Notes under the pieces: generated by a model
Databases searched by the model: none
What the model saw: the letters and a program-made list of their open reading frames with translations, nothing else
What the model was told of the DNA's origin: nothing
Source: an uncultured Paracoccaceae bacterium
GTDB lineage: Bacteria > Pseudomonadota > Alphaproteobacteria > Rhodobacterales > Rhodobacteraceae
Assembly (NCBI GenBank): GCA_913061275.1
Contig: CAJXSR010000012.1
Location: 1-64,000 of the forward strand
DNA length: 64,000 nt
Reading direction: 5' to 3'
Position numbers and translations under genes: made by a program
Shown: piece after piece, positions 1 through 64,000 of the stretch
Numbering within the stretch: the stretch's first letter is position 1
Layout: every line of letters begins with the position of its first letter

Positions 1-73
1 ACACGATGCCTTCGGCATCAATGATAAGCCATTTTTTATCAATATCAGCAGGAGTTGCTGAAAATGTTTTCAT
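1..73 (-). CDS. rplM: 50S ribosomal protein L13, N-terminal fragment
   Basis: The 24 complete codons visible read [15 protein letters not shown] followed by LIIDAEGIV, the conserved N-terminus of alphaproteobacterial L13. The gene runs off the left edge, so most of it is missing. L13 is an early-assembly protein of the large ribosomal subunit, normally co-transcribed with rpsI, which would lie outside the window. The start at 73 is preferred over an in-frame ATG at 82 because the AAAGG ribosome binding site (84-88) is 10 nt from the former and only 1 nt from the latter. Confidence 0.9.
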
Positions 74-202
74 GGGTTTCATACCTTTAATGATGGCACA
101 TTGGCTGCGCCGAAACTGATAGGGGGTTTCTAAGGGTTTATATGGGCAAGTCAACACACGGAAAATCATTTTAAAACAATAAAAACAAAGTGTTATAAAT
201 TA

Positions 203-216
203 GGTATTATAATACC
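203..216. promoter_or_regulatory. Perfect 14-bp palindrome GGTATTATAATACC
   Basis: A self-complementary 14-mer sits between the stop of the thioesterase gene and rplM, about 130 bp upstream of the rplM start. It is AT-rich inside with GG/CC ends. It could be an operator or part of the rplM promoter region; its core also resembles a -10 element on either strand. Function is not known. Confidence 0.35.
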
Positions 217-225
217 CCATAAATT

Positions 226-645
226 TTACCCCTTTGGCGGTATCGCATAAGTCAGATTAGCCCGCGCCACAGGTACCGCCTGACCTTCGGAATACAGCAA
301 CACGTCGCCTACTGACAATGTGCGCCCCAGCTTTAACACCCGCGCCTTTGCAATCATATCTGTGGCTGTAGGTTTGCGCATAAAATCGATCGAACAGTTT
401 GTGGTGACTGTCAGGGCCTCTGGCCCGATAAAGGCCAATGTGGCGATATAGTAAGATACATCCGCAAGTGCGAACATTGACGGGCCAGACACAGTACCAC
501 CCGGGCGTAAATGGCGTTCTTTCACGTTCATACGCACAACCACCTCATCCACTGATAACGAAAGCACGTCAAAATCACTATCAATTTGCGGAAACACTTT
601 TTTCAAAAATGCGGTAATTTCCGCGATTGTCATCTTTAATTCCAT
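226..645 (-). CDS. PaaI-type hotdog-fold thioesterase
   Basis: A 139-residue single-domain protein of the acyl-CoA thioesterase 4HBT/PaaI type. The signature is the stretch GGTVSGPSMFALAD near residues 48-61, where the family has its HGG-like motif and catalytic Asp on the central helix. Such enzymes hydrolyse medium-chain or aryl-CoA thioesters in the cytoplasm. The gene is divergent from a crotonase-fold gene whose start lies 43 bp away, so the two probably share a control region and both concern acyl-CoA metabolism (inference). The ATG at 645 has AGGG 7 nt upstream. The substrate cannot be told from sequence. Confidence 0.8.
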   Translation of the reverse strand: MELKMTIAEITAFLKKVFPQIDSDFDVLSLSVDEVVVRMNVKERHLRPGGTVSGPSMFALADVSYYIATLAFIGPEALTVTTNCSIDFMRKPTATDMIAKARVLKLGRTLSVGDVLLYSEGQAVPVARANLTYAIPPKG

Positions 646-688
646 GTGGCACCCTTTTGTTCATTCCCTGACTAACAAGGTTTATCCG

Positions 689-1483
689 ATGACCCAAGAT
701 ATTTTACTGCGCAATGACATTGAAGATGTGGCCGTGTTAACTATGAACACACCCAAATCACTGAACGCACTATCTGACACGATGTTATCCACCTTGCATG
801 CGACTTTTGACAGTATTGCCGACACCCCTGAAATTCGCGCGATAATCTTGCGCGGTGAAGGCAAAGCTTTTTGCGCGGGTCATAACCTGAAAGAAATGAC
901 TGCCGCACGCCAAGCAAGTGATAAGGGACAGACCTATTTTGATGATCTGTTCACACGTTGTGGCGCCTTGATGCAACGCATCCTAACCCTGCCCCAACCG
1001 GTAATAGCCCAAGTCCACGGCATCGCTACCGCCGCAGGCTGCCAACTGGTTGCCACCTGCGATATGGCTATAGCTGCAGACAGCACACGGTTTGGCGTGA
1101 ACGGTGTCAACATCGGCCTGTTTTGTTCCACCCCAATGGTAGCCTTATCACGCAACATTCCGCGCAAGAAAGCCTTTGAAATGCTAACCACAGGACGCTT
1201 TATGCATGCTGATGAGGCAGAGGCATTCGGGCTAATAAACACATCCGTACCGATAGAAGACCTAGACGCTGAAACCTTGAAACTTGCGAAAACCGTAGCA
1301 GGAAAACTGGGCAAAGCTGTAAAAATTGGCAAACTCGCATTTTATGAACAACTTCAAATGCCTATAAGTGAAGCTTACAGTTATACGGGCGATGTAATGG
1401 CTGCAAATATGATGTATGATGAAACCGCCGAAGGGGTTGCAGCGTTTTTAGAAAAACGTGAAGCAACATGGGAAAACCCCTAA
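689..1483 (+). CDS. Enoyl-CoA hydratase/isomerase family protein, ECHDC3-like
   Basis: A 264-residue crotonase-fold protein. The oxyanion-hole segment FCAGHNLKEM is intact. The later segment VNIGLFCSTPMVALSR matches the ECHDC3 subgroup, in which the usual catalytic glutamate position of enoyl-CoA hydratase is occupied by another residue. It may therefore not be a true hydratase; ECHDC3 function is poorly known. The ATG at 689 is chosen over upstream starts because AAGG lies 9 nt before it and homology begins at MTQDILL. It is divergent from a PaaI-type thioesterase. Confidence 0.85.
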   Translation: MTQDILLRNDIEDVAVLTMNTPKSLNALSDTMLSTLHATFDSIADTPEIRAIILRGEGKAFCAGHNLKEMTAARQASDKGQTYFDDLFTRCGALMQRILTLPQPVIAQVHGIATAAGCQLVATCDMAIAADSTRFGVNGVNIGLFCSTPMVALSRNIPRKKAFEMLTTGRFMHADEAEAFGLINTSVPIEDLDAETLKLAKTVAGKLGKAVKIGKLAFYEQLQMPISEAYSYTGDVMAANMMYDETAEGVAAFLEKREATWENP

Positions 1484-1545
1484 TTTCCATCTGTCCTATA
1501 TGTTAAACAGCTTTGATTATACGGCCTTTCATATTTTTAAGTCAG

Positions 1546-1577
1546 AACCCTGCCATAATAAACTTTACGACAGGGTT
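1546..1577. terminator. Possible convergent terminator hairpin
   Basis: AACCCTG (1546-1552) pairs with CAGGGTT (1571-1577) across an 18-nt loop, between the 3' ends of the convergent crotonase and DUF1330-like genes. There is no clean T-run, so this is a weak call. Confidence 0.3.
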
Positions 1578-1584
1578 GGGAATT

Positions 1585-1986
1585 CTATTTATTTGGTGCC
1601 ATCACAAACATAGTAGAATTTGGCATATCGAAAATGCTGTTACGCAAAGGGATATGCGCCTTATAGGCATCATCTGTAAAAATACCATCGAACGTACCTT
1701 TTGGGTCTGTCACAGTCCATACATTCAACATATCCGCATCCAGGTCACCCGCCATACGTTGCGTGATACTGAATGATGGCAATGCCCGTTCTAGCCCATG
1801 TTTGGCAACAATAGGTTCGATCAGTTCAAAGTATTGGGCAGCGTCTGCTGCGGTTTTACCGTCTTGCAAATTCAGCAAGTCAACAAAGTAGAAATCCGCA
1901 TCATGAGCGGATGCAAACTGTACGCCTGTAAAGGCGGCTACCGTCGCCGAAAGCAATGTAGCTGTAATAAAAGAGCGTCTTTTCAT
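1585..1986 (-). CDS. Secreted DUF1330-like protein
   Basis: A 133-residue protein beginning MKRRSFITATLLSATVAAF, with a basic n-region, hydrophobic core and an SAHA-like cleavage site near residue 27, so it is probably exported to the periplasm. The mature part has the layout of the DUF1330 / dimeric alpha-beta barrel family (a YFVD strand, a central HG turn, and a W..TDPKGTFDGIFTDDAY segment). Most relatives are cytoplasmic, so the signal peptide is notable. It is divergent from a LysR gene, a common regulator-target arrangement. Function is unknown. Confidence 0.6.
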   Translation of the reverse strand: MKRRSFITATLLSATVAAFTGVQFASAHDADFYFVDLLNLQDGKTAADAAQYFELIEPIVAKHGLERALPSFSITQRMAGDLDADMLNVWTVTDPKGTFDGIFTDDAYKAHIPLRNSIFDMPNSTMFVMAPNK

Positions 1987-2109
1987 AAGTATATCCTTTT
2001 CATTTTTCTGGCCGTTTAAGGGAGATTCGAAAAACTGGCCTTGTGGCGAAACACTATCTGTTCTATTTTTGCGCATAAACATTCATTATTGGAAAGTACG
2101 TTTGCAAAA

Positions 2110-3006
2110 ATGGAACGCATGAATTGGGATAATATCAGGCTTTTCTTGGCATTAGCCCGCAGTAACAATATCCGCGAAGCTGCGGATCGATGCAATGTAA
2201 GCTACTCAACAATATCACGGCGCATAGATGCGTTTGAACGACAACATTCTGTTCGATTGTTCGACAGATTCCCCTCTGGTTTTGCATTAACCATTTTGGG
2301 CGAAGAACTGCTGGTGCTGGCAGAAACCATTGAAGAACGGGTTTTAGAGGCCGACAGGCGCATTTTCGGGCAGGAAACCACGTTGGCGGGCCAAATTAAA
2401 TTATCTATGGTAGATGCTATGGCCACCGGTTTACTAATGCCCGATCTGGCAGACTTTACACAAATATACCCCGAAATCGAACTAGAGTTGGATATTGGCT
2501 ACAGTACCGCTGATCTGTCGCGGCGCGAAACCGATCTTGCGTTACGGTTTACCCAAAACCCACCTGAGGAATTGGTTGGGTCTAAACTTGTCACCTGCGG
2601 AACAGCGCCCTATGCAACGCAGGCCTATATTGATCGTCACAAACTGGAAACAAAACCAACTGGTGGGCGATGGATCGGATATAGGGTGGGGTCAGGTACA
2701 CCAGCATGGGTGCAAAATAGCCAATTTCCCACCCTTCCTATCCACGGACAAATCCTTAGCCTAAACGTACAAAAGGAAGCCTGTAAATCTGGTATGGGGC
2801 TAGCAATGTTGCCTTGTTTTATGGCAGACCCTGATCCCGCACTGGTACAGGTTGGCCCCGTAACATTATCACCCAGATTTGATCTGTGGATACTCAAACA
2901 TACAGATATGCGCAGTAATGCACGCGTGCGGGTTTTGTCAGACTTTCTGACCGAAAGGATTAAACGCAAACGTGTAATATTAACAGGAACACGCCCCTAC
3001 CGATAA
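2110..3006 (+). CDS. LysR-family transcriptional regulator
   Basis: A 298-residue regulator. The N-terminal winged helix-turn-helix covers about residues 5-65, with the recognition region AADRCNVSYSTISRRIDAFE; the rest is the LysR substrate-binding fold. The ATG at 2110 is preferred to an upstream TTG at 2041; a second ATG at 2119 is also possible. GGAAAG lies 13 nt upstream. It is divergent from a secreted DUF1330-like gene (gap 1987-2109), which is its most likely target, and its 3' end overlaps the PEP-mutase family gene by 10 bp in convergent orientation. The effector cannot be inferred. Confidence 0.88.
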   Translation: MERMNWDNIRLFLALARSNNIREAADRCNVSYSTISRRIDAFERQHSVRLFDRFPSGFALTILGEELLVLAETIEERVLEADRRIFGQETTLAGQIKLSMVDAMATGLLMPDLADFTQIYPEIELELDIGYSTADLSRRETDLALRFTQNPPEELVGSKLVTCGTAPYATQAYIDRHKLETKPTGGRWIGYRVGSGTPAWVQNSQFPTLPIHGQILSLNVQKEACKSGMGLAMLPCFMADPDPALVQVGPVTLSPRFDLWILKHTDMRSNARVRVLSDFLTERIKRKRVILTGTRPYR

Positions 3007-3767
3007 AAAATAGCTGCCCGCGCCTGTGCTTCCAGCCAAGCCGCCATCTTACGATATGGTACAGGTCCATGACTAATCCGCGCCACACCGCAATCCGCCA
3101 ATGTCTGCGCATCAGGCACATGCGGTAAGGCGATGATATTCACGGGCAGCGCACATTCAGCGCATAAACGTTTGATTAGCCCTGCATCCGCCAGACCAGG
3201 CGCAAAAAAACCATCCCCGCCCACTTTAACAAACGCTTCGGCGCGTTCCAAAGCCGCGTCAAGCATGGCATCCGTATGCGCTTCTGGCTTTGCTTTCAGG
3301 AATATATCCGTGCGGGCATTGATAAACACATTGGAAACAAGCTGATCCGCCGCTTCGCGCGCCGCCGCAATACGGGCCGCTTGCACAGCAATATCGTGCA
3401 GGCCTTCACCGCCCACTATTTGGTCTTCAAAGTTAAAGCCAACGGCACCTGCTTGCACAATTTCACGAACCGTTTTCGCAACATCATCAGGTGCCACCCC
3501 ATAACCGCCTTCAATGTCAGAACTAACGGGCAGATCGACTGCATCCACTATGCGTCGTAGGTTTTCCACAACCAGTGCCAGCGGGATATTTTCACCATCA
3601 GCATAACCAAACGCAGCTGCGACAGGCCAACTGCCCGTCGCTATCGCTTTGGCATCTGCGCCCGCCACAATCGCAGCTGTGCCCGGATCCCAGACATTGA
3701 ACAGAACAATCGGGTCAGATTTTACATGAAGGGCTTTAAACGCTTTCGCGTGGTCACTTTGTTGCAT
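2997..3767 (-). CDS. Isocitrate lyase/PEP mutase family protein
   Basis: A 256-residue TIM-barrel protein of the isocitrate lyase / phosphoenolpyruvate mutase superfamily. Recognisable are FNVWDPGTAAIVAGA near the N-terminus, the metal-binding segment SSDIEGGYG, and FNFEDQIVGG. Members cleave C-C bonds (2-methylisocitrate, oxaloacetate) or C-P bonds; it is shorter than the true lyases and lacks their KKCGH loop, so the substrate is open. The gene follows the FAD oxidoreductase after 20 bp on the same strand, suggesting one operon. Confidence 0.82.
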   Translation of the reverse strand: MQQSDHAKAFKALHVKSDPIVLFNVWDPGTAAIVAGADAKAIATGSWPVAAAFGYADGENIPLALVVENLRRIVDAVDLPVSSDIEGGYGVAPDDVAKTVREIVQAGAVGFNFEDQIVGGEGLHDIAVQAARIAAAREAADQLVSNVFINARTDIFLKAKPEAHTDAMLDAALERAEAFVKVGGDGFFAPGLADAGLIKRLCAECALPVNIIALPHVPDAQTLADCGVARISHGPVPYRKMAAWLEAQARAAIFYR

Positions 3768-3787
3768 ATTTCCGATCCTTATCTATT

Positions 3788-4870
3788 TTACCCAAATCGT
3801 GCTGGGCGAAAATCTATTAATAAATCAGATAGTTGCCCCTCTATAATCTCTTGCGATACCAACTGACCAATCAGGGGTGCCAGCGTGATCCCGCTATGCA
3901 TCACCGCCATATAAAGCCCGCTTAAACCATTTGCGACACCAACTGCAGGAAACCCATCAAGTGGAACAGGTCGCTTGCCCACCATAATACGATCCACTGT
4001 CAGGTCCGTTATAGCAGGTAACCGGTTTTTCAATCGCTCTAACATTTTTTGCGCAAAATCTACGGGGCTTTCGGATGTGGCTTCGTTCAAACCACCACCA
4101 CTAAAAATCTCACCTAATATAATACGCCCAGATTTATCCTGACGAAAATGAATATCCGGCGACATGATTAAATGATTTATGACAGGTGCAACAGGCAACG
4201 TATGCACAATAACGCCCGTCTTATTATCCATCGGCAGATTAACGCCCGCGCGCTCCAGCACGTCTTGCGACCATGCCCCTGTAGCAACGACCACATTATC
4301 CGCATGCATCGCCCCTAAATTAGTTTCAACACCAATAATCTGATCCCCATCACGCAAGAAATCCAGAACTTCGCAGCCAGCGATAACATTCGCGCCGTTT
4401 TTTGATGCTTCAATTAACAACAAACGCACCATTTCAGCACCGTCAGCCGCACCTTCTATACGTCCAAAGATACATTCCTCTGGGGGGTTAGCCACATTTG
4501 GTTCTAATTCTGTAAATTGGGCGGCATCGATCACTTTGGCCTCATAGCCATAATCATCCATGATGCTGGCCTGATCCATAAGCTCTTGCCCTTCATTTTC
4601 CCACCACAGGCTGCCGTCCCATTTTACAGCCGTATCCATGTTCAGGTTTTCGCAAAGTTCCAGATATGCGTAAATCGCATTACGGCGCAGTCGATAATAG
4701 CTTTTGGTTTCCGCAGCTTTGGCATTAATCCAACCAAACGATTTGCTGCTGGCACCACTGGCAGGGCTGGATTTTTCAAGCACAGTAACCTCTGCGCCAC
4801 TCTTCGCCAATTGATATGCAATAGAGGCCCCAATTATACCGCTACCGACAACAATAACTTGTTTAGACAT
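3788..4870 (-). CDS. FAD-dependent oxidoreductase of the DAO family
   Basis: A 360-residue protein with an N-terminal GSGIIGASIAYQLAKSGAEV dinucleotide fold and the EKSSPASGASSKSFGW segment typical of glycine/D-amino-acid oxidases and dehydrogenases. The C-terminus has the FAD contact HSGITLAPLIGQLV. These enzymes oxidise amines or N-methyl/D-amino acids. The start at 4870 follows AAGGGG; sequence farther upstream shows no homology. It lies 14 bp after ctaA and 20 bp before the PEP-mutase family gene on the same strand. Substrate unknown. Confidence 0.8.
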   Translation of the reverse strand: MSKQVIVVGSGIIGASIAYQLAKSGAEVTVLEKSSPASGASSKSFGWINAKAAETKSYYRLRRNAIYAYLELCENLNMDTAVKWDGSLWWENEGQELMDQASIMDDYGYEAKVIDAAQFTELEPNVANPPEECIFGRIEGAADGAEMVRLLLIEASKNGANVIAGCEVLDFLRDGDQIIGVETNLGAMHADNVVVATGAWSQDVLERAGVNLPMDNKTGVIVHTLPVAPVINHLIMSPDIHFRQDKSGRIILGEIFSGGGLNEATSESPVDFAQKMLERLKNRLPAITDLTVDRIMVGKRPVPLDGFPAVGVANGLSGLYMAVMHSGITLAPLIGQLVSQEIIEGQLSDLLIDFRPARFG

Positions 4871-4884
4871 TACAATACCCCTTA

Positions 4885-6021
4885 TTATCGCAAGCTTTGG
4901 GCTTTTGGATAAGTTGCTGAAAAAATTGCGTTTAAAGTGAAAATAATAACAATTATTGCACCAATTTGGTGAATAATAGCGATATGCCATGGGGCTGCAT
5001 ATAAAACGGTGCCTATACCCAATACCATTTGCCCAAATACGGCCACCATCACCAAACTAAAGGCGCGTTTGATAGACGCTAGTGCAGATGCGCGGCTTTT
5101 AAACCAAACTACCAAAGCAACAAGAAAGACTATGTAGCCTAGCATGCGATGGTTAAACTGTACCAATGCAGGGTTTTCAAAGAAGTTTGTCGATATTGGT
5201 GTATAGTCAAAACTTTCAGATGGTAAAAATTCGCCGTTCATCATCGGCCAGTCGATATAACCACGTCCAGCGTCAATACCTGCGACTAATGCCCCTAGTA
5301 ATATTTGCAAAAATATTGCTACTATCAATATCTTGCCGTATAAACTTAACTTAATATCCGCGCGCCGCCTTGCTTGAAACAAATCATGTTCTTCTCTATT
5401 TAATAGCAACATATACCATGCAATTACGCCCAAGATTATAAATGCCAACCCAAGATGGGTTGCCAGCCGATAGGATGCGACATCTACCATTCGGCCTGTC
5501 AAGCCAGAGGAAACCATCCACCAACCTATCGCACCTTGCAATCCACCCAATGCCCCCACAAAAAACAACCGCGACGACCAGCCTCTGGGAATGCGTTTTG
5601 TGAACAAGAAAAACAGGTAACCTACGGCCCAAACCAGCCCAACAAATCGACCTATTTGCCTATGGCTCCATTCCCACCAATATATCGTCTTGAACTCTTC
5701 CAACGTAATATCGGTGTTTTGCACGATAAATTCGGGTGATTTCTTATACTTTTCGAACACAACATCCCAATCAGCTACATTCAAGGGGGGGATTGAGCCT
5801 TTTATCAAATTCCATTCAGTTATAGAAAGGCCGCTGTCTGTTAACCGTGTTAATCCACCGATGATTACCAGTAAGACAACCAATACAAACAACAATGACA
5901 ACCATATAGAAACCGCTTTACGTGATCCTCTTTGGCCGCCCGTTATCATACCCCCAGAAGAGCTGGGTGTTTTTTGTGCTTCTTCAGCGACTTCTTCAAA
6001 TATGCTGCGCGGTTTTGCCAT
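4885..6021 (-). CDS. ctaA: Haem A synthase, COX15/CtaA type
   Basis: A 378-residue polytopic membrane protein that oxidises the C8 methyl of haem O to make haem A for aa3-type cytochrome oxidase. It has about eight hydrophobic segments and the family marks GGLTRLTDSGLSITEW, WWEWSHRQIGRFVG, VQFNHRMLGY and IIHQIGA; the histidines are haem ligands. The length and the long first periplasmic loop match the alphaproteobacterial/mitochondrial (type 2) group. It implies aerobic respiration with an A-type oxidase. Neighbouring oxidase genes are not present here. Confidence 0.93.
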   Translation of the reverse strand: MAKPRSIFEEVAEEAQKTPSSSGGMITGGQRGSRKAVSIWLSLLFVLVVLLVIIGGLTRLTDSGLSITEWNLIKGSIPPLNVADWDVVFEKYKKSPEFIVQNTDITLEEFKTIYWWEWSHRQIGRFVGLVWAVGYLFFLFTKRIPRGWSSRLFFVGALGGLQGAIGWWMVSSGLTGRMVDVASYRLATHLGLAFIILGVIAWYMLLLNREEHDLFQARRRADIKLSLYGKILIVAIFLQILLGALVAGIDAGRGYIDWPMMNGEFLPSESFDYTPISTNFFENPALVQFNHRMLGYIVFLVALVVWFKSRASALASIKRAFSLVMVAVFGQMVLGIGTVLYAAPWHIAIIHQIGAIIVIIFTLNAIFSATYPKAQSLR

Positions 6022-6090
6022 TGTTTTCTTGCCTTAGTTCAATGCTAAAGTAAGGCGCAAAGTTACAATCGACAAGTAGGATTTTACCGT

Positions 6091-6996
6091 CTAACCCTTA
6101 CCTTTAGTCTTTGTCGCACCTGGTTTTGCATTACGCTCAATATATTGGATAACCATGGTTGCCACATCTTTTCCAGTAGCCTTTTCCACCCCTTCTATAC
6201 CCGGGGATGAATTTACTTCCATAACTTGCGGGCCATCCGCTGATCGCAACAAATCAACGCCACAAAACCCCAAACCCATGACTTTAGCCGATTTTACTGC
6301 TGTAGCGCGTTCTTGGGGTGTTATGCTTATCGGTGTGGCCGTACCGCCTTGGTGTAAGTTTGATCTAAAGTCACCCTCGGCACCTTTACGTTTCATTGAT
6401 GCAACCACCTTATCGCCAAGCACAATACACCGTATATCTTCACCGTTGGCCTCTTTAACAAAACTTTGCACTAAGAATTGCGCGTTAAGCCCTGAAAACG
6501 CTTGAATTAAACTTTCGGCGGCTTTTTGAGTTTCCCCCAAAACCACACCTTTACCTTGGGTGCCCTCTAAAAGTTTTATCACGGCAGGTGCACCACCCAT
6601 AAGTTTTAACAGTTCGGCTGGGTCACCTGATCTGTGTGCAAAAACGGTTGCGGGCATTCCAATGCCTTTGCGCGACAGTAATTGCAGGCTGCGCAATTTA
6701 TCGCGCGAGCGCGTTATGGCAACACTTTCACAAATTGAATACGTACCCATCATTTCAAATTGCCGCAAAACCGCTGTACCAAAAAAAGTTACAGATGCCC
6801 CAATACGCGGAATGACAGCATCAATCCCTGTTAGTTTATTGCCACCATAGTGAAGTGCGGGACGTGATGCAGCTATATCAATATAGCATTTCATGTGATT
6901 GACATGTAGCATCTCATGCCCACGTTCTTCACCCGCTTCAATAAAACGTTGATGAGAATACAAATCAACATTACGGCACATCAAGGCAATTTTCAT
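6091..6996 (-). CDS. rimK: RimK-family ATP-grasp alpha-L-glutamate ligase
   Basis: A 301-residue ATP-grasp ligase. In the family, RimK adds glutamate residues to the C-terminus of ribosomal protein S6. Visible are the ATP-grasp elements [31 protein letters not shown] and the metal/ATP site [11 protein letters not shown]. It starts 5 bp after the rimB-like gene on the same strand, so they form one transcription unit. A rimA gene, which regulates RimK in Pseudomonas, is not adjacent. A different acceptor for glutamylation cannot be excluded. Confidence 0.9.
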
Positions 6997-7001
6997 AGCA
7001 T

Positions 7002-7418
7002 CTATCCTAATAAATATGATTTTGAGGGGCAGACACGTAAATTATCTGCCATAGCATCGCGGCCAATCAACATACGATACTTCATTTTTGAACGATCCGT
7101 TAATGTTATATCAATCGGCCATGTACGGCCGTTAATTTGCAAATTGGTTCTTATTGTTGGGCGTTCTTCAACCGACCCGTTCGAACTTTTAATCCGCATT
7201 GTTGTAAGCACGGGAACACGCAATTTAATTGGGGTTAATTTGGATTTTCTACCAACCCATATGGTGAAGTAGGCAATCTTTTGGCCATCTTCCAAATTAA
7301 TTGATAAATCCGAAACATGCAGCGCAGAAGATTTTGCACCTGTGTCCATTTTAGCTTTTATCATACGTTTAGATAGTTCAGGCAGTCGTATTTTTTCACG
7401 CCATCCAACGTCAAGCAT
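7002..7418 (-). CDS. rimB: RimB-like retropepsin-type aspartic protease
   Basis: A 138-residue protein of the family often labelled ATP-dependent zinc protease. The [12 protein letters not shown] motif near residue 24 is the DTGA active-site sequence of retropepsin-like aspartic proteases, which work as dimers. In Pseudomonas, RimB trims the glutamate tails that RimK adds to S6. The tight 5-bp linkage to rimK here supports that role. It has no signal peptide, so it acts in the cytoplasm. Confidence 0.82.
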
Positions 7419-7512
7419 TTTACCCTCCGAGTAAGATTTGGGGGTAAAAGTAACACCCAGTTAACCAATAATGCATTGCAACAGATTAGCAAAGAAATTG
7501 ATTACCAGCATT

Positions 7513-8292
7513 CTATTTATCTTTGGGGATATTTCGTTTTTCGGCTAATGCGCGGAAAACACCGTGCAACGTTCGCACATCTGCACTGGTTAATGCCATG
7601 CGCGAAAACAGATTACGTAAATTCAACCGCATGCTTTCGGCCTTATCTTGTGGCCAAAAAAAGTTTCGTGTACGCAACCGATCTTCCAGTTTTTCGGAAA
7701 GTTTTTCCACCTCAACACCCGCCGCAAATTCAGTGCCGGCAAGGGCCACAACTTCGGCCGGAATATCCGCACCTTGCCTACGCCATTCATACGCCAATAA
7801 CAGCACGCATTGCGCCAAGTTTAAAGATGCAAAAGATGGGTTCACAGGGACTGATATAAGTGCATTTGCAATCACCACATCATCATTCGCCAGCCCTGCC
7901 CGTTCTGGCCCGAATAAAACGCCAACTTTCTGGCCTTTTGCAATTAAGCCGCGCGCATGTTCCATAGCGCGTTCTGGTGTCATGACAGGTTTTGTTAAAT
8001 CGCGGTTGCGTGCAGTAGTCGCAAAAACAAAATTCAGATCTTCACAGGCAGCAGCGGTTGATTGGGTGATATTGACCTGATCCAAAACCCGTGCTGCACC
8101 AGATGCCATCGTTGTAGCTTTTTGATTGGGCCAACCATCACGTGGGTTGACGATCCGCATCCATTCCAACCCAAAATTATACATTGCGCGCGCCGCAGCC
8201 CCGATATTTTCGCCCATCTGTGGCTCTACCAATATAAAACTAGGTTGCGGGCCACTCCATTCAGTGGCTTGGCTGTGGTCGGTGCCTGACAT
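7513..8292 (-). CDS. trmJ: TrmJ-type SPOUT RNA methyltransferase
   Basis: A 259-residue protein of the TrmH/SpoU family, most like TrmJ, which 2'-O-methylates residue 32 of tRNAs. The N-terminal SPOUT domain shows PSFILVEPQMGENIGAAARA, the middle has GVLFGPERAGLANDDV and the knot loop reads ISVPVNPSFASLNLAQ. The start at 8292 is favoured by GGAAG about 8 nt upstream; sequence farther 5' has no family similarity. It is divergent from icd. Confidence 0.88.
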   Translation of the reverse strand: MSGTDHSQATEWSGPQPSFILVEPQMGENIGAAARAMYNFGLEWMRIVNPRDGWPNQKATTMASGAARVLDQVNITQSTAAACEDLNFVFATTARNRDLTKPVMTPERAMEHARGLIAKGQKVGVLFGPERAGLANDDVVIANALISVPVNPSFASLNLAQCVLLLAYEWRRQGADIPAEVVALAGTEFAAGVEVEKLSEKLEDRLRTRNFFWPQDKAESMRLNLRNLFSRMALTSADVRTLHGVFRALAEKRNIPKDK

Positions 8293-8455
8293 TATAAAGC
8301 TTCCAAAATGCGTCCGCCGTGTGATACTCTTGTGTAACAATATGTGCAAGGGATGGCTAATCTCACAATTTAGTATACATTCGTATACCGCCCTTTCCAT
8401 TTGGATTTTTATACGCTAATAAGCCTAAGTTCCAATTCCAATTCAGAGGTTACAC

Positions 8456-9670
8456 ATGACCAAAATTAAAGTAGAAAATCCCGTCGTTGAATTAGACGGC
8501 GATGAAATGACCCGTATCATATGGCATTTTATTAAAGAAAAGCTGATCCTGCCCTATTTGGACATTGATTTGAAGTATTACGATCTTGGAATGGAATCCC
8601 GTGATGATACGGATGACCAAATCACTATCGATGCAGCCGAAGCCATCAAAAAATACGGCGTAGGCGTTAAATGTGCGACGATTACACCGGATGAAGCCCG
8701 CGTCGAAGAATTTGGATTGAAAAAAATGTGGCGTTCCCCGAACGGCACTATTCGCAACATCCTTGGTGGTGTGATTTTCCGCAAGCCGATTATTTGCCAA
8801 AACGTACCGCGTTTGGTGCCTGGTTGGACAAAACCGATCGTTGTTGGCCGCCATGCATATGGGGATCAATACAAAGCCACAGACTTTTTGTTTCCGGGCG
8901 CAGGTAAATTGACCATCAAATTTGAAGGCGAAGATGGCACAATAATTGAAAGAGAAATGTTTGATGCCCCAAGTTCTGGCATCACTATGGGCATGTATAA
9001 TCTTGACAGCTCTATTTACGATTTTGCACGTGCATCGCTAAATTATGGCCTTAACCTTGGATGGCCAGTGTATTTATCCACCAAAAACACCATTTTAAAA
9101 GCTTATGATGGTCGTTTCAAAGATATTTTCCAAGAAGTGTTTGAAGCCGAATTTGAAGAAAAATTCAAAGCTGCGGGCATTTGGTATGAACATCGCCTGA
9201 TCGATGATATGGTAGCCTCTGCCCTGAAATGGTCAGGCGGATATGTATGGGCCTGTAAAAACTACGATGGTGATGTGCAATCTGATACTGTGGCCCAAGG
9301 GTATGGCTCACTTGGCCTGATGACATCCCAGTTAATGACACCTGACGGAAAAACCGTAGAGGCAGAAGCCGCACACGGCACAGTTACACGTCACTACCGT
9401 CAACACCAAAAAGGTGAAGCCACCTCAACCAATTCTATCGCATCCATATACGCATGGACGGGTGGCTTGAAGCACCGCGCAAAGCTGGATGATAATGCCA
9501 AGTTGATGGAATTTGCAAATACTTTGGAAAAAGTGATCGTGGACACTGTTGAAAATGGCCACATGACCAAAGACTTGGCCCTATTGGTTGGCCCGAATCA
9601 AGGTTGGTTAACGACTGAAGGTTTCCTAGAGAAAATCGATGAAAACCTAAACAAAGCGCTGGTTGGATAA
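8456..9670 (+). CDS. icd: NADP-dependent isocitrate dehydrogenase
   Basis: A 404-residue enzyme of the TCA cycle that makes 2-oxoglutarate and NADPH from isocitrate. It belongs to the eukaryote-like subfamily ([20 protein letters not shown] start, [32 protein letters not shown]), common in alphaproteobacteria. The phosphate-binding serine region [10 protein letters not shown] and the NADP loop [10 protein letters not shown] are intact. It stands alone and is followed by a clear hairpin terminator. Confidence 0.96.
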
Positions 9671-9691
9671 TTTAACCGAATATAGGTTTAG

Positions 9692-9712
9692 GGCGGCCCT
9701 ATACAGGCCGCC
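9692..9712 (+). terminator. Hairpin terminator after icd
   Basis: GGCGGCC (9692-9698) pairs perfectly with GGCCGCC (9706-9712) across a 7-nt loop, followed by TTATT. It begins 21 nt after the icd stop codon. Confidence 0.75.
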
Positions 9713-9738
9713 TTATTCATTTGTAAACTCAGGGCTAC

Positions 9739-9942
9739 TTACCCACGGTTTACGATACGTCCATGCAAACGTTTAATGATGGTACTGGCAGTTTTTTCAC
9801 AAGCAGCAGGAATAAATGCATGCAACAAAGCGGCGAATGCGGCAATAAATAAGGTCATCGAAAAGCCAAGTGCAAAGATAAAGTGCTGGCCGAAAGTTTC
9901 ATCCACTGAACGCGGGTGGTCTAAGAATATTTTATTAATCAT
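9739..9942 (-). CDS. Small membrane protein, DUF6356-like
   Basis: A 67-residue protein beginning MINKIFLDHPRSVDETFGQH with one hydrophobic segment (about residues 20-46). The LFLDHPRSV-E-(F/Y)-H opening and the AALLHAFIPA segment match the DUF6356 family of small alphaproteobacterial membrane proteins with no known function. It lies alone between the icd terminator and an Lrp-type regulator. Confidence 0.7.
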   Translation of the reverse strand: MINKIFLDHPRSVDETFGQHFIFALGFSMTLFIAAFAALLHAFIPAACEKTASTIIKRLHGRIVNRG

Positions 9943-10021
9943 GTCTGTCCCCTTTGATTTTTCCTAAACTAACAAAAGGTGTATGGGCATAGTTCCCAAA
10001 GATATGATTATTTTTCCCTTT

Positions 10022-10040
10022 ATTGTGATAAAATCACAAT
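10022..10040. promoter_or_regulatory. Perfect inverted repeat, probable Lrp-type operator
   Basis: ATTGTGAT (10022-10029) and ATCACAAT (10033-10040) form a perfect inverted repeat with an AAA spacer, ending 13 bp before the start codon of the Lrp/AsnC-type gene. Lrp-type regulators usually bind such AT-rich palindromes and repress their own gene, so autoregulation is likely (inference). Confidence 0.65.
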
Positions 10041-10053
10041 ATATAGTAAATAT

Positions 10054-10509
10054 ATGGAGATAGATCACATAGACCGCCAAATATTGCAAAAACTTCAACA
10101 GGATGCGTCCCTTGGGTTAGAGGACTTGGGCGATGCCGTTGGCCTTTCGCGTAATGCCTGTTGGCGTAGGGTGAAAATACTGACAGACGCCAATATCATA
10201 AAGTCGCGTGTTGCCATACTGGACGCGCAAAAGCTTAACCTTAATCTGACTGTATTTATTTCAGTGCGCACAAACCAACACGATCCGGATTGGTTAGATC
10301 AGTTTGCAAAAGCCACTCGCACCATGCCCGAAATTCTTGGCGCATATCGTATGAGTGGTGACCTAGATTACCTAATTCGCGCCCAAGTGGCCGACATGCC
10401 CGCCTATGATCGTTTTTATCAACGTCTGATAAAACGCATAAAGCTGGCAGATGTTTCCGCCAGCTTTGTTATGGAACAGATCAAAGAAACAACGGCCTTG
10501 CCGCTATAG
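10054..10509 (+). CDS. Lrp/AsnC-family transcriptional regulator
   Basis: A 151-residue regulator. Residues 1-60 form the winged helix (IDRQILQKLQQDASL..LGDAVGLSRNACWRRVK), the rest the RAM ligand/oligomerisation domain with the ILGAYRMSGDLDYLIRAQV signature. The ATG at 10054 is chosen because the HTH begins there; no clear ribosome binding site precedes it, and a TATAGT box (10042-10047) lies only 7 nt away, so the transcript might be leaderless. The 3' end overlaps the DUF1330 gene by 6 bp, convergently. Confidence 0.88.
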   Translation: MEIDHIDRQILQKLQQDASLGLEDLGDAVGLSRNACWRRVKILTDANIIKSRVAILDAQKLNLNLTVFISVRTNQHDPDWLDQFAKATRTMPEILGAYRMSGDLDYLIRAQVADMPAYDRFYQRLIKRIKLADVSASFVMEQIKETTALPL

Positions 10510-10794
10510 CCCTTCAACGATGGTATATTCACGGGTAGAAACACCAGCCGCCAGTGCAAACGCCAAAGCTTCTTGATATTCTGGCCCGTCATAAAATGTC
10601 TGCGCCGTTTCCAAATCCTTGAAACGAATAATCACGTTACGCGCCCGCGCTGGCCCTTCTTTGGTTACAGCTTTACCGCCACGTGCCAAAAACTCACCAC
10701 CGTATTTAACAACTGCCGGCCCCGCTAAAGCTGCATATTTTGCATATTCGTCATCGTTATGCACATCAATATGCACCATACAATAAGCTACCAT
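10504..10794 (-). CDS. DUF1330 family protein
   Basis: A 96-residue dimeric alpha-beta barrel protein with the standard DUF1330 layout: YAKYAALAGPAVVKYGGEFLARGG, then IIRFKDLETAQTFYDGPEYQEAL. It is cytoplasmic, of unknown function. The ATG abuts the alaS stop codon (TAA immediately followed by ATG) and an AGGAGA site lies within the end of alaS, so it is translated as the last gene of the alaS unit. Confidence 0.82.
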   Translation of the reverse strand: MVAYCMVHIDVHNDDEYAKYAALAGPAVVKYGGEFLARGGKAVTKEGPARARNVIIRFKDLETAQTFYDGPEYQEALAFALAAGVSTREYTIVEGL

Positions 10795-13452
10795 TTATCC
10801 ATCTCCTAAAAGTTTACGTGCAGCTTCCACTGCGTTTTCTGCGTTCGCTGCATCGGCCCCACCTGCTTGCGCCATATCAGGGCGACCGCCACCGCCTTTG
10901 CCGCCTAGCTCAGCTGCCGCCGCTTTCACGATGTCTACAGCGCTAATTTTGTCCGTCAGATCATTTGTTACACCCGCTGCAACCGCAGCTTTACCACCCG
11001 CATCTGAAATCAGCAAAATCACGGCTGACCCAAGACGGTTTTTATGTTCATCGATTAATCCGCGCAAATCTTTGCCGGGGACATCATGCAAAATCTGCGC
11101 AAAAAACGGCACACCGTTTACATCTTCGGCCTCTGCCGATTGTCCACCGCCGCCCATCGCAACTGCGCGGCGCAATTCTGCCACCTCATTTTGTAAAGCT
11201 TTACGTTCATCCATCAACGCCCGCAAGCGACCAGCTACATCTTCGGGCTTGGCTTTTAATGACCCTGCAATTCCAGCCAAAGTGGCGGATTGCCCCGTCA
11301 GATGCGCTAATGCTTCTTGCCCCGTCAGCGCTTCAATACGGCGCACACCAGATGCAGAGGCAGTTTCACTTAACAACGCAAACAACCCGATCTCACCTAA
11401 TTGTTTAACATGCGTACCCCCGCACAATTCCAATGAATATGTATTCTTGTCCATACCTTTGTTTGATCCGTCCAAAACGCCCATAGAAACAACACGTACC
11501 TCATCACCGTACTTTTCGCCAAACAAAGCCTGTGCGCCCATATTTCGCGCCTCATCTGGGGTCATAATGCGTGTTTCCACTTTGGAATTTTGGCGGATAT
11601 AACAATTCACATCCGCCTGTACATCTGCCAATTCTGCATCTGTCATGGCTTTTGAATGGCTAAAATCAAACCGCAATCGGTCAGCCGCATTTAGCGACCC
11701 ACGTTGTGCCACATGGCTGCCCAATGCTTCACGCAATGCTTCATTCAGCAAATGCGTAGCAGAGTGGCTATTGCGAATAGCCGAACGACGCGCATTATCT
11801 ACAAATAATTCCGCCGCACCACCCCTATTTATTGTGCCATCGGTGATTTTGCCAATATGTACAAAAATGCCAGCTTTCTTTTTAACATCCAAAATTTCAA
11901 CAGTAGCCCCATCGGTTTTCAAGACGCCCATATCCCCGATCTGACCGCCGCTTTCAGCGTAGAATGGCGTTTGGTTCAGAACCAATTCAACATCCGTGCC
12001 TTTTTCAGCCGCATCCACCAATTCACCTGCAGTAACCACAGCAATAATCTGGCCTTCGGCAATTTCGGTGTCATAGCCCAAAAACTCTGTAACACCGTAT
12101 TTTTCGGCTACATCAAACCAGATGGTTTCATCCGCCGCTTGGCCCGTACCAGCCCATGCGGCACGCGCCTTGGCTTTTTGTTCTGCCATTGCTGCATTAA
12201 ACCCGTCCGTATCCACAGACAGACCTTTTTCGCGTAACGCATCTTGGGTTAAATCCAGCGGAAACCCGAATGTGTCATATAGTTTAAATGCGGCTTTCCC
12301 AGACAAAGCCCCGCCATCAGGCAATCCAGAAACCTCATCATCCAGCAGCTTTAACCCACGATCAAGCGTGGTTTTGAAACGGGTTTCTTCCAATAATAAT
12401 GTCTCTTCGATCATTGACTGACCAATGCTAAGTTCAGGATAAGCCTGCCCCATTTGTTTGACCAAAGCAGGCACCAAACGGTGCATCACTGGGTCTTTTG
12501 CACCCAAAAGATGTGCATGGCGCATCGCGCGGCGCATAATACGGCGCAAGACATATCCACGCCCCTCATTTGAAGGTAAAACACCGTCTGCGATTAAAAA
12601 CGAGGTAGAACGCAAATGATCTGCAATCACACGGTGATGCACGTTTTGATCCCCATAAGGGTCAACACCCGTTGCTTGCGCAGAGGCTTCTATCAGGTCT
12701 TTGAACAGGTCAGTTTCATAATTATCATGGCTTCCCTGCATTAAGGCCGCGATACGTTCAATACCCATGCCAGTATCAATAGATTGCATATCAAGCGGGG
12801 TCAGCGTGCCGTCCGTATGTTGTTCATTTTGCATGAACACAACATTCCATATTTCAATAAACCTATCACCATCTTCTTCAGGGCTACCAGGCGGCCCACC
12901 CCAAATGTGATCGCCGTGGTCATAGAAAATTTCTGTGCAAGGCCCACAAGGCCCCGTAGGCCCCATACGCCAAAAATTATCATCGGCGGCAATACGGATT
13001 ATGCGGTCATCAGGCAGGCCCGCATATTTCTTCCAAATGTCAGCCGCTTCATCATCCGTATGATAGACGGTGACATAAAGCCGGGTTTTGTCGATGCCAA
13101 AATCCTTGGTAATCAAATCCCAAGCGTACATAATAGCTTGTTCTTTGAAGTAATTCCCAAAAGAGAAATTGCCCAACATTTCAAAAAACGTGTGGTGGCG
13201 CGCAGTGTAGCCGACATTATCCAAATCATTGTGTTTTCCGCCTGCACGTACACATTTTTGCGCCGTGGTAGCACGGTTGTAATCACGGGTTTCTTGCCCC
13301 GTGAACAGGTTTTTGAACTGAACCATACCAGAATTGACAAACATCAAAGTCGGATCATTACGCGGAACTAAGGGTGAGCTATCAACGATTTGGTGGTCGT
13401 TGTCCCCAAAGAAATTCAAGAATGTGGAACGAATGTCGTTAACGCTGGTCAT
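10795..13452 (-). CDS. alaS: Alanine-tRNA ligase
   Basis: An 885-residue class II synthetase of full length. The N-terminal catalytic core begins [20 protein letters not shown] and includes [13 protein letters not shown]; the editing domain has the zinc/hydrolytic [11 protein letters not shown] motif and the CGGTHV motif; the C-terminal C-Ala domain has the glycine-rich segment [16 protein letters not shown]. It charges tRNA-Ala. It is followed directly by a DUF1330 gene and preceded 60 bp away by the MOSC gene on the same strand. Confidence 0.97.
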
Positions 13453-13512
13453 GGGCTTTTCCGCTAGTGGTTTTCATGCGTTTTAGCCAAGGCATTGGGG
13501 GGTGTCTACAGT

Positions 13513-14061
13513 TTATGCTTTCTGAATAAGATCGCCTGTTGAAACCCAGCCATCCTGCACCACTTCACATAACACCCCGCGCAAGCGATGTTGCAGGTTT
13601 TCGGGCATCACAATCCAGTCTTTGGCGTCGGTTCCATAACGCACCTTCCACTTAACGCAAGCATCATTGAACTTGTCCGAAACCCGCAAAACAACACTGC
13701 CAATATTTAGCAAAGTACCGTTTGGCATATTGGCATGTGAAAAATCCATATCGGCAATAATCGGATCCCCTGGGTGTGGTGTATTCTCACGGTCACGCCA
13801 CACCATATCCATTACACGGGTGCCAAGAATTGAAACCTGAATGCGCGGGTCTGGTGACCCATCGGGCAACTTCAACCACGGTGCTGTATTCCACCGCTCG
13901 CTTGGCGTACCAAATTCGCGAGTCATTTGAATTTTATCGACAAAATTGCGCTCTCCAAAATCGGGACGCAGGCATAATTGTTTAACAGGTGCTTTGTTTT
14001 TTGGGGCGGCCAGAATATTAGGCAGGGCGGCCTGCAATTCTGCTAAAGTAACTTGTTTCAT
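13513..14061 (-). CDS. MOSC-domain-like protein
   Basis: A 182-residue protein with the MOSC-type pattern: HPGDPIIADMDFSHANMPNGTLLNIGSVVLRVSD followed, after a conserved Cys (NDACVKWKVRYG), by a C-terminal strand region. MOSC proteins bind or transfer sulfur of molybdenum cofactor in some families; here the exact role is not known. It follows the LysE gene after 9 bp, likely as one transcript. Confidence 0.65.
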   Translation of the reverse strand: MKQVTLAELQAALPNILAAPKNKAPVKQLCLRPDFGERNFVDKIQMTREFGTPSERWNTAPWLKLPDGSPDPRIQVSILGTRVMDMVWRDRENTPHPGDPIIADMDFSHANMPNGTLLNIGSVVLRVSDKFNDACVKWKVRYGTDAKDWIVMPENLQHRLRGVLCEVVQDGWVSTGDLIQKA

Positions 14062-14070
14062 CGAATTCCC

Positions 14071-14703
14071 TTATGCACTAACGCGTCTGAATGTAGCCGT
14101 GATAATACCCATTGCAATCAAAGTGCAACCGCCAAAACGTGACAGGCCTGCAAGAACTGTGGGCTGTGCTATGCGCATACGCAAACGATCTGCCAATAAT
14201 GCATATGCCAACGAATTTATGGCAGCAAGACTAATAAATGTTACAATTAATATAGCGAATTGCGCAAATAATGGGTTTTCTGGCCGGATAAATTGCGGCA
14301 CGAAAGCAATGAAAAATACGATGGATTTGGGGTTAAGTGCGGTAACAGCAGCGGTATTACGAAGAACGCTGCCTGCGGATATAACGCCTGTATCAGTTAA
14401 CTCAGCCAAACTTATCGTTTTAGCGGATCTAAACAGCTTCACACCCAAATAAATCAGGTAAGCTGCCCCGATCCATTTTAGGGCCATAAATAAGTCTGCA
14501 GATGCCAAAACCACTGCACCTAGGCCCAACAATGAAGTGCTCATTGCAATTAAATCGCCAAGGGCCACACCTGCAACAGTTGCCAATGCAACGGTTCGCC
14601 CCTGACTTAATGCATAGCTCATTACCAACAAAATCGTGGGGCCAGGAATAATCAACAATACAGCTGAGGCCGCAACAAATGCTAACCATATGTCTAATGT
14701 CAT
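14071..14703 (-). CDS. LysE/RhtB-family amino-acid exporter
   Basis: A 210-residue inner-membrane protein with about six hydrophobic segments. The N-terminal IPGPTILLVMSYALSQG is the family signature for LysE/RhtB exporters of amino acids or homoserine lactones. The substrate cannot be inferred. It is the first gene of a pair with the MOSC-like gene. Confidence 0.87.
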   Translation of the reverse strand: MTLDIWLAFVAASAVLLIIPGPTILLVMSYALSQGRTVALATVAGVALGDLIAMSTSLLGLGAVVLASADLFMALKWIGAAYLIYLGVKLFRSAKTISLAELTDTGVISAGSVLRNTAAVTALNPKSIVFFIAFVPQFIRPENPLFAQFAILIVTFISLAAINSLAYALLADRLRMRIAQPTVLAGLSRFGGCTLIAMGIITATFRRVSA

Positions 14704-14779
14704 GGGGCTTCCTTTACTAATAATCAGAAAACCAAGCCATTATTTAAAACACCTGTAAAGTGCTTTTTTGCTTTTACAT

Positions 14780-14805
14780 AAAAAGGCCGGGTTATTCCCC
14801 CGGCC
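14780..14805 (-). terminator. Rho-independent terminator of recA
   Basis: On the minus strand GGCCGGG pairs with CCCGGCC (arms 14799-14805 and 14785-14791) and is followed by five T residues (14784-14780). It begins 24 nt after the recA stop. Confidence 0.85.
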
Positions 14806-14828
14806 CAATGTTAATAATTCGGAATTGT

Positions 14829-15920
14829 TTACGCCTCTACAACCGCATCATCATCGTCTTTTTTGGCCAGTAAGGCTTCTGCGGCGGACATATCAAAATC
14901 CAAACCGTGTGATGCACGGATTTTATCTTCAATATCCAACGCCATACGCGGATTTTCTTTTAGGTAGTTTTTGGCGTTTTCACGTCCCTGCCCAATGCGC
15001 TGATCGCCGTAAGAAAACCACGAACCTGACTTTTCAACCAATCCCGCTTTCACACCTAGATCAATCAATTCACCACGTTTTGAAACGCCTTGCCCGTACA
15101 TTATATCAAACTCAACCTGCTTAAACGGTGGGGCCACTTTGTTTTTTACAATTTTCACACGGGTCTGGTTGCCAACGATTTCATCGCGATCCTTTATCGC
15201 ACCGATGCGGCGAATATCTAGGCGCACAGATGAATAAAATTTCAACGCATTACCGCCAGATGTGGTTTCAGGCGAGCCAAACATCACGCCGATTTTCATT
15301 CTGATCTGGTTGATGAAAATTACCATACAACCTGATTTTGAAATCGATCCAGTTAATTTACGCATGGCTTGCGACATCAGACGTGCTTGCGCACCTACCT
15401 GATGGTCGCCCATATCACCCTCTAGTTCCGCCTTTGGTGTCAAGGCTGCCACAGAATCAACGACCACAACTGATACCGCACCAGAGCGCACTAATGTGTC
15501 GGTAATTTCCAAAGCCTGTTCGCCCGCATCTGGTTGCGAGATCAGCAATTCATCCAAATCAACACCCAGATTTTTGGCGTACACAGGATCAAGTGCGTGT
15601 TCTGCATCTACAAAGGCACAAATACCGCCCGATTTTTGCGCCTCTGCAAGTACATGCAGTGCCAATGTGGTTTTACCAGAGCTTTCAGGCCCGTAAATTT
15701 CAATAACACGGCCCTTTGGCAAACCGCCTATGCCCAAGGCAATATCCAACCCCAATGACCCTGTTGATGTTGCATCAATTTCCAGCGCAGGATTATCCTG
15801 CCCCAGCTTCATCACTGAGCCCTTACCAAATTGGCGTTCAATTTGGCCCAAAGCCGCTTCAAGTGCTTTTTGCTTATTCATTGCTTTTTTATCGTTCATA
15901 TCTAGTAACGTCGCGCCCAT
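14829..15920 (-). CDS. recA: Recombinase RecA
   Basis: A 363-residue protein that forms filaments on single-stranded DNA for strand exchange and triggers LexA self-cleavage. Walker [10 protein letters not shown] is at residues 77-85, and [20 protein letters not shown] is the L2 loop region. The C-terminus is acidic ([11 protein letters not shown]), as usual. The start at 15920 is chosen because homology begins near [12 protein letters not shown] LexA-type box lies 50 bp upstream, so it is SOS regulated, and a strong terminator follows. Confidence 0.97.
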
Positions 15921-15969
15921 ATTTTTGCCCTTTATTTCATATCGTGGCCTGTGCGACAACGATTGGTTT

Positions 15970-15984
15970 GTTCTATTTATGTTC
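15970..15984. promoter_or_regulatory. LexA (SOS) box, GTTC-N7-GTTC
   Basis: GTTC (15970-15973), seven bases, then GTTC (15981-15984) match the direct-repeat LexA site described for Rhodobacter and other alphaproteobacteria. It is 50 bp upstream of the recA start codon. Confidence 0.85.
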
Positions 15985-16128
15985 TTATTTTACCTTATGA
16001 GACCAAAAAAAGAACATTTCAAGAAAAAATTTACATTTTTAAAGATTATGTCAGAATTTACATAAGCCTTTTACAGCTAATCCTTGATACCATATGTAAG
16101 TACTCAGGGTTAATAAGCTCTTAAAAAT

Positions 16129-16659
16129 TTACTCAATTCCAAACTGTTTTAATTTGGCACGTGCAGATAAATCGCCCAATGCCGCAGCTTTTTTCAGCCA
16201 AATTAGGGCTACATCTTTTGATTGCGGAACACCTTGCCCATAAAAATAAAGTGATGCTAATGAAAATTGTGCCGCTGGATGATCTTGATCTGCGGCTTCG
16301 CGCAACAACTCTGCGGCGCGTTGTTTTGATTTCTCCACACCGCGCCCAACCTTATAAAGCGTCCCCAAATAATATTGGGCGTCAGAAAGTTTCTGATCTG
16401 CCGCTTTATGAAACATTTCAATGGCGTGCGCATCTGACTGCACCACCCCCTGCCCGTTAAAGTACATAATACCAAGACGGTGCTGGGCAATGGCATAACC
16501 TTGATCTGCAGCTTGCTTATAAAATTGCACAGCAGATTTATAATCCCGCGCTTCATAAGCTTCTTGTCCGTCTTCAAGTGGGCCTGCAAAGACTGGGTTT
16601 GAACAGACGCTTAACAGCCCTGCAATCATCAATGTCTTCACAAACATGGGTAAAATCAT
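16129..16659 (-). CDS. Secreted Sel1-like repeat protein
   Basis: A 176-residue protein with a signal peptide (hydrophobic residues about 5-25, ending NPVFAG) followed by four Sel1-type repeats of about 36 residues: typical units are AIAQHRLGIMYFNGQGV, DAQYYLGTLYKVGRGV and AAQFSLASLYFYGQGV. Such alpha-helical solenoids mediate protein contacts in the periplasm. An inverted repeat lies about 24-47 bp upstream of its start. The partner is unknown. Confidence 0.82.
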   Translation of the reverse strand: MILPMFVKTLMIAGLLSVCSNPVFAGPLEDGQEAYEARDYKSAVQFYKQAADQGYAIAQHRLGIMYFNGQGVVQSDAHAIEMFHKAADQKLSDAQYYLGTLYKVGRGVEKSKQRAAELLREAADQDHPAAQFSLASLYFYGQGVPQSKDVALIWLKKAAALGDLSARAKLKQFGIE

Positions 16660-16682
16660 CTACTTCCTGCCCTTTTGCACCG

Positions 16683-16706
16683 AATATACACAAATACATG
16701 TATATT
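16683..16706. promoter_or_regulatory. Inverted repeat upstream of the Sel1-repeat gene
   Basis: AATATACA (16683-16690) and TGTATATT (16699-16706) form perfect 8-bp arms around an 8-bp spacer, 24 bp before the Sel1-repeat start and about 95 bp before the divergent sulfotransferase-like gene. It could be an operator serving either gene. Confidence 0.4.
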
Positions 16707-16800
16707 TTACCAAATTATATTCCCCTGATATACGTAATGGTTTATACGCTAAGGTGAGCAATGGTAAAATAATCACCAATAAAGTGTAACAGGTCGTAAT

Positions 16801-17397
16801 ATGTTGATTTTTATTAAAGAACGGTTGGTTTTTTTTGCAACGCCAAAAACTGCTTCGACTTCTATTGAAACCACTTTAGGTAATTTATGTGAAATCAGGC
16901 TGTCTAGGCACCCATCGGTTAAACACACGCCTTATCGAAAGTACAAGCGACTACTGGAACCTTTCGTATCTACCATCATAGATGTCCCCCCAGACCGTAT
17001 TGCGGCATTTCGCGAACCTGTTGACTGGCTGGGAAGCTGGTACAGGTACCGCAGCCGCCAAGAGTTAATCGGCACCCCAAACAGCACCCATGATGTAACA
17101 TTCAACCAATTTATCGAAAGCTACTTACAAGACAAATCGCCTGCTTATGCGCGTGTTGGCTCACAAGCCAAGTTTGTTTCTGATAAAGACGGCACATTGG
17201 GTATGACCCACCTGTTTTGCTACGATCAATTAGGAACGATGGTTGCTTTCTTGGAAGAACGCCTGAAAAAACAAATAAAACTGCCCAAAACCAACGTATC
17301 CCCAAAAACAGAATTATCGATTAGCCCCACCCTGTTGAAAGATTTACAAAAAACATACGCCCGTGATTTTGAAATATACAACACGATCGGGAATTAA
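16801..17397 (+). CDS. Sulfotransferase-like protein
   Basis: A 198-residue protein beginning MLIFIKERLVFFATPKTAST. The segment FFATPKTASTSIE (about residues 11-23) has the form of the PAPS-binding 5' phosphosulfate loop of sulfotransferases, and RIAAFREPVDWLGSWY resembles the 3' phosphate loop with its Arg-(D/E)-P. It is shorter than most carbohydrate sulfotransferases. It is followed 3 bp later by a GNAT acetyltransferase gene. The acceptor is unknown. Confidence 0.65.
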   Translation: MLIFIKERLVFFATPKTASTSIETTLGNLCEIRLSRHPSVKHTPYRKYKRLLEPFVSTIIDVPPDRIAAFREPVDWLGSWYRYRSRQELIGTPNSTHDVTFNQFIESYLQDKSPAYARVGSQAKFVSDKDGTLGMTHLFCYDQLGTMVAFLEERLKKQIKLPKTNVSPKTELSISPTLLKDLQKTYARDFEIYNTIGN

Positions 17398-17400
17398 CCT

Positions 17401-17883
17401 GTGAAAATTAGAAATGCTTCGCCAGGTGACATTGCCGAACTTTGCCATTTGCTGAATGAAATCATCCATATTGGCGGTACAACGGCAAATGAGACACCGC
17501 TTTCGCATCAAGATTTCAGCGACTATTTTCTATCGGGGGCGGATCATATTTGCTGCTTTGTTGCAGAAGGTGACACAGGATTGCTTATGGGGTTTCAAGC
17601 ATTGGACCATCACACTAAATTGCCCAAAAATTGCGCCGACATTGGCACATTCGTAAAACATGGCACAACACAATCAGGTATAGGCACGGCTCTTTTCCAA
17701 CAAACATTACTCCACGCACGACAGCACGGCATAAGCAATATCAATGCCACAATCCGCAAAGACAACATCTCTGGCATCGCATATTATACCAAAATGGGCT
17801 TCACAGATCACTCTGTAGCAAAAGACGTACCATTGCTGGATGGAACAAAAGTTGATCGTATTTCAAAACGATACGCCATTTAA
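17401..17883 (+). CDS. GNAT-family N-acetyltransferase
   Basis: A 160-residue GNAT protein with a GTG start. Beginning MKIRNASPGDIAELCHLL, it has the acetyl-CoA loop GTTQSGIGTALFQQTL and the C-terminal YYTKMGFTDHS motif; it resembles phosphinothricin-type acetyltransferases. The start is 3 bp after the sulfotransferase-like gene, so the two are co-translated. The 3' end overlaps ppk2 by 4 bp, convergently. Confidence 0.85.
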   Translation: MKIRNASPGDIAELCHLLNEIIHIGGTTANETPLSHQDFSDYFLSGADHICCFVAEGDTGLLMGFQALDHHTKLPKNCADIGTFVKHGTTQSGIGTALFQQTLLHARQHGISNINATIRKDNISGIAYYTKMGFTDHSVAKDVPLLDGTKVDRISKRYAI

Positions 17884-18698
17884 ACCTTATGATGTATCTC
17901 ATCCACAAAGGTCTGATCGTCCATTGGTGGGCGGACATAGCCTTGTTGTGGTGGGCGTTCATCCAGTACAATAGGTTCTGGCGTGGTATCTTGATACGGG
18001 ATTTGGGCCAATAGATGCGTGATACAGTTCAATCTGGCGTGTTTTTTCACATCCGAACGCACCACATACCACGGGGCCTGTTTGATGTCTGTATGAGCAA
18101 ACATAATATCCTTGGCCTTTGAATAACCCACCCAACGTTTACGCGACTCCAAATCCATCGGGCTAAGCTTCCAGCGCTTTGTCGGCGTGGTTAGACGTTT
18201 TTGGAAACGGCGTTCCTGTTCATCATCACTGACCGAGAACCAGTATTTTAACAATATTATCCCCGAACGCACCAACATGCGTTCAAACTCTGGGCAACTG
18301 CGCAGAAAATCTTGATGTTCTTCATCTGAACAAAACCCCATCACCCGCTCAACCCCGCCACGGTTATACCACGATCTGTCCAAAATCACCATTTCACCGG
18401 CCGAAGGCAGATGTGCCACATAGCGTTGAAAATACCACTGGGTTTGTTCACGTTCTGTGGGTGCAGGCAGGGCTACGACACGGCATGTGCGTGAATTCAA
18501 CGGCTCGGTAATACGCTTAATCGTGCCGCCCTTGCCAGCCGCATCGCGGCCTTCAAAGATTACCACAACTTTTAGCCCTTTGACCTTGATCCATTCCTGC
18601 ATTTTGACCAGTTCGATCTGCAATCGGGCCAATTCAGCCTCATAGCGTGCGTTGGTAATTTTCTTGTTTGGATCTCGTATTGCATCTGTATCAGTCAT
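17880..18698 (-). CDS. ppk2: Polyphosphate kinase 2
   Basis: A 272-residue class I PPK2 with a single kinase domain. Walker A is GRDAAGKGG, Walker B-like motif DRSWYNRGGVERVMGF, and lid region RLTTPTKRWKLSPMDLESR. The family phosphorylates nucleoside diphosphates with polyphosphate (or the reverse). The start at 18698 gives the usual N-terminus; upstream residues show no similarity. A polyphosphate-related Ppx/GppA gene lies 13 kb away in the same window but is not linked. Confidence 0.92.
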   Translation of the reverse strand: MTDTDAIRDPNKKITNARYEAELARLQIELVKMQEWIKVKGLKVVVIFEGRDAAGKGGTIKRITEPLNSRTCRVVALPAPTEREQTQWYFQRYVAHLPSAGEMVILDRSWYNRGGVERVMGFCSDEEHQDFLRSCPEFERMLVRSGIILLKYWFSVSDDEQERRFQKRLTTPTKRWKLSPMDLESRKRWVGYSKAKDIMFAHTDIKQAPWYVVRSDVKKHARLNCITHLLAQIPYQDTTPEPIVLDERPPQQGYVRPPMDDQTFVDEIHHKV

Positions 18699-18805
18699 AA
18701 TCGTCAGTCCCCCCGTTTTTATAAAGTATCTATAATAATCTGGTTCAGAGTAATACATGAACGCATTTCAGTCGATTTTTATTTACAGGCTGTAATATTC
18801 TAAGG

Positions 18806-20566
18806 TTACTGACACAGGTCATGAACCGTTTGGGTTAGCTTTGACAATGTGAATGGTTTGGGTAAAAATAACGCCCCGTCTATCTCACCAAACTCTTTAG
18901 AAAATGTTTCTTCCGCATAGCCTGAAACAAATATCACTTTCACATCTGGGCGCTTTTTCAAAGCCTTACGCACCCAAGTCGGGCCATCTTGCCCTGGCAT
19001 AACCACGTCAGACACAAAAATATCAATATGCAGATTTTCATCTTCCAAAATGGTCAAAGCCTCTTCCGCAGTGCCCGCTTCCAACACATTAATATCCTGC
19101 ATACTTAGGGCGCGTGCGGTAAAACTACGTACAGGCACCTCATCTTCGACCAGTAAAACAGTTGTACCTTTCAAAGATTGTATGGGCTGGCTGGCTGACG
19201 CCTGATTGTTTTTTGTAGTTGAAATTTCATTTTCGGTCGCAGGTAGTAGTACGGAAAAACATGTGCCGACACCCAAATTCCTTTCAGCAAAAATAAAACC
19301 ACCCGTTTGTTTTATAATGCCATAGACCGTTGACAGACCTAGCCCTGTACCTTCGCCTACATCCTTTGTGGTAAAAAACGGGTCAAAAATATGAGACAGG
19401 TGTTTTGGCTCAATACCAAAACCGCTATCTTTAACCGTGATCTCAACATATTTACCTTTGGCAATACGCGCGCGTTCTTTGATAAAATCTTCCTCAACAC
19501 ATATCTCTTTTGTTTTAATACGCACCTGCCCGCCTTGGGGCATTGCATCGCGTGCGTTCACAACAAGGTTCATAATAACCTGTTCTAACTGACGTTTATC
19601 AGCGTAAACATTCGGTAGATTTTCGGCATAGACTAAAGACAACTCAATCTTTGCGCCCACCAAACGATTTAAAAGATGGGTCATATCTGCCAATGACTCA
19701 TCCACATTCAAAACTTTTGGCTGCAAGGTTTGTTTGCGTGAAAAGGCTAATAGCTGACCTACTAAAGCCGCCGCTCTATTCGCGTTTTGGTTGATTTGTG
19801 ATAAATCACTGTAATCCGGATCACCTTTATCATGGCGCAACAGCAGTAAATCACAATAGCCAGAAATTGCCGTTAATAGATTGTTAAAATCATGTGCCAC
19901 ACCACCTGCCAACTGTCCAATAGCCTGCATTTTCTGGCTTTGCACGAACTGGGCTTCTAAGGTTTTCAGTTCCGTTGCATCACTTATTACCGCAATAAGG
20001 TCTGATCCACCCCTTGGATCTAAACTTATCAGCGATACATGTAAAAACACTTCAGATTTGGGGCCAGTTACCTGAACCAATTTCGGCTCACCACGCGCCG
20101 CACGCGCACTTAAATCTTCCAACCAATCAGCAACGGGGCGTGAAAGGCCCGAAACAATTTCGGATAAATCAGGTGTATCCCCTTCGCGTATCCCAAGGAT
20201 ATTGCGCGAAAATTGATTAGTTTGTTTAACTTTTCCCTCTTTAGACACACGCAACAAAGCAATGGGTAAATCATCAAACAGTTGCTGAACTGTAACCGGT
20301 GATGTTTTGGCTATTGGGTGTGATTGCATAGGTTTTGCTACATGATTTTGCGCCTGTGTAAATACACTGCTTTGCCCCATTAGCATCCAATAAGTAAACC
20401 AAGCCGTACCAAAAACCAAAACTGGAATAAGAACAGCAATTAACTTTAAGGGGTCAGGCAGCATTGGGATTATTAAAAACAACCCTAGGGCAAAAAAACC
20501 AAACAATGCGTAAATACGCCAAGTTATTTTATAAGGGCTTTCATCCACTTGTTGATTAAATCGCAT
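18806..20566 (-). CDS. cckA: CckA-type hybrid histidine kinase
   Basis: A 586-residue protein: two N-terminal membrane helices (about residues 15-60), a PAS-like region (about 90-200), HisKA with GGVAHDFNNLLTAISGY, HATPase with MNLVVNARDAMPQGG and GEGTGLGLSTVYGI, and a C-terminal receiver domain (VLLVEDE, phospho-Asp in FVSDVVMPGQDGP, KPF). This is the layout of CckA, which phosphorylates ChpT and so CtrA and CpdR in the alphaproteobacterial cell cycle. It has one PAS-like region, fewer than Caulobacter CckA. The ATG at 20566 follows GGAAGG. Confidence 0.88.
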   Translation of the reverse strand: MRFNQQVDESPYKITWRIYALFGFFALGLFLIIPMLPDPLKLIAVLIPVLVFGTAWFTYWMLMGQSSVFTQAQNHVAKPMQSHPIAKTSPVTVQQLFDDLPIALLRVSKEGKVKQTNQFSRNILGIREGDTPDLSEIVSGLSRPVADWLEDLSARAARGEPKLVQVTGPKSEVFLHVSLISLDPRGGSDLIAVISDATELKTLEAQFVQSQKMQAIGQLAGGVAHDFNNLLTAISGYCDLLLLRHDKGDPDYSDLSQINQNANRAAALVGQLLAFSRKQTLQPKVLNVDESLADMTHLLNRLVGAKIELSLVYAENLPNVYADKRQLEQVIMNLVVNARDAMPQGGQVRIKTKEICVEEDFIKERARIAKGKYVEITVKDSGFGIEPKHLSHIFDPFFTTKDVGEGTGLGLSTVYGIIKQTGGFIFAERNLGVGTCFSVLLPATENEISTTKNNQASASQPIQSLKGTTVLLVEDEVPVRSFTARALSMQDINVLEAGTAEEALTILEDENLHIDIFVSDVVMPGQDGPTWVRKALKKRPDVKVIFVSGYAEETFSKEFGEIDGALFLPKPFTLSKLTQTVHDLCQ

Positions 20567-20620
20567 ATGTATCAACACCTTCCAAATATTTATAATAAGG
20601 AAGTTTATTGTACTTACAAT

Positions 20621-21802
20621 CTAAAGTTGTTTTCTATTTAATACCATAATGAAAAACCCGTCTGTACCAGTACTGGGATTAAACCGACATGATTTAGATA
20701 TATCCCAGTTTTCGTTCGCTGCTAAAAACCGTTCTATCTGGGCTTCATTTTCATCATATAGCAATGAGCAGGTCACATAGGCCAAGACACCCCCATCTGC
20801 CACCAGCTTACTACACCGCGCCACTATGCCTGCCTGTGTTTCAACCAAATCCTGCAAATCAACCTCTGAAAACCGCCATTTTCCGTCAGGATTACGCCGC
20901 CAAGCACCTGTGCCAGAACAAGGCACATCAAGTAGCACCAAGTCATATGTTTTGCCCGCATTCACGGGGTCAGCATTTAGCACCCGCGCCACTACCCCTG
21001 CCCGTTTTGCCCGCACGGTTAAGTCTTTCATACGCGATTTGTTTTGGTCATATGCATCGACCTGAACATCCGAAATTGCTGCAAGCGCAAGCGTTTTACC
21101 CCCGCCCCCTGCGCAATAATCCAGCACGGTTTTCACACCTTGCATTGGCAACGCATCTATAACCGCTTGCGAGCCTGCATCCTGAATTTCAATCAACCCG
21201 CCCTGATAAGCGTTCGATAAGGCAACACGTCTAGGGTTTCGGGTAACACGCAAAGCATTTGGCACGGTGGCAACAGCACTTGTTTCAATATCATCGCGTC
21301 CCAAAGCCGCTTGCGCCTGTGCAACCGATGATTTTCGTATATTCACCCGTAAATCCAGCGGTGCACGGGTTTGCAGGGCAGTTAAACTGGCTTCAAAATC
21401 CCCCCCAAGGCTGGCCCTTAGCTTTGGCTCTATCCAGTCGGGTACATCTAGACGCACTGCATGGGGTGCCGCGGTTTTAACTTGGCTTAAACTGCGTTGT
21501 TCGTCGGCCGTTAAAACATCTGCCGCAAAGCGTTCGCCGGTAAACACATCCACCACAGACAGATCAGACGCTAAAATATGCCCCGCAATCAACCCACGCG
21601 CACCGTCAAAACCAGCTTTATGCATCAATGACCGTTTCTGACGCAGACAATCAAACACAATGTCACGCACCCCTGCGCGATCTTTAGACCCCGCATAACG
21701 GTTAGACCGCGCCCAATTTGTCAGGGTCTTTTCGGCAGGCTCGCCACCCAAAATGCGGTCAAGCACATCAATCGCAGCAGCGTACCTTGCGTTTGGTGTC
21801 AT
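20621..21802 (-). CDS. RsmB-like RNA cytosine-C5 methyltransferase
   Basis: A 393-residue protein of the RsmB/NOL1/NOP2 family, which makes m5C in rRNA. The SAM motif is LDYCAGGGGKTLALA, and the two active-site cysteines lie in DVPCSGTGAWRRNP and YVTCSLLYDENE. The N-terminal region is RNA-binding-like (NusB-type). The start codon directly follows the guaB stop (TAAATG), so it is translated from the guaB mRNA. The exact target nucleotide is inferred only from family. Confidence 0.88.
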   Translation of the reverse strand: MTPNARYAAAIDVLDRILGGEPAEKTLTNWARSNRYAGSKDRAGVRDIVFDCLRQKRSLMHKAGFDGARGLIAGHILASDLSVVDVFTGERFAADVLTADEQRSLSQVKTAAPHAVRLDVPDWIEPKLRASLGGDFEASLTALQTRAPLDLRVNIRKSSVAQAQAALGRDDIETSAVATVPNALRVTRNPRRVALSNAYQGGLIEIQDAGSQAVIDALPMQGVKTVLDYCAGGGGKTLALAAISDVQVDAYDQNKSRMKDLTVRAKRAGVVARVLNADPVNAGKTYDLVLLDVPCSGTGAWRRNPDGKWRFSEVDLQDLVETQAGIVARCSKLVADGGVLAYVTCSLLYDENEAQIERFLAANENWDISKSCRFNPSTGTDGFFIMVLNRKQL

Positions 21803-23293
<1,491 letters not shown>

Positions 23294-23365
23294 CTATCTC
23301 ATGAATGACAGGAAATGGAAAGAGGTAAATGATATGAAAAGCCTAAATAGACTGGCAAAAATAAC

Positions 23366-24328
23366 TTAGACAATCGCCGCCCCTGTGGTTTTCGTAAGTT
23401 TTCCTGATGCCCAAAACAAATATGTTTTTACAACCACATAGGGCACAATGATGGTTGCAAGGCCAAGGGATGCTATCGCCCAAATTTCTGCCACCAGCCC
23501 AAAACCAGAAGATGCGCCAATTAACATAACCCCCGCGAACGATGACAAAGGAAAGGTAAATGCACCCCATCCAGGGTTCCAACCGCCCTTAACCAACCAA
23601 GGTAAAAACATTAAAAGTAAAAGTGCGCAACAAATAGCGCAGCCCCATAAAACGTAAAATACGTTAAACGGCCAAAGCCCGTAAACCGCAATGCCGTAAA
23701 TTGATACTGGTGCCAAAACAGCTACAAAACCAGCACGTACTGGAATTGGAATGTCAGTATATTTCAGGTTCAGGGCTGATTGATATAATATGAATGCAAA
23801 GCTCGGAATGGTTGAAAACACAATTAATTTCGATAGGGTAATATACCCAAGTTGCGGGCCGGTAATTGCCGCAACAATCAACCCTACAAATGGTAAAACC
23901 AGTGTCGGTGTCACTGTCGCACGCACATTTTCCACCTTTGTTAAGGAATGGATAGTGCACGCTAAATATCCCAAATGAAGCACAATGCTAAACCACCAAA
24001 GTATCAACGCAGTCATCATATTATAGGGCAAAATTGCTGCACTTATTAACATTATGCACATCGATCCAGCAGAAACGCCCCCCCTTGCAGGCGCCACTTT
24101 AAGATCATCCAAAAGCACCGATGGCCGTAGGCTAAGCTTTGCTGTATAACATAAAAATGTAACCGCAAATAAAATGCTGGAGCTAAGTAAAATAACCTCT
24201 CCCACCCATGGCGAGACAGGCAAAATTTCTGCCGCCCGTCGCCAAGTCAGGCCAAGACCAATAAAGCCTAATAGACATGGAAATAATGCAGGCGGCGTTC
24301 GATGCCAGAATGTTGGATTATTATTCAT
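23366..24328 (-). CDS. SLAC1/TehA-family membrane channel
   Basis: A 320-residue membrane protein with about ten hydrophobic helices. The N-terminal TPPALFPCLLGFIGLGLTWRR and the GWGAFTFPLSSFAG segment match the tellurite-resistance/dicarboxylate (TDT) family, whose members are anion channels such as SLAC1 and TehA. The ion carried is unknown. It is divergent from the ureohydrolase gene across 61 bp. Confidence 0.8.
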   Translation of the reverse strand: MNNNPTFWHRTPPALFPCLLGFIGLGLTWRRAAEILPVSPWVGEVILLSSSILFAVTFLCYTAKLSLRPSVLLDDLKVAPARGGVSAGSMCIMLISAAILPYNMMTALILWWFSIVLHLGYLACTIHSLTKVENVRATVTPTLVLPFVGLIVAAITGPQLGYITLSKLIVFSTIPSFAFILYQSALNLKYTDIPIPVRAGFVAVLAPVSIYGIAVYGLWPFNVFYVLWGCAICCALLLLMFLPWLVKGGWNPGWGAFTFPLSSFAGVMLIGASSGFGLVAEIWAIASLGLATIIVPYVVVKTYLFWASGKLTKTTGAAIV

Positions 24329-24389
24329 AAGTTTTCATTGAAGTTTTTCCGCTCATATCGCAACCTAAACTTAACAAAGGAGACTATAA

Positions 24390-25343
24390 ATGACCAATCA
24401 CGGCTATGAAAGCGGGCGGTTAAACCTGCCCTTTGTCGGTATCGCAACATTTGCAAAGAAACCATATGTAGAAAACTGGGATGATTTTTCGGCCGATGTG
24501 GCAATTTTAGGTGCTCCATTTGATGCAGGCACCCAATTCAGATCAGGGGCACGCTTTGGACCGCGCGGGGTACGCGAAGCATCCACCCTATTCGCTTTTG
24601 GCCATGCGGGCGCGTATGACCATGAAGATGACGCAACATATTTGGGCGAGGAAGTGACAATCGTTGATATGGGTGACGCAGATATTATCCACACCGATAC
24701 CATCAACTCTCACGCGAATATCGAGTTTGGTGTGCGCAAAGCACTAGCGGCGGGTGCTATACCTGTCACCATAGGTGGCGATCATTCAGTCAACATCCCT
24801 TGTATCAACGCGTTTGACGATCAAGGCGACATTCATGTCCTGCAAATCGACGCCCACCTTGATTTCGTCGATGAACGCCACGGTGTACGTTACGGTCACG
24901 GCAACCCAATGCGCCGTGCCGCCGACAAAGATTATGTCACGGGACTATCACAATACGGCATCCGCAATGTCAGCTCGACCGCCAAAGTCGGTTATGAGGA
25001 TGCGCGTGGGATGGGATCAGACATTCAATCGGTACGCCAAATCCGTGCAATGGGAATTGAAGCAGCGGCAGCACGCATTCCAAAGGGCGCAAAAATCTAT
25101 GTAACACTGGACATAGACGCGTTTTGCCCGTCCATCGCCCCCGGCACAGGCACCCCCAGCCACGGTGGTTTTTTGTATTACGAGGTGCTGGAATTGTTGC
25201 AACATGTGGCCCAAAACCACGAGGTCGTCGGGATTGATCTGGTTGAAGTGGCCCCAGATTACGATCAAACAGGGTCTACATCCATTCTGGCGGCACAAAT
25301 TTTGTTGAATTTCCTTGGGTTTATTTTTCATGCAAAAAATTGA
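24390..25343 (+). CDS. Ureohydrolase, agmatinase-like
   Basis: A 317-residue arginase-fold enzyme. Metal ligands are in place: GGDHS (His132), DAHLD (Asp154, His156, Asp158) and DIDAF (Asp241, Asp243). Members hydrolyse guanidino compounds to urea plus an amine; the bacterial agmatinase group is closest by overall pattern, but substrate choice in this superfamily is often misassigned. GGAG precedes the start. The stop overlaps the next gene by 14 bp, and the cluster (aminotransferase, cupins, desaturase) suggests a catabolic route for a guanidino or methylated nitrogen compound rather than polyamine synthesis (inference). Confidence 0.82.
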   Translation: MTNHGYESGRLNLPFVGIATFAKKPYVENWDDFSADVAILGAPFDAGTQFRSGARFGPRGVREASTLFAFGHAGAYDHEDDATYLGEEVTIVDMGDADIIHTDTINSHANIEFGVRKALAAGAIPVTIGGDHSVNIPCINAFDDQGDIHVLQIDAHLDFVDERHGVRYGHGNPMRRAADKDYVTGLSQYGIRNVSSTAKVGYEDARGMGSDIQSVRQIRAMGIEAAAARIPKGAKIYVTLDIDAFCPSIAPGTGTPSHGGFLYYEVLELLQHVAQNHEVVGIDLVEVAPDYDQTGSTSILAAQILLNFLGFIFHAKN

Positions 25344-26247
25344 TCTTTCAAACGGTGCCGCATGGATGGATGGCCAGATCATCCCGATCAAAGACGCCAA
25401 AATTGGCGTCACTGATTGGGGGCTGACGCGGTCGGACATTACCTATGATGTGGTGCATGTTTGGGACAGTAACTTTTTTCGACTAGAGGATTATCTGGAT
25501 CGTTTCATGGTATCTATTGCCAAATTGCGATTAGAAATCCCACAATCCCGCGATGAGATTGAACAAATCTTGCATGATATGGTAGCCGCCTCTGGTCTGA
25601 CATCTGCCTATGTGTCGATGGTGGCATCGCGCGGCACGCCTACAATACCGGGCACCCGTGATCCGCGTGCGTGTAACAACCATTTCTACGCTTGGGTCGT
25701 GCCTTTTATCTGGGTTATCCCCGCCGACATTGCCAAACGCGGCGCCCATATTCAACTGGCAGGCAGTACCATCCGTATATCCCCGCAATCCGTTGATCCA
25801 ACAGTAAAAAACTATCATTGGGGTGATATGACCCACGCGCTGCTTGACGCCCTTGATGATGGCTTTGATACATGTGTTCTATGTGATGATCGCGGCTGTA
25901 TCACCGAAGGCCCGGGGTTTAACATATTCGCGGTTATTAATGGCACTGTGGTGACCGCTAAATCTGGCATGCTGCAAGGCATCACCCGCAAAACCGTTCT
26001 GGAAATTTGCGCAGACCTTGGCCTGCCCCATGAAGCCCGCGACATCAGGGCGGATGAATTTCTGCAAGCGGATGAGATTTTCACTGCTACCACCGCAGGC
26101 GGCCCTGTGTCTGTGACCCGCATCAACGGGCGCATACTAGGCAATGACGCCCCAGGGCCAATAGCAGAACGCATTACCGAAACTTATTGGAATTGGCACA
26201 CCCGTGCTGAGTTAATCACTCCAATTCAATATAAGAAAACAACATGA
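25330..26247 (+). CDS. Class IV PLP aminotransferase
   Basis: A 305-residue fold-type IV enzyme related to branched-chain and D-amino-acid aminotransferases. The PLP lysine is in PTVKNYHWGDMTHALLDA, and GCITEGPGFNIFAVI is the cofactor phosphate region. The ATG at 25330 is inside the end of the ureohydrolase gene. The final codons overlap the next gene in an ATGA arrangement, so the three genes are translationally coupled. Amino donor and acceptor are not known. Confidence 0.83.
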   Translation: MQKIDLSNGAAWMDGQIIPIKDAKIGVTDWGLTRSDITYDVVHVWDSNFFRLEDYLDRFMVSIAKLRLEIPQSRDEIEQILHDMVAASGLTSAYVSMVASRGTPTIPGTRDPRACNNHFYAWVVPFIWVIPADIAKRGAHIQLAGSTIRISPQSVDPTVKNYHWGDMTHALLDALDDGFDTCVLCDDRGCITEGPGFNIFAVINGTVVTAKSGMLQGITRKTVLEICADLGLPHEARDIRADEFLQADEIFTATTAGGPVSVTRINGRILGNDAPGPIAERITETYWNWHTRAELITPIQYKKTT

Positions 26248-26756
26248 TGGATGAAAAACGCATGCCCTTTCAGGGCAATCAACCGCACAATATGGCACCT
26301 GATCTGGTTATTCCCGATATGATCCCAACAGATGAAAGCCTATGGGTGCCACAAGCCCCAGATGTCTGGTTTCGCCCGCTGTGCCTGAATGTATCTCAGG
26401 GGTATTATGTAAACCTGCTGCGGGTGCGAAAATCAGGCATTCTTTCGCGTCACAAACATGCAGGGCCAGTGCATGCGCAGGTTTTGAAAGGTCATTGGGA
26501 GTATCTTGAACACGACTGGAAGGCAACAACAGGGGCTTATGTGTTTGAACCGCCCGGTGAAATCCACACGCTTTATGTACCAGATGATGTGGACGAAATG
26601 GTTACCCTGTTTCACGTCACAGGCGCGCTGATTTATGTAGATCCTTGGGGTAAGGAAACCGGTCATGAGGATGTATTCACCAAGATAGAATTATGCCGTA
26701 ATTACTATAAAGACACACCACATGGCATTGATTATGTAGAACAATTTATCAGGTAA
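26244..26756 (+). CDS. Cupin protein, 2,4'-dihydroxyacetophenone dioxygenase-like
   Basis: A 170-residue cupin with metal-binding pattern LSRHKHAGPVHAQVLKGHWEYLEHDW and a second motif around FEPPGEIHTLYVP. It resembles 2,4'-dihydroxyacetophenone dioxygenase, an Fe enzyme that cleaves a C-C bond. In this cluster the real substrate is likely something else; the family label gives only a hint of ring- or side-chain oxygenation. It is coupled to the aminotransferase gene by a 4-bp overlap. Confidence 0.72.
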   Translation: MMDEKRMPFQGNQPHNMAPDLVIPDMIPTDESLWVPQAPDVWFRPLCLNVSQGYYVNLLRVRKSGILSRHKHAGPVHAQVLKGHWEYLEHDWKATTGAYVFEPPGEIHTLYVPDDVDEMVTLFHVTGALIYVDPWGKETGHEDVFTKIELCRNYYKDTPHGIDYVEQFIR

Positions 26757-26818
26757 ATTAATATCGCATATAGTAAACTTATAACCTTATCACATGTTAA
26801 TCACTTCCTAAAAAATAC

Positions 26819-26830
26819 TAAACTAGTTTA
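26819..26830. promoter_or_regulatory. Perfect 12-bp palindrome TAAACTAGTTTA
   Basis: The palindrome sits in the 123-bp gap between the first cupin gene and the DUF985 gene, with a related GTTTAG half-site just downstream (26834-26839). It may be an operator for the second half of the cluster, or an AT-rich hairpin. About 50 bp upstream of the DUF985 start. Confidence 0.35.
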
Positions 26831-26879
26831 CTGGTTTAGTTTCTAAGTATAAATTATAAATAAACTGGCCAAAGATCAC

Positions 26880-27305
26880 ATGAACCCGAAAGACATTATC
26901 AAATCTTTGAACTTGCTACCCCATCCCGAAGGCGGGTGGTTTGCCGAAACTTGGCGCGGCGATGAAAAACCACGCGCATCGGGGACAGCAATATATTTCC
27001 TTCTGGAAGCCCATCAAACCAGCGATTGGCACCGTGTCGATGCCGTAGAAATATGGCACTGGTATGCTGGCAGCCCAATGGAATTGCATATCCACGTAAA
27101 AGGCGAAACACATGTGCAGACACTTGGCCCAGATTTAACCGCAGATCAGCGCCCCCAACGGATTGTGCCCAAAGATACGTGGCAAAAATCCATCCCCCTA
27201 AATGGATGGGTTTTGGTAGGTTGTACCGTATCCCCCGGCTTTGAATTTGGCGGGTTCGAATTGGCAGATAAAGGCTGGTCACCGAAGGGCTGCGATGGAT
27301 CATAA
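26880..27305 (+). CDS. Cupin, DUF985 family
   Basis: A 141-residue cupin of the DUF985 (cupin_5) type: LLPHPEGGWFAETWRG near the start, then TAIYFLLEAHQTSDWHRVDAVEIWHWYAGSP, which contains the metal/ligand histidines. Family members resemble sugar epimerase folds; function is unknown. The stop overlaps the desaturase gene by 11 bp. Confidence 0.82.
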   Translation: MNPKDIIKSLNLLPHPEGGWFAETWRGDEKPRASGTAIYFLLEAHQTSDWHRVDAVEIWHWYAGSPMELHIHVKGETHVQTLGPDLTADQRPQRIVPKDTWQKSIPLNGWVLVGCTVSPGFEFGGFELADKGWSPKGCDGS

Positions 27306-28185
27306 AGCATTTCTTGGTTCTCTTTCGCCCGAACAGCGCACCGAACTAACCCGCCGCAGCAATGCACCTGCCTTGGTACATCTTGCACTTCATTGGGGTT
27401 TGATCGTTTTAATGGGCCTTTATATCGGTTATCAACTGCCCTTATGGGGCATATTTATACTTCCCCACGGTATATTATTATCATTTACTTTCAATTTACT
27501 ACACGAAACCATTCACGCGACACCGTTTAAATCAAACAGATTAAACACTTATGTCGGACGGATATGTTCCATTGCAATATTTCTGCCACTCACATGGTTT
27601 CGGTATTTCCATTTAGCCCATCACAGGCACACCAACGACCCCGTTAACGACCCCGAACTGAACACGCCCAAACCAGAAACCGTGTTGCAATATATTTGGT
27701 ATGCATCCGCCATACCGCTTTGGCATGGTAACATCGGCAAAATCATCAAAAACGCAACCCGCCCCAACAATGATCCCTACGTGCCACAAAAAGCAAAAAA
27801 CAAAATACGTACAGAGGCTCGCATCATGCTGGCCATATATGCATTCGCTCTGCTTTTGCTGATCTTGGGTCAGGTCTGGTTATTCTGGTGTTGGATATTG
27901 CCGCTTATTCTAGGCCAGCCATTTTTACGGCTTTATCTATTAGCAGAACACGGTCGTTGCCCGTTGGTCGCCAATATGTTTGAAAACACCCGCACGACAT
28001 TTACCAACCGGATTGTGCGATTTTTGGCGTGGAATATGCCCTATCATACAGAACACCACGTTTACCCCACCGTCCCGTTTCACAAATTACCAATGCTGCA
28101 TACCCTGATTGAACAGAACTTGGAAAGCACATCGGACGGGTATATTGAGTTTCACGAAAAGTATTTGAAGTCACTAAACGGCTGA
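27295..28185 (+). CDS. Membrane fatty-acid-desaturase-family protein
   Basis: A 296-residue polytopic protein with the three histidine clusters of di-iron membrane desaturases/hydroxylases: HETIHA, HLAHHRHTND and, near the C-terminus, HTEHHVYP. It could act on lipid acyl chains, but family members also oxidise small molecules, and its place after two cupins and opposite a demethylase-type flavoenzyme suggests a catabolic oxygenase (inference). The ATG at 27295 has GAAGG about 7 nt upstream and overlaps the DUF985 gene. Confidence 0.8.
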   Translation: MDHKAFLGSLSPEQRTELTRRSNAPALVHLALHWGLIVLMGLYIGYQLPLWGIFILPHGILLSFTFNLLHETIHATPFKSNRLNTYVGRICSIAIFLPLTWFRYFHLAHHRHTNDPVNDPELNTPKPETVLQYIWYASAIPLWHGNIGKIIKNATRPNNDPYVPQKAKNKIRTEARIMLAIYAFALLLLILGQVWLFWCWILPLILGQPFLRLYLLAEHGRCPLVANMFENTRTTFTNRIVRFLAWNMPYHTEHHVYPTVPFHKLPMLHTLIEQNLESTSDGYIEFHEKYLKSLNG

Positions 28186-28189
28186 CACC

Positions 28190-30223
28190 CTACATATCCT
28201 TACAAATCCGCAACGCATCATAAATAGCTGCGTGAATATTTCGGCACGATACAGCATCACCGATTGAATATAACTGAAACCCACCATCACTGTCAGGTTG
28301 TGGTTTGTTCCCCGTTAAACAGTCATAATCCGTCACACCGTTATTGACTGACAGATGGCGCAATGCCTCATAAACGTCATTCATCGGCAATGTTCCGTGT
28401 TCGACCACTAAATGATCTACAAGGCGTTCAATGTCAGGGCCATGAAATTCATTAGTAAAGGTTATACGCAAACGATTGCCGTCTTTTTCAACCGCACTAA
28501 TGCGGTGATCGGGTGTAATAGTGACACCATTTTTATAGAAATGCTCCATGAATATAGGAAAATTTACCGTCCCCATCTCTATTGCCGCAGCGCGATCAGG
28601 GGTGGCTAATTCTACCGACACATCAGGTATGCGGCTTAGAAAGTCTGCGCAGCTGGTGCCTTGAAACTGGCCGATGTCATCATAGACCAAAACGGATCCA
28701 CTTATATCTTGCCCTGCCAAAATATCCCAAGTGCTGATCGCATGCTCACCACCAACCATATATTCCGTATCTGGTAGTCCGCCTGTTGCAATGAAAACCA
28801 CATCAGGTGTTTCATCTTGCACCATATCTTCGTCCGCAAACGTGTTCCAGCGAATGTCCACACCCAAACGTTCCACTTCGGCACGCAGCCAATCCGCAAT
28901 CCCAATCAGATCTTTGCGCCAAGCAGCACGTGCAGCTAGGTTAATTTGCCCGCCCAATTCCCCCGTTGCTTCAAATAAAACCACGTCATGGCCACGCATG
29001 GCACAAACACGTGCGGCCTCTAACCCCGCAGGGCCACCACCCACAATTACGACTTTCTTCTTACGGCCTTTGGATATCTCAATTTCATGAGGCATCGTCG
29101 CTTCTCGCCCTGTGGCAGCATTGTGCACACATAAAGTACCGCCACCCGTATATATACGGTCCAAACAATATCCGGCCCCAACACAGGGCCTAATACTGTC
29201 TTCTTTACCCGCAATCAGTTTATTCACAATATTCGGGTCGGCAATATGGGCGCGTACCATCCCCACACAATCTAAAGCACCACTTTCAATGGCGTGACGC
29301 GCAGATGATAAATCGGCAATTTTGCAAGCATGAAACAAAGGCACTTTAATCTGATCGCGTACTTTTGCGATTTCTGCCACCCAAGGCGCCAGAGGAAACC
29401 GCATTCCGGGAATGTGGTAACTTAAAGCATGATCTGTGTCGATCTTACCAAAATTGGCTGTCATATAGTCGATCAACCCAGTTTCTGCAATAATTCGCGC
29501 CGCCTCTGTTCCTTCTGCCAAATCAATACCGCCAGTAAGGTTTTCACTTAAACCTTGCCGAATGCCGATTATAAAATCTGGGCCAACCGCGTCGCGCATA
29601 TCCGTTAAAATTTCTAACGTGAAACGCAAACGGTTTTCGAATGAGCCGCCATATTCATCATTACGCAGGTTAGTTAATGGTGATAAAAACTGTTCGGGTA
29701 AATGCCCGTGTTGCAATATTTCACAACCGTCCAGCCCGCCTTCTTTGCACCGTAGTGCTGCATCAACATAGGCCCGCCGCACGCGTGAAATATCAGCCCT
29801 ATCCATCTCTTTGGGAAAAGCCCTGTGTGCAGGTTCACGCACACGGCTGGGGGCAATTACAGGCAGCCAGTCAGCCATATCCCAAACCGTACGCCGCCCC
29901 ATATGAGACAGCTGGCAGATAAGACCACAGTCATATTTGTGAATGCGATCTGAAAATTCCCGAAAATACGGAATAATATCATCCGTCACCATATTAAGCT
30001 GCCCAAAAACCGATGGACTGTCTGCCGCCACACTGGCCGAGCCGCCAAACATCGTCATCCCGATACCGCCCTTGGCTTTGGCTTCATGGTACAACTGATA
30101 GCGTTCTTTGGGCATGCCCTGCTCTGAATATGCAGGTTCATGCGGGGTGGATAAAATACGGTTTTTCAACGTCAAATGCTTCAACTGAAAAGGTTGCAGT
30201 AATATATCCCGCTTCGGTGCCAT
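28190..30223 (-). CDS. NADH:flavin oxidoreductase, demethylase type
   Basis: A 677-residue two-part enzyme: an N-terminal Old Yellow Enzyme TIM barrel (FMN; LKNRILSTPHEPAYSE, ILQHGHLPEQFLSP, EYGGSFENRLRF) with the [4Fe-4S] cysteine cluster in RPCVGAGYCLDRIYTGGGTLC (split here by family pattern), then a C-terminal FAD/NAD domain (VVIVGGGPAGLEAARVCAMRG). Trimethylamine dehydrogenase, N-methylproline demethylase and dimethylglycine demethylase DgcA share this layout. GGAGA precedes the start. It is convergent with the desaturase gene, 4 bp away. Substrate likely an N-methylated compound (inference). Confidence 0.84.
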   Translation of the reverse strand: MAPKRDILLQPFQLKHLTLKNRILSTPHEPAYSEQGMPKERYQLYHEAKAKGGIGMTMFGGSASVAADSPSVFGQLNMVTDDIIPYFREFSDRIHKYDCGLICQLSHMGRRTVWDMADWLPVIAPSRVREPAHRAFPKEMDRADISRVRRAYVDAALRCKEGGLDGCEILQHGHLPEQFLSPLTNLRNDEYGGSFENRLRFTLEILTDMRDAVGPDFIIGIRQGLSENLTGGIDLAEGTEAARIIAETGLIDYMTANFGKIDTDHALSYHIPGMRFPLAPWVAEIAKVRDQIKVPLFHACKIADLSSARHAIESGALDCVGMVRAHIADPNIVNKLIAGKEDSIRPCVGAGYCLDRIYTGGGTLCVHNAATGREATMPHEIEISKGRKKKVVIVGGGPAGLEAARVCAMRGHDVVLFEATGELGGQINLAARAAWRKDLIGIADWLRAEVERLGVDIRWNTFADEDMVQDETPDVVFIATGGLPDTEYMVGGEHAISTWDILAGQDISGSVLVYDDIGQFQGTSCADFLSRIPDVSVELATPDRAAAIEMGTVNFPIFMEHFYKNGVTITPDHRISAVEKDGNRLRITFTNEFHGPDIERLVDHLVVEHGTLPMNDVYEALRHLSVNNGVTDYDCLTGNKPQPDSDGGFQLYSIGDAVSCRNIHAAIYDALRICKDM

Positions 30224-30356
30224 GCCAATCTCCTGATGAAACACGTCTGATAAGGGAAACCGTAGGATAATTGAAAAATAAATCTAGTGGGAAAACCATA
30301 TATCCACAGCTTTTTTCAGCGTCCAGTTTTGGGCTAATAGGGGGGATATAACCGAA

Positions 30357-30372
30357 TGTCCCAGTTGGGACA
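30357..30372. promoter_or_regulatory. Inverted repeat TGTCCCA-GT-TGGGACA
   Basis: Perfect 7-bp arms (30357-30363, 30366-30372) around GT lie in the gap upstream of the demethylase-type oxidoreductase gene, about 134 bp before its start. The size fits a dimeric regulator operator. No regulator gene is adjacent. Confidence 0.5.
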
Positions 30373-30448
30373 GGTACTTAACATATTGATATTACTAAAT
30401 ATATGTCAAAAAAATGTAGGTAGATTGGGCTTTTACGATCTGCCCACC

Positions 30449-31156
30449 CTACCCGCGAAAGCCTTGGGCTACGACAAACTTCTCGGAACTGTCAGCGCGG
30501 CTGCTTGGTGGTTTTACATTGGCCACTTTGGTGAATTTTTCCTTCAGCAACTTTTGCAAATCACCCTCGGCACCCCCTGCCAGAACCTTGGCAACAAACG
30601 TACCGCCTTCTTCCAGCACATCAAACGCAAAATACGCGGCAGCTTCACACAAGTTTATAATGCGCAAGTGATCGGTTTGCTTATGCCCCGAACTTGATGC
30701 CGCCATATCAGACATCACAACATCAGCTTTGCCGCCAAGCCAGTCTTTGACCAGATCATCAGCCCCTTCATCCAAAAAGTCCAATACACGAATATCAGAG
30801 CCTGGAATAGGATCAACTTCTTGCAGATCAATACCCAGAATTGTGCCTATATCTTTGCTTACACGTGTTCCCAAAGCATTGATGCGCGGCACAGCCACCT
30901 GTATCCAACCCCCTGGTGCGCACCCCAAGTCAACCACACGTGCGCCTGGAACCAAAAATCTGAATTTATCGTCTAATTCCAATATCTTATAGGCCGCACG
31001 ACCACGGTAGCCGTCTTTATTGGCCCGTTGTACATACGGATCATTCAACTGGCGATCCAACCACAATGTAGATGATAACTTACGGCCCTTAGCCGTTTTT
31101 ACACGGGTTCGAAGATCACGTAAACCGCGCCCAGAACTGCCTTTTTCTTTTGCCAT
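30449..31156 (-). CDS. rlmE: 23S rRNA 2'-O-methyltransferase RlmE
   Basis: A 235-residue FtsJ-family protein that methylates U2552 of 23S rRNA. The SAM motif is [15 protein letters not shown]; the KDKE tetrad is represented by [16 protein letters not shown], and FVAKVL. A basic N-terminal extension precedes the core, as is common in alphaproteobacteria. It follows ppx by about 100 bp on the same strand. Confidence 0.94.
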
Positions 31157-31264
31157 AGATCAATCGCCTTAGTAACAAATGTACAGTATCAAACGATGTT
31201 AATACCAAAATTCCACATATTTTGCACTTGTTTACTCTGCTTCACAGGCCAAAGGCAATCGGCA

Positions 31265-32371
31265 TTAATTCAACCGTTTTGCGGCCATCTGGGAATACAA
31301 AATCCCTTCGCGCAAGCCGCGATCGGCAACCGTCAATTTGTCTGTAGGCCAAACCCGTAACACGCCTTGCAAAATTGCGGCACCAGACATAATCAGCTCA
31401 CATCTGTCATTCCCGATACAGGCCGCTTTACGTCGGCCTGATAAGCCTAGGCGCAAATATTCTTGGGTCACTTGCTCTACCTCAGTTGCCGTCATTGAAA
31501 CGCCATCAATTTGTGTACGCTCATAGCGCTTCAAGCCTTTGAAAGATGCGGCCACCGTTGTTACTGTGCCAGAGGTACCTACTATCTGAAAGGCATTTCG
31601 CGCAGCCGCATTTGAAAAATCTACAGGCCGTCCAAAATCCGCAACCGCGTCTTCAAATGCGCATGACATTAAAGCAAACCTAGCGCCATCCTCATCCACA
31701 TCCCGAAATTGATCATTCAAAGTCGCCACCCCTAAGGGGACAGAAATCCAATCCACAATTTGCGCACCATCTACCGAAGGTTTGTTGGTTTTTTCACAAG
31801 CAACTTTTAAATTACGCAATGCATCTGATCGCTGCTCTGGTGCCACGCCGTTTAGCTCAATCCAAGCCAGTTCAGTTGAGCCGCCGCCAATATCCAAGAC
31901 CAAAAGCTGTTCAGTTTCTGGGGCTACATGCGGGGCGCAGCTAACACAGGCAAGACGCGCCTCTTCGGCAGGGCGTATAATTTCCAACTGCAACCCGGTT
32001 CTGTCTTTTACCTGTTTGATAAAAGTTTTACCGTTACGTGCCCGCCTGCACGCTTCGGTCGCAACAAAACGCGTGTTAACAACGCCGTGTTCGTTCAATT
32101 TTTTCTTGCAAATATGCAGTGCTTGAATGGTTCGGTTTATCGCGGCTCGCGATAATGTTCCGTACTCTTCCAGCCCTTTACCCAAATGCACAGGCTTAGA
32201 AAACGCATCAATAACTTCAAATTCAGTTCCCACGGAACGCGCAATTAACATACGGCATGAATTTGTACCTAAGTCCAAGGCCGCAAATAATTCATCTTGT
32301 TTTGGTTTAGTTTTTCCATTTCGATGCTTCAAAGCAGAAAAAGCTGGATTTTTTGCGCTTTCCACTGGCAT
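31265..32371 (-). CDS. Exopolyphosphatase/pppGpp phosphohydrolase (Ppx/GppA)
   Basis: A 368-residue ASKHA-fold phosphatase. ALDLGTNSCRMLIAR is phosphate loop 1, VLDIGGGSTELAW loop 2, and IVGTSGTVTTVA the adenosine-type loop. It is of the short form (no C-terminal HD domain), so exopolyphosphatase and pppGpp hydrolase activities cannot be told apart. Upstream rlmE-ppx order is common in alphaproteobacteria. Confidence 0.88.
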   Translation of the reverse strand: MPVESAKNPAFSALKHRNGKTKPKQDELFAALDLGTNSCRMLIARSVGTEFEVIDAFSKPVHLGKGLEEYGTLSRAAINRTIQALHICKKKLNEHGVVNTRFVATEACRRARNGKTFIKQVKDRTGLQLEIIRPAEEARLACVSCAPHVAPETEQLLVLDIGGGSTELAWIELNGVAPEQRSDALRNLKVACEKTNKPSVDGAQIVDWISVPLGVATLNDQFRDVDEDGARFALMSCAFEDAVADFGRPVDFSNAAARNAFQIVGTSGTVTTVAASFKGLKRYERTQIDGVSMTATEVEQVTQEYLRLGLSGRRKAACIGNDRCELIMSGAAILQGVLRVWPTDKLTVADRGLREGILYSQMAAKRLN

Positions 32372-32509
32372 CTTGTACTCCGAATTAACTATATTAAAAC
32401 GTTACGCGCAGTCAGATTTTATTACAAGCATGATTGCACAAGCCAGAAAACATAAATCTGTCGCTTACACGATTATTGAAGTCGAAAAACGACGCTGGAA
32501 TCAACTCAA

Positions 32510-32524
32510 CACGCGTTAGGCGTG
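32510..32524 (+). promoter_or_regulatory. Leader hairpin before the one-carbon operon
   Basis: CACGC (32510-32514) pairs with GCGTG (32520-32524) across GTTAG, 19 nt before the start codon of the first one-carbon gene and just before its AAAGG site. A second small hairpin GTCG-AAAAA-CGAC lies upstream (about 32481-32493). It may affect translation; no known riboswitch consensus could be fitted. Confidence 0.3.
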
Positions 32525-32543
32525 AGACGTAAAGGAATTCAAC

Positions 32544-32843
32544 ATGCCAGATGTAACTATAGTCTATTGGCGCGACATCCCAGCACAAGTAATTGTGGGC
32601 AAAGGGCGTCGCGGTGCAAAAATTCAACTGCCCGAACGATTCGAGCAGGCGATTGATCGTTGCGCAATGAAAATCGACGCTAAAGATTCAGACGCATATC
32701 TTGCCGAATGGCGCAAAGCTGCCCCCTATGCCGTTGAAGGTGAACAAGGTGCGATTGCCAAAGATGAAGCAGACAAATTGGATGCTACTTACGACCAAGA
32801 TAAAATCAAACAGCTGATCGCTAATGACGGCTGGGAAAAGTGA
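32544..32843 (+). CDS. Small 'virulence factor' family protein (function unknown)
   Basis: A 99-residue cytoplasmic protein beginning MPDVTIVYWRDIPAQVIVG, with the basic segment GKGRRGAKIQLPERFEQAIDRCAM. It matches the family annotated in Rhodobacterales as virulence factor, a name with no biochemical basis. It leads an operon with methylene-THF reductase and methyl-THF:corrinoid methyltransferase, so it probably serves corrinoid/folate methyl transfer (inference). The start has AAAGG 8 nt upstream. No catalytic motif is visible. Confidence 0.75.
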   Translation: MPDVTIVYWRDIPAQVIVGKGRRGAKIQLPERFEQAIDRCAMKIDAKDSDAYLAEWRKAAPYAVEGEQGAIAKDEADKLDATYDQDKIKQLIANDGWEK

Positions 32844-32878
32844 CAGGGGTAATTCCCTTTTATGAAAGGTTAAAGCAA

Positions 32879-33802
32879 ATGGCTTTGCTTAAATTCGCGC
32901 GTAAAAATGATGATGTAACGGATAGCCCACATCTGGAAGCTTTCCTGCAAGGCTACTCTATAGAGGTTATGCCACGCACCGCAGAAAAAATTGAAGATTT
33001 CCGCGACCTTTTACCCAAAGGCACACGGGTTTATGTAGCCCACATCGAAGGCACACCGATTGATGATATGGTTGCAACCGCAAAACGTATCAAAAGCGAA
33101 GGCTATGATGTGATGCCACACTTCCCTGCGCGTATCATTAAAGACGAAGCTACTTTGGCTGACTGGATTGCACGCTACCAAGGCGAAGCGGATGTAAAAC
33201 AGGCCCTATTGCTTGCAGGTGGCGTTGAAAAACCGCACGGTGATTACCATTGTTCTATGCAATTACTGGAAACCGGCCTGTTTGATAAGGCTGGCTTCAC
33301 CAATCTGCATGTTGCAGGCCACCCAGAAGTTAATAAAGACATTGATCCTGATGGCGGGCGCACCAATGTAAACGAAGCTTTGTCTTGGAAACAAGAGTTT
33401 TCCAAACGCACGGATGCCAAAATGGCATTGGCAACACAGTTCTGTTTTGAAAGCGGCCCTGTGATCGAATGGGCAGACAATCTGATAGCACAAGGCATAG
33501 ATATTCCAGTGCACATCGGTATTGCTGGCCCTGCCAAATTGCAAACCATGATTAAATTCGCCATCGCTTGCGGCGTTGGCCCGTCTTTGAAGGTTCTACA
33601 AAAACGCGCCAAGGACGTAACCAAGCTGTTACTGCCATTTGAGCCAAATTCAATATTGTCTGAACTGGCTGACCATAAAGCCGCACATCCAGAGTTTAAC
33701 ATTGAAAAAGTACATTTTTTCCCGCTTGGTGGCATCAAAACCAACGCCACATGGGCCATGACTAACGGTGGCAGCGCAGCTGTTCCCGCCTCACAATCCT
33801 AA
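32879..33802 (+). CDS. Methylenetetrahydrofolate reductase family protein
   Basis: A 307-residue TIM-barrel flavoprotein of the MetF superfamily. It shows EVMPRTAEKIEDF at the start, the LLLAGGVEKPHGDYHCSMQLLE flavin region, HVAGHPEVNKD, and ATQFCFESGPVIEWAD, all as in MTHFR. In this operon it may run in the oxidative direction, turning methyl-THF into methylene-THF (inference). The ATG at 32879 is chosen for the AAAGG 9 nt upstream; a GTG at 32840 overlapping the previous gene is an alternative. Confidence 0.85.
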   Translation: MALLKFARKNDDVTDSPHLEAFLQGYSIEVMPRTAEKIEDFRDLLPKGTRVYVAHIEGTPIDDMVATAKRIKSEGYDVMPHFPARIIKDEATLADWIARYQGEADVKQALLLAGGVEKPHGDYHCSMQLLETGLFDKAGFTNLHVAGHPEVNKDIDPDGGRTNVNEALSWKQEFSKRTDAKMALATQFCFESGPVIEWADNLIAQGIDIPVHIGIAGPAKLQTMIKFAIACGVGPSLKVLQKRAKDVTKLLLPFEPNSILSELADHKAAHPEFNIEKVHFFPLGGIKTNATWAMTNGGSAAVPASQS

Positions 33803-33814
33803 AGGATACGCATA

Positions 33815-34873
33815 ATGACACGAACAATCGTTGAAAGTAAAACCAGAACCGCCATTATCGGTTTTGACCAACCGTTTTGCGTAATTGGTGAACGGATCAA
33901 CCCAACAGGTCGTAAAAAACTGGCAGCAGAGCTGGAAGCAGGCGATTTTTCTACAGTTGAAGCAGACGCGTTGGCACAGGTTGCCGCAGGTGCCACCATG
34001 CTCGATATTAACGCAGGCGTGGTTTACAATTCTAACCCAAACCCAAATGAAACAGAGCCGCCATTGATGACCAAAGTGCTGAACATGGTACAGGCTTTGG
34101 TCGATATTCCTTTGTGTATCGACAGCTCTGTTCCCGCTGCTTTGGAAGCGGGCCTTGCTGCCTGTGAAGGCCGCCCCCTACTGAATTCAGTAACAGGCGA
34201 AGAAGATCGCCTAGAAGCTATTCTGCCGTTGGTTAAAAAATACAATGTTCCCGTTGTGGCTATTTCCAATGATGACACTGGCATTTCAGAAGACCCAGAA
34301 GTACGCTTTTTGGTCGCTAAAAAAATCGTTGAACGTGCCGCAGATTTCGGCATTCCTGCCCATGACATCGTGGTTGACCCGTTGGTTATGCCAATTGGTG
34401 CGATGGGAACGGCAGGCTTGCAAGTATTTGAACTGGTTCGTAAATTGCGTAATGAGCTGGGCGTGAACACGACATGTGGTGCCTCAAACATCTCATTTGG
34501 TTTGCCAAACCGTCACGGTATCAATAATGCGTTTTTGCCAATGGCAATGGCCGCAGGCATGACATCGGCTATTATGAACCCGATCCAACTGCCTGTTACC
34601 GCAAAAGCAATGCTTGAAAAGCTAGAGGCACTTGCCGCCGCTGGCATCATTGTTCCAGGCGACATAGACCCAGAACTTTTGGCAAGCCTAACAGGTATGG
34701 GATCTACTAAAGCACGCGCTGGCTCTGAAATGATGGCAATCCGTGCGGCAAACTTCCTGACAAACAATGACCCACATGGTTCTGCTTGGATTAAAGCAAA
34801 CCGCCCACCTGTCGCTGAAGGTGCGGAAACAGGTGCGCGCAAACGCAGAGCGGGTGGTCGGCGTCGCGGCTAA
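33815..34873 (+). CDS. Methyltetrahydrofolate:corrinoid methyltransferase, MtgA/AcsE-like
   Basis: A 352-residue pterin-binding TIM-barrel protein. CVIGERINPTGRKKLAAELE and AAGATMLDINAGV are the dihydropteroate-synthase-like pterin motifs; the lids NVPVVAISNDDTG, DPLVMPIGAM and TTCGASNISFGLPNR are those of corrinoid:THF methyltransferases. It should move methyl groups between a corrinoid protein and THF. Beyond the barrel there is an unusual C-terminal tail, about GARKRRAGGRRRG. It follows the MTHFR gene after 12 bp. Confidence 0.87.
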   Translation: MTRTIVESKTRTAIIGFDQPFCVIGERINPTGRKKLAAELEAGDFSTVEADALAQVAAGATMLDINAGVVYNSNPNPNETEPPLMTKVLNMVQALVDIPLCIDSSVPAALEAGLAACEGRPLLNSVTGEEDRLEAILPLVKKYNVPVVAISNDDTGISEDPEVRFLVAKKIVERAADFGIPAHDIVVDPLVMPIGAMGTAGLQVFELVRKLRNELGVNTTCGASNISFGLPNRHGINNAFLPMAMAAGMTSAIMNPIQLPVTAKAMLEKLEALAAAGIIVPGDIDPELLASLTGMGSTKARAGSEMMAIRAANFLTNNDPHGSAWIKANRPPVAEGAETGARKRRAGGRRRG

Positions 34874-34919
34874 ACAAATCGTGTTACATTTTGTAAACAA
34901 AGCTATCTTTCCAATAAGC

Positions 34920-34952
34920 GTTGTGTCCTTCTAGGATTATGAAGGACACAAC
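34920..34952 (+). promoter_or_regulatory. Perfect 12-bp inverted repeat enclosing a start codon
   Basis: Arms 34920-34931 (GTTGTGTCCTTC) and 34941-34952 (GAAGGACACAAC) are exact complements; the 9-nt loop TAGGATTAT holds the AGGA site and the first two bases of the ATG at 34939. As RNA this hides or presents the start of the next gene; as DNA it is a large operator. It may also end the upstream one-carbon transcript. Confidence 0.6.
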
Positions 34953-35619
34953 AAATCAATCCACCACCCGTTCGGCTGTGTTGCGCACAACTTTACGGAT
35001 TTTATTCATAGTTCTAGTCGTACTTATTCTGCACAAAATGATGTCATGGACATTAAGTGTGGCAGAATTAAACCAAAACGGCCCCTTAATGGTTGGTTTC
35101 GTCTTCACCATACTAGCGACATATATCATTCTGATTTCGATCCCGTTTGTACCTGGTATCGAAATTGCCTTATCATTGATGATGCTGCGCGGCCCGGAAG
35201 TGGTAATCTGGGTCTACTTAGCGACAGTCATAGGGCTATTCTTATCTTTTTTGGCAGGACAATATCTATCCTATAAATATTTGCACAAATTATTTCATGA
35301 TCTTCAAATGAAGCGCACCTGCCAACTGCTTGAAAAGCTTCATCCTTTATCAAGAAAAGAGCGCCTGAATATAATAAAGGATAAACTTCCGATTATATTG
35401 CGCCCCTTTATTGTAGAGGGCCGTTATGTTGCCGTTGCCGCTATTTTAAACATACCCGGAAACGCACTGATAGGTGGCGGTGGCGGTATATTATTAATCG
35501 CGGGCCTATCCCGAATATTTTCCACCCTTGGTATGTTACTGACACTTATTATTGCAGTGGCCCCCGTTCCGATTGCAATTCTTGTTTTCGATATTGACCC
35601 AATGGCGTTTTTACGCTGA
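34939..35619 (+). CDS. Integral membrane protein, VTT/DedA-like
   Basis: A 226-residue polytopic protein. A first helix spans about residues 18-35; the later FVPGIEIALSLMMLRGPEVVIWVYLATVIGL and IPGNALIGGGGGILLIAGLSR segments resemble the re-entrant-loop half-sites of the VTT (SNARE-associated/DedA) superfamily, which scrambles or moves lipids. Assignment is by pattern only. The ATG lies in the loop of a perfect 12-bp hairpin with only 2 nt from AGGA, so an internal GTG at 34978 is an alternative start. Confidence 0.6.
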   Translation: MKDTTNQSTTRSAVLRTTLRILFIVLVVLILHKMMSWTLSVAELNQNGPLMVGFVFTILATYIILISIPFVPGIEIALSLMMLRGPEVVIWVYLATVIGLFLSFLAGQYLSYKYLHKLFHDLQMKRTCQLLEKLHPLSRKERLNIIKDKLPIILRPFIVEGRYVAVAAILNIPGNALIGGGGGILLIAGLSRIFSTLGMLLTLIIAVAPVPIAILVFDIDPMAFLR

Positions 35620-35632
35620 CTAAATTGAAACT

Positions 35633-35647
35633 AGAACACAGTGTTCT
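35633..35647. promoter_or_regulatory. Palindrome AGAACAC-A-GTGTTCT
   Basis: A perfect 7-bp inverted repeat around a single base, 65 bp upstream of the VOC-family gene and 14 bp after the membrane-protein stop. There is no T-run, so an operator is more likely than a terminator. Confidence 0.45.
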
Positions 35648-35712
35648 TGTGCTACTCGCTGACATTTCGCCCAAGGCATGCAAATATCAATAACACTTAA
35701 CTGGAACGAAAT

Positions 35713-36204
35713 ATGACCCAACCTTACACCATACCCACTGGAACCTCGATCGGGCATGTACACCTGAAAGTCGCAAATATTGAACGCGCATTAGAATTTT
35801 ACCAAGGTGTACTGGGCTTTGAAATCATTCACCAAAGGGGTGATGAAGCCGTCTTTATCTCTGCTGGTGGCTATCACCACCATATCGCGTTAAATACGTG
35901 GCACAGCAAAGATAAACCACCTGCCCCAAAAAACACTGCAGGGCTTTTCCACATCGCAATTCTATATCCAACGCGGTTTGATCTGTCTGTTGCTTTGAAC
36001 CGTGTGAGAAATGCAGGCATACCGATAGACGGTTCTTCAGATCACGGCGTATCCGAAGCGCTTTATATCAACCACCCAGATGGCAATGGTGTAGAGCTTT
36101 ACGTTGACCGTCCTAAATCAGATTGGCCGCGTGATAGTTCAGGAAGTATTTCGATGATAACCAGCCCTTTGGATGTTGATGCGCTGTTGAAGCTATCGCA
36201 ATAA
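35713..36204 (+). CDS. VOC-family protein (glyoxalase/extradiol dioxygenase type)
   Basis: A 163-residue protein with two beta-alpha-beta-beta-beta modules. Metal ligands are likely His in SIGHVHLKVANIERALEFYQ, His in GLFHIAIL, and Glu in GNGVELYVDRP, as in CatE-type catechol 2,3-dioxygenases and glyoxalases. The HHHIALNTW segment is typical of CatE. Substrate unknown. The stop is followed directly by a terminator hairpin. Confidence 0.82.
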   Translation: MTQPYTIPTGTSIGHVHLKVANIERALEFYQGVLGFEIIHQRGDEAVFISAGGYHHHIALNTWHSKDKPPAPKNTAGLFHIAILYPTRFDLSVALNRVRNAGIPIDGSSDHGVSEALYINHPDGNGVELYVDRPKSDWPRDSSGSISMITSPLDVDALLKLSQ

Positions 36205-36230
36205 AAAAGGGGTGCCGCTATGCACCCCTT
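36203..36230 (-). terminator. Bidirectional hairpin; strong terminator for the P460 gene
   Basis: AAGGGGTGC (36207-36215) pairs with GCACCCCTT (36222-36230) over a 6-nt loop. On the minus strand the stem is followed by a T-run (36208-36203), giving a rho-independent terminator for the cytochrome gene; on the plus strand it lies right after the VOC gene. Confidence 0.85.
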
Positions 36231-36268
36231 AGTATAATAAGATCAGGATTGGGATATCTAAATCTTAA

Positions 36269-36805
36269 TTATCTCGTAAACAGGTAATCGTCGCCATCAG
36301 CGCTTGAATGACACGCGATACAACCTTTTTCCTTACCCTTCGCAACACGGCCAGCTAGCTGCATTCCTTTTGGGTTTTTATCTAATGAACCGTCTGGCAA
36401 ATACTTTGCCCAGAACCAGTTTGCATTGTCTGCATCATAGCCATCTTCACGTTGGAACATCACTGTGATTGCACCCAGATGCTTAGCAGGATCATTTAAA
36501 ACTTGTTCAGCTTCAACACCTTCTGGCCCGTAGTTACGTTTTACTACCAAAGAACCAGTATGGCCGTTTAGGGTAGCGGTTGTGTAAAACGTCTCAAGCA
36601 TTTTTCCGTGCGGGTCTACACCTTCATAGGGAAACGTGCGAATGGCATTGTCGCCTGCAAGCTTCTCAGAGATCATTAAATCCCATAAAAGTGCCGCGTA
36701 ATCCGTTTCCATTTTTGTGCCGAATGGTTTGTCTTGGGCTGTCGCCTGAACACCTGCTACTGCGATAGCGGCCACTGTCAGTAATCCTAAATATTTTGCG
36801 CGCAT
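36269..36805 (-). CDS. Cytochrome P460-family protein
   Basis: A 178-residue periplasmic protein: signal peptide (about 1-23, ending VQATAQ), a beta-rich domain and a C-terminal CIACH haem site in KGCIACHSSADGDDYLF, the layout of cytochrome P460 and cytochrome c'-beta. P460 proteins oxidise hydroxylamine or bind NO; activity depends on a Lys-haem crosslink and an active-site Glu that cannot be judged here without alignment. It is divergent from a c-type cytochrome gene across 185 bp, a likely electron partner. Confidence 0.8.
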   Translation of the reverse strand: MRAKYLGLLTVAAIAVAGVQATAQDKPFGTKMETDYAALLWDLMISEKLAGDNAIRTFPYEGVDPHGKMLETFYTTATLNGHTGSLVVKRNYGPEGVEAEQVLNDPAKHLGAITVMFQREDGYDADNANWFWAKYLPDGSLDKNPKGMQLAGRVAKGKEKGCIACHSSADGDDYLFTR

Positions 36806-36990
36806 TATATTCTCCCTTTGGTATTATACCGTAATTTTTCATTAACTTATGAATGCACAGTAACGCTCACACAGGAAGAAGGGTAATCACGTTTCGGTAA
36901 AAATCTTGTGATCTATTGGTTAACTTTGATGATTAGACAAATAAATCATTTAAGTAAAAGATAGGCGAAACCAACGCAGGGAATATACCA

Positions 36991-37719
36991 ATGAAAATTA
37001 TCGCAACCGCAATGACAGTCTCAACGCTCATATTTGGGCAAGCAGCCCTATCGCAAGATGTGGATGCAGGTAAAAAAGTCTTTAAGAAATGCAAAGCTTG
37101 TCACAAAATCGGTGAAGGTGCCAAAAACAGCACAGGCCCTGTATTAACCAATGTTGTCGGACGTACTGCGGGCACATATGAAGGTTACAAATATTCCAAA
37201 ACCCTTAAGGCTGCAAAAGAGGCTGGTTTGGTGTGGGACACTGATAACCTAGCATCATACATAGAAAACCCAAAAAATTACATGAAAGCCCTGCTAAATA
37301 ATAAAAAAGCCAAGCCAAAAATGTCATTCAAACTTAAAGATGCCCAAAAACGTGCAGATGTAGTTGCCTATGTCGCTTCATTTTCACAACCGATGGAAGC
37401 AGAAATGCCTGCAACGCAAACTGTAGTAAAAAGCGATGTCATGGCACCAACGGGTGGGATTTGTGTGCAAAACGCCTCTAGGTCAGCTTATTTCTTTGTC
37501 GCAGAAGGTGAAAATGGCGTGCGTGTTACCAAGCAACTTGAACCAAATGAAGTGCTTTGCACACCAGAAATTCCCAATGGCACAAAGGGATCTGTCAGCG
37601 TTTTTGAAACAGAAGATCATTTTGAAGGTTGTACGCGCCTTGTGAAAGCAAACACAGTTGAACAGATGATGCGGTATTCAGAATTTGACCGCTGCTTGTG
37701 GACTTCTAACGCTGGATAA
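36991..37719 (+). CDS. c-type cytochrome with a Cys-containing C-terminal extension
   Basis: A 242-residue exported protein. After a signal peptide (about 1-22) comes a class I cytochrome c domain with CKACH and the M ligand in KPKMSFK (about residues 25-132). The remaining 100 residues form an extra domain with four Cys (GGICVQN, VLCTPE, EGCTRL, DRCLW), possibly two disulfides. It is divergent from the P460-family gene. The extension is not recognised. Confidence 0.83.
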   Translation: MKIIATAMTVSTLIFGQAALSQDVDAGKKVFKKCKACHKIGEGAKNSTGPVLTNVVGRTAGTYEGYKYSKTLKAAKEAGLVWDTDNLASYIENPKNYMKALLNNKKAKPKMSFKLKDAQKRADVVAYVASFSQPMEAEMPATQTVVKSDVMAPTGGICVQNASRSAYFFVAEGENGVRVTKQLEPNEVLCTPEIPNGTKGSVSVFETEDHFEGCTRLVKANTVEQMMRYSEFDRCLWTSNAG

Positions 37720-37844
37720 CACAAAGGTTGGTTTTACTTCGTAATTGGCGGTTAATGGTGCAATAACGGCGTAGTTTTGCCTTTTCTATCCCATAGAATA
37801 CTGCATATTGCTGATAAATACAGTTCAAGCAATGAAGTAGAAAC

Positions 37845-39890
37845 ATGACCAATTCTGACGATCCGCTGGTAATTTTCACCCCCTCTGGCAAACGCGGTAA
37901 TTTTCCCGTTGGCACACCTGTCCTGACCGCCGCCCGTAAACTGGGTGTTGATCTGGATAGTGTTTGCGGTGGGCGTGGCATATGCTCAAAGTGTCAGGTG
38001 CAGCCGTCTTACGGTGAGTTCGCCAAGCACGGTGTCACTGTGGCCGATGATGCACTTTCAGTCTGGAATGCGGTTGAAGAGCGCTACAAATCTAAGCGCC
38101 ACATGCTAGACGGGCGTCGATTAGGTTGTCAGGCCAAAGTACAAGGCAATGTTGTGATTGATGTGCCACCCGAAAGTCAGGTACACAAGCAAGTTGTCCG
38201 CAAAAGGGCCGAGGCCCGCGACATCACCATGAACCCATCCACAAAACTGTTTTATGTCGAAGTGCAAGAACCCGATATGCACAACCCGTCAGGTGATCTG
38301 GAACGGCTGGTTACTGCCCTACGCCACGACTGGGATTTGCCAAAACTAGAGGTCGATTTTTCGGTTCTGCCTATCTTGCAACCCGCCTTGCGCAAAGGGG
38401 GGTGGAAAGTTACCTGTGCCGTTCATCTGGGCGATCACACAGTCAGCCCGCGCATCGTACATATTTGGCCGGGCTATTATGACGGGGCTATATACGGCAT
38501 GGCTGTTGATCTGGGATCAACCACCATTGCGGCCCACCTATGTGATCTGCGTTCGGGTGAAGTGGTCGCAAGCAACGGCATTATGAACCCGCAAATCCGC
38601 TTTGGCGAAGATTTGATGAGCCGTGTCAGTTATTCGATGATGAATGAGGGCGGTGCGCAAGAAATGACCAATGCCGTGCGTGACGGCATGAATGCACTGT
38701 TTATTCAAATCGCATCCGAGGCTGAAATTGACCCCACCATGATTATGGATGCGGTGTTTGTCTGTAACCCTGTAATGCACCATCTGTTTTTAGGCATTGA
38801 TCCGTTTGAGTTGGGACAGGCCCCGTTTGCGCTGGCCACATCAGATGCAATTTCCACCCGTTCGCAAAGCTTGAACCTAAACATTCACCCTGCCGCACGT
38901 GTCTACCTGCTTCCCTGTATCGCGGGCCATGTAGGGGCAGATGCCGCCGCAGTAGCCCTGTCTGAAGCCCCTGATAAATCCGAAGACTTGGTTTTACTGG
39001 TTGATGTTGGCACCAACGCGGAAATTATTTTGGGCTACAAAGAAAAAGTATTGGCCTGTTCATCCCCCACTGGCCCCGCTTTTGAAGGCGCGCAAATATC
39101 CTCTGGCCAACGTGCAGCCCCCGGTGCCATTGAACACGTTGAAATTGACCCCATCACCAAAGAACCCCGTTTCCTTGTGATCGGGTCTGACATTTGGTCA
39201 GATCAAGAAGGCTTTGCCCAAAGCATTCTGTCATCTGGGATCACGGGCATATGCGGCTCTGGCATCATTGAAATGGTCGCAGAAATGCGCATGGCTGGTA
39301 TTGTTGACGGGCCAGGCCTGATCGGTGGGCCAGATCAAACAGGTACGACGCGTTGCTTCCTGGATGGGCGCACCCATTCCTATATGGTTTATGATGGCAG
39401 TGCTGAAGGTGCCCCCAAAATCACCGTGACCAACCGCGACATTCGCGAAATCCAGATGGCAAAGGCAGCGCTTTATTCAGGTGCGCGTCTGTTAATGGAT
39501 AAGTTTGAGGTCGATACAGTTGACCGCATCGTACTTGCAGGCGCGTTTGGCGCCCATATCAGCCCCAAACACGCAATGGTTCTGGGCATGATCCCTGACT
39601 GCATACTGGAGAAAGTGACCTCTGCGGGCAACGCTGCAGGAACAGGTGCGCGTATTGCATTGCTTAACACCGATGCACGGGCCGAAATTGAAGAAACCGT
39701 GCGCAACATCCACAAAATCGAAACCGCGATAGAGCCGCGCTTCCAAGAACATTTCGTTAACGCATCCGCCATACCCAACAGCGCCGAAAAATTCCCAATA
39801 CTGGAAACCATCGTGACCCTACCAGATGTGAACTTCAACACTGGCGGCGATAAAGAAGGTGGCGGCAGAAGGCGCAGACGGCGGGGTTGA
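37845..39890 (+). CDS. RACo-like corrinoid activator (ASKHA/DUF4445, 2Fe-2S)
   Basis: A 681-residue protein. The N-terminal ferredoxin domain holds Cys41, Cys47, Cys50 and Cys95 (CGGRGICSKC, RRLGCQA). A linker and middle domain are followed by an ASKHA ATPase core (GMAVDLGSTTIAAHL; VLLVDVGTNAEIIL; IVLAGAFGAHI). RACo proteins reduce Co(II) corrinoid to Co(I) at the cost of ATP, reviving methyltransferase systems. It ends in an arginine tract (GGGRRRRRRG). Together with the MttB- and MtgA-like proteins it marks a corrinoid methyl-transfer system. Confidence 0.88.
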   Translation: MTNSDDPLVIFTPSGKRGNFPVGTPVLTAARKLGVDLDSVCGGRGICSKCQVQPSYGEFAKHGVTVADDALSVWNAVEERYKSKRHMLDGRRLGCQAKVQGNVVIDVPPESQVHKQVVRKRAEARDITMNPSTKLFYVEVQEPDMHNPSGDLERLVTALRHDWDLPKLEVDFSVLPILQPALRKGGWKVTCAVHLGDHTVSPRIVHIWPGYYDGAIYGMAVDLGSTTIAAHLCDLRSGEVVASNGIMNPQIRFGEDLMSRVSYSMMNEGGAQEMTNAVRDGMNALFIQIASEAEIDPTMIMDAVFVCNPVMHHLFLGIDPFELGQAPFALATSDAISTRSQSLNLNIHPAARVYLLPCIAGHVGADAAAVALSEAPDKSEDLVLLVDVGTNAEIILGYKEKVLACSSPTGPAFEGAQISSGQRAAPGAIEHVEIDPITKEPRFLVIGSDIWSDQEGFAQSILSSGITGICGSGIIEMVAEMRMAGIVDGPGLIGGPDQTGTTRCFLDGRTHSYMVYDGSAEGAPKITVTNRDIREIQMAKAALYSGARLLMDKFEVDTVDRIVLAGAFGAHISPKHAMVLGMIPDCILEKVTSAGNAAGTGARIALLNTDARAEIEETVRNIHKIETAIEPRFQEHFVNASAIPNSAEKFPILETIVTLPDVNFNTGGDKEGGGRRRRRRG

Positions 39891-40068
39891 GGACATTGAT
39901 TTGAATAGCGAAAAACGCGCTGCAAGGTTCGTATCTTTAATGTTAATGTCTGTTTTGGGCCCTAACCACCAAATGCCTATATAGAAATCCATGAAATACT
40001 TCTTGACCTAAAGTTACCTTAAGCATTTAGAATATATTCGGACGTGATATCTGGATGTTCTTATTCAT

Positions 40069-40129
40069 GCCCAAAACTTGGGCTAACACTGCGTATCTGT
40101 TTGGCCTCTTCGTTGTAACAACAGTTGTT
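40069..40129. promoter_or_regulatory. Two small palindromes before the NQO1-like gene
   Basis: GCCCAA-AAC-TTGGGC (40069-40083) and AACAAC-A-GTTGTT (40117-40129) lie in the 255-bp gap before the quinone-reductase-like gene; the second ends 16 bp before its ATG. They may be operators; the gap otherwise holds no gene. Confidence 0.35.
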
Positions 40130-40145
40130 TTTGTGGAATTTTCTT

Positions 40146-40742
40146 ATGCATGTATTGACTATACTCGATCATCCCAACCCCGCCTCGTTTAGCGCAGCTG
40201 TTGCCCAACAATTCATGGATGGTGCAAAAGCGGCTGGTCATTCGGTTGAGCTTGCAGATTTGAATGCTGAAGGTTTTAACCCACTTTGGTCGATGGCTGA
40301 CATTGAACGGGAGGGCGATGAAGCTGCACCGGCAGATGTGGTGAATGAACAAGAACGGATCGCGCGGGCAGACGCAATCTGTCTTGTATTTCCTCTGTTT
40401 TGGTGGGGTATGCCGTCCATGACCAAAGGGTGGGTTGATCGTGTGTGGACATGGGGATGGGCCTACGACCAGTTGGACGACCCTGAACAATCGCTTCAAC
40501 GATCTCGTACTGGCGTCCTTTTAATTCCAGCAGGAGCGCGTTCAGACGAAATGGAAAACGATGGCTATCTAGCCGCATTAGAAACGGCTTGGATCAAGGG
40601 AACATTTGGATATTTTGGGCTTTCCCCACGAAAGCTTGAGGTGCTTTATGGATCGACTGGTTCATTAAAGCGAAGACAAGCTCTATTAGAAAAAAGCTAT
40701 CAAGTTGGCCTAACATTAGCACCTCCCCAACGAACTAAATAG
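40146..40742 (+). CDS. NAD(P)H quinone reductase-like flavoprotein
   Basis: A 198-residue flavodoxin-fold protein like NQO1/KefF: TILDHPNPASFSAAVAQQF at the start and FPLFWWGMPSMTKGWVDRVWTWGWAY around the FMN/FAD site. It reduces quinones or other two-electron acceptors. The ATG at 40146 gives the conserved N-terminus. The 3' end overlaps a GNAT gene by 8 bp, convergently. Confidence 0.82.
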   Translation: MHVLTILDHPNPASFSAAVAQQFMDGAKAAGHSVELADLNAEGFNPLWSMADIEREGDEAAPADVVNEQERIARADAICLVFPLFWWGMPSMTKGWVDRVWTWGWAYDQLDDPEQSLQRSRTGVLLIPAGARSDEMENDGYLAALETAWIKGTFGYFGLSPRKLEVLYGSTGSLKRRQALLEKSYQVGLTLAPPQRTK

Positions 40743-41214
40743 GCAAGTCGATCCGCATATGTGGAAGCATCCGACCAGGAATCGAACTTGATTGCACGCG
40801 CCCGACCGTCGAAAAGCCGAGGTTGCGGTAAAATGTTTCCGCTTCGGGGTCAGCGTTGAGGTGCAGAGCCGTCAAACCTTTCTCACGCGCCGACATCTCC
40901 AGAGCAGTCCACAGCATTAGCCCAACACCACGCCTTTGCCAGTCGGGATGTATGAAAAGCGCGGCTAGCTTACCAAAATTACCTTCCGGATCAACTTGTA
41001 AGCACACGAATCCGCACGGGGTATTACATTCCGCGACCCAATAGTTGTGCATTTCCAATTGGGCTGGCGTGACACGTAATCTTTCAGCAGAAGCAGCCAT
41101 GAAAGCATCATCATAACCATTTGACCGCTTGGATATCATTGCCAACATTGTCAGAGCTTCGGCATCCTCTTTGTGTGCTTGTCGAATTTTGACGTCCACC
41201 GATAGACCTCCCAT
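40735..41214 (-). CDS. GNAT-family N-acetyltransferase
   Basis: A 159-residue GNAT protein with the acetyl-CoA loop ALFIHPDWQRRGVGLMLWTAL and the YRNLGFSTVGR motif near the C-terminus. The ATG at 41214 follows AGGA by 7 nt; a TTG six bases upstream is less likely. Substrate unknown. The gap to the tRNA gene (41215-41475) holds AT-rich hairpins but no convincing gene. Confidence 0.85.
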   Translation of the reverse strand: MGGLSVDVKIRQAHKEDAEALTMLAMISKRSNGYDDAFMAASAERLRVTPAQLEMHNYWVAECNTPCGFVCLQVDPEGNFGKLAALFIHPDWQRRGVGLMLWTALEMSAREKGLTALHLNADPEAETFYRNLGFSTVGRVQSSSIPGRMLPHMRIDLPI

Positions 41215-41438
41215 ATTCAATTCCTGTTCATTTGTATCATATCACAACAGATCTTGTACCGAAGCAAATGAGCGGCAGCAAAGTCCGCACAGCGGAAGGT
41301 AGGTTGAAAAATTGGCTGCACATAAGAGGGTCGAATTTTGCGAACCCTGTATGTAAAAGAATTTTTTACAACTTTCTAAATTGGTGAAAATACTAAAATA
41401 GTATGAAATAAATCCTACAGAAAATATTATTATGATAC

Positions 41439-41473
41439 AAAAAAACGCCCTGCCAAAGCAGAGCGTTTTTTTT
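41439..41473 (-). terminator. Terminator after tRNA-Leu
   Basis: On the minus strand, AAAACGC and GCGTTTT arms with an inner CTGC/GCAG pair (one mismatch between) form a hairpin ending in a long T-run, starting 2 nt after the tRNA 3' end. Confidence 0.85.
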
Positions 41474-41475
41474 GT

Positions 41476-41559
41476 TGGTACCCGAGGCCGGACTCGAACC
41501 GGCACGTCTCTCGACAGTAGATTTTGAATCTACCGCGTCTACCATTCCGCCACTCGGGC
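41476..41559 (-). tRNA. tRNA-Leu(CAA)
   Basis: An 84-nt class II tRNA with encoded CCA. The acceptor arms GCCCGAG and CTCGGGT (G1-U72 wobble) pair, the anticodon stem is GTAGA/TCTAC with loop TTCAAAA giving anticodon CAA, a long variable arm follows, and the T arm GCCGG-TTCGAGT-CCGGC is canonical. It reads UUG codons. Confidence 0.96.
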
Positions 41560-41674
41560 AGGTACATGTTGGGGCGTTTAAACGGCCCTGCGCTTAGCGT
41601 CAATCAAGAACTAACATCTGTGATAGGAAAAAGCTGGCCTTTAGCCAATTTACCCGTCTTTAAAAGCCCTCAGA

Positions 41675-42781
41675 CTAATTAGGGTTTTGGGATTTGCCTT
41701 TCCCAGACAGCAACCATTTTAATTCAATATGTTTGTAAGTCAGATGCGACACATAAAATACAACCGCTAGAATGATAAACACAAGTAGGTTATTCACCAT
41801 TTCGTTTCCAGATGTAAGATAGTGTACACCGTCCACCACAGATATAAGCGGCATTCCTGTAACTTTCTGAATAACGACTAATATATAATTCAAACAAAAC
41901 AAAATTGCAGCATGTGTCATATATATTGAATAGGATAGTTTACCAGTAAACCGAAAGGCAGGAAGCTTTAAGATATTGGAAAAGATACCCGCCTCAAAAG
42001 AAAAGGTTAATATAGTTATGGCAAATAAAATATTAACTGCGTAAATACGATATGCCATATCCGATTGCACAACATAGAATACGGATAACAGTAAGCCAAA
42101 TTCAACAAAACTACTAAGGGCCGCAGGCGGTTTATAGAAAGATATTTTTCTATATACACTATACGTAACGGCACCACCGAAGAAACAAATTAACCCAATA
42201 GATACTTGTGTAGTCAGTATTCTAAAGTCACTAAATAAACTTATAATCATGCCAAGAGTAATAATTAACCAAACAATATGTTTAAATTTACCACTGTAAA
42301 AAATAGTAAAAAACAAAACAATATATAGAAAAAATTCTACACTGATACTCCACGATGGGGCATTATATGACAGATTATGCATATATTGCGACCATGATTG
42401 TATCAGCAATATATTCGGAATTATTTCTTTTAATGCAAATGTTTCTGTGAATGGTTCATTGATGAAGGTTAGCCCCCAGAATTTAACAGAAAAAAGTCTA
42501 ACGCACTCAAAAAAGAAGAATACGCTAAACATAAATATATGAAGTGGATAGATCCGAAAAAACCGTGCTTTAAAATATGATTTAAAACTCAAGTTTTCTT
42601 TATATCCATAGCCATGCGCTAAAACAAAGCCACTTAATACAAAGAAGAATTGAACAAAAATTGAACTTCCCCTGAAAAAATCTAATTCAGTAAAACTTCC
42701 AATTAAATGTATATGAAATAAAACTACTGCGACAGCACATAACCCCCTAAAAGAATCCAGTACTACAAATCGTTTTTGCAT
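41675..42781 (-). CDS. Acyltransferase family 3 membrane protein
   Basis: A 368-residue protein with about ten hydrophobic segments. The opening FVVLDSFRGLCAVAVVLFH, with R and H of the catalytic region, and the FFVLSGFVLAHGYG motif are typical of acyltransferase 3 (OafA-type) enzymes that O-acetylate surface polysaccharides. Base composition is strikingly AT-rich (some 60-bp lines about 25 percent GC versus about 45 in neighbours), and the gene lies beside a tRNA gene, which suggests horizontal acquisition. Confidence 0.87.
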   Translation of the reverse strand: MQKRFVVLDSFRGLCAVAVVLFHIHLIGSFTELDFFRGSSIFVQFFFVLSGFVLAHGYGYKENLSFKSYFKARFFRIYPLHIFMFSVFFFFECVRLFSVKFWGLTFINEPFTETFALKEIIPNILLIQSWSQYMHNLSYNAPSWSISVEFFLYIVLFFTIFYSGKFKHIVWLIITLGMIISLFSDFRILTTQVSIGLICFFGGAVTYSVYRKISFYKPPAALSSFVEFGLLLSVFYVVQSDMAYRIYAVNILFAITILTFSFEAGIFSNILKLPAFRFTGKLSYSIYMTHAAILFCLNYILVVIQKVTGMPLISVVDGVHYLTSGNEMVNNLLVFIILAVVFYVSHLTYKHIELKWLLSGKGKSQNPN

Positions 42782-42848
42782 CTAATGCTTTCAAGCTTAT
42801 GGTAATCAGCCTTATTTGGCCCAATCACTACAGTTTTAACCGTATATT

Positions 42849-43694
42849 TTAATTCAAAGCCGCAAAGCTATCGCACTGATCCATCCGCCCGGATTTATAT
42901 CCACGTTTAAACCATTTTTGACGTTGCTTTGAAGTACCATGGGTAAATGTATGCGGCATGGGGCGGTTGCCTGCATTGCTTTGCAACGTGTCATCCCCGA
43001 TTTGCTTGGCCGCATTCATAGCCTCACGAATATCGCCACCTTCAATCACCCCCAGCTTATCCTCTGCATATCGCGCCCAAATCCCTGCATAACAATCTGC
43101 CTGCAACTCAATCATCACGGATACACGGTTACTATCTGCCTGGTTCATAGATTGACGCGCCTTATTGGCCTGCCCCAATGTGCCCAATTCGTTTTGCACA
43201 TGGTGTGCCACTTCGTGTGCTACAACATAAGCGGCAGCAAAATCACCCTTTGCCCCTAAACGGCGCGATAAAGTGGTGAAGAAATCCGTGTCCAAATAAA
43301 CCTTACGATCACCAGGGCAGAAAAACGGCCCCGTTGCACCCGACGCATTACCACAAGGTGACTGGGTCACACCTTTGTACAGCACCAGTGTTACAGGGCG
43401 ATATGTACCGCCCACCTGATCTTTAAACACTGCATCCCAAATTTGTTCGGTATAGCCCAAAGTCGCACTTACAAACGCTGCCTGCGTTTTATCTTCTTTG
43501 GTCAATTCAACCGAACCAGAAGATACAGAACTACCGCCACTGTTTGTCAGCAAAGAAGAAACATCCACATCAAAAAAGGCGCCAATAGCCAATACAAATA
43601 TTATACCGACAATTCCCAAACCACCGGTTTTGCCTTTCGACACCTTGCGTCTGTCTTCTATGTTACGGCTACCGCGCGCTTTACGCCATTTCAT
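42849..43694 (-). CDS. ypfJ: Neutral zinc metallopeptidase, YpfJ type
   Basis: A 281-residue membrane-anchored protein: a basic N-terminus, one transmembrane helix (about residues 25-42), and a metallopeptidase domain with YVVAHEVAHHVQNELG (HExxH zinc site) and the third-ligand region IELQADCYAGIWA. FCPGDRKVYLD precedes it. This family (DUF/zinc_peptidase) has no well-defined substrate. A hairpin (43702-43730) overlaps its leader next to the AGGGG site. Confidence 0.87.
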   Translation of the reverse strand: MKWRKARGSRNIEDRRKVSKGKTGGLGIVGIIFVLAIGAFFDVDVSSLLTNSGGSSVSSGSVELTKEDKTQAAFVSATLGYTEQIWDAVFKDQVGGTYRPVTLVLYKGVTQSPCGNASGATGPFFCPGDRKVYLDTDFFTTLSRRLGAKGDFAAAYVVAHEVAHHVQNELGTLGQANKARQSMNQADSNRVSVMIELQADCYAGIWARYAEDKLGVIEGGDIREAMNAAKQIGDDTLQSNAGNRPMPHTFTHGTSKQRQKWFKRGYKSGRMDQCDSFAALN

Positions 43695-43701
43695 GTGAAC
43701 C

Positions 43702-43730
43702 CCCTATTCGTTCTGAACCTATAAATAGGG
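43702..43730 (-). promoter_or_regulatory. Leader hairpin before ypfJ
   Basis: CCCTATT (43702-43708) and AATAGGG (43724-43730) pair perfectly across 15 nt, directly upstream of the ypfJ start; the 3' arm abuts the AGGGG site on the minus strand. Confidence 0.35.
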
Positions 43731-43816
43731 ATGCGGCACATTAGGTACAAGCCTTACTGTTGACTTGACGAAAAGCCCTGCGCGTGGTGCATAAGCGCAA
43801 ATCATAAGGCAACCTA

Positions 43817-44395
43817 ATGCTGCGTAAACTTTACGACTGGACATTTTCACTGGCTCAAACGCCCTATGCGCTTTACGCGCTTGCTTTTGTTGCTTTTGTG
43901 GAAAGCTCTTTTTTTGCTATCCCACCTGATGTTTTACTGATCCCGTTGGTAATTGCGGCCCCACACCGCGCATGGCTGATTGCAGGCGTTTGCACCATTG
44001 CAAGTGTATTAGGCGGTGGTTTAGGCTATTATATCGGGGCCGAACTTTTTGATGTAGCAGGTAAACCGTTGTTAGAGTTTTATGGCAAGTTAGATCAGTT
44101 TGACGCCTTTAAGGAACGCTTTAATGCTTATGGCCATTGGGCGGTATTAACCGCAGGCGTTACCCCGTTTCCCTATAAGGTCATTACCATTACATCAGGG
44201 GCCACAGGATTACCCTTTGCACAATTCATGATCTGGTCATTGATAGCACGCGCGTTACGCTTTTTTATCGTTGCCGCATTGTTGTGGAAATTTGGCGCAC
44301 CCATCAAAGACTTTATTGAAAAACGTCTTGGCCTTGTATTTACAGTATTCACTGTTGTCTTAATCGGAACCTTTTATTTGGTGAAATACCTATGA
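43817..44395 (+). CDS. DedA/YqaA-family membrane protein
   Basis: A 192-residue inner-membrane protein with the VTT pattern: FVESSFFAIPPDVLLIPLVIA, GGGLGYYIGAELF, and GVTPFPYKVITITSGATGLPF. YqaA/DedA proteins help move lipid carriers across the membrane. The stop overlaps dsbB by 4 bp (ATGA), so they are coupled. Confidence 0.88.
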   Translation: MLRKLYDWTFSLAQTPYALYALAFVAFVESSFFAIPPDVLLIPLVIAAPHRAWLIAGVCTIASVLGGGLGYYIGAELFDVAGKPLLEFYGKLDQFDAFKERFNAYGHWAVLTAGVTPFPYKVITITSGATGLPFAQFMIWSLIARALRFFIVAALLWKFGAPIKDFIEKRLGLVFTVFTVVLIGTFYLVKYL

Positions 44396-44850
44396 CCCGT
44401 AAAAACTTAATATTACTTGCCGCTTTAGGCTCTGTCGCCCTTTTAGGCGGTGCATATGCCTTTCAACATCTTGGCGGCATGGCCCCCTGCAAAATGTGCC
44501 TGTGGCAACGCTGGCCACATGCGGCAGCAATAGCAATCGGCATCATCGGCTTTATCACAGGCCGACGTGAACTGGCACTGGCAGGCTTTTTAGCAGCATT
44601 AACAACATCTGGCATTGGGGTTTATCATGCAGGCGTTGAACAAATGTGGTGGGAAGGCCCTACAACATGCACATCTGGCTCAATCAGCGGCTTAAGTACG
44701 GATGATTTACTTGCTCAGATACTAAACGCACCAGTCGTGCGGTGTGATGAAATAGCATGGTCACTATTTGGCATCAGCATGGCTGCCTGGAATGCAATTC
44801 TGTCATTCATATTCGCCCTGATATGGTTGAAAGCTTTCCGTACAAAATAA
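44392..44850 (+). CDS. dsbB: Disulfide bond formation protein DsbB
   Basis: A 152-residue four-helix membrane protein. The quinone-linked CxxC pair is Cys33/Cys36 in APCKMCLWQRWPH; the second periplasmic pair is in TTCTSG and VVRCDEIAW. It reoxidises DsbA using ubiquinone. DsbA is not in the window. Start codon overlaps the dedA stop. Confidence 0.9.
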   Translation: MTRKNLILLAALGSVALLGGAYAFQHLGGMAPCKMCLWQRWPHAAAIAIGIIGFITGRRELALAGFLAALTTSGIGVYHAGVEQMWWEGPTTCTSGSISGLSTDDLLAQILNAPVVRCDEIAWSLFGISMAAWNAILSFIFALIWLKAFRTK

Positions 44851-44900
44851 AGTCGCATCCACAGACCCCCAGTATAGGGGCCCAAATGTAGGGGAAGGAC

Positions 44901-44984
44901 GATGCTGCAATCATAGGGGGGGAGATTTGCAGCATCTGCGTCACCAAGGCCAGTCCTGGGGTGAGCAAGATTAATAATTAATCT
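44901..44984. other. Serial inverted repeats, candidate structured RNA
   Basis: Between dsbB and the HNH gene three perfect or near-perfect hairpins follow one another: GATGCTGCAA/TTGCAGCATC (44901-44910, 44927-44936, G-rich loop), TCACC/GGTGA (44941-44964, inner AGG/CCT), and AGATTAAT-A-ATTAATCT (44968-44984). Three TAGGGG runs lie at the upstream end. Strand is not settled. No known RNA family was recognised. Confidence 0.4.
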
Positions 44985-45047
44985 GTCCTGCTTTCAATAT
45001 ATGTCAGCGTTTTTTTATTTCCAGTAGCAAAATTTATATCGGCGGAA

Positions 45048-45632
45048 TTATGCCTCTAACTCTGCATCCCAGTACAAATAATCCATCCAGCTTTCGTGCA
45101 TATAGTTTGGTGGAAACTTGCGCCCTGCATTTAACAACTCTGACGGGCTGGGGGTGCGTGGCGGCTTATGTAGCTGCATACGCGCCTCTTTCACCAATTT
45201 AGATCCTTTGCGCAGATTGCACGGGCTGCAAGACGCTACAACATTTTGCCATGTGGTTTTACCACCGCGTGCACGTGGTATCACATGATCGAAAGTCATA
45301 TCCCCCGTCGACCCACAATACTGACAGGTAAATTCATCGCGCAAAAATAAATTGAACCGCGTAAAGGCCGTAGATTTTACAGGTTTGACATAGTCTTTTA
45401 ACACAATCACTGACGGAATATTTATTTCAACAGAAGGCGAATGCACAACTTGATCGTATTCCGCAATAATAGTGACCCGCTCACTGTAAACGGCTTTGAT
45501 CGCATCTTGCCAACTCCACAATGACAGTGGAAAATAGGATAAGGGTCTAAAATCAGCGTTTAATACAAGGGATGGATAATGACGTAGGCTGTTTGGGTTG
45601 CGCACAAAATTTTCAGAAAAATCAGTATTCAT
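45048..45632 (-). CDS. HNH endonuclease
   Basis: A 194-residue protein with a zinc-binding HNH domain: CQYCGS, then DHVIPRARGGKTTWQNVVASCSPCNLRKG. The N-terminal segment VLNADFRPLSYFPLSLWSWQDAIKAV is shared with many stand-alone bacterial HNH proteins of unknown DNA target. A hairpin precedes its start. No restriction-modification partner is adjacent. Confidence 0.88.
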   Translation of the reverse strand: MNTDFSENFVRNPNSLRHYPSLVLNADFRPLSYFPLSLWSWQDAIKAVYSERVTIIAEYDQVVHSPSVEINIPSVIVLKDYVKPVKSTAFTRFNLFLRDEFTCQYCGSTGDMTFDHVIPRARGGKTTWQNVVASCSPCNLRKGSKLVKEARMQLHKPPRTPSPSELLNAGRKFPPNYMHESWMDYLYWDAELEA

Positions 45633-45646
45633 AGTACAATATGGCC

Positions 45647-45680
45647 CCTGTTCTGTTTGCCGTTACTACACCAGAACAGG
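45647..45680 (-). promoter_or_regulatory. 9-bp leader hairpin before the HNH gene
   Basis: CCTGTTCTG (45647-45655) and CAGAACAGG (45672-45680) are perfect complements with a 16-nt loop; on the minus strand the 3' arm runs into the AGGGG site 12 nt before the start codon, so it may limit translation. Confidence 0.45.
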
Positions 45681-45775
45681 ACACCCCGCCCCAGCACTAA
45701 ATCCACTATATCGTGGGGTTTTATTCAAACAACCCCCTATATATCGAATATTTTGGTGGAAAAGCCGCGAAAATC

Positions 45776-46027
45776 TTAGCGAAGGTTTTCGATACTATGT
45801 TGACCAGTCACAATTCGCGGGATTGAATTTGAAGGTCTTTTTTCCAACGACGCAGGCATATTAAGTGGTGCTGGATGGCTATAATCGTAATAAACCCGTT
45901 GCCCTGACATAGGGTCAACAGGGTAGATCAACATCCCAATGCGCACCACGCTCACCACCAGCATCACAGAAGTGATGCTGGTTTTTGTGACCGACTTTAA
46001 AACTTCACGCAATAATGATTTGGCCAC
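45776..46027 (-). CDS. Small hypothetical membrane-associated protein
   Basis: An 83-residue protein with GTG start and GAGGA 7 nt upstream. It has one hydrophobic stretch (about residues 18-34, SITSVMLVVSVVRIGMLIY) and a proline-containing C-terminus. I do not recognise a family. The good ribosome binding site supports it; no other evidence does. Confidence 0.45.
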   Translation of the reverse strand: MAKSLLREVLKSVTKTSITSVMLVVSVVRIGMLIYPVDPMSGQRVYYDYSHPAPLNMPASLEKRPSNSIPRIVTGQHSIENLR

Positions 46028-46101
46028 AAAATTTCCTCACCCTGGCTGAGTAGATTACCCATATGGCTGGTTTTTATGGCGAAAATAGGACGGAAAATAA
46101 T

Positions 46102-46758
46102 TTATAGATTAAGACGATTTTTAATAAACTGCACCGCCAGCCCCAAACCATCAGGTCCAATACCATGTGCCATACCCGATGACATGTGGGTTGAAACATC
46201 AAACCCGGCCTGCGTTAGCGCATCCGCCGCTTTGCCCATATCGGTTGGCGGCACCACCATATCCATATCACCATGTATCAACAAAACAGGTGGCTTAGTC
46301 TGCATTTCGTCTGCCAAATCATCAGGTGCCAATAAGCGTCCCGAAAACCCGACAATACAGGCCAGCATATCAGTGCGGCGCGGCCCTGCGTGCAACGCCA
46401 TCATCGTGCCTTGGGAAAAACCCACTAGAACCACGCGATCAGGGGTTACGCCGTGTGCCACCATTTGCCCATCAAGCCACGCTTGAAATTGGGTGACAGA
46501 TTGCACCATAATTTCATGCGCAAATTTTTCCGAAGTCATATCGATCATCGGGATTGGAAACCACTCTTTGCCCATCGGGTTCATCGTGCAGCTATTCGGT
46601 GCATGCGGTGAAATAAACGTTGTATTGGGCAAATGTTCCGCCATAGGTTCAGCCAGTCCAATCAGATCATTCCCATCCGCCCCATAGCCGTGAATAAACA
46701 CCACTAAACTGTCTGCTCTGCCAGATTTTGCAGCATGCATTTCGGCCTTTAAACTCAT
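46102..46758 (-). CDS. Alpha/beta-hydrolase, carboxylesterase/YpfH type
   Basis: A 218-residue phospholipase/carboxylesterase-family hydrolase. The nucleophile elbow is VGFSQGTMMAL, the family opening VFIHGYGADGNDLIGLAEPM is present, and the acid and base lie in HGDMDMVVP and AHGIGPDG. Substrate unknown. The first codon overlaps the alkA stop by 4 bp, so it follows alkA in one unit. Confidence 0.87.
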   Translation of the reverse strand: MSLKAEMHAAKSGRADSLVVFIHGYGADGNDLIGLAEPMAEHLPNTTFISPHAPNSCTMNPMGKEWFPIPMIDMTSEKFAHEIMVQSVTQFQAWLDGQMVAHGVTPDRVVLVGFSQGTMMALHAGPRRTDMLACIVGFSGRLLAPDDLADEMQTKPPVLLIHGDMDMVVPPTDMGKAADALTQAGFDVSTHMSSGMAHGIGPDGLGLAVQFIKNRLNL

Positions 46759-47387
46759 GTTCTGATCCCTTCACGATCCTTAATCACGCGGTAATAGGCC
46801 CAAAGCAATCGCGCTGCAACCGCCCGCCAAGGTGACCAAGCTTGCGCCATTAAATTAAAGTCTTTTTCCGATGGTCGTGCGTCTAGATCAAACAAAACCT
46901 TTGCCGCTTCTTGCAAGGCCAAATCACCTGCCGCAAACACATCCGCACGCCCCAGTGAAAACATCGCATAAATTTCTGAAGTCCACGTGCCAATACCTTT
47001 TATTTCAATAAGTTGTGCAATTACTTGCTTTGTTTGGGTTTCTTGCAATGCGGTATAATCCAACCCACTTTCAGCCAGTGATTTCACATATTTAATCTTG
47101 GGCCTAGACAACCCGCAAGATCGTAAATCATCCGCACTTGCCCTTCGCACATCCGCGGGCATAATCAGCTGTGCCATTTCCAAACGTTTCCAGATACTTG
47201 CAGCTGCCGCCACCGAAATTTGCTGGCTGACTATTGCATTTAACAAAGCCTCAAACCCATCAGCTTTCAACCGCAAAGGCAACGTACCCGTTTGTTGTAA
47301 CGCTTGTGCAAAACGCGGCTCAATTCGCGCTAAATACGCGGCACCCTCTGCGACACATGCGTCGCAAGTTATAATCCGCCCTACCAT
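46755..47387 (-). CDS. DNA-3-methyladenine glycosylase, AlkA type
   Basis: A 210-residue HhH-GPD superfamily enzyme. The helix-hairpin-helix is EIKGIGTWTSEIYAMF and the catalytic aspartate is in FAAGDLALQEA. It removes alkylated bases. It lacks the N-terminal domain of E. coli AlkA, like many Rhodobacterales relatives. The ATG at 47387 overlaps the cobK stop, implying coupling. Confidence 0.85.
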   Translation of the reverse strand: MVGRIITCDACVAEGAAYLARIEPRFAQALQQTGTLPLRLKADGFEALLNAIVSQQISVAAAASIWKRLEMAQLIMPADVRRASADDLRSCGLSRPKIKYVKSLAESGLDYTALQETQTKQVIAQLIEIKGIGTWTSEIYAMFSLGRADVFAAGDLALQEAAKVLFDLDARPSEKDFNLMAQAWSPWRAVAARLLWAYYRVIKDREGIRT

Positions 47388-48112
47388 CCTTGTGCCCGCA
47401 CCCAATCAAGGGCTGCATCAACCGTGCCAACCACCTTAGCATCTGGTAATTTCGGGCGGTTAATCATCACCACAGGCAGACTAAGTATGCGCGCTGCATC
47501 CAGCTTAGACCTGCTTTTTGCACCCCCTGCATTTTTGACAACCAACCACTCTATATTTTTTTCTTTAAATAAAGCTACTTCTTGTTCAATAGAAAATGGT
47601 GGCGTTCCAATTAAAAACCCGCCTGCAAAACCTGCCAATACAGGGGCTTTTGGCGGGTCAATCACACGTGCCAGTAATTTTCGCCCTTCTAGGCATGAAA
47701 ACTCGTGCAATGTTTGCCGACCTGTTCCTAAAAACACCGTCGCACCTTTGGGAATATAATTTGCGGTTTGCGCAACAGTGTCTACATAATACCACTGGTC
47801 ACCTACATCTGCGACCCATTCGAGACGTTGCACAATAATATGTGGTATATTCAATTCAGCACAAATACTGGCCGCCGTTTGCGTCATCTTAGCTGCAAAC
47901 GGGTGGGTTGCATCAACCACGCCCTTAATTCCATGGCTCAATAAGTAATCGCGAAAGCCCTTAACACCGCCAAACCCGCCCTTACGTGTGATCGCAGGCA
48001 AATCTACAGGACTGCGCGTCACCCCAGCCAAAGATGCCACCACATCGACCCCTTGCAAGCCTTCTAAAAGTTGCCTTGCGTCCGAAGTTCCCGCTAAAAC
48101 TAACAGTGTCAC
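47381..48112 (-). CDS. cobK: Precorrin-6A reductase (CobK/CbiJ)
   Basis: A 243-residue NADPH-dependent corrin-ring reductase. The opening MTLLVLAGTSDARQLLEGL and VDATHPFAAKMTQTA are family signatures, as is VFLGTGRQTL. It acts in cobalamin ring synthesis. It overlaps the cbiD-like gene (4 bp) and alkA, in the order cbiD-cobK-alkA-esterase. Confidence 0.9.
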   Translation of the reverse strand: MTLLVLAGTSDARQLLEGLQGVDVVASLAGVTRSPVDLPAITRKGGFGGVKGFRDYLLSHGIKGVVDATHPFAAKMTQTAASICAELNIPHIIVQRLEWVADVGDQWYYVDTVAQTANYIPKGATVFLGTGRQTLHEFSCLEGRKLLARVIDPPKAPVLAGFAGGFLIGTPPFSIEQEVALFKEKNIEWLVVKNAGGAKSRSKLDAARILSLPVVMINRPKLPDAKVVGTVDAALDWVRAQGW

Positions 48113-49164
48113 TTAGTTTTCCCCAATATATTACCTGAACGATCTATTACAACAATATCAACATGTTGTATTGTTTTCTTCACTTTTTCCTTCACGCGTA
48201 TACGCGCCTGATCTGCGATTGCTTGCGCCAATCCGTTGCCAGCACGCGTCACCGCTTCCAGGGCCGTATTTGCATCCCTTACATCAGCCAATCCCAACGA
48301 CAAAGACAGGGTATTCAACGCGTCAAAGTCCACCTGTGTTCGCGAAGAATGCAGATCTACTGCCCCTTGGGCCAGCTTGGTGATCTTACCAATTCCACCG
48401 CCAATCGTTACACGCGGCACAGGGTGTTTAGCCAGATATTTCAACATCCCACCCGCAAAATCGCCCATATCCAGCATCGCGTGATCGGGCAAGTTAAACA
48501 GCTCTTGCACCACCTTTTCAGATGTCGACCCCGTGCAACCCGCCACATGGGCCTGCCCGCCTGCCACCGCCACATCAATGCCGCGATGAATAGATGCAAT
48601 CCATGCCGCGCACGAAAATGGCCGCACAATGCCTGTTGTGCCTAAAATAGATAGGCCACCTTTGATCCCCAATCTTGGGTTCCACGTCTTTAGGGCAATT
48701 TCCGCCCCATGCGGCACAGCAACCGTCACGCAAATATCCGGGCTTTTTCCATATCGGTTTGCTTGTTCTTCAATTACACCCGAAATCATCGCGCGTGGCA
48801 CAGGGTTAATTGCAGGTTCGCCCACTTCAATCGGTAAACCCGCCATGGTCACAGTCCCCACACCGTCGCCCGCTTTAAACACAATCCCACCATCGCTGGC
48901 AGTGACCCGTGCAATAATCAGCGCACCGTGGGTTACATCGGGGTCATCGCCTGCGTCTTTGGTAATTCCAACCTCGGCCCAGCCATCACCAACCTCTTGA
49001 TGTGCTAACGGAAACACGGGTGTTTCGCCTTTTGGCAAAGTAATGCCTATCTCGCGCGGGAAAGCGCCCCCCCACAAAGCATCCAGCGCCGCTTTAGTTG
49101 CGGCGGTCGCACAGGCACCTGTGGTCCAACCACGGCGCAAATCACCTGTTGGTTTCCTGCTCAT
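48109..49164 (-). CDS. cbiD: Cobalt-precorrin-5B C1-methyltransferase (CbiD)
   Basis: A 351-residue CbiD. RRGWTTGACATAATKAAL at the start, ITKDAGDDPDVTHGA and GGIGKITKLAQG are strong marks. In the cobalt-early route CbiD methylates C1; aerobic-route organisms usually have CobF instead. Here it stands with CobK, which fits mosaic routes in several alphaproteobacteria. The ATG at 49164 is chosen; an upstream ATG-like start lacks homology. Confidence 0.92.
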   Translation of the reverse strand: MSRKPTGDLRRGWTTGACATAATKAALDALWGGAFPREIGITLPKGETPVFPLAHQEVGDGWAEVGITKDAGDDPDVTHGALIIARVTASDGGIVFKAGDGVGTVTMAGLPIEVGEPAINPVPRAMISGVIEEQANRYGKSPDICVTVAVPHGAEIALKTWNPRLGIKGGLSILGTTGIVRPFSCAAWIASIHRGIDVAVAGGQAHVAGCTGSTSEKVVQELFNLPDHAMLDMGDFAGGMLKYLAKHPVPRVTIGGGIGKITKLAQGAVDLHSSRTQVDFDALNTLSLSLGLADVRDANTALEAVTRAGNGLAQAIADQARIRVKEKVKKTIQHVDIVVIDRSGNILGKTK

Positions 49165-49261
49165 AAGCGCGACTATAAGCGCCATTTTGCCTGACGCCAA
49201 TCACCCAATTTGCGTCGTGCACCTGCTTGGCAATATGCATTCTCTGGGCCATAACACGGTT

Positions 49262-50116
49262 ATGAACGATACGAATCCCCTTCCCGCCAATGATTGGCCC
49301 GAATTACAACCTGGCTGGGTTTGGCTTTGTGGTGCTGGCCCTGGTGATCCTGGCCTGCTGACACTTCACGCGCTCAATGCCCTGCGCCAAGCGGATGTTA
49401 TTATTTATGACGCCCTTGTTGACAGCCGCATCATGGATTGGGCAAGTGACAAAGCCGAACTGATCTATGCAGGCAAACGTGGTGGCAAACCATCTGCAAA
49501 ACAGCGTGATATTTCACTGCAACTGGTGGATTTGGCCAAAGCGGGCAAGCGCGTTTTGCGGCTGAAAGGTGGCGATCCGTTTGTGTTCGGGCGTGGCGGC
49601 GAAGAAGCGCAAACATTGGTGCAACACGGCGTCCCTATCCGCATTATACCCGGTATTTCCGCAGGCATTGGCGGTTTGGCCTATGCAGGTATTCCTGTCA
49701 CCCACCGCGATGTTAACCAATCGGTTACCTTTATAACAGGCCACGACCAAAGTGGTGACACCCCTAGTGCCTTGAATTGGCAGGCAATTTCCGATGGTTC
49801 ACAAGTGCTGGTGATTTATATGGGCATGAAACACATCGCACCTATTGCACAGGCTTTGTTAGACGCGGGCCGTGCTTCAGGCGAACCTGTTGCAGTGGTC
49901 ACACAAGCCACAACGCCCGATCAACGCGTGCTGGAAACCACGTTGGGTACCATTGTAGCCGATCTGGAAAAATCCGATATGTCCCCACCTGCCATTATCT
50001 GCGTTGGCCGTTCTGTGAAAATGCGCCAAGTGTTGGATTGGCAATCAATGATTTCAGGCGAAAACCCCCGCAATCTTGACCCGTTGGGCCGTGGTAAACC
50101 CGCCGAGGCCTCATGA
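49262..50116 (+). CDS. cobA: Uroporphyrinogen-III C-methyltransferase
   Basis: A 284-residue SUMT that makes precorrin-2. GAGPGDPGLLTLHALNAL is the SAM motif at the start, LRLKGGDPFVFGRGGEEAQ the second, and IPVTHRDVNQSVTFITGHD the third. It supplies cobalamin and sirohaem. The ATG at 49262 follows the conserved start; it is divergent from cbiD and overlaps cobB by 4 bp. Confidence 0.94.
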   Translation: MNDTNPLPANDWPELQPGWVWLCGAGPGDPGLLTLHALNALRQADVIIYDALVDSRIMDWASDKAELIYAGKRGGKPSAKQRDISLQLVDLAKAGKRVLRLKGGDPFVFGRGGEEAQTLVQHGVPIRIIPGISAGIGGLAYAGIPVTHRDVNQSVTFITGHDQSGDTPSALNWQAISDGSQVLVIYMGMKHIAPIAQALLDAGRASGEPVAVVTQATTPDQRVLETTLGTIVADLEKSDMSPPAIICVGRSVKMRQVLDWQSMISGENPRNLDPLGRGKPAEAS

Positions 50117-51375
50117 AGGGCCTGATTTTAACCGCACCAAACTCTGGTGGCGGTAAAACCACCCTGACATTGGGTATATTACGCGCCCTGAAAAATCGCG
50201 GCATTGCCATGGGTTCTGGCAAAAGTGGGCCAGATTACATCGATCCGCGCTTTCATGAAGCTGCAAGTGGCGCGCCTTGTGTAAACCTTGACGCATGGGC
50301 GATGTCGTCTGATCGCATCCGCAATTTAGCGGCATGTGGCACACCGATATTGATCGAAGGTGCAATGGGCTTGTTTGACGGCGCCCCCCCTATGGGCAAA
50401 GGGGCCACCGCAGATCTAGCCCGCATACTGGGCCTGCCATGTGTGTTAATTTGCGATGTATCCAAACAATCCCAGTCAGTCGCCGCAGTTGTTGAAGGGT
50501 TTTCACGTCACGCAGATGATGTCAGCATTGTTAGTGTCATCCTGAATAAGGTCGGCAGCCCACGGCACGAAGCCATGTTACGCCGCGCACTTGATCCCGT
50601 TGGCCTACCAATATTGGGTGCGGTTTACCGCGATACAAAGTTAGAAACACCTTCACGGCACTTAGGGCTGGTACAGGCAAATGAGCGCGATGATTTAGAG
50701 GCCTTCTTGGATTATTCAGCGAGTATCGCAAGTAACTCTATCGATATTGATTTATTACTCTCGTTATTCCAGCCAATATCAAAATCTGCTGGCAATCCTA
50801 AAATTTTACCACCCCCCGCCCAATCTATCGCAATAGCATCTGACCAAGCCTTTGCTTTTGCCTATCCCCACCTGCTGTCAGCCTGGCAAAAAGCGGGGTC
50901 CGAGCTCTCCTTTTTCTCACCTTTGGCAGATCAGGCGCCTGCCCCAAGTGACCTTGTGATCCTTCCAGGCGGGTACCCCGAACTGCATGCAGGAAAACTT
51001 GCCAGTAACCAGACATTCATCACAGGGATGCAGCAGGCAAAAGCAGTTTACGGCGAGTGCGGTGGCTATATGGCGATGGGCGAAGGTCTGATTGATGCGG
51101 ATGGCAAGCACCATAAAATGCTGGGCCTTTTGCCGCTTGAAACCAGCTTTGCAAGCCGCAAACTGCACCTTGGGTATCGCAATCTGACACCACAAGGTGG
51201 GCTATGGGATTTATCCCTTAACGGGCATGAGTTTCATTATGCCACTACACTAAAAGCCAACGGGAAACCGCTTTTCCATGCCACAGACGCAGAAAACACT
51301 AAACTACCCCACATGGGGCTGATAAATGGCCCTTACTCAGGCAGTTTTGCACATATCATCGACCGCGCGGATTAG
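50113..51375 (+). CDS. cobB: Cobyrinate a,c-diamide synthase (CobB/CbiA)
   Basis: A 420-residue amidase. P-loop APNSGGGKTTLTLG and SGPDYIDPRFHEAAS lie at the N-terminus; the C-terminal glutamine amidotransferase domain has its nucleophile Cys in VYGECGGYMAMGE and the His in GHEFHYAT. It amidates the a and c carboxylates. Whether it works before or after cobalt insertion cannot be told. Confidence 0.93.
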   Translation: MKGLILTAPNSGGGKTTLTLGILRALKNRGIAMGSGKSGPDYIDPRFHEAASGAPCVNLDAWAMSSDRIRNLAACGTPILIEGAMGLFDGAPPMGKGATADLARILGLPCVLICDVSKQSQSVAAVVEGFSRHADDVSIVSVILNKVGSPRHEAMLRRALDPVGLPILGAVYRDTKLETPSRHLGLVQANERDDLEAFLDYSASIASNSIDIDLLLSLFQPISKSAGNPKILPPPAQSIAIASDQAFAFAYPHLLSAWQKAGSELSFFSPLADQAPAPSDLVILPGGYPELHAGKLASNQTFITGMQQAKAVYGECGGYMAMGEGLIDADGKHHKMLGLLPLETSFASRKLHLGYRNLTPQGGLWDLSLNGHEFHYATTLKANGKPLFHATDAENTKLPHMGLINGPYSGSFAHIIDRAD

Positions 51376-51436
51376 TCCATTAACGGGTACAATGTTCTGA
51401 TTGCAGGACGGTCATAAGTCAGATACGTCATAAATT

Positions 51437-52669
51437 ATGACCCATTCAGACGTACTTGCCAAACGCAATGTTATAATCCTAATTTTAGCGCAAGCATTCC
51501 TTGGCGCGCAAATGCCGATCCTGTTTGTTATTGGCGGGCTGGCAGGGCAATCACTGGCTTCTAATATCTGCTGGGCTACAATGCCAATATCAATGATCGT
51601 CTTTGGATCAATGACAACTGCCCCGTGGCTAAGTCAGGTGATGCAGAAATATGGCCGAAAAGTTGGATTTATAATTGGCATTATTGGCGGGGCAACCGGT
51701 GCTGCAGTTTGTGCCTATGGCCTATTCACAGCATCATTTGGCACCTTCCTTCTTGGCAGTTATTTTTCTGGCATATACATGTCTGCCCAAGCATTCTATC
51801 GGTTTGCCGCAGCCGATACTGCATCCGATAGCTTTCGCCCCAAAGCCATTTCTTATGTGATGGCAGGCGGGCTTGCATCTGCAATTATCGGGCCGCAACT
51901 GGTTAAATTAACCTCTGACGCCTATGTCATACCATTTTTTGGTGCTTATATTGCGATCATTGCAATTAACTTAATCGGTTCACTGCTGTTTTTCTTCTTA
52001 AAAATACCTACCCCCGAGCCACAAGATAAAGCGGCACCTGCTGGGCGTTCAAGGCTGGAATTGTTAAAATCGCCGCGCATTGCCGTTGCCATCATCTGTG
52101 CAATGGTTTCATACGCGTTGATGAACCTTGTCATGACTTCAACACCACTTGCGGTCGTTGGCTGTGGTTTCACACAAAACAATGCCGCCGATGTTGTTAT
52201 GGGGCATGTATTGGGTATGTTTATCCCCAGCTTTTTCACAGGTCATCTGATTGTACGTTTCGGGGCCAAAAAAATCGTAGCACTGGGTTTGGTAATTCTG
52301 GCAATAGCCGGCATTGTTGACCTTTCAGGTATAACATTAACCAACTTCTTCTTAGGTCTTATATTGCTAGGCATCGGATGGAACTTTGGCTTTATCGGCG
52401 CCACCACAATGCTATCATATGCCCACGCACCCAGCGAGCGCGGGCGGGTTCAAGGTATGAATGATTTTCTAGTATTTGGCATGGTAACATTAGGGTCATT
52501 GTCATCTGGCGGCTTGATGAACTGCTCAGGTGGCACCCCTGTAGAGGGTTGGACAGCCGTCAATATCGCAATGGTACCTTTCCTATTATTGGCAGGTGCT
52601 GCATTGGTTTGGTTAATGATAATAGATCGGCGAGAAGGCCGCGACAAACTTAAATCTTATTCAGCATAG
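51437..52669 (+). CDS. MFS transporter
   Basis: A 410-residue protein of the major facilitator superfamily with about 12 hydrophobic segments. The loop 2-3 motif reads QKYGRKVGFIIGIIGG, and the loop 8-9 region VRFGAKKIVALGLVIL is similar. Substrate unknown; it follows the cobalamin genes but no link is shown. The 3' end overlaps the phytoene-synthase-like gene by 20 bp, convergently. Confidence 0.85.
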   Translation: MTHSDVLAKRNVIILILAQAFLGAQMPILFVIGGLAGQSLASNICWATMPISMIVFGSMTTAPWLSQVMQKYGRKVGFIIGIIGGATGAAVCAYGLFTASFGTFLLGSYFSGIYMSAQAFYRFAAADTASDSFRPKAISYVMAGGLASAIIGPQLVKLTSDAYVIPFFGAYIAIIAINLIGSLLFFFLKIPTPEPQDKAAPAGRSRLELLKSPRIAVAIICAMVSYALMNLVMTSTPLAVVGCGFTQNNAADVVMGHVLGMFIPSFFTGHLIVRFGAKKIVALGLVILAIAGIVDLSGITLTNFFLGLILLGIGWNFGFIGATTMLSYAHAPSERGRVQGMNDFLVFGMVTLGSLSSGGLMNCSGGTPVEGWTAVNIAMVPFLLLAGAALVWLMIIDRREGRDKLKSYSA

Positions 52670-53414
52670 ATTTCGCAAGCAGACTGATTTTCTTATGAAA
52701 TTCAGAGACTTCCAAACCACCTAACGCTACAAGTTCTGGGGATTGGGCCGCAGTTTTTAAGGTTCTCTTTGCCATCCACGCCGCCCGTAATGCAGCTTTA
52801 ACAGGGTTTGGCAGTCCTTTAACCGCTTCCATACGGGTCAATGCACAATTCGCCAAGTTTGATACACCCTTGGGGGTTCCATCCACTAACGGATATTTCT
52901 GCGCGTTTTCCAACGCGGGTATGGCCCGAAATAAGGCCGCAATACCTGCACCATAGCCAAAATCCATCACGGCGGTTTTATACGTATCACTTGCACCTAG
53001 TGCCTGTGCGGCAAGCCACATCAACCCGGCGGAGGTATCACTGATATACCGATCAAACGCTGCCTGATCTTTATGATGCTCTTTGTAAATATCCCAGCGT
53101 CGCGCCTCTATCAGCGCATCAAACGCTGCGCGATCTAGCCCCTTATCGGCAATCAAGGCCCCTAAAGGCGTTACAACTTCATGGCGACGCACAGCACCGC
53201 CCGAATAAATTTCCTCAATCGCATCCACCCACCATTGCAGGCGCATTTCGGCAATCATAGCTTCCGCAGTCACCCAAGGGGCGCGCACCACTTCTAGATT
53301 AAAGGCATAAAGCACCATCAAACCACCGCGATCATCGGGGTGTGCCGTCATTGCCGACAAAAACCGATCAGGGTCACCGCGTTCAACCAGTTCTGCACAG
53401 GCTTCAACGCTCAT
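52650..53414 (-). CDS. Squalene/phytoene synthase family protein
   Basis: A 254-residue all-helical protein of the isoprenoid synthase class. It has the HPDDRGGLMVLYAFNLEVVR opening, and the Asp-rich motifs are weak, as in the NDUFAF6-like group that helps assemble respiratory complex I. So true phytoene synthase activity is doubtful. It overlaps cimA by 4 bp. Confidence 0.78.
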   Translation of the reverse strand: MSVEACAELVERGDPDRFLSAMTAHPDDRGGLMVLYAFNLEVVRAPWVTAEAMIAEMRLQWWVDAIEEIYSGGAVRRHEVVTPLGALIADKGLDRAAFDALIEARRWDIYKEHHKDQAAFDRYISDTSAGLMWLAAQALGASDTYKTAVMDFGYGAGIAALFRAIPALENAQKYPLVDGTPKGVSNLANCALTRMEAVKGLPNPVKAALRAAWMAKRTLKTAAQSPELVALGGLEVSEFHKKISLLAKSMLNKI

Positions 53415-55033
53415 GCAGGTTTTACCCCGTCACGAACAAGCTTCCAATTTATTGCATCCAGCAAAGCTTCAAAAGATGCGTCCACTATGTTCGCAGACAC
53501 GCCCACGGTAGACCAATGCCGCCCCTGCCCGTCTTGGCTGTCTATGATAACACGGGTCACAGCCTCGGTGCCGCCATTGGTGATGCGCACTTTGAAATCG
53601 ACCAATTTCATATCGTCAATCACTGCCTGATATGGCCCTAAATCTTTGCCCAAGGCACGCGATAATGCATTTATCGGCCCGCTGTCAGTGCCATGTTCAT
53701 CCATGCTTTGGGACACTGACATGACTTTACGATCACCGATTTTAGCGACGACAACCGCCTCTGAAATACTAACCATCTTGTTATACTTGTTCTTACGGCG
53801 TTCAACCGTCACACGGTAACGTTTCACTTTGAAAAACCTTGGTAAGGTTCCCAAAATCTTATGCGCCAATAACTCAAAAGAGGCTTGCGCACTATCGTAG
53901 GCATAGCCTTGATCTTCGCGTTGTTTCACCTTGTCCAAAATCTGGTTAAGACGTGGATCACCTTTGGGCACTTCAATACCCGCCTCAAGCAAGCGTTGGC
54001 GCAAATTCGATTGCCCCGCTTGGTTTGACATCGGAATTATACGTTTATTTCCAACCGCTTCTGGGTTGATATGTTCATAAGTAGTCGGGTCTTTCAAAAT
54101 AGCCGACGCATGCAACCCTGCCTTATGCGCAAAGGCTGACGCACCCACAAAGGCCGCCTGTTTTAGGGGTACACGGTTTAATATATCGTCCAACATACGG
54201 CTAAGAGCGGTCAGCCCTTGCAGCCCGTCAAGCGTTACACCTGTTTCATAAAGACTGGCATAGGGTTCTTTCAACAAAAGCGTTGGAATAAGCGTGGTCA
54301 GGTTGGCATTACCGCACCGTTCGCCCAATCCATTTAGTGTACCCTGAATTTGCCGCGCACCTGCATCCACTGCCGCCAAAGAATTCGCTACCGCATGTTC
54401 GGTATCATTATGGGTGTGAATACCCAGATGGCTGCTTGGAATACCTGCCACAATCGCGGCCTTAGTGGCGGCATGCACCTGTGACGGCATAGCGCCACCG
54501 TTGGTGTCACACAAAACCACCCAACGTGCACCCGCATCATAGGCCGCCTTCGCCGCTTTCAAGGCATAATCGGGGTTGGATTTGTAGCCATCAAAGAAAT
54601 GTTCGCAATCAAACAGGGCTTCAGGGCCTTGATCGGTGATGTGTTTGATTGAGGCCGAGATATTTTCGATATTCTCATCCAACGTGATGCCCAAAGCCGT
54701 TGTCACATGAAAATCATGGGTCTTGCCGACGAGGCATACCGCAGGCGTGTTAGCGTTCAAAACGGCAGCCAGCACATCATCATTAGCCGCAGAACGGCCC
54801 GACCGTTTGGTCATACCGAAGGCGGTGAAGGTTGCTTTCAATTTCGGTGCCGCATCAAAGAAATCGCTGTCAGTTGGGTTGGCACCGGGCCAACCGCCCT
54901 CAACATAATCAATGCCAAGCGCGTCTAAAGCGGCCGAAATCCGCAGCTTGTCTTTAACAGAAAAATCCACACCTTGGGTTTGCTGACCATCACGAAGGGT
55001 TGTGTCGTATAGATAGAGGCGCTCAACGGTCAT
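53411..55033 (-). CDS. cimA: (R)-citramalate synthase
   Basis: A 540-residue enzyme of the isopropylmalate/citramalate synthase family. LYDTTLRDGQQTQGVDFSV is the catalytic TIM-barrel start, HTHNDTEHAVANSLAAVDAGARQIQGTLNGLGERCGNANL the metal region (quoted here in two parts in the family), and the C-terminal regulatory domain ends GVKPA. It joins pyruvate and acetyl-CoA on the threonine-independent route to isoleucine. The start at 55033 is chosen by homology. The unit continues with the phytoene-synthase-like gene. Confidence 0.92.
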   Translation of the reverse strand: MTVERLYLYDTTLRDGQQTQGVDFSVKDKLRISAALDALGIDYVEGGWPGANPTDSDFFDAAPKLKATFTAFGMTKRSGRSAANDDVLAAVLNANTPAVCLVGKTHDFHVTTALGITLDENIENISASIKHITDQGPEALFDCEHFFDGYKSNPDYALKAAKAAYDAGARWVVLCDTNGGAMPSQVHAATKAAIVAGIPSSHLGIHTHNDTEHAVANSLAAVDAGARQIQGTLNGLGERCGNANLTTLIPTLLLKEPYASLYETGVTLDGLQGLTALSRMLDDILNRVPLKQAAFVGASAFAHKAGLHASAILKDPTTYEHINPEAVGNKRIIPMSNQAGQSNLRQRLLEAGIEVPKGDPRLNQILDKVKQREDQGYAYDSAQASFELLAHKILGTLPRFFKVKRYRVTVERRKNKYNKMVSISEAVVVAKIGDRKVMSVSQSMDEHGTDSGPINALSRALGKDLGPYQAVIDDMKLVDFKVRITNGGTEAVTRVIIDSQDGQGRHWSTVGVSANIVDASFEALLDAINWKLVRDGVKPA

Positions 55034-55049
55034 GATAAACACCACTTAG

Positions 55050-55132
55050 CCGTGGCGCTTGCGTCACGGCCAGCGCCCGAACCGCCCCCACGGGCGGGCG
55101 CTTCTCGCCCCCCCTCGGTTCGGGCGTTGGCC
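55050..55132. repeat. GC-rich inverted-repeat block between cysS and cimA
   Basis: A 17-nt arm (55068-55084, GGCCAGCGCCCGAACCG) pairs with 55116-55132 with one G-T position; an inner GGGCG-CTTCT-CGCCC hairpin (55096-55110) and an outer CCGTG/CACGG pair (about 55050-55069) complete a layered structure. GC is about 75 percent in a roughly 45 percent background. It looks like a REP-type repeat or an attenuator for cimA. Confidence 0.7.
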
Positions 55133-55163
55133 TTTGTTGTGTGTTGCGATGAACAGAGGAAGG

Positions 55164-56609
55164 TCATTTTAGGGCCTCCAGTTTTGATGGATCAAAGCTT
55201 GAAGAAAGTTCCCAAACAACACCATCTTTTGTATCAGTCACAACAACGCCAGCATTAGTGAATGCGGTTCTAATTTCATCAGCTCTTGCATAATTTTTCT
55301 GTAATTTTGCTTCAGCCCGTTCTAAAATAAGTTGTTCAATAAACTCAAAACTATCTTTTTCATTATAAATGTCAGATAGGAAAAGGTCACCTTTTTGCTC
55401 TTCAGATTCCAACTCTTTATTTAAACGTATTTGATCCATATGCCCTATGTATAATCCTAACAACTCACAACCAAGGCGCAGTTTTTGTAGATCCTCTGGT
55501 GTTCCTTTTTTGTAATAAGAATGAAGTTTGGTTATTGCCAATGAAGTATTCAGGTCATCAGCAACAGCATTTAAAATATCGCTTGGAATAGGTTCATCCG
55601 AGTAAAATGCTACACTCTTGCTCTCAATAGCAATGGACCATTTCCTAAGCGTCGCCTCCGCCTCCCGCGCCTTCTTCTCCGTCCAATCCATAGGCTTAGA
55701 ATAATGCGTACTCAAGAAGACAAACCGAATAACTTCCCCCGCATATCCCTTATCCAGCAGCTCCCTCACAGAAAAGAAATTGCCCAAAGATTTGGACATT
55801 TTCTTACCTTCAACCTGCAACATCTCATTGTGCATCCAGACCTTCGCGAAGGTATCTTCACCACAGCAAGCGCAGCTTTGGGCGATCTCATTCTCATGAT
55901 GCGGAAACTGTAAATCGAGGCCCCCGCCGTGAATGTCAAAGGTTTCACCAAACAAGGCCCTCGACATTGCCGAACATTCGATATGCCAACCGGGGCGGCC
56001 ATAGCCCCAAGGGCTGTCCCATCCGGGCTGAATGCCCGTTGACGGCTTCCACAGCACAAAATCCATCGGATTGCGTTTGTAAGGGGCCACTTCTACGCGC
56101 GCACCTGCAATCATATCGTCCACAGAACGGCCCGACAAAGCGCCATAATGCTTATAGGAGTTCACATTAAACAGCGCGTGACCCTCGGCCCCATATGCAT
56201 GGCCCTTCGCGATTAGTTCTTCAATCATCGCAATCATTTCAGGAATGTATTCCGTAGCCCTTGGGGCCTCATTTGGTGCCAAAGCCCCCAACGCGCCCAT
56301 ATCATCCAGAAACCAACCAATCGTTTCATCGGTAATATCCCGAATAGACCGCCCCGTTTGTTCTGCCTTAGTGTTTATCTTGTCATCCACATCGGTGAAG
56401 TTGCGCGCGTAAGTGACGTGATCTGTCCCGTATACATGACGCAGTAAACGAAACAGCACATCAAACACCACCACGGGACGCGCGTTGCCGATGTGGGCGC
56501 GGTCATAGACCGTGGGCCCACAAACATACATTCGCACGTTATCTTTATCCAAAGGCGTAAAAACCTCTTTGGTTTTGGTCTTGGTGTTGTAAAGCTTAAT
56601 CTTGGTCAT
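55164..56609 (-). CDS. cysS: Cysteine-tRNA ligase
   Basis: A 481-residue class I synthetase. The HIGH-type motif is HIGN at residues 39-42 ([18 protein letters not shown]), the KMSKS loop is KMSKSLGN, and the zinc ligands include Cys30 and the Cys in ECSAMSR with HHENE. It charges tRNA-Cys. It is followed, after the GC-rich repeat, by cimA on the same strand. Confidence 0.97.
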
Positions 56610-56771
56610 AGTATCTCACAGGGTTATCCCTGCGGGCCTATCACTTACTTACTGTTATGGAAATAAAGAACGGCCCGCGTGATGTTTCAGCAGGGTGTAA
56701 TAATGCAGCATATGATGCAAATTGTTCTCATATCTGCACTTTAAAGCGAAGCAGGTTGCAAATACAAGCCC

Positions 56772-57539
56772 TTAAACAGCAGCTTTTTGTTTGTGTCTAT
56801 GCATGAAGTAAGACCAGATAATCATACAAAAATAGGCCAGATCAAGAACCACAAGAGTTACCCATGGATAGGTCAACAACATAGCCACCAGCACTGTAAA
56901 CCCTGCCAGTATATAGGTGATTTTTCTGCGTCGTACAGTCGTGGTTTTAAATGAATATGTCGGAATACGGCTGACCAAAAGCACCCCTATGATCGCCATA
57001 TAAAGGGCGATTAGACCAGCATAAGATTGCACTTCATTGGGCCAAAGGAACGATAAAAACATAGGAAACAGTACCAACATGGCCCCTGCTGGGGCAGGCA
57101 CGCCTGTAAAATACTCACCATTGTCATCAGTTTCAGATTTACTGTCCGCATTGAAACGCGCAAGGCGCATCACCATGCACACAGCAAAAAACAATACGGC
57201 AATCCAACCTGCCCGCTTTAAATCTTGCAATGCCCAAGCATAAATTACCAATGCAGGTGCCACACCGAAGTTTGCGAAATCAGCCAAACTATCCAGTTCG
57301 GCTCCTAACTGACTTTCTGAATTCATATAACGCGCAATACGCCCATCCAAACCGTCCAGGATACAGGCCAACAAGATCAGATAAACGGCGGCGGTAAAAC
57401 TACCTTGAAACGCAAAGCGAATGGCGGTTAATCCAGCACAGATCGCCCCCACCGTAATCAGGTTGGGCAGCAAAGACATCAACGGCAGTTCGCGGTCGGT
57501 CTTTTGCGGGCTATCGTTTTTCTGAACCAGTTTAACCAT
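56772..57539 (-). CDS. pssA: CDP-diacylglycerol-serine O-phosphatidyltransferase
   Basis: A 255-residue membrane enzyme of the CDP-alcohol phosphatidyltransferase family; the catalytic motif is DGLDGRIARYMNSESQLGAELDSLAD (family pattern DGxxAR..G..xD). It makes phosphatidylserine. It starts 3 bp after psd on the same strand, giving a psd-pssA operon for phosphatidylethanolamine. Confidence 0.93.
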   Translation of the reverse strand: MVKLVQKNDSPQKTDRELPLMSLLPNLITVGAICAGLTAIRFAFQGSFTAAVYLILLACILDGLDGRIARYMNSESQLGAELDSLADFANFGVAPALVIYAWALQDLKRAGWIAVLFFAVCMVMRLARFNADSKSETDDNGEYFTGVPAPAGAMLVLFPMFLSFLWPNEVQSYAGLIALYMAIIGVLLVSRIPTYSFKTTTVRRRKITYILAGFTVLVAMLLTYPWVTLVVLDLAYFCMIIWSYFMHRHKQKAAV

Positions 57540-57542
57540 AAG

Positions 57543-58229
57543 TTATTCCTCTTGTGCCAGTCGCGGCGCATCTTTTGATGTTAAATCTGCCAACACAGTT
57601 TCGCCGCCCACCATGGTCTGCCCCAATGCAACCAACGGGTTCACACCCTCTGGCAGATATACATCCAAACGTGAGCCAAAACGGATCAATCCAAACCGCT
57701 CACCCGTGCGCAGGCTTTGGTCTTTTTCAACAAACCCCAATATCCGCCGCGCAACAAGCCCTGCAATTTGCACCACAACCAACTGCCGCCCATCCGCCAT
57801 TTCTATGGCAAGTGAGCTGCGTTCATTGTCTGAACTGGCTTTATCCAAGGAAGCGTTGAAAAACTTACCGGGCCGATAGGCCAATGCGGTGATTTTCCCC
57901 GCAATAGGCGCGCGGTTAATGTGGCAGTTAAAGACGCTCATAAAAACGCTAACACGCAACAAGGGTTCTGACCCTACGCCCAATTCCTCTGGCGGGGTGG
58001 CCATTTCGATTAGGGATATAACCCCGTCCGCAGGGCTGACAATCAACCCTTCACGAGTTGGAACAGACCTTATAGGATCACGAAAAAAGTAATAACACCA
58101 GATGGTTAATATAACACCAACCCAGCCCAGAACATCCGATATTAAAAATAAAACAAGGGTAATCGCGGCAAATGCACCAACGAATTTCAAACCTTCTTTG
58201 TGCATTGGCTTCACGAAGGTGTTTAACAT
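57543..58229 (-). CDS. psd: Phosphatidylserine decarboxylase, Psd-A type
   Basis: A 228-residue proenzyme. Two membrane segments lie near residues 12-50, [22 protein letters not shown] is the conserved core, HINRAPIAG follows, and self-cleavage should occur in [11 protein letters not shown] to form the pyruvoyl group. Its size matches the short archaeal/alphaproteobacterial type. The start at 58229 is chosen because upstream residues lack family similarity; a distal TTG is possible. Confidence 0.92.
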
Positions 58230-58362
58230 ACTTACTGACACTGGAATTTCTACCCTTATTATAAAAGCGACATATATGACGCAAATGGACAAGATGATCT
58301 TCCATATCTAAGTCCAAATCAAAGCATGATAGAACTTAATTGGATGACAACCCTTATTTCGC

Positions 58363-58375
58363 GCACCATTGGTGC
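58363..58375. promoter_or_regulatory. Small hairpin in the leader of the MttB-family gene
   Basis: GCACC-ATT-GGTGC (58363-58375) lies about 82 bp before the start codon, followed by a GC-rich stretch. No riboswitch was recognised. Confidence 0.25.
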
Positions 58376-58456
58376 TGATCGCGGCCGTGCGGCGCGCGGT
58401 TCCCCCTGTTTTTGCTGAAAAACCAACAATCTTCAAGCAAAATCAAGGAAATCTAA

Positions 58457-59998
58457 ATGTCTGGAACCAAAACCCGCAGATCAGGTGGGCGTGCCGCGCG
58501 CCAAGCATTGCGTGCAGCACCTCTAACCGACGATATTCGCCCAATTCGTGCGGGCATGGAGGGCGGTACTTATAAACCCCTTTCAGAACGCGATGTGCAA
58601 CGCATTCATGAAACCGCACTCAAGGCGTTAGAAACGATCGGCTTGGCCGATGCACCCCAAACTGGCATAGATGTGCTGGTTAAAGCAGGTGCTATCCTTG
58701 GCGACGATGGTCGCCTAAGGTTTCCCCGTTCTGTTGTCGAAGATACTTTGGCTATTGCGGCAAAGAAGGTCACACTTTTTAGCCGTGATGGTAAGAACGA
58801 TCTAGAACTTTATGGTAACCGCGTACACTTTGGCACGGCCGGTGCGGCTGTGCACATCGTTGACGTAGAAAACAATGAATACCGCGAATGTGTCGTACAA
58901 GATTTGCATAATGCGGCCAAGATCGTGGATAAATTAGACAATGTACATTTCTTGCAACGCCCAATGGTTTGTCGTGATATTCCAGATAATTACGAGATGG
59001 ACTTAAACACGATTTATGCATCTTGTTCAGGGACAACCAAACACATTGGCACCAGCTTTACTGACCCGTCTTATATGAAAGGCGCGTTTGAGATGATTTA
59101 CGAAATCGCGGGTGGTGAAGACAAATATCGCGAACGCCCTTTCATCTCTAACTCTAATTGTTTTGTCGTCCCACCGATGAAATTCGCAACTGAGTCTTGC
59201 GAAACGATGGAACTGTGCATTCGCGGCGGCATGCCCGTACTTCTGTTATCCGCAGGCATGGCTGGGGCCACAACCCCTTCCACAATAGCAGGAGCTATTG
59301 CGCAAGCTTGCGCCGAATGCCTAGCAGGCCTTGTTTATGTAAATGCGATTAAACCCAGGCACCCTGCCATATTCGGCACTTGGCCGTTCGGTTTGGACTT
59401 ACGCACAGGTGCCATGACCGTTGGATCAGGCGAACAGGCATTATTATCCGCAGGGTGCGCCCAAATGCACAAATTCTACGGTTTACCAGGGGGGGCCGCT
59501 GGTGGTGCATCCGACTCTAAAATGCCCGACATGCAAGCAGGTTGGGAACAGATGTGCTCGAATGTCATGACAGGCCTATCAGGTTTGAACATGGTTTATG
59601 AAGCCGCTGGCATGCATGCGTCACTTTTAGGGTTTTGCCTTGAATCCCTGATCCTGTCAGATGATCTGATAGGTCAAGCGCAAAGGTGTGTACGCGGTAT
59701 TGAAGTTACAGATGAAACGCTGGCACTAGATCAGATCGCAGACGTCTGTTTGAACGGCCCAGGTCACTATTTGGGCACAGATCAAACACTTAGCCGTATG
59801 CAGGCAGATAACGTATACCCAACACTTGGTAACAGAATGTCCCCTAAAGAATGGGCAGAGTACGACAAACCAGATTTGATTGAAAACGCTATCAAATTGA
59901 AAAATGAGATATTGGCAGAACGTTCAAACGCAAGGCTTGATCCCGAATTGGATCAAGCTATTCGTAAAAATTTCAACATTCACTTGAAACGGCAATAA
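58457..59998 (+). CDS. MttB-family trimethylamine methyltransferase-like protein
   Basis: A 513-residue member of the MttB superfamily without an in-frame amber codon, so it lacks pyrrolysine, like MtgB (glycine betaine) and related enzymes. It would move a methyl group from a quaternary or tertiary amine to a corrinoid protein. Core segments: FGTAGAAVHIVDVENNEYRE, SAGMAGATTPSTIAGAIAQA, and FYGLPGGAAGGASDSKMPD. The N-terminus is arginine-rich (TRRSGGRAARQALRAA). AAGGAAA precedes the start. No adjacent corrinoid-protein gene; the RACo- and MtgA-like genes are about 20 kb away. Substrate not known. Confidence 0.88.
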   Translation: MSGTKTRRSGGRAARQALRAAPLTDDIRPIRAGMEGGTYKPLSERDVQRIHETALKALETIGLADAPQTGIDVLVKAGAILGDDGRLRFPRSVVEDTLAIAAKKVTLFSRDGKNDLELYGNRVHFGTAGAAVHIVDVENNEYRECVVQDLHNAAKIVDKLDNVHFLQRPMVCRDIPDNYEMDLNTIYASCSGTTKHIGTSFTDPSYMKGAFEMIYEIAGGEDKYRERPFISNSNCFVVPPMKFATESCETMELCIRGGMPVLLLSAGMAGATTPSTIAGAIAQACAECLAGLVYVNAIKPRHPAIFGTWPFGLDLRTGAMTVGSGEQALLSAGCAQMHKFYGLPGGAAGGASDSKMPDMQAGWEQMCSNVMTGLSGLNMVYEAAGMHASLLGFCLESLILSDDLIGQAQRCVRGIEVTDETLALDQIADVCLNGPGHYLGTDQTLSRMQADNVYPTLGNRMSPKEWAEYDKPDLIENAIKLKNEILAERSNARLDPELDQAIRKNFNIHLKRQ

Positions 59999-59999
59999 T

Positions 60000-60342
60000 C
60001 TTATCTCGCCCTGTTTTCTAAACTGTAATCACCCGATTTATTCAGGTGATTAATGCGCAGCGTACGCCCCCCTAACAAACCCTAAACCCTTACAGGTGTA
60101 TATCTGCCCCTGCTAGCAAAAGTAGTTCACGGGTTTTCAAAGGACGGGTAACGCCGTCAAATGCGAAAACTACCGCAACTTAACAGTTAAGAATAGGTAC
60201 AAGGGCACCACCCCTTGTTCGGCCATATAGCTACAATCGGCAGGCCTGCCTTCCTTATAACCTACATACCCAGTTCATACTAAAACCCCGCCGCAAAATG
60301 AATGGCGACGGGGCAAAAATGATGTAAAAAACGCGTTAACGC
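60000..60342. other. 343-bp intergenic region with serial inverted repeats
   Basis: No open gene is seen between the MttB-family gene and dctP. Instead there are: AATCACC/GGTGATT (60027-60051), nested GTTTTC/GAAAAC around GACGG/CCGTC (60133-60170), CTTAAC-A-GTTAAG (60179-60191), ACAAGGG/CCCTTGT (60199-60218), GGCAGGCCTGCC (60239-60250) and the dctP terminator (60282-60313). This may be a structured RNA or several terminators and operators; strand unclear. Confidence 0.5.
60282..60313 (-). terminator. Terminator of the TRAP operon
   Basis: On the minus strand CCCCG pairs with CGGGG with an inner GCG/CGC pair and one mismatch, followed by TTTTA. It starts 30 nt after the dctP stop. Confidence 0.75.
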
Positions 60343-61377
60343 TTACCCGTAACGGTATGGACGTCCGGCTTTAACCATATCAGCGTTGTATTGCTTGAAG
60401 ATTTTTACAACCTTGGCTTTGGTTTCTGACTCGGCTGCAATTTCATCCCAGAAAGTAACAGCAGCGTCTTCAACAGTTTTCCATTCTGCATCTGGAATTG
60501 ATGTCAATTTCATCTTCGGCCCGTTTACGCGCAATGAAGCTTCACCACCCCAGTACCACCACTGACGGTAGTAATGTGATTGGTCACAACAAACCCGGAA
60601 CAGCGTTTGTAAATCTTCTGGCAGTTCATTCCAGCGATCCATATTGGCAAAGAATGACCCTGCCCATGCGCCCGAAATATTGTTGGTCAGGAAGTAGTTT
60701 GTTACATCTGCCCAGCCAACTGTGTAGTCCTCGGTGATACCTGACCACGCAATGCCGTCCAGCTCACCTGTTTGCATAGCAACTTCGATGTCTTCCCAAG
60801 GAAGTGTGACGGGCACAACACCGAACTGTTCAAGGAAACGACCCGCAGTTGGGAAGGTAAACACGCGTTTGCCTTTTAGGTCTGCAAGGTTGTGGATAGG
60901 GTCTTTGGTGGCGAAGTGACATGGATCCCAAGCACCTGCACTGATGTGTTTTACACCGACTTTGGAATACTCTTCGTCCCAAATTTCATTCAAACCGTAT
61001 TGGTTAAACAATACAGGCACATCAAGGCTATAGCGTGAACCGAATGGGAAATACCCACCAAAAACAGTAACTTCTGTTGGGGACGCCATGCTGTCATCAT
61101 CGGATTGTACCGCGTCGATTGTGCCTTTTTGCATCGCACGGAACAATTCACCCGTAGGAACCAGCTGATCGCCGTAGAACAGTTCAATTTGCATACGGTC
61201 GCCAGCTATTTGGTTGAACATGTTGATCGCCGGTGTGACGACATGTTCGGCCAGTGACGCACCTGCATATGTCTGCATACGCCATTTGATCGTAGATTGT
61301 GCAAGTGCGGGGGCAGCTAAGCTTGCGCCTACGGCACCTGCACCGGCGGTGGTTAAAAACTTACGTCTAGTTGTCAT
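60343..61377 (-). CDS. TRAP transporter solute-binding protein DctP
   Basis: A 344-residue periplasmic binding protein. It begins MTTRRKFLTTAGAGAVGASL, a twin-arginine signal (TRRKFL), cleaved near APALAQ. QSDDDSMASPTEVTVFGG and GKRVFTFPTAGRFLEQFG are typical of the TakP-like subfamily, which binds 2-oxo acids and related organic acids. Ligand unknown. It is the last gene of dctQ-dctM-dctP, preceded by hairpins that may stabilise its mRNA. A terminator follows. Confidence 0.9.
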   Translation of the reverse strand: MTTRRKFLTTAGAGAVGASLAAPALAQSTIKWRMQTYAGASLAEHVVTPAINMFNQIAGDRMQIELFYGDQLVPTGELFRAMQKGTIDAVQSDDDSMASPTEVTVFGGYFPFGSRYSLDVPVLFNQYGLNEIWDEEYSKVGVKHISAGAWDPCHFATKDPIHNLADLKGKRVFTFPTAGRFLEQFGVVPVTLPWEDIEVAMQTGELDGIAWSGITEDYTVGWADVTNYFLTNNISGAWAGSFFANMDRWNELPEDLQTLFRVCCDQSHYYRQWWYWGGEASLRVNGPKMKLTSIPDAEWKTVEDAAVTFWDEIAAESETKAKVVKIFKQYNADMVKAGRPYRYG

Positions 61378-61404
61378 TTTCAGTCTCCTGGTTGGTTATT
61401 AAAT

Positions 61405-61442
61405 GCCCTGAACGGGCGGCGAATTTATTGCTCCTGACGGAG
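61405..61442 (-). promoter_or_regulatory. Intercistronic hairpins between dctM and dctP
   Basis: GCCC-TGAAC-GGGC (61405-61417) and CTCC-TGAC-GGAG (61431-61442) lie in the 71-bp gap before dctP, whose AGGAGA site follows. They may protect the dctP part of the transcript, which is needed in excess. Confidence 0.4.
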
Positions 61443-61448
61443 TTCTTA

Positions 61449-62771
61449 TTATTTCCCATAAACATATTCCGGCAGCCAAAGGGCGATTTGCGGGAAGGTC
61501 ATAATCGTTGCCAACGCCAGCACCATGATCAGCACAAACGGTATGATCGAGCTGTAGATGTCGCGCAATGTTATTTCAGGCGGTGCCATAGCGCGCATCA
61601 AGAACAGGTTATAACCAAAGGGCGGCGTCATATAAGCGATCTGTGTAGTGATGGTATATAGCACACCGTACCAGATCAGATCAAATCCAAGCGCACCCAC
61701 CAGTGGCACATAAAGTGGCGCCACGATCACCAGCATGGCCGTGTCGTCTAAAAACGTGCCCATCACAAGGAATGAAAGCTGCATCAGGATCAAGATCACC
61801 CAAGGCGACAGGCCCAGTTGTTGAGTGAACAGGTTATCAATGGCATCTACCGCACCCAAGCCATCAAACACAGCACCAAACCCTAGGGCCGCTAGAATGA
61901 TCCACATGAACATACACGAAATTGCCAAGGTCTGACGCACTGACACTTCCAACACTCGTCGGTTCATACGGCCCTTCAATATTGCGGCGCCAAAAGCTGT
62001 CATTGCCCCAATGGCGGAACTTTCTACCAGTGATGTCCAGCCATTAACGAACGGCACCATCATGGCTGCGAATATTGCCAAAGGCAGCAAGCCCGCGCGC
62101 AAAAGACGCAATTTTTCAGGCATAGATACTGTGCGTTCTTCGGGTGGTAAAACTGGCCCAAGGGCGGGGTTAATCTTACAACGGATCGCAATATAGATGA
62201 TAAACATCGCGGCCATCATCAGGCCCGGAAACAAGCCTGCAAGCCACAGTTGACCCACTGGTTGACGTGCAATCATCGCATAAAGCACCAGAACAACAGA
62301 AGGCGGCACTAGGATGCCCAAACTGGAACCCGCTTGGATCACGCCCGTGACCATTTTCTTGTCATATCCACGTTTTAGCAGTTCAGGCAGCGCAATGGTG
62401 GCACCGATTGCCATACCAGCAACCGACAGGCCGTTCATCGCGGAAACCAACACCATCAACCCGATGGTACCAATGGCTAGCCCGCCGTGAATGGGGCCCA
62501 TCCAGACATGGAACATCTTATAAAGGTCATCGGCAATTTTACTTTCCGATAGCACGTATCCCATGAAAATAAACATCGGCAGCGTTAAAAGCGGGTACCA
62601 TTTCATCAGCTTCAGGGCCGATGAAAACGGAATATCCGAGCCACCTACCCCCCACAAGGTAATCGCGGCAATAGCCCCCACAACCCCGATGGCGGCAAAT
62701 ACGCGTTGGCCTGTAAACATCATCAACATCATTGATGAGAACATCACTATGGCGATTAACTCTTGGGACAT
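61449..62771 (-). CDS. TRAP transporter large permease DctM
   Basis: A 440-residue membrane protein with about 12 helices. The core has GLSVAGMAIGATIALPELLKRGYDKKMVTGVIQAG, VPPSVVLVLYAM, and FLDDTAMLVIVAPLYVPL. It couples sodium entry to solute uptake. The start overlaps the dctQ stop by one base (TAATG), so they are coupled. Confidence 0.93.
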   Translation of the reverse strand: MSQELIAIVMFSSMMLMMFTGQRVFAAIGVVGAIAAITLWGVGGSDIPFSSALKLMKWYPLLTLPMFIFMGYVLSESKIADDLYKMFHVWMGPIHGGLAIGTIGLMVLVSAMNGLSVAGMAIGATIALPELLKRGYDKKMVTGVIQAGSSLGILVPPSVVLVLYAMIARQPVGQLWLAGLFPGLMMAAMFIIYIAIRCKINPALGPVLPPEERTVSMPEKLRLLRAGLLPLAIFAAMMVPFVNGWTSLVESSAIGAMTAFGAAILKGRMNRRVLEVSVRQTLAISCMFMWIILAALGFGAVFDGLGAVDAIDNLFTQQLGLSPWVILILMQLSFLVMGTFLDDTAMLVIVAPLYVPLVGALGFDLIWYGVLYTITTQIAYMTPPFGYNLFLMRAMAPPEITLRDIYSSIIPFVLIMVLALATIMTFPQIALWLPEYVYGK

Positions 62772-63370
62772 TACAGTGTCACCCCTTTAATTTTAGCGAT
62801 GTCTTTAATTAATTCGGATACGGCTTGCAGCAGCATCAAAATAATCCCGATAATCATTGTAACCTTGATCGGCCACAAAACGGGCCGCCATGCGGTTGCA
62901 CTGCGTTCTAGCCGCCCGACAACTTCTTGTAAGCCGTCAAAGCCGCCTGTGAAAAAGCCTATGAATAGGTTTTTGAAAAACTCAAAGCTTTCCATTTTAT
63001 AGGGTTTTCCCAAGGAATATGCCGTCGAGTCGAATGCGCCGTAAAGCAGCACACCCAGATATGTTATTAAAAACAACACGGTAATAGCATCCACCTGCGC
63101 TTTGCGCCGATCCGTCCATTCACCGTAAAACAAATCCATCCGCACATTTGCACCAAGTTGAATAGAATACGGGCCGCCAAGAATATAATAGGCAACCATA
63201 GCAAATTGCGCGACTTCCAAAGTCCAGCGCGATGGTAAAAAGAAGGTTTTCGAAATGGATGACCACAGTAAAATTGCGACCATAACAAAGATGCCATACA
63301 TCATCATGCGCCCAATGCGGCGGTTTACGGCATCTATGATACGTACATAATGACCTGCAATCTGTATCAT
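62771..63370 (-). CDS. TRAP transporter small permease DctQ
   Basis: A 199-residue membrane protein with four helices. The family region is RRIGRMMMYGIFVMVAILLW and SRWTLEVAQFAMVAYYILGGPYSI. It is the small membrane subunit of the DctPQM transporter. Its start overlaps the amidohydrolase gene by 4 bp, which implies one operon. Confidence 0.88.
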   Translation of the reverse strand: MIQIAGHYVRIIDAVNRRIGRMMMYGIFVMVAILLWSSISKTFFLPSRWTLEVAQFAMVAYYILGGPYSIQLGANVRMDLFYGEWTDRRKAQVDAITVLFLITYLGVLLYGAFDSTAYSLGKPYKMESFEFFKNLFIGFFTGGFDGLQEVVGRLERSATAWRPVLWPIKVTMIIGIILMLLQAVSELIKDIAKIKGVTL

Positions 63371-64000
63371 ATTGCGGCCCTCACATCGATGGGTTGATTG
63401 ATCTTAATTAAACTGGATTTAAGTAAATCAGCCAACATTTTTGCCATTTCATCTATCTGTGTTTCGGTTTCAAGCAAATCATTACGCACTTCGATCATTA
63501 CGTTAATCAGGCCATTATCCGTGCCATGAACCTGCAAAGTATGGGCGACACCATCTTGTTGTGAATAGGGTTCATTCAGATCAACGCGCCAATTAGATTG
63601 GTTTTGCGCCAAACTCACCATTGTCATTGCAAGTTCGCTATCTTTGTCGTGAATAATACCAATCTCTGTATCTCGGACATGCCCGTTGTAAATCTTCGTA
63701 AAGCTATGAATTGTAACAATTATAGGCGCGTTTCCATGTTTTTTAATGGTTTGCGTTAATAAACTCACAAATGGCAAATAAACCGTATCCACCCTTTCAC
63801 GCATTTGCGCTTGGGTTAGGTTTCTATTGCCCGGAATTTCGATTTGTTCACTAATATCCCGCATAGCATCTGGGGATGTGGGCGGCCTGTTGCAGTCATA
63901 TACAAGCCGCGAAACTGTACTAACGACTAGGGCTGCGTCCAACAATTTGCTTAGCTTTTCTGACAGGCAGAAGGCACCAGGATCCCAAGCCGCATGAGAT
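63367..64000 (-). CDS. N-formylglutamate amidohydrolase family protein, truncated
   Basis: The reading frame is open to the right edge and continues beyond it. It shows SHAAWDPGA (metal region) close to the edge, then IIVTIHSFTKIYNGHVRD, IIHDKDSELA and MIEVRNDLLE, matching N-formylglutamate amidohydrolase. In histidine breakdown this frees glutamate. Its direct linkage to the TRAP transporter suggests a role in the use of the imported compound. The N-terminal part is missing. Confidence 0.82.
   Translation of the reverse strand, partial: SHAAWDPGAFCLSEKLSKLLDAALVVSTVSRLVYDCNRPPTSPDAMRDISEQIEIPGNRNLTQAQMRERVDTVYLPFVSLLTQTIKKHGNAPIIVTIHSFTKIYNGHVRDTEIGIIHDKDSELAMTMVSLAQNQSNWRVDLNEPYSQQDGVAHTLQVHGTDNGLINVMIEVRNDLLETETQIDEMAKMLADLLKSSLIKINQPIDVRAAI

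What the first reader, a model, noticed from the sequence alone, without database searches (positions are those of the whole stretch)
32544..39890. Corrinoid methyl-transfer module in an aerobic-looking bacterium, split over two loci
Seen: an MtgA/AcsE-like methyl-THF:corrinoid methyltransferase, a MetF-like reductase, a RACo-like activator with four [2Fe-2S] cysteines, and, 20 kb away (58457-59998), an MttB-family protein without an amber codon. Known: this set works in anaerobes for amine demethylation. Inference: here it feeds methyl groups from a quaternary amine into the folate pool under aerobic conditions. No corrinoid protein is in the window.
Basis: partly seen in the sequence, partly recalled or inferred. 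Interest (0 to 1): 0.7.

Follow-up and report, generated by a model that had tools for sequence, protein, structure and literature searches.

The report
Marine bacterium's shared B12 methyl-transfer hub
This marine bacterium appears to use one vitamin-B12 carrier protein both to make methionine and to strip methyl groups from small nutrients in air; the system was recently described in relatives, but the methyl-stripping enzyme in this window looks built for a different, still unknown substrate.

Summary
The genes are real and where stated. They belong to a published kind of system: the split methionine synthase of Phaeobacter (PMC5764234) and its Ruegeria extension MtgBCDE + RamA + MetF2, which also demethylates glycine betaine aerobically (PMC12478193). 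The missing corrinoid protein exists: the genome's only B12-binding_2 protein (MtgC) sits on contig C5 between MtgE and DUF1638. No MetH reactivation domain was found, so MtgD, RamA and MtgC probably make methionine too. MetF2 resembles S6MTHFR, reported to oxidise methyl-THF.

The pairing with the MttB protein needs correcting. It is one of 11 MttB loci in the genome and lies outside the MtgB side of my tree. Three residues proposed (from docking) to hold glycine betaine (N199, R309, H345) are F, G, E in 30 of 30 rows of its clade but N, R, H in 38 of 38 MtgB-side rows. It keeps Gly110/Tyr364 of pyrrolysine MttB, with Ala at the pyrrolysine position. By position it is probably the orthologue of Ruegeria SPO2134 ('MtgB2'). 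I infer a substrate without a carboxylate, identity unknown.

A 99-aa PF13769 protein directly precedes metF2 in 75 of 80 loci, a possible undescribed partner.

The parts
32544..32843 (+). 99-aa PF13769 protein (Pfam name 'Virulence_fact', uninformative here), first gene of the unit, its stop overlapping the metF2 ORF by 4 bases
   Evidence: PF13769 105.8 bits, cut-off 25; directly upstream of MetF2 in 75 of 80 mtgD loci; 37 invariant columns among 50 rows
32840..33802 (+). MetF2, S6MTHFR-like methylenetetrahydrofolate reductase family protein (first ATG at 32879)
   Evidence: PDB 7xg9 E 7.2e-49; 89 of 275 aligned residues identical to it, 62 of 288 to the genome's canonical MetF on C30; upstream of mtgD in 78 of 80 loci, within 100 bp in 71
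33815..34873 (+). MtgD, methyl-THF:corrinoid methyltransferase (pterin-binding module)
   Evidence: PF00809 96 bits; NF005719 398 bits over its cut-off of 259
37845..39890 (+). RamA/RACo-like ATP-dependent corrinoid reductive activator with a [2Fe-2S] ferredoxin domain
   Evidence: PF14574 280 bits, PF17651 164, PF17650 106, Fer2 24; cysteines 41, 47, 50, 95; PDB 3zyy E 5.9e-87
58457..59998 (+). Non-pyrrolysine MttB-family protein of a clade outside the MtgB side; probable orthologue of Ruegeria SPO2134 by position
   Evidence: PF06253 360.9 bits; tree; residues; position
59507..59606 (+). Coding stretch that matches the Rfam PYLIS_3 (mttB) model, beginning at the GCA codon of Ala351 where pyrrolysine mttB has UAG; read here as codon-level similarity, not as an RNA element
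   Evidence: RF02510 51.5 bits, gathering score 38; codon position

Best explanation
The window holds part of the MtgBCDE/RamA/MetF2 corrinoid system of marine Rhodobacteraceae. MtgD moves methyl groups between tetrahydrofolate and a single shared corrinoid protein, MtgC (contig C5). For methionine, methyl-THF methylates MtgC and MtgE passes the methyl to homocysteine; this genome shows no MetH reactivation domain. For catabolism, MttB-family proteins methylate Co(I)-MtgC from methylated amines, MtgD runs in reverse, and MetF2 oxidises methyl-THF to methylene-THF. RamA, probably with DUF1638, re-reduces Co(II), which an aerobe must do often. Shown here: gene content, order, families, motifs, single MtgC, 11 MttB loci. 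Inferred from relatives: the reactions and directions. The window MttB plugs into the same hub but is probably not the glycine betaine enzyme.
For: One PF02607 protein in the genome, on C5 with MtgE upstream and DUF1638 downstream. PF02965 (MetH reactivation) 0 matches while 7 of 14 control genomes ring. MtgC motif DIHDIG, SAL and GG; MtgE GGCCG. Same parts needed for methionine in Phaeobacter (PMC5764234 passages) and mtgC, mtgD needed for methionine and glycine betaine growth in Ruegeria (PMC12478193). MetF2-MtgD order kept in 78 of 80 loci; MetF2's best solved relative is 7xg9, which I take to be S6MTHFR, reported to oxidise methyl-THF (PMC12585457 whole text). In 150 family genomes, 5 of the 6 whose only PF02607 match is MetH-like have no MttB, against 3 of the other 141 with a match. 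No Rieske protein reaches the GbcA cut-off (6 of 6 below: best 167 of 670 bits).
Against: No biochemistry or genetics exists for this organism. A PF01717 (MetE-type) protein of 397 aa is present on C2 (106 bits), so methionine may not depend wholly on the corrinoid route. MtgC stays below the NCBIfam cut-offs of all its matches (MtgC models 185 of 370 and 165 of 310 bits), as expected if it is a separate lineage. MetF2 has GG where S6MTHFR and canonical MetF have GD, so the direction is not proven by sequence. 3 of 150 genomes have MttB but no PF02607 match. The co-occurrence test ignores kinship.
Confidence: 0.85

Rival explanations
1. The window MttB is an ordinary glycine betaine methyltransferase (a second MtgB), as the published name MtgB2 for SPO2134 implies, and the substituted residues do not matter.
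For: SPO2134, its probable positional orthologue, was raised in the proteome of R. pomeroyi grown on N-osmolytes (PMC12478193). The Y/N/R/H set comes from docking, not from a ligand-bound structure (PMC6855144 passages). PDB 9yce and 2qne (MtgB) are its best solved relatives at 198 bits, ahead of pyrrolysine MttB at 174.
Against: N199, R309 and H345 are F, G and E in 30 of 30 clade rows but kept in 38 of 38 MtgB-side rows; Y94 is G in 30 of 30 (Y94 itself is kept in only 16 of the 38). Tree split with SH-aLRT 99. The own C46 MttB next to a dimethylglycine-dehydrogenase-like protein scores 336-340 bits to MtgB structures.
Confidence: 0.2
2. The set only makes methionine; the MttB protein is unconnected or works in a different process, and demethylation plays no role in this organism.
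For: mtgE, mtgC and DUF1638 form one cluster and no MttB lies beside metF2-mtgD. The window MttB stands 18.6 kb away.
Against: MetF2 is a second, oxidation-type relative beside a canonical MetF elsewhere. Two own MttB genes lie next to GCV_T-domain proteins, one fused to a DAO oxidoreductase. MttB presence follows MtgC-type proteins. In Ruegeria mtgC and mtgD are needed for growth on glycine betaine even with methionine added (PMC12478193).
Confidence: 0.1
3. The window MttB takes its substrate from the TRAP transporter encoded next to it (60343-63370), so the substrate is the TRAP solute.
For: DctP, DctM and DctQ genes lie immediately downstream on the other strand.
Against: In 20 neighbourhoods of its orthologues no DctP or DctQ relative and only one remote DctM (23% identity) was found, while cysS stays near in 13 of 20.
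Confidence: 0.07

Closest known systems
MtgBCDE with RamA, DUF1638 and MetF2 of Ruegeria pomeroyi DSS-3 (PMC12478193; abstract, Results and Discussion read, Methods passages)
   Same: Separate MtgC, MtgD, MtgE, RamA, DUF1638; metF2 beside mtgD; no MetH; several PF06253 proteins sharing one corrinoid protein
   Different: mtgE stands with mtgC and DUF1638 here, apart in R. pomeroyi; 11 MttB loci (9 intact) here against 'up to seven' in the paper
Three-part methionine synthase of Phaeobacter inhibens with RamA-like and DUF1638 reactivation proteins (PMC5764234; passages)
   Same: All five parts are present in this genome
   Different: No radical SAM gene lies between mtgE and mtgC here, unlike the c13350-c13370 order in the passages
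Quaternary amine hub of Eubacterium limosum: MtpB, MtcB, MtyB with one MtqC, MtqA and RamQ, 42 MttB superfamily members (PMC8604678; passages)
   Same: Many MttB proteins, one corrinoid carrier, one THF methyltransferase and one activase in scattered loci
   Different: Anaerobic acetogen; MetF2 and methionine synthesis are the aerobe's outlets here
MtgB of Desulfitobacterium hafniense (PDB 2qne; 9yce is a near-identical chain named glycine betaine methyltransferase)
   Same: Same family and fold by sequence (E 2.4e-57 and 2.6e-57 to the window MttB)
   Different: Window clade has G/F/G/E for Y94/N199/R309/H345
Pyrrolysine MttB of methanogens (PDB 7xcl; PMC9842639 passages)
   Same: Gly110 and Tyr364 kept in 30 of 30 clade rows; PYLIS_3 coding stretch matches
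   Different: Ala or Ile at position 334 instead of pyrrolysine; no amber codon
S6MTHFR of Sphingobium lignivorans SYK-6 (PMC12585457, whole text; that 7xg9 is this protein is my inference)
   Same: Best solved relative of MetF2
   Different: 32% identity; GG for GD at one site; works with LigM there

Membership tests
Split methionine synthase (Phaeobacter type) | Pterin-binding, B12-binding and homocysteine-methyltransferase modules as separate proteins | tested here: met
   PF00809 at 33815-34873; PF02607+PF02310 and PF02574 proteins on C5
Split methionine synthase (Phaeobacter type) | RamA-like and DUF1638 reactivation proteins in place of the MetH reactivation domain | tested here: met
   RamA-like at 37845-39890, PF07796 on C5, PF02965 0 matches
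Split methionine synthase (Phaeobacter type) | Mutants are methionine auxotrophs | not testable with these tools
   Needs genetics; shown in P. inhibens and R. pomeroyi
MtgBCDE glycine betaine system | MtgC, MtgD, MtgE, metF2 next to mtgD, and at least one PF06253 protein | tested here: met
MtgBCDE glycine betaine system | Growth on glycine betaine dependent on mtgC and mtgD | not testable with these tools
   Shown only in R. pomeroyi
MtgB, glycine betaine methyltransferase (window MttB) | PF06253 family | tested here: met
   360.9 bits, cut-off 25
MtgB, glycine betaine methyltransferase (window MttB) | Y94, N199, R309, H345 proposed for glycine betaine | tested here: not met
   G, F, G, E in 30 of 30 clade rows; the residues rest on docking
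MtgB, glycine betaine methyltransferase (window MttB) | Groups with D. hafniense MtgB | tested here: not met
   Split with SH-aLRT 99; one MtgB and one MttB reference, long branches, no bootstrap
Pyrrolysine MttB (window MttB) | In-frame amber codon for pyrrolysine | tested here: not met
   GCA (Ala351) at the site, no in-frame TAG
Pyrrolysine MttB (window MttB) | NCBIfam TIGR02369 cut-off | tested here: not met
   354 of 525 bits, though above the 229-269 bits of the six own MtgB-side proteins
S6MTHFR-type oxidative MetF (MetF2) | Sequence relation to 7xg9 | tested here: met
   E 7.2e-49 against 0.043 for the next solved MTHFR
S6MTHFR-type oxidative MetF (MetF2) | Oxidation of 5-methyl-THF in vitro | not testable with these tools
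   Needs enzymology
RACo/AcsV corrinoid activator | Fer2, linker, middle and ASKHA domains with four cluster cysteines | tested here: met
RACo/AcsV corrinoid activator | NCBIfam AcsV cut-off | tested here: not met
   389 of 800 bits; so a relative, not AcsV itself

The most novel reading that the evidence does not exclude
The window MttB and its orthologues (at 61% identity or more in 83 of 150 Rhodobacteraceae-family genomes) are a separate kind of aerobic corrinoid methyltransferase: a pyrrolysine-free relative of trimethylamine MttB that has a glutamate where MtgB has its carboxylate-binding histidine, uses a methyl donor without a carboxylate (for example choline, another simple quaternary ammonium ion or a sulfonium), and works through the shared MtgC. 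If it is SPO2134, the name MtgB2 is misleading. The PF13769 protein would be a further, undescribed partner of MetF2-MtgD.
Probability: 0.4. Interest if true: 0.6.

Novelty: new member of a known kind. Interest (0 to 1): 0.4.

Why it matters
The hub itself is known since 2018-2025, so the genome is a further member. What remains open is which MttB protein handles which methylated compound in the ocean. In the passages I read, genetics in R. pomeroyi covers mtgC and mtgD, and a term search of the paper for 'mtgB mutant' found none. The residue pattern splits the MttB proteins of one genome into betaine-like (N/R/H kept) and not betaine-like (F/G/E), and gives a direct test of whether 'MtgB2' transcripts should be counted as glycine betaine demethylation.

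Tried and rejected
TRAP transporter as substrate clue: not conserved in 20 orthologue neighbourhoods. PYLIS_3 match as an RNA element: rejected, because the model has few pairs, several are non-standard in the printed alignment, the matched codons mirror the protein motif, and PMC3639795 (passages) reports no common structure for this region of mttB; it is used only as a sign of codon-level likeness. Oxygenase route: six PF00848 proteins, none near the GbcA cut-off. Structure of the PF13769 protein: model of modest confidence (mean pLDDT 72), no Foldseek match with E <= 0.001, no solved relative, no NCBIfam family. First gene-neighbour clustering gave antisense ORFs in GC-rich genomes and was replaced by tblastn and a coding-score version. 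Counts of MttB per genome are capped at nine scored candidates, so I do not rank genomes by them. Dropped rows: L131 fell out of the MttB tree by the script's length filter (58 of 59 loci kept); MetF2 alignment has 76 of the 78 loci with a hit; Rfam scans took 20 of 29 orthologue loci and 19 of 30 loci.
Full report
What is in the window. At 32544-34873 three genes follow each other on the + strand: a 99-aa PF13769 protein, MetF2 and MtgD, with a 4-base overlap and a 12-base gap. A RACo/RamA-like activator is at 37845-39890. Between them lie a membrane protein without a Pfam hit, a glyoxalase-family protein, a cytochrome P460-like protein and a cytochrome c, which I do not count as part of the system. 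The MttB-family protein is at 58457-59998. The nearest MtgD relatives in a scan of named genomes are Amylibacter MAGs at 93 and 92% identity, then other Rhodobacteraceae; I take the organism to be an Amylibacter-like marine alphaproteobacterium. That it lives aerobically is inferred from this kinship.

The rest of the set. The genome (3.39 Mb, 56 contigs, 99.99% complete) has one PF02607 protein, on contig C5. Around it are MtgE (336 aa, PF02574), MtgC itself (233 aa, PF02607 + PF02310) and a DUF1638 protein (214 aa, PF07796), in that order. MtgC has DIHDIG, SAL and GG at spacing typical of B12-binding domains, MtgE has GGCCG (the meaning of these motifs is recalled). PF02965, the MetH reactivation domain, has no match in the genome although 7 of 14 control genomes ring. 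A second PF02574 protein is on C16, a canonical MetF on C30 and a MetE-type protein on C2.

What it is. Price and colleagues showed by mutant fitness that these separate parts make methionine in Phaeobacter inhibens, with RamA-like and DUF1638 proteins for reactivation (PMC5764234, passages). Mausz and colleagues showed that in Ruegeria pomeroyi mtgC and mtgD are needed both for methionine and for growth on glycine betaine, and that MetF2 was the most strongly raised protein on N-osmolytes (PMC12478193, sections read).

MetF2. Its best solved relative is 7xg9, at E 7.2e-49 against 0.043 for the next MTHFR. I take this to be S6MTHFR of Sphingobium, which is reported to oxidise 5-methyl-THF (PMC12585457, whole short text; the cited full paper is not held). 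MetF2 shares 89 of 275 aligned residues with it and 62 of 288 with the genome's own MetF. Against an easy transfer of function, MetF2 has GG where both others have GD. MetF2 lies upstream of mtgD in 78 of 80 loci, within 100 bp in 71 and with 0.6-0.7 kb between in 7; a RamA relative is inside 20 of the 80 loci.

PF13769. The small gene is directly upstream of MetF2 in 75 of 80 loci. Of the other five, two contigs begin inside MetF2, one has MetF2 without it, one has it without MetF2, and one has neither. Alignment of 50 gives 37 invariant columns. The accession is in no paper of the held library (which searched three terms), and Price 2018 does not hold it.

MttB in the genome. PF06253 has 12 matches at 11 loci. 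Nine are full length; the C11 gene is broken by a frame change; the C13 gene stops early beside an ORF that looks to me like a transposase (by eye). In 150 genomes of the family 142 have an MttB match and 147 a PF02607 match. Of the 6 genomes whose only PF02607 match is MetH-like, 5 have no MttB; of the other 141 with a match, 3 have none (Fisher p 6e-7; kinship is not corrected for). Three genomes have MttB but no PF02607 match.

The window MttB is a different branch. In a tree of 71 rows the window protein, C26 (88.7% identical), C34, C13 and 28 orthologues stand apart, with SH-aLRT 99, from 38 rows that include D. hafniense-type MtgB and the own C4, C43, C46, C47, C1 and C19. The tree has long branches, one reference each for MtgB and pyrrolysine MttB, a short search and no bootstrap, so I rely on it only for this split. 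Orthologues at E <= 1e-100 occur in 88 of 150 genomes, 83 of them at 61% identity or more.

Residues. PMC6855144 (passages) proposes from docking that Y94, N199, R309 and H345 hold glycine betaine. N, R and H are kept in 38 of 38 MtgB-side rows; the window clade has F, G and E in 30 of 30. Y94 is kept in 16 of 38 MtgB-side rows and is G in 30 of 30 clade rows. C34 has H, S and Q at the three sites. For pyrrolysine MttB, Gly110 and Tyr364 are named as activating residues (PMC9842639 passages); both are present in 30 of 30 clade rows, with Ala (18) or Ile (12) at position 334. TIGR02369 scores the window protein 354 bits, C26 360 and C34 368, but the six own MtgB-side proteins 229-269; all are under the cut-off of 525. 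By pairwise search the window protein is nevertheless nearer to MtgB (198 bits) than to pyrrolysine MttB (174).

PYLIS_3. Rfam's mttB pyrrolysine-insertion model matches 59507-59606 at 51.5 bits and begins on the GCA codon that replaces UAG. It also matches C26 and C34 among eight further own loci, and 17 of 20 orthologue loci, but 0 of 19 loci of the other MttB kinds, nor the own L014 and L015. I read this as likeness of coding sequence around the former or future pyrrolysine site, not as an RNA element.

Link to R. pomeroyi. In six Ruegeria genomes and one other family genome, a window-type MttB (76-78% identity in all seven) lies 25.8-27.4 kb from the single PF02607 gene. Each of these genomes has a further MttB of the same score class elsewhere; the one on the mtgC contig was taken. 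In R. sediminis the C4-type MttB, the window-type MttB and mtgC follow at about 29 and 28 kb, and DUF1638 is second after mtgC, as the R. pomeroyi tags SPO2108, SPO2134, SPO2160 and SPO2162 would have it. So the window MttB is probably the orthologue of SPO2134, named MtgB2 and raised on N-osmolytes. The DSS-3 sequence itself could not be fetched, so this rests on position.

Conclusion. The module is an ordinary member of a recently published kind. The unsettled part is the window MttB: it very likely feeds the same MtgC, but its pocket argues against glycine betaine. I put about 0.4 on a substrate without a carboxylate.

Noticed in passing
57543-59998; L020 9251-11406: The divergent psd-mttB pair has a second copy at the end of contig C26 (78% DNA identity over 2158 bases, MttB 88.7% identical); the psd copy runs to the contig end.
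   Followed up: partly
L021 8961-10501 (contig C11): An MttB gene broken by a frame change, beside an aminotransferase and a zinc dehydrogenase gene.
   Followed up: partly
L022 8780-10611 (contig C13): An MttB gene that stops early next to an ORF that looks like a transposase (the latter by eye).
   Followed up: partly
L015 4385-8607; L016 295-2959: Two other MttB genes sit next to GCV_T-domain proteins, one of them a DAO-GCV_T fusion of the dimethylglycine dehydrogenase type; good candidates for the betaine enzymes.
   Followed up: partly
28190-30244: Old-yellow-enzyme family protein with FMN and Rossmann domains, 684 aa; best NCBIfam match below cut-off.
   Followed up: no
36269-37719: Cytochrome P460-like gene divergent from a cytochrome c gene, found near mtgD in only 1 and 2 of 80 loci.
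   Followed up: no
30449-32371: RlmE/FtsJ-like and PPX-like genes keep their place beside metF2-mtgD: relatives in 68 and 76 of 80 loci (names by recall).
   Followed up: no
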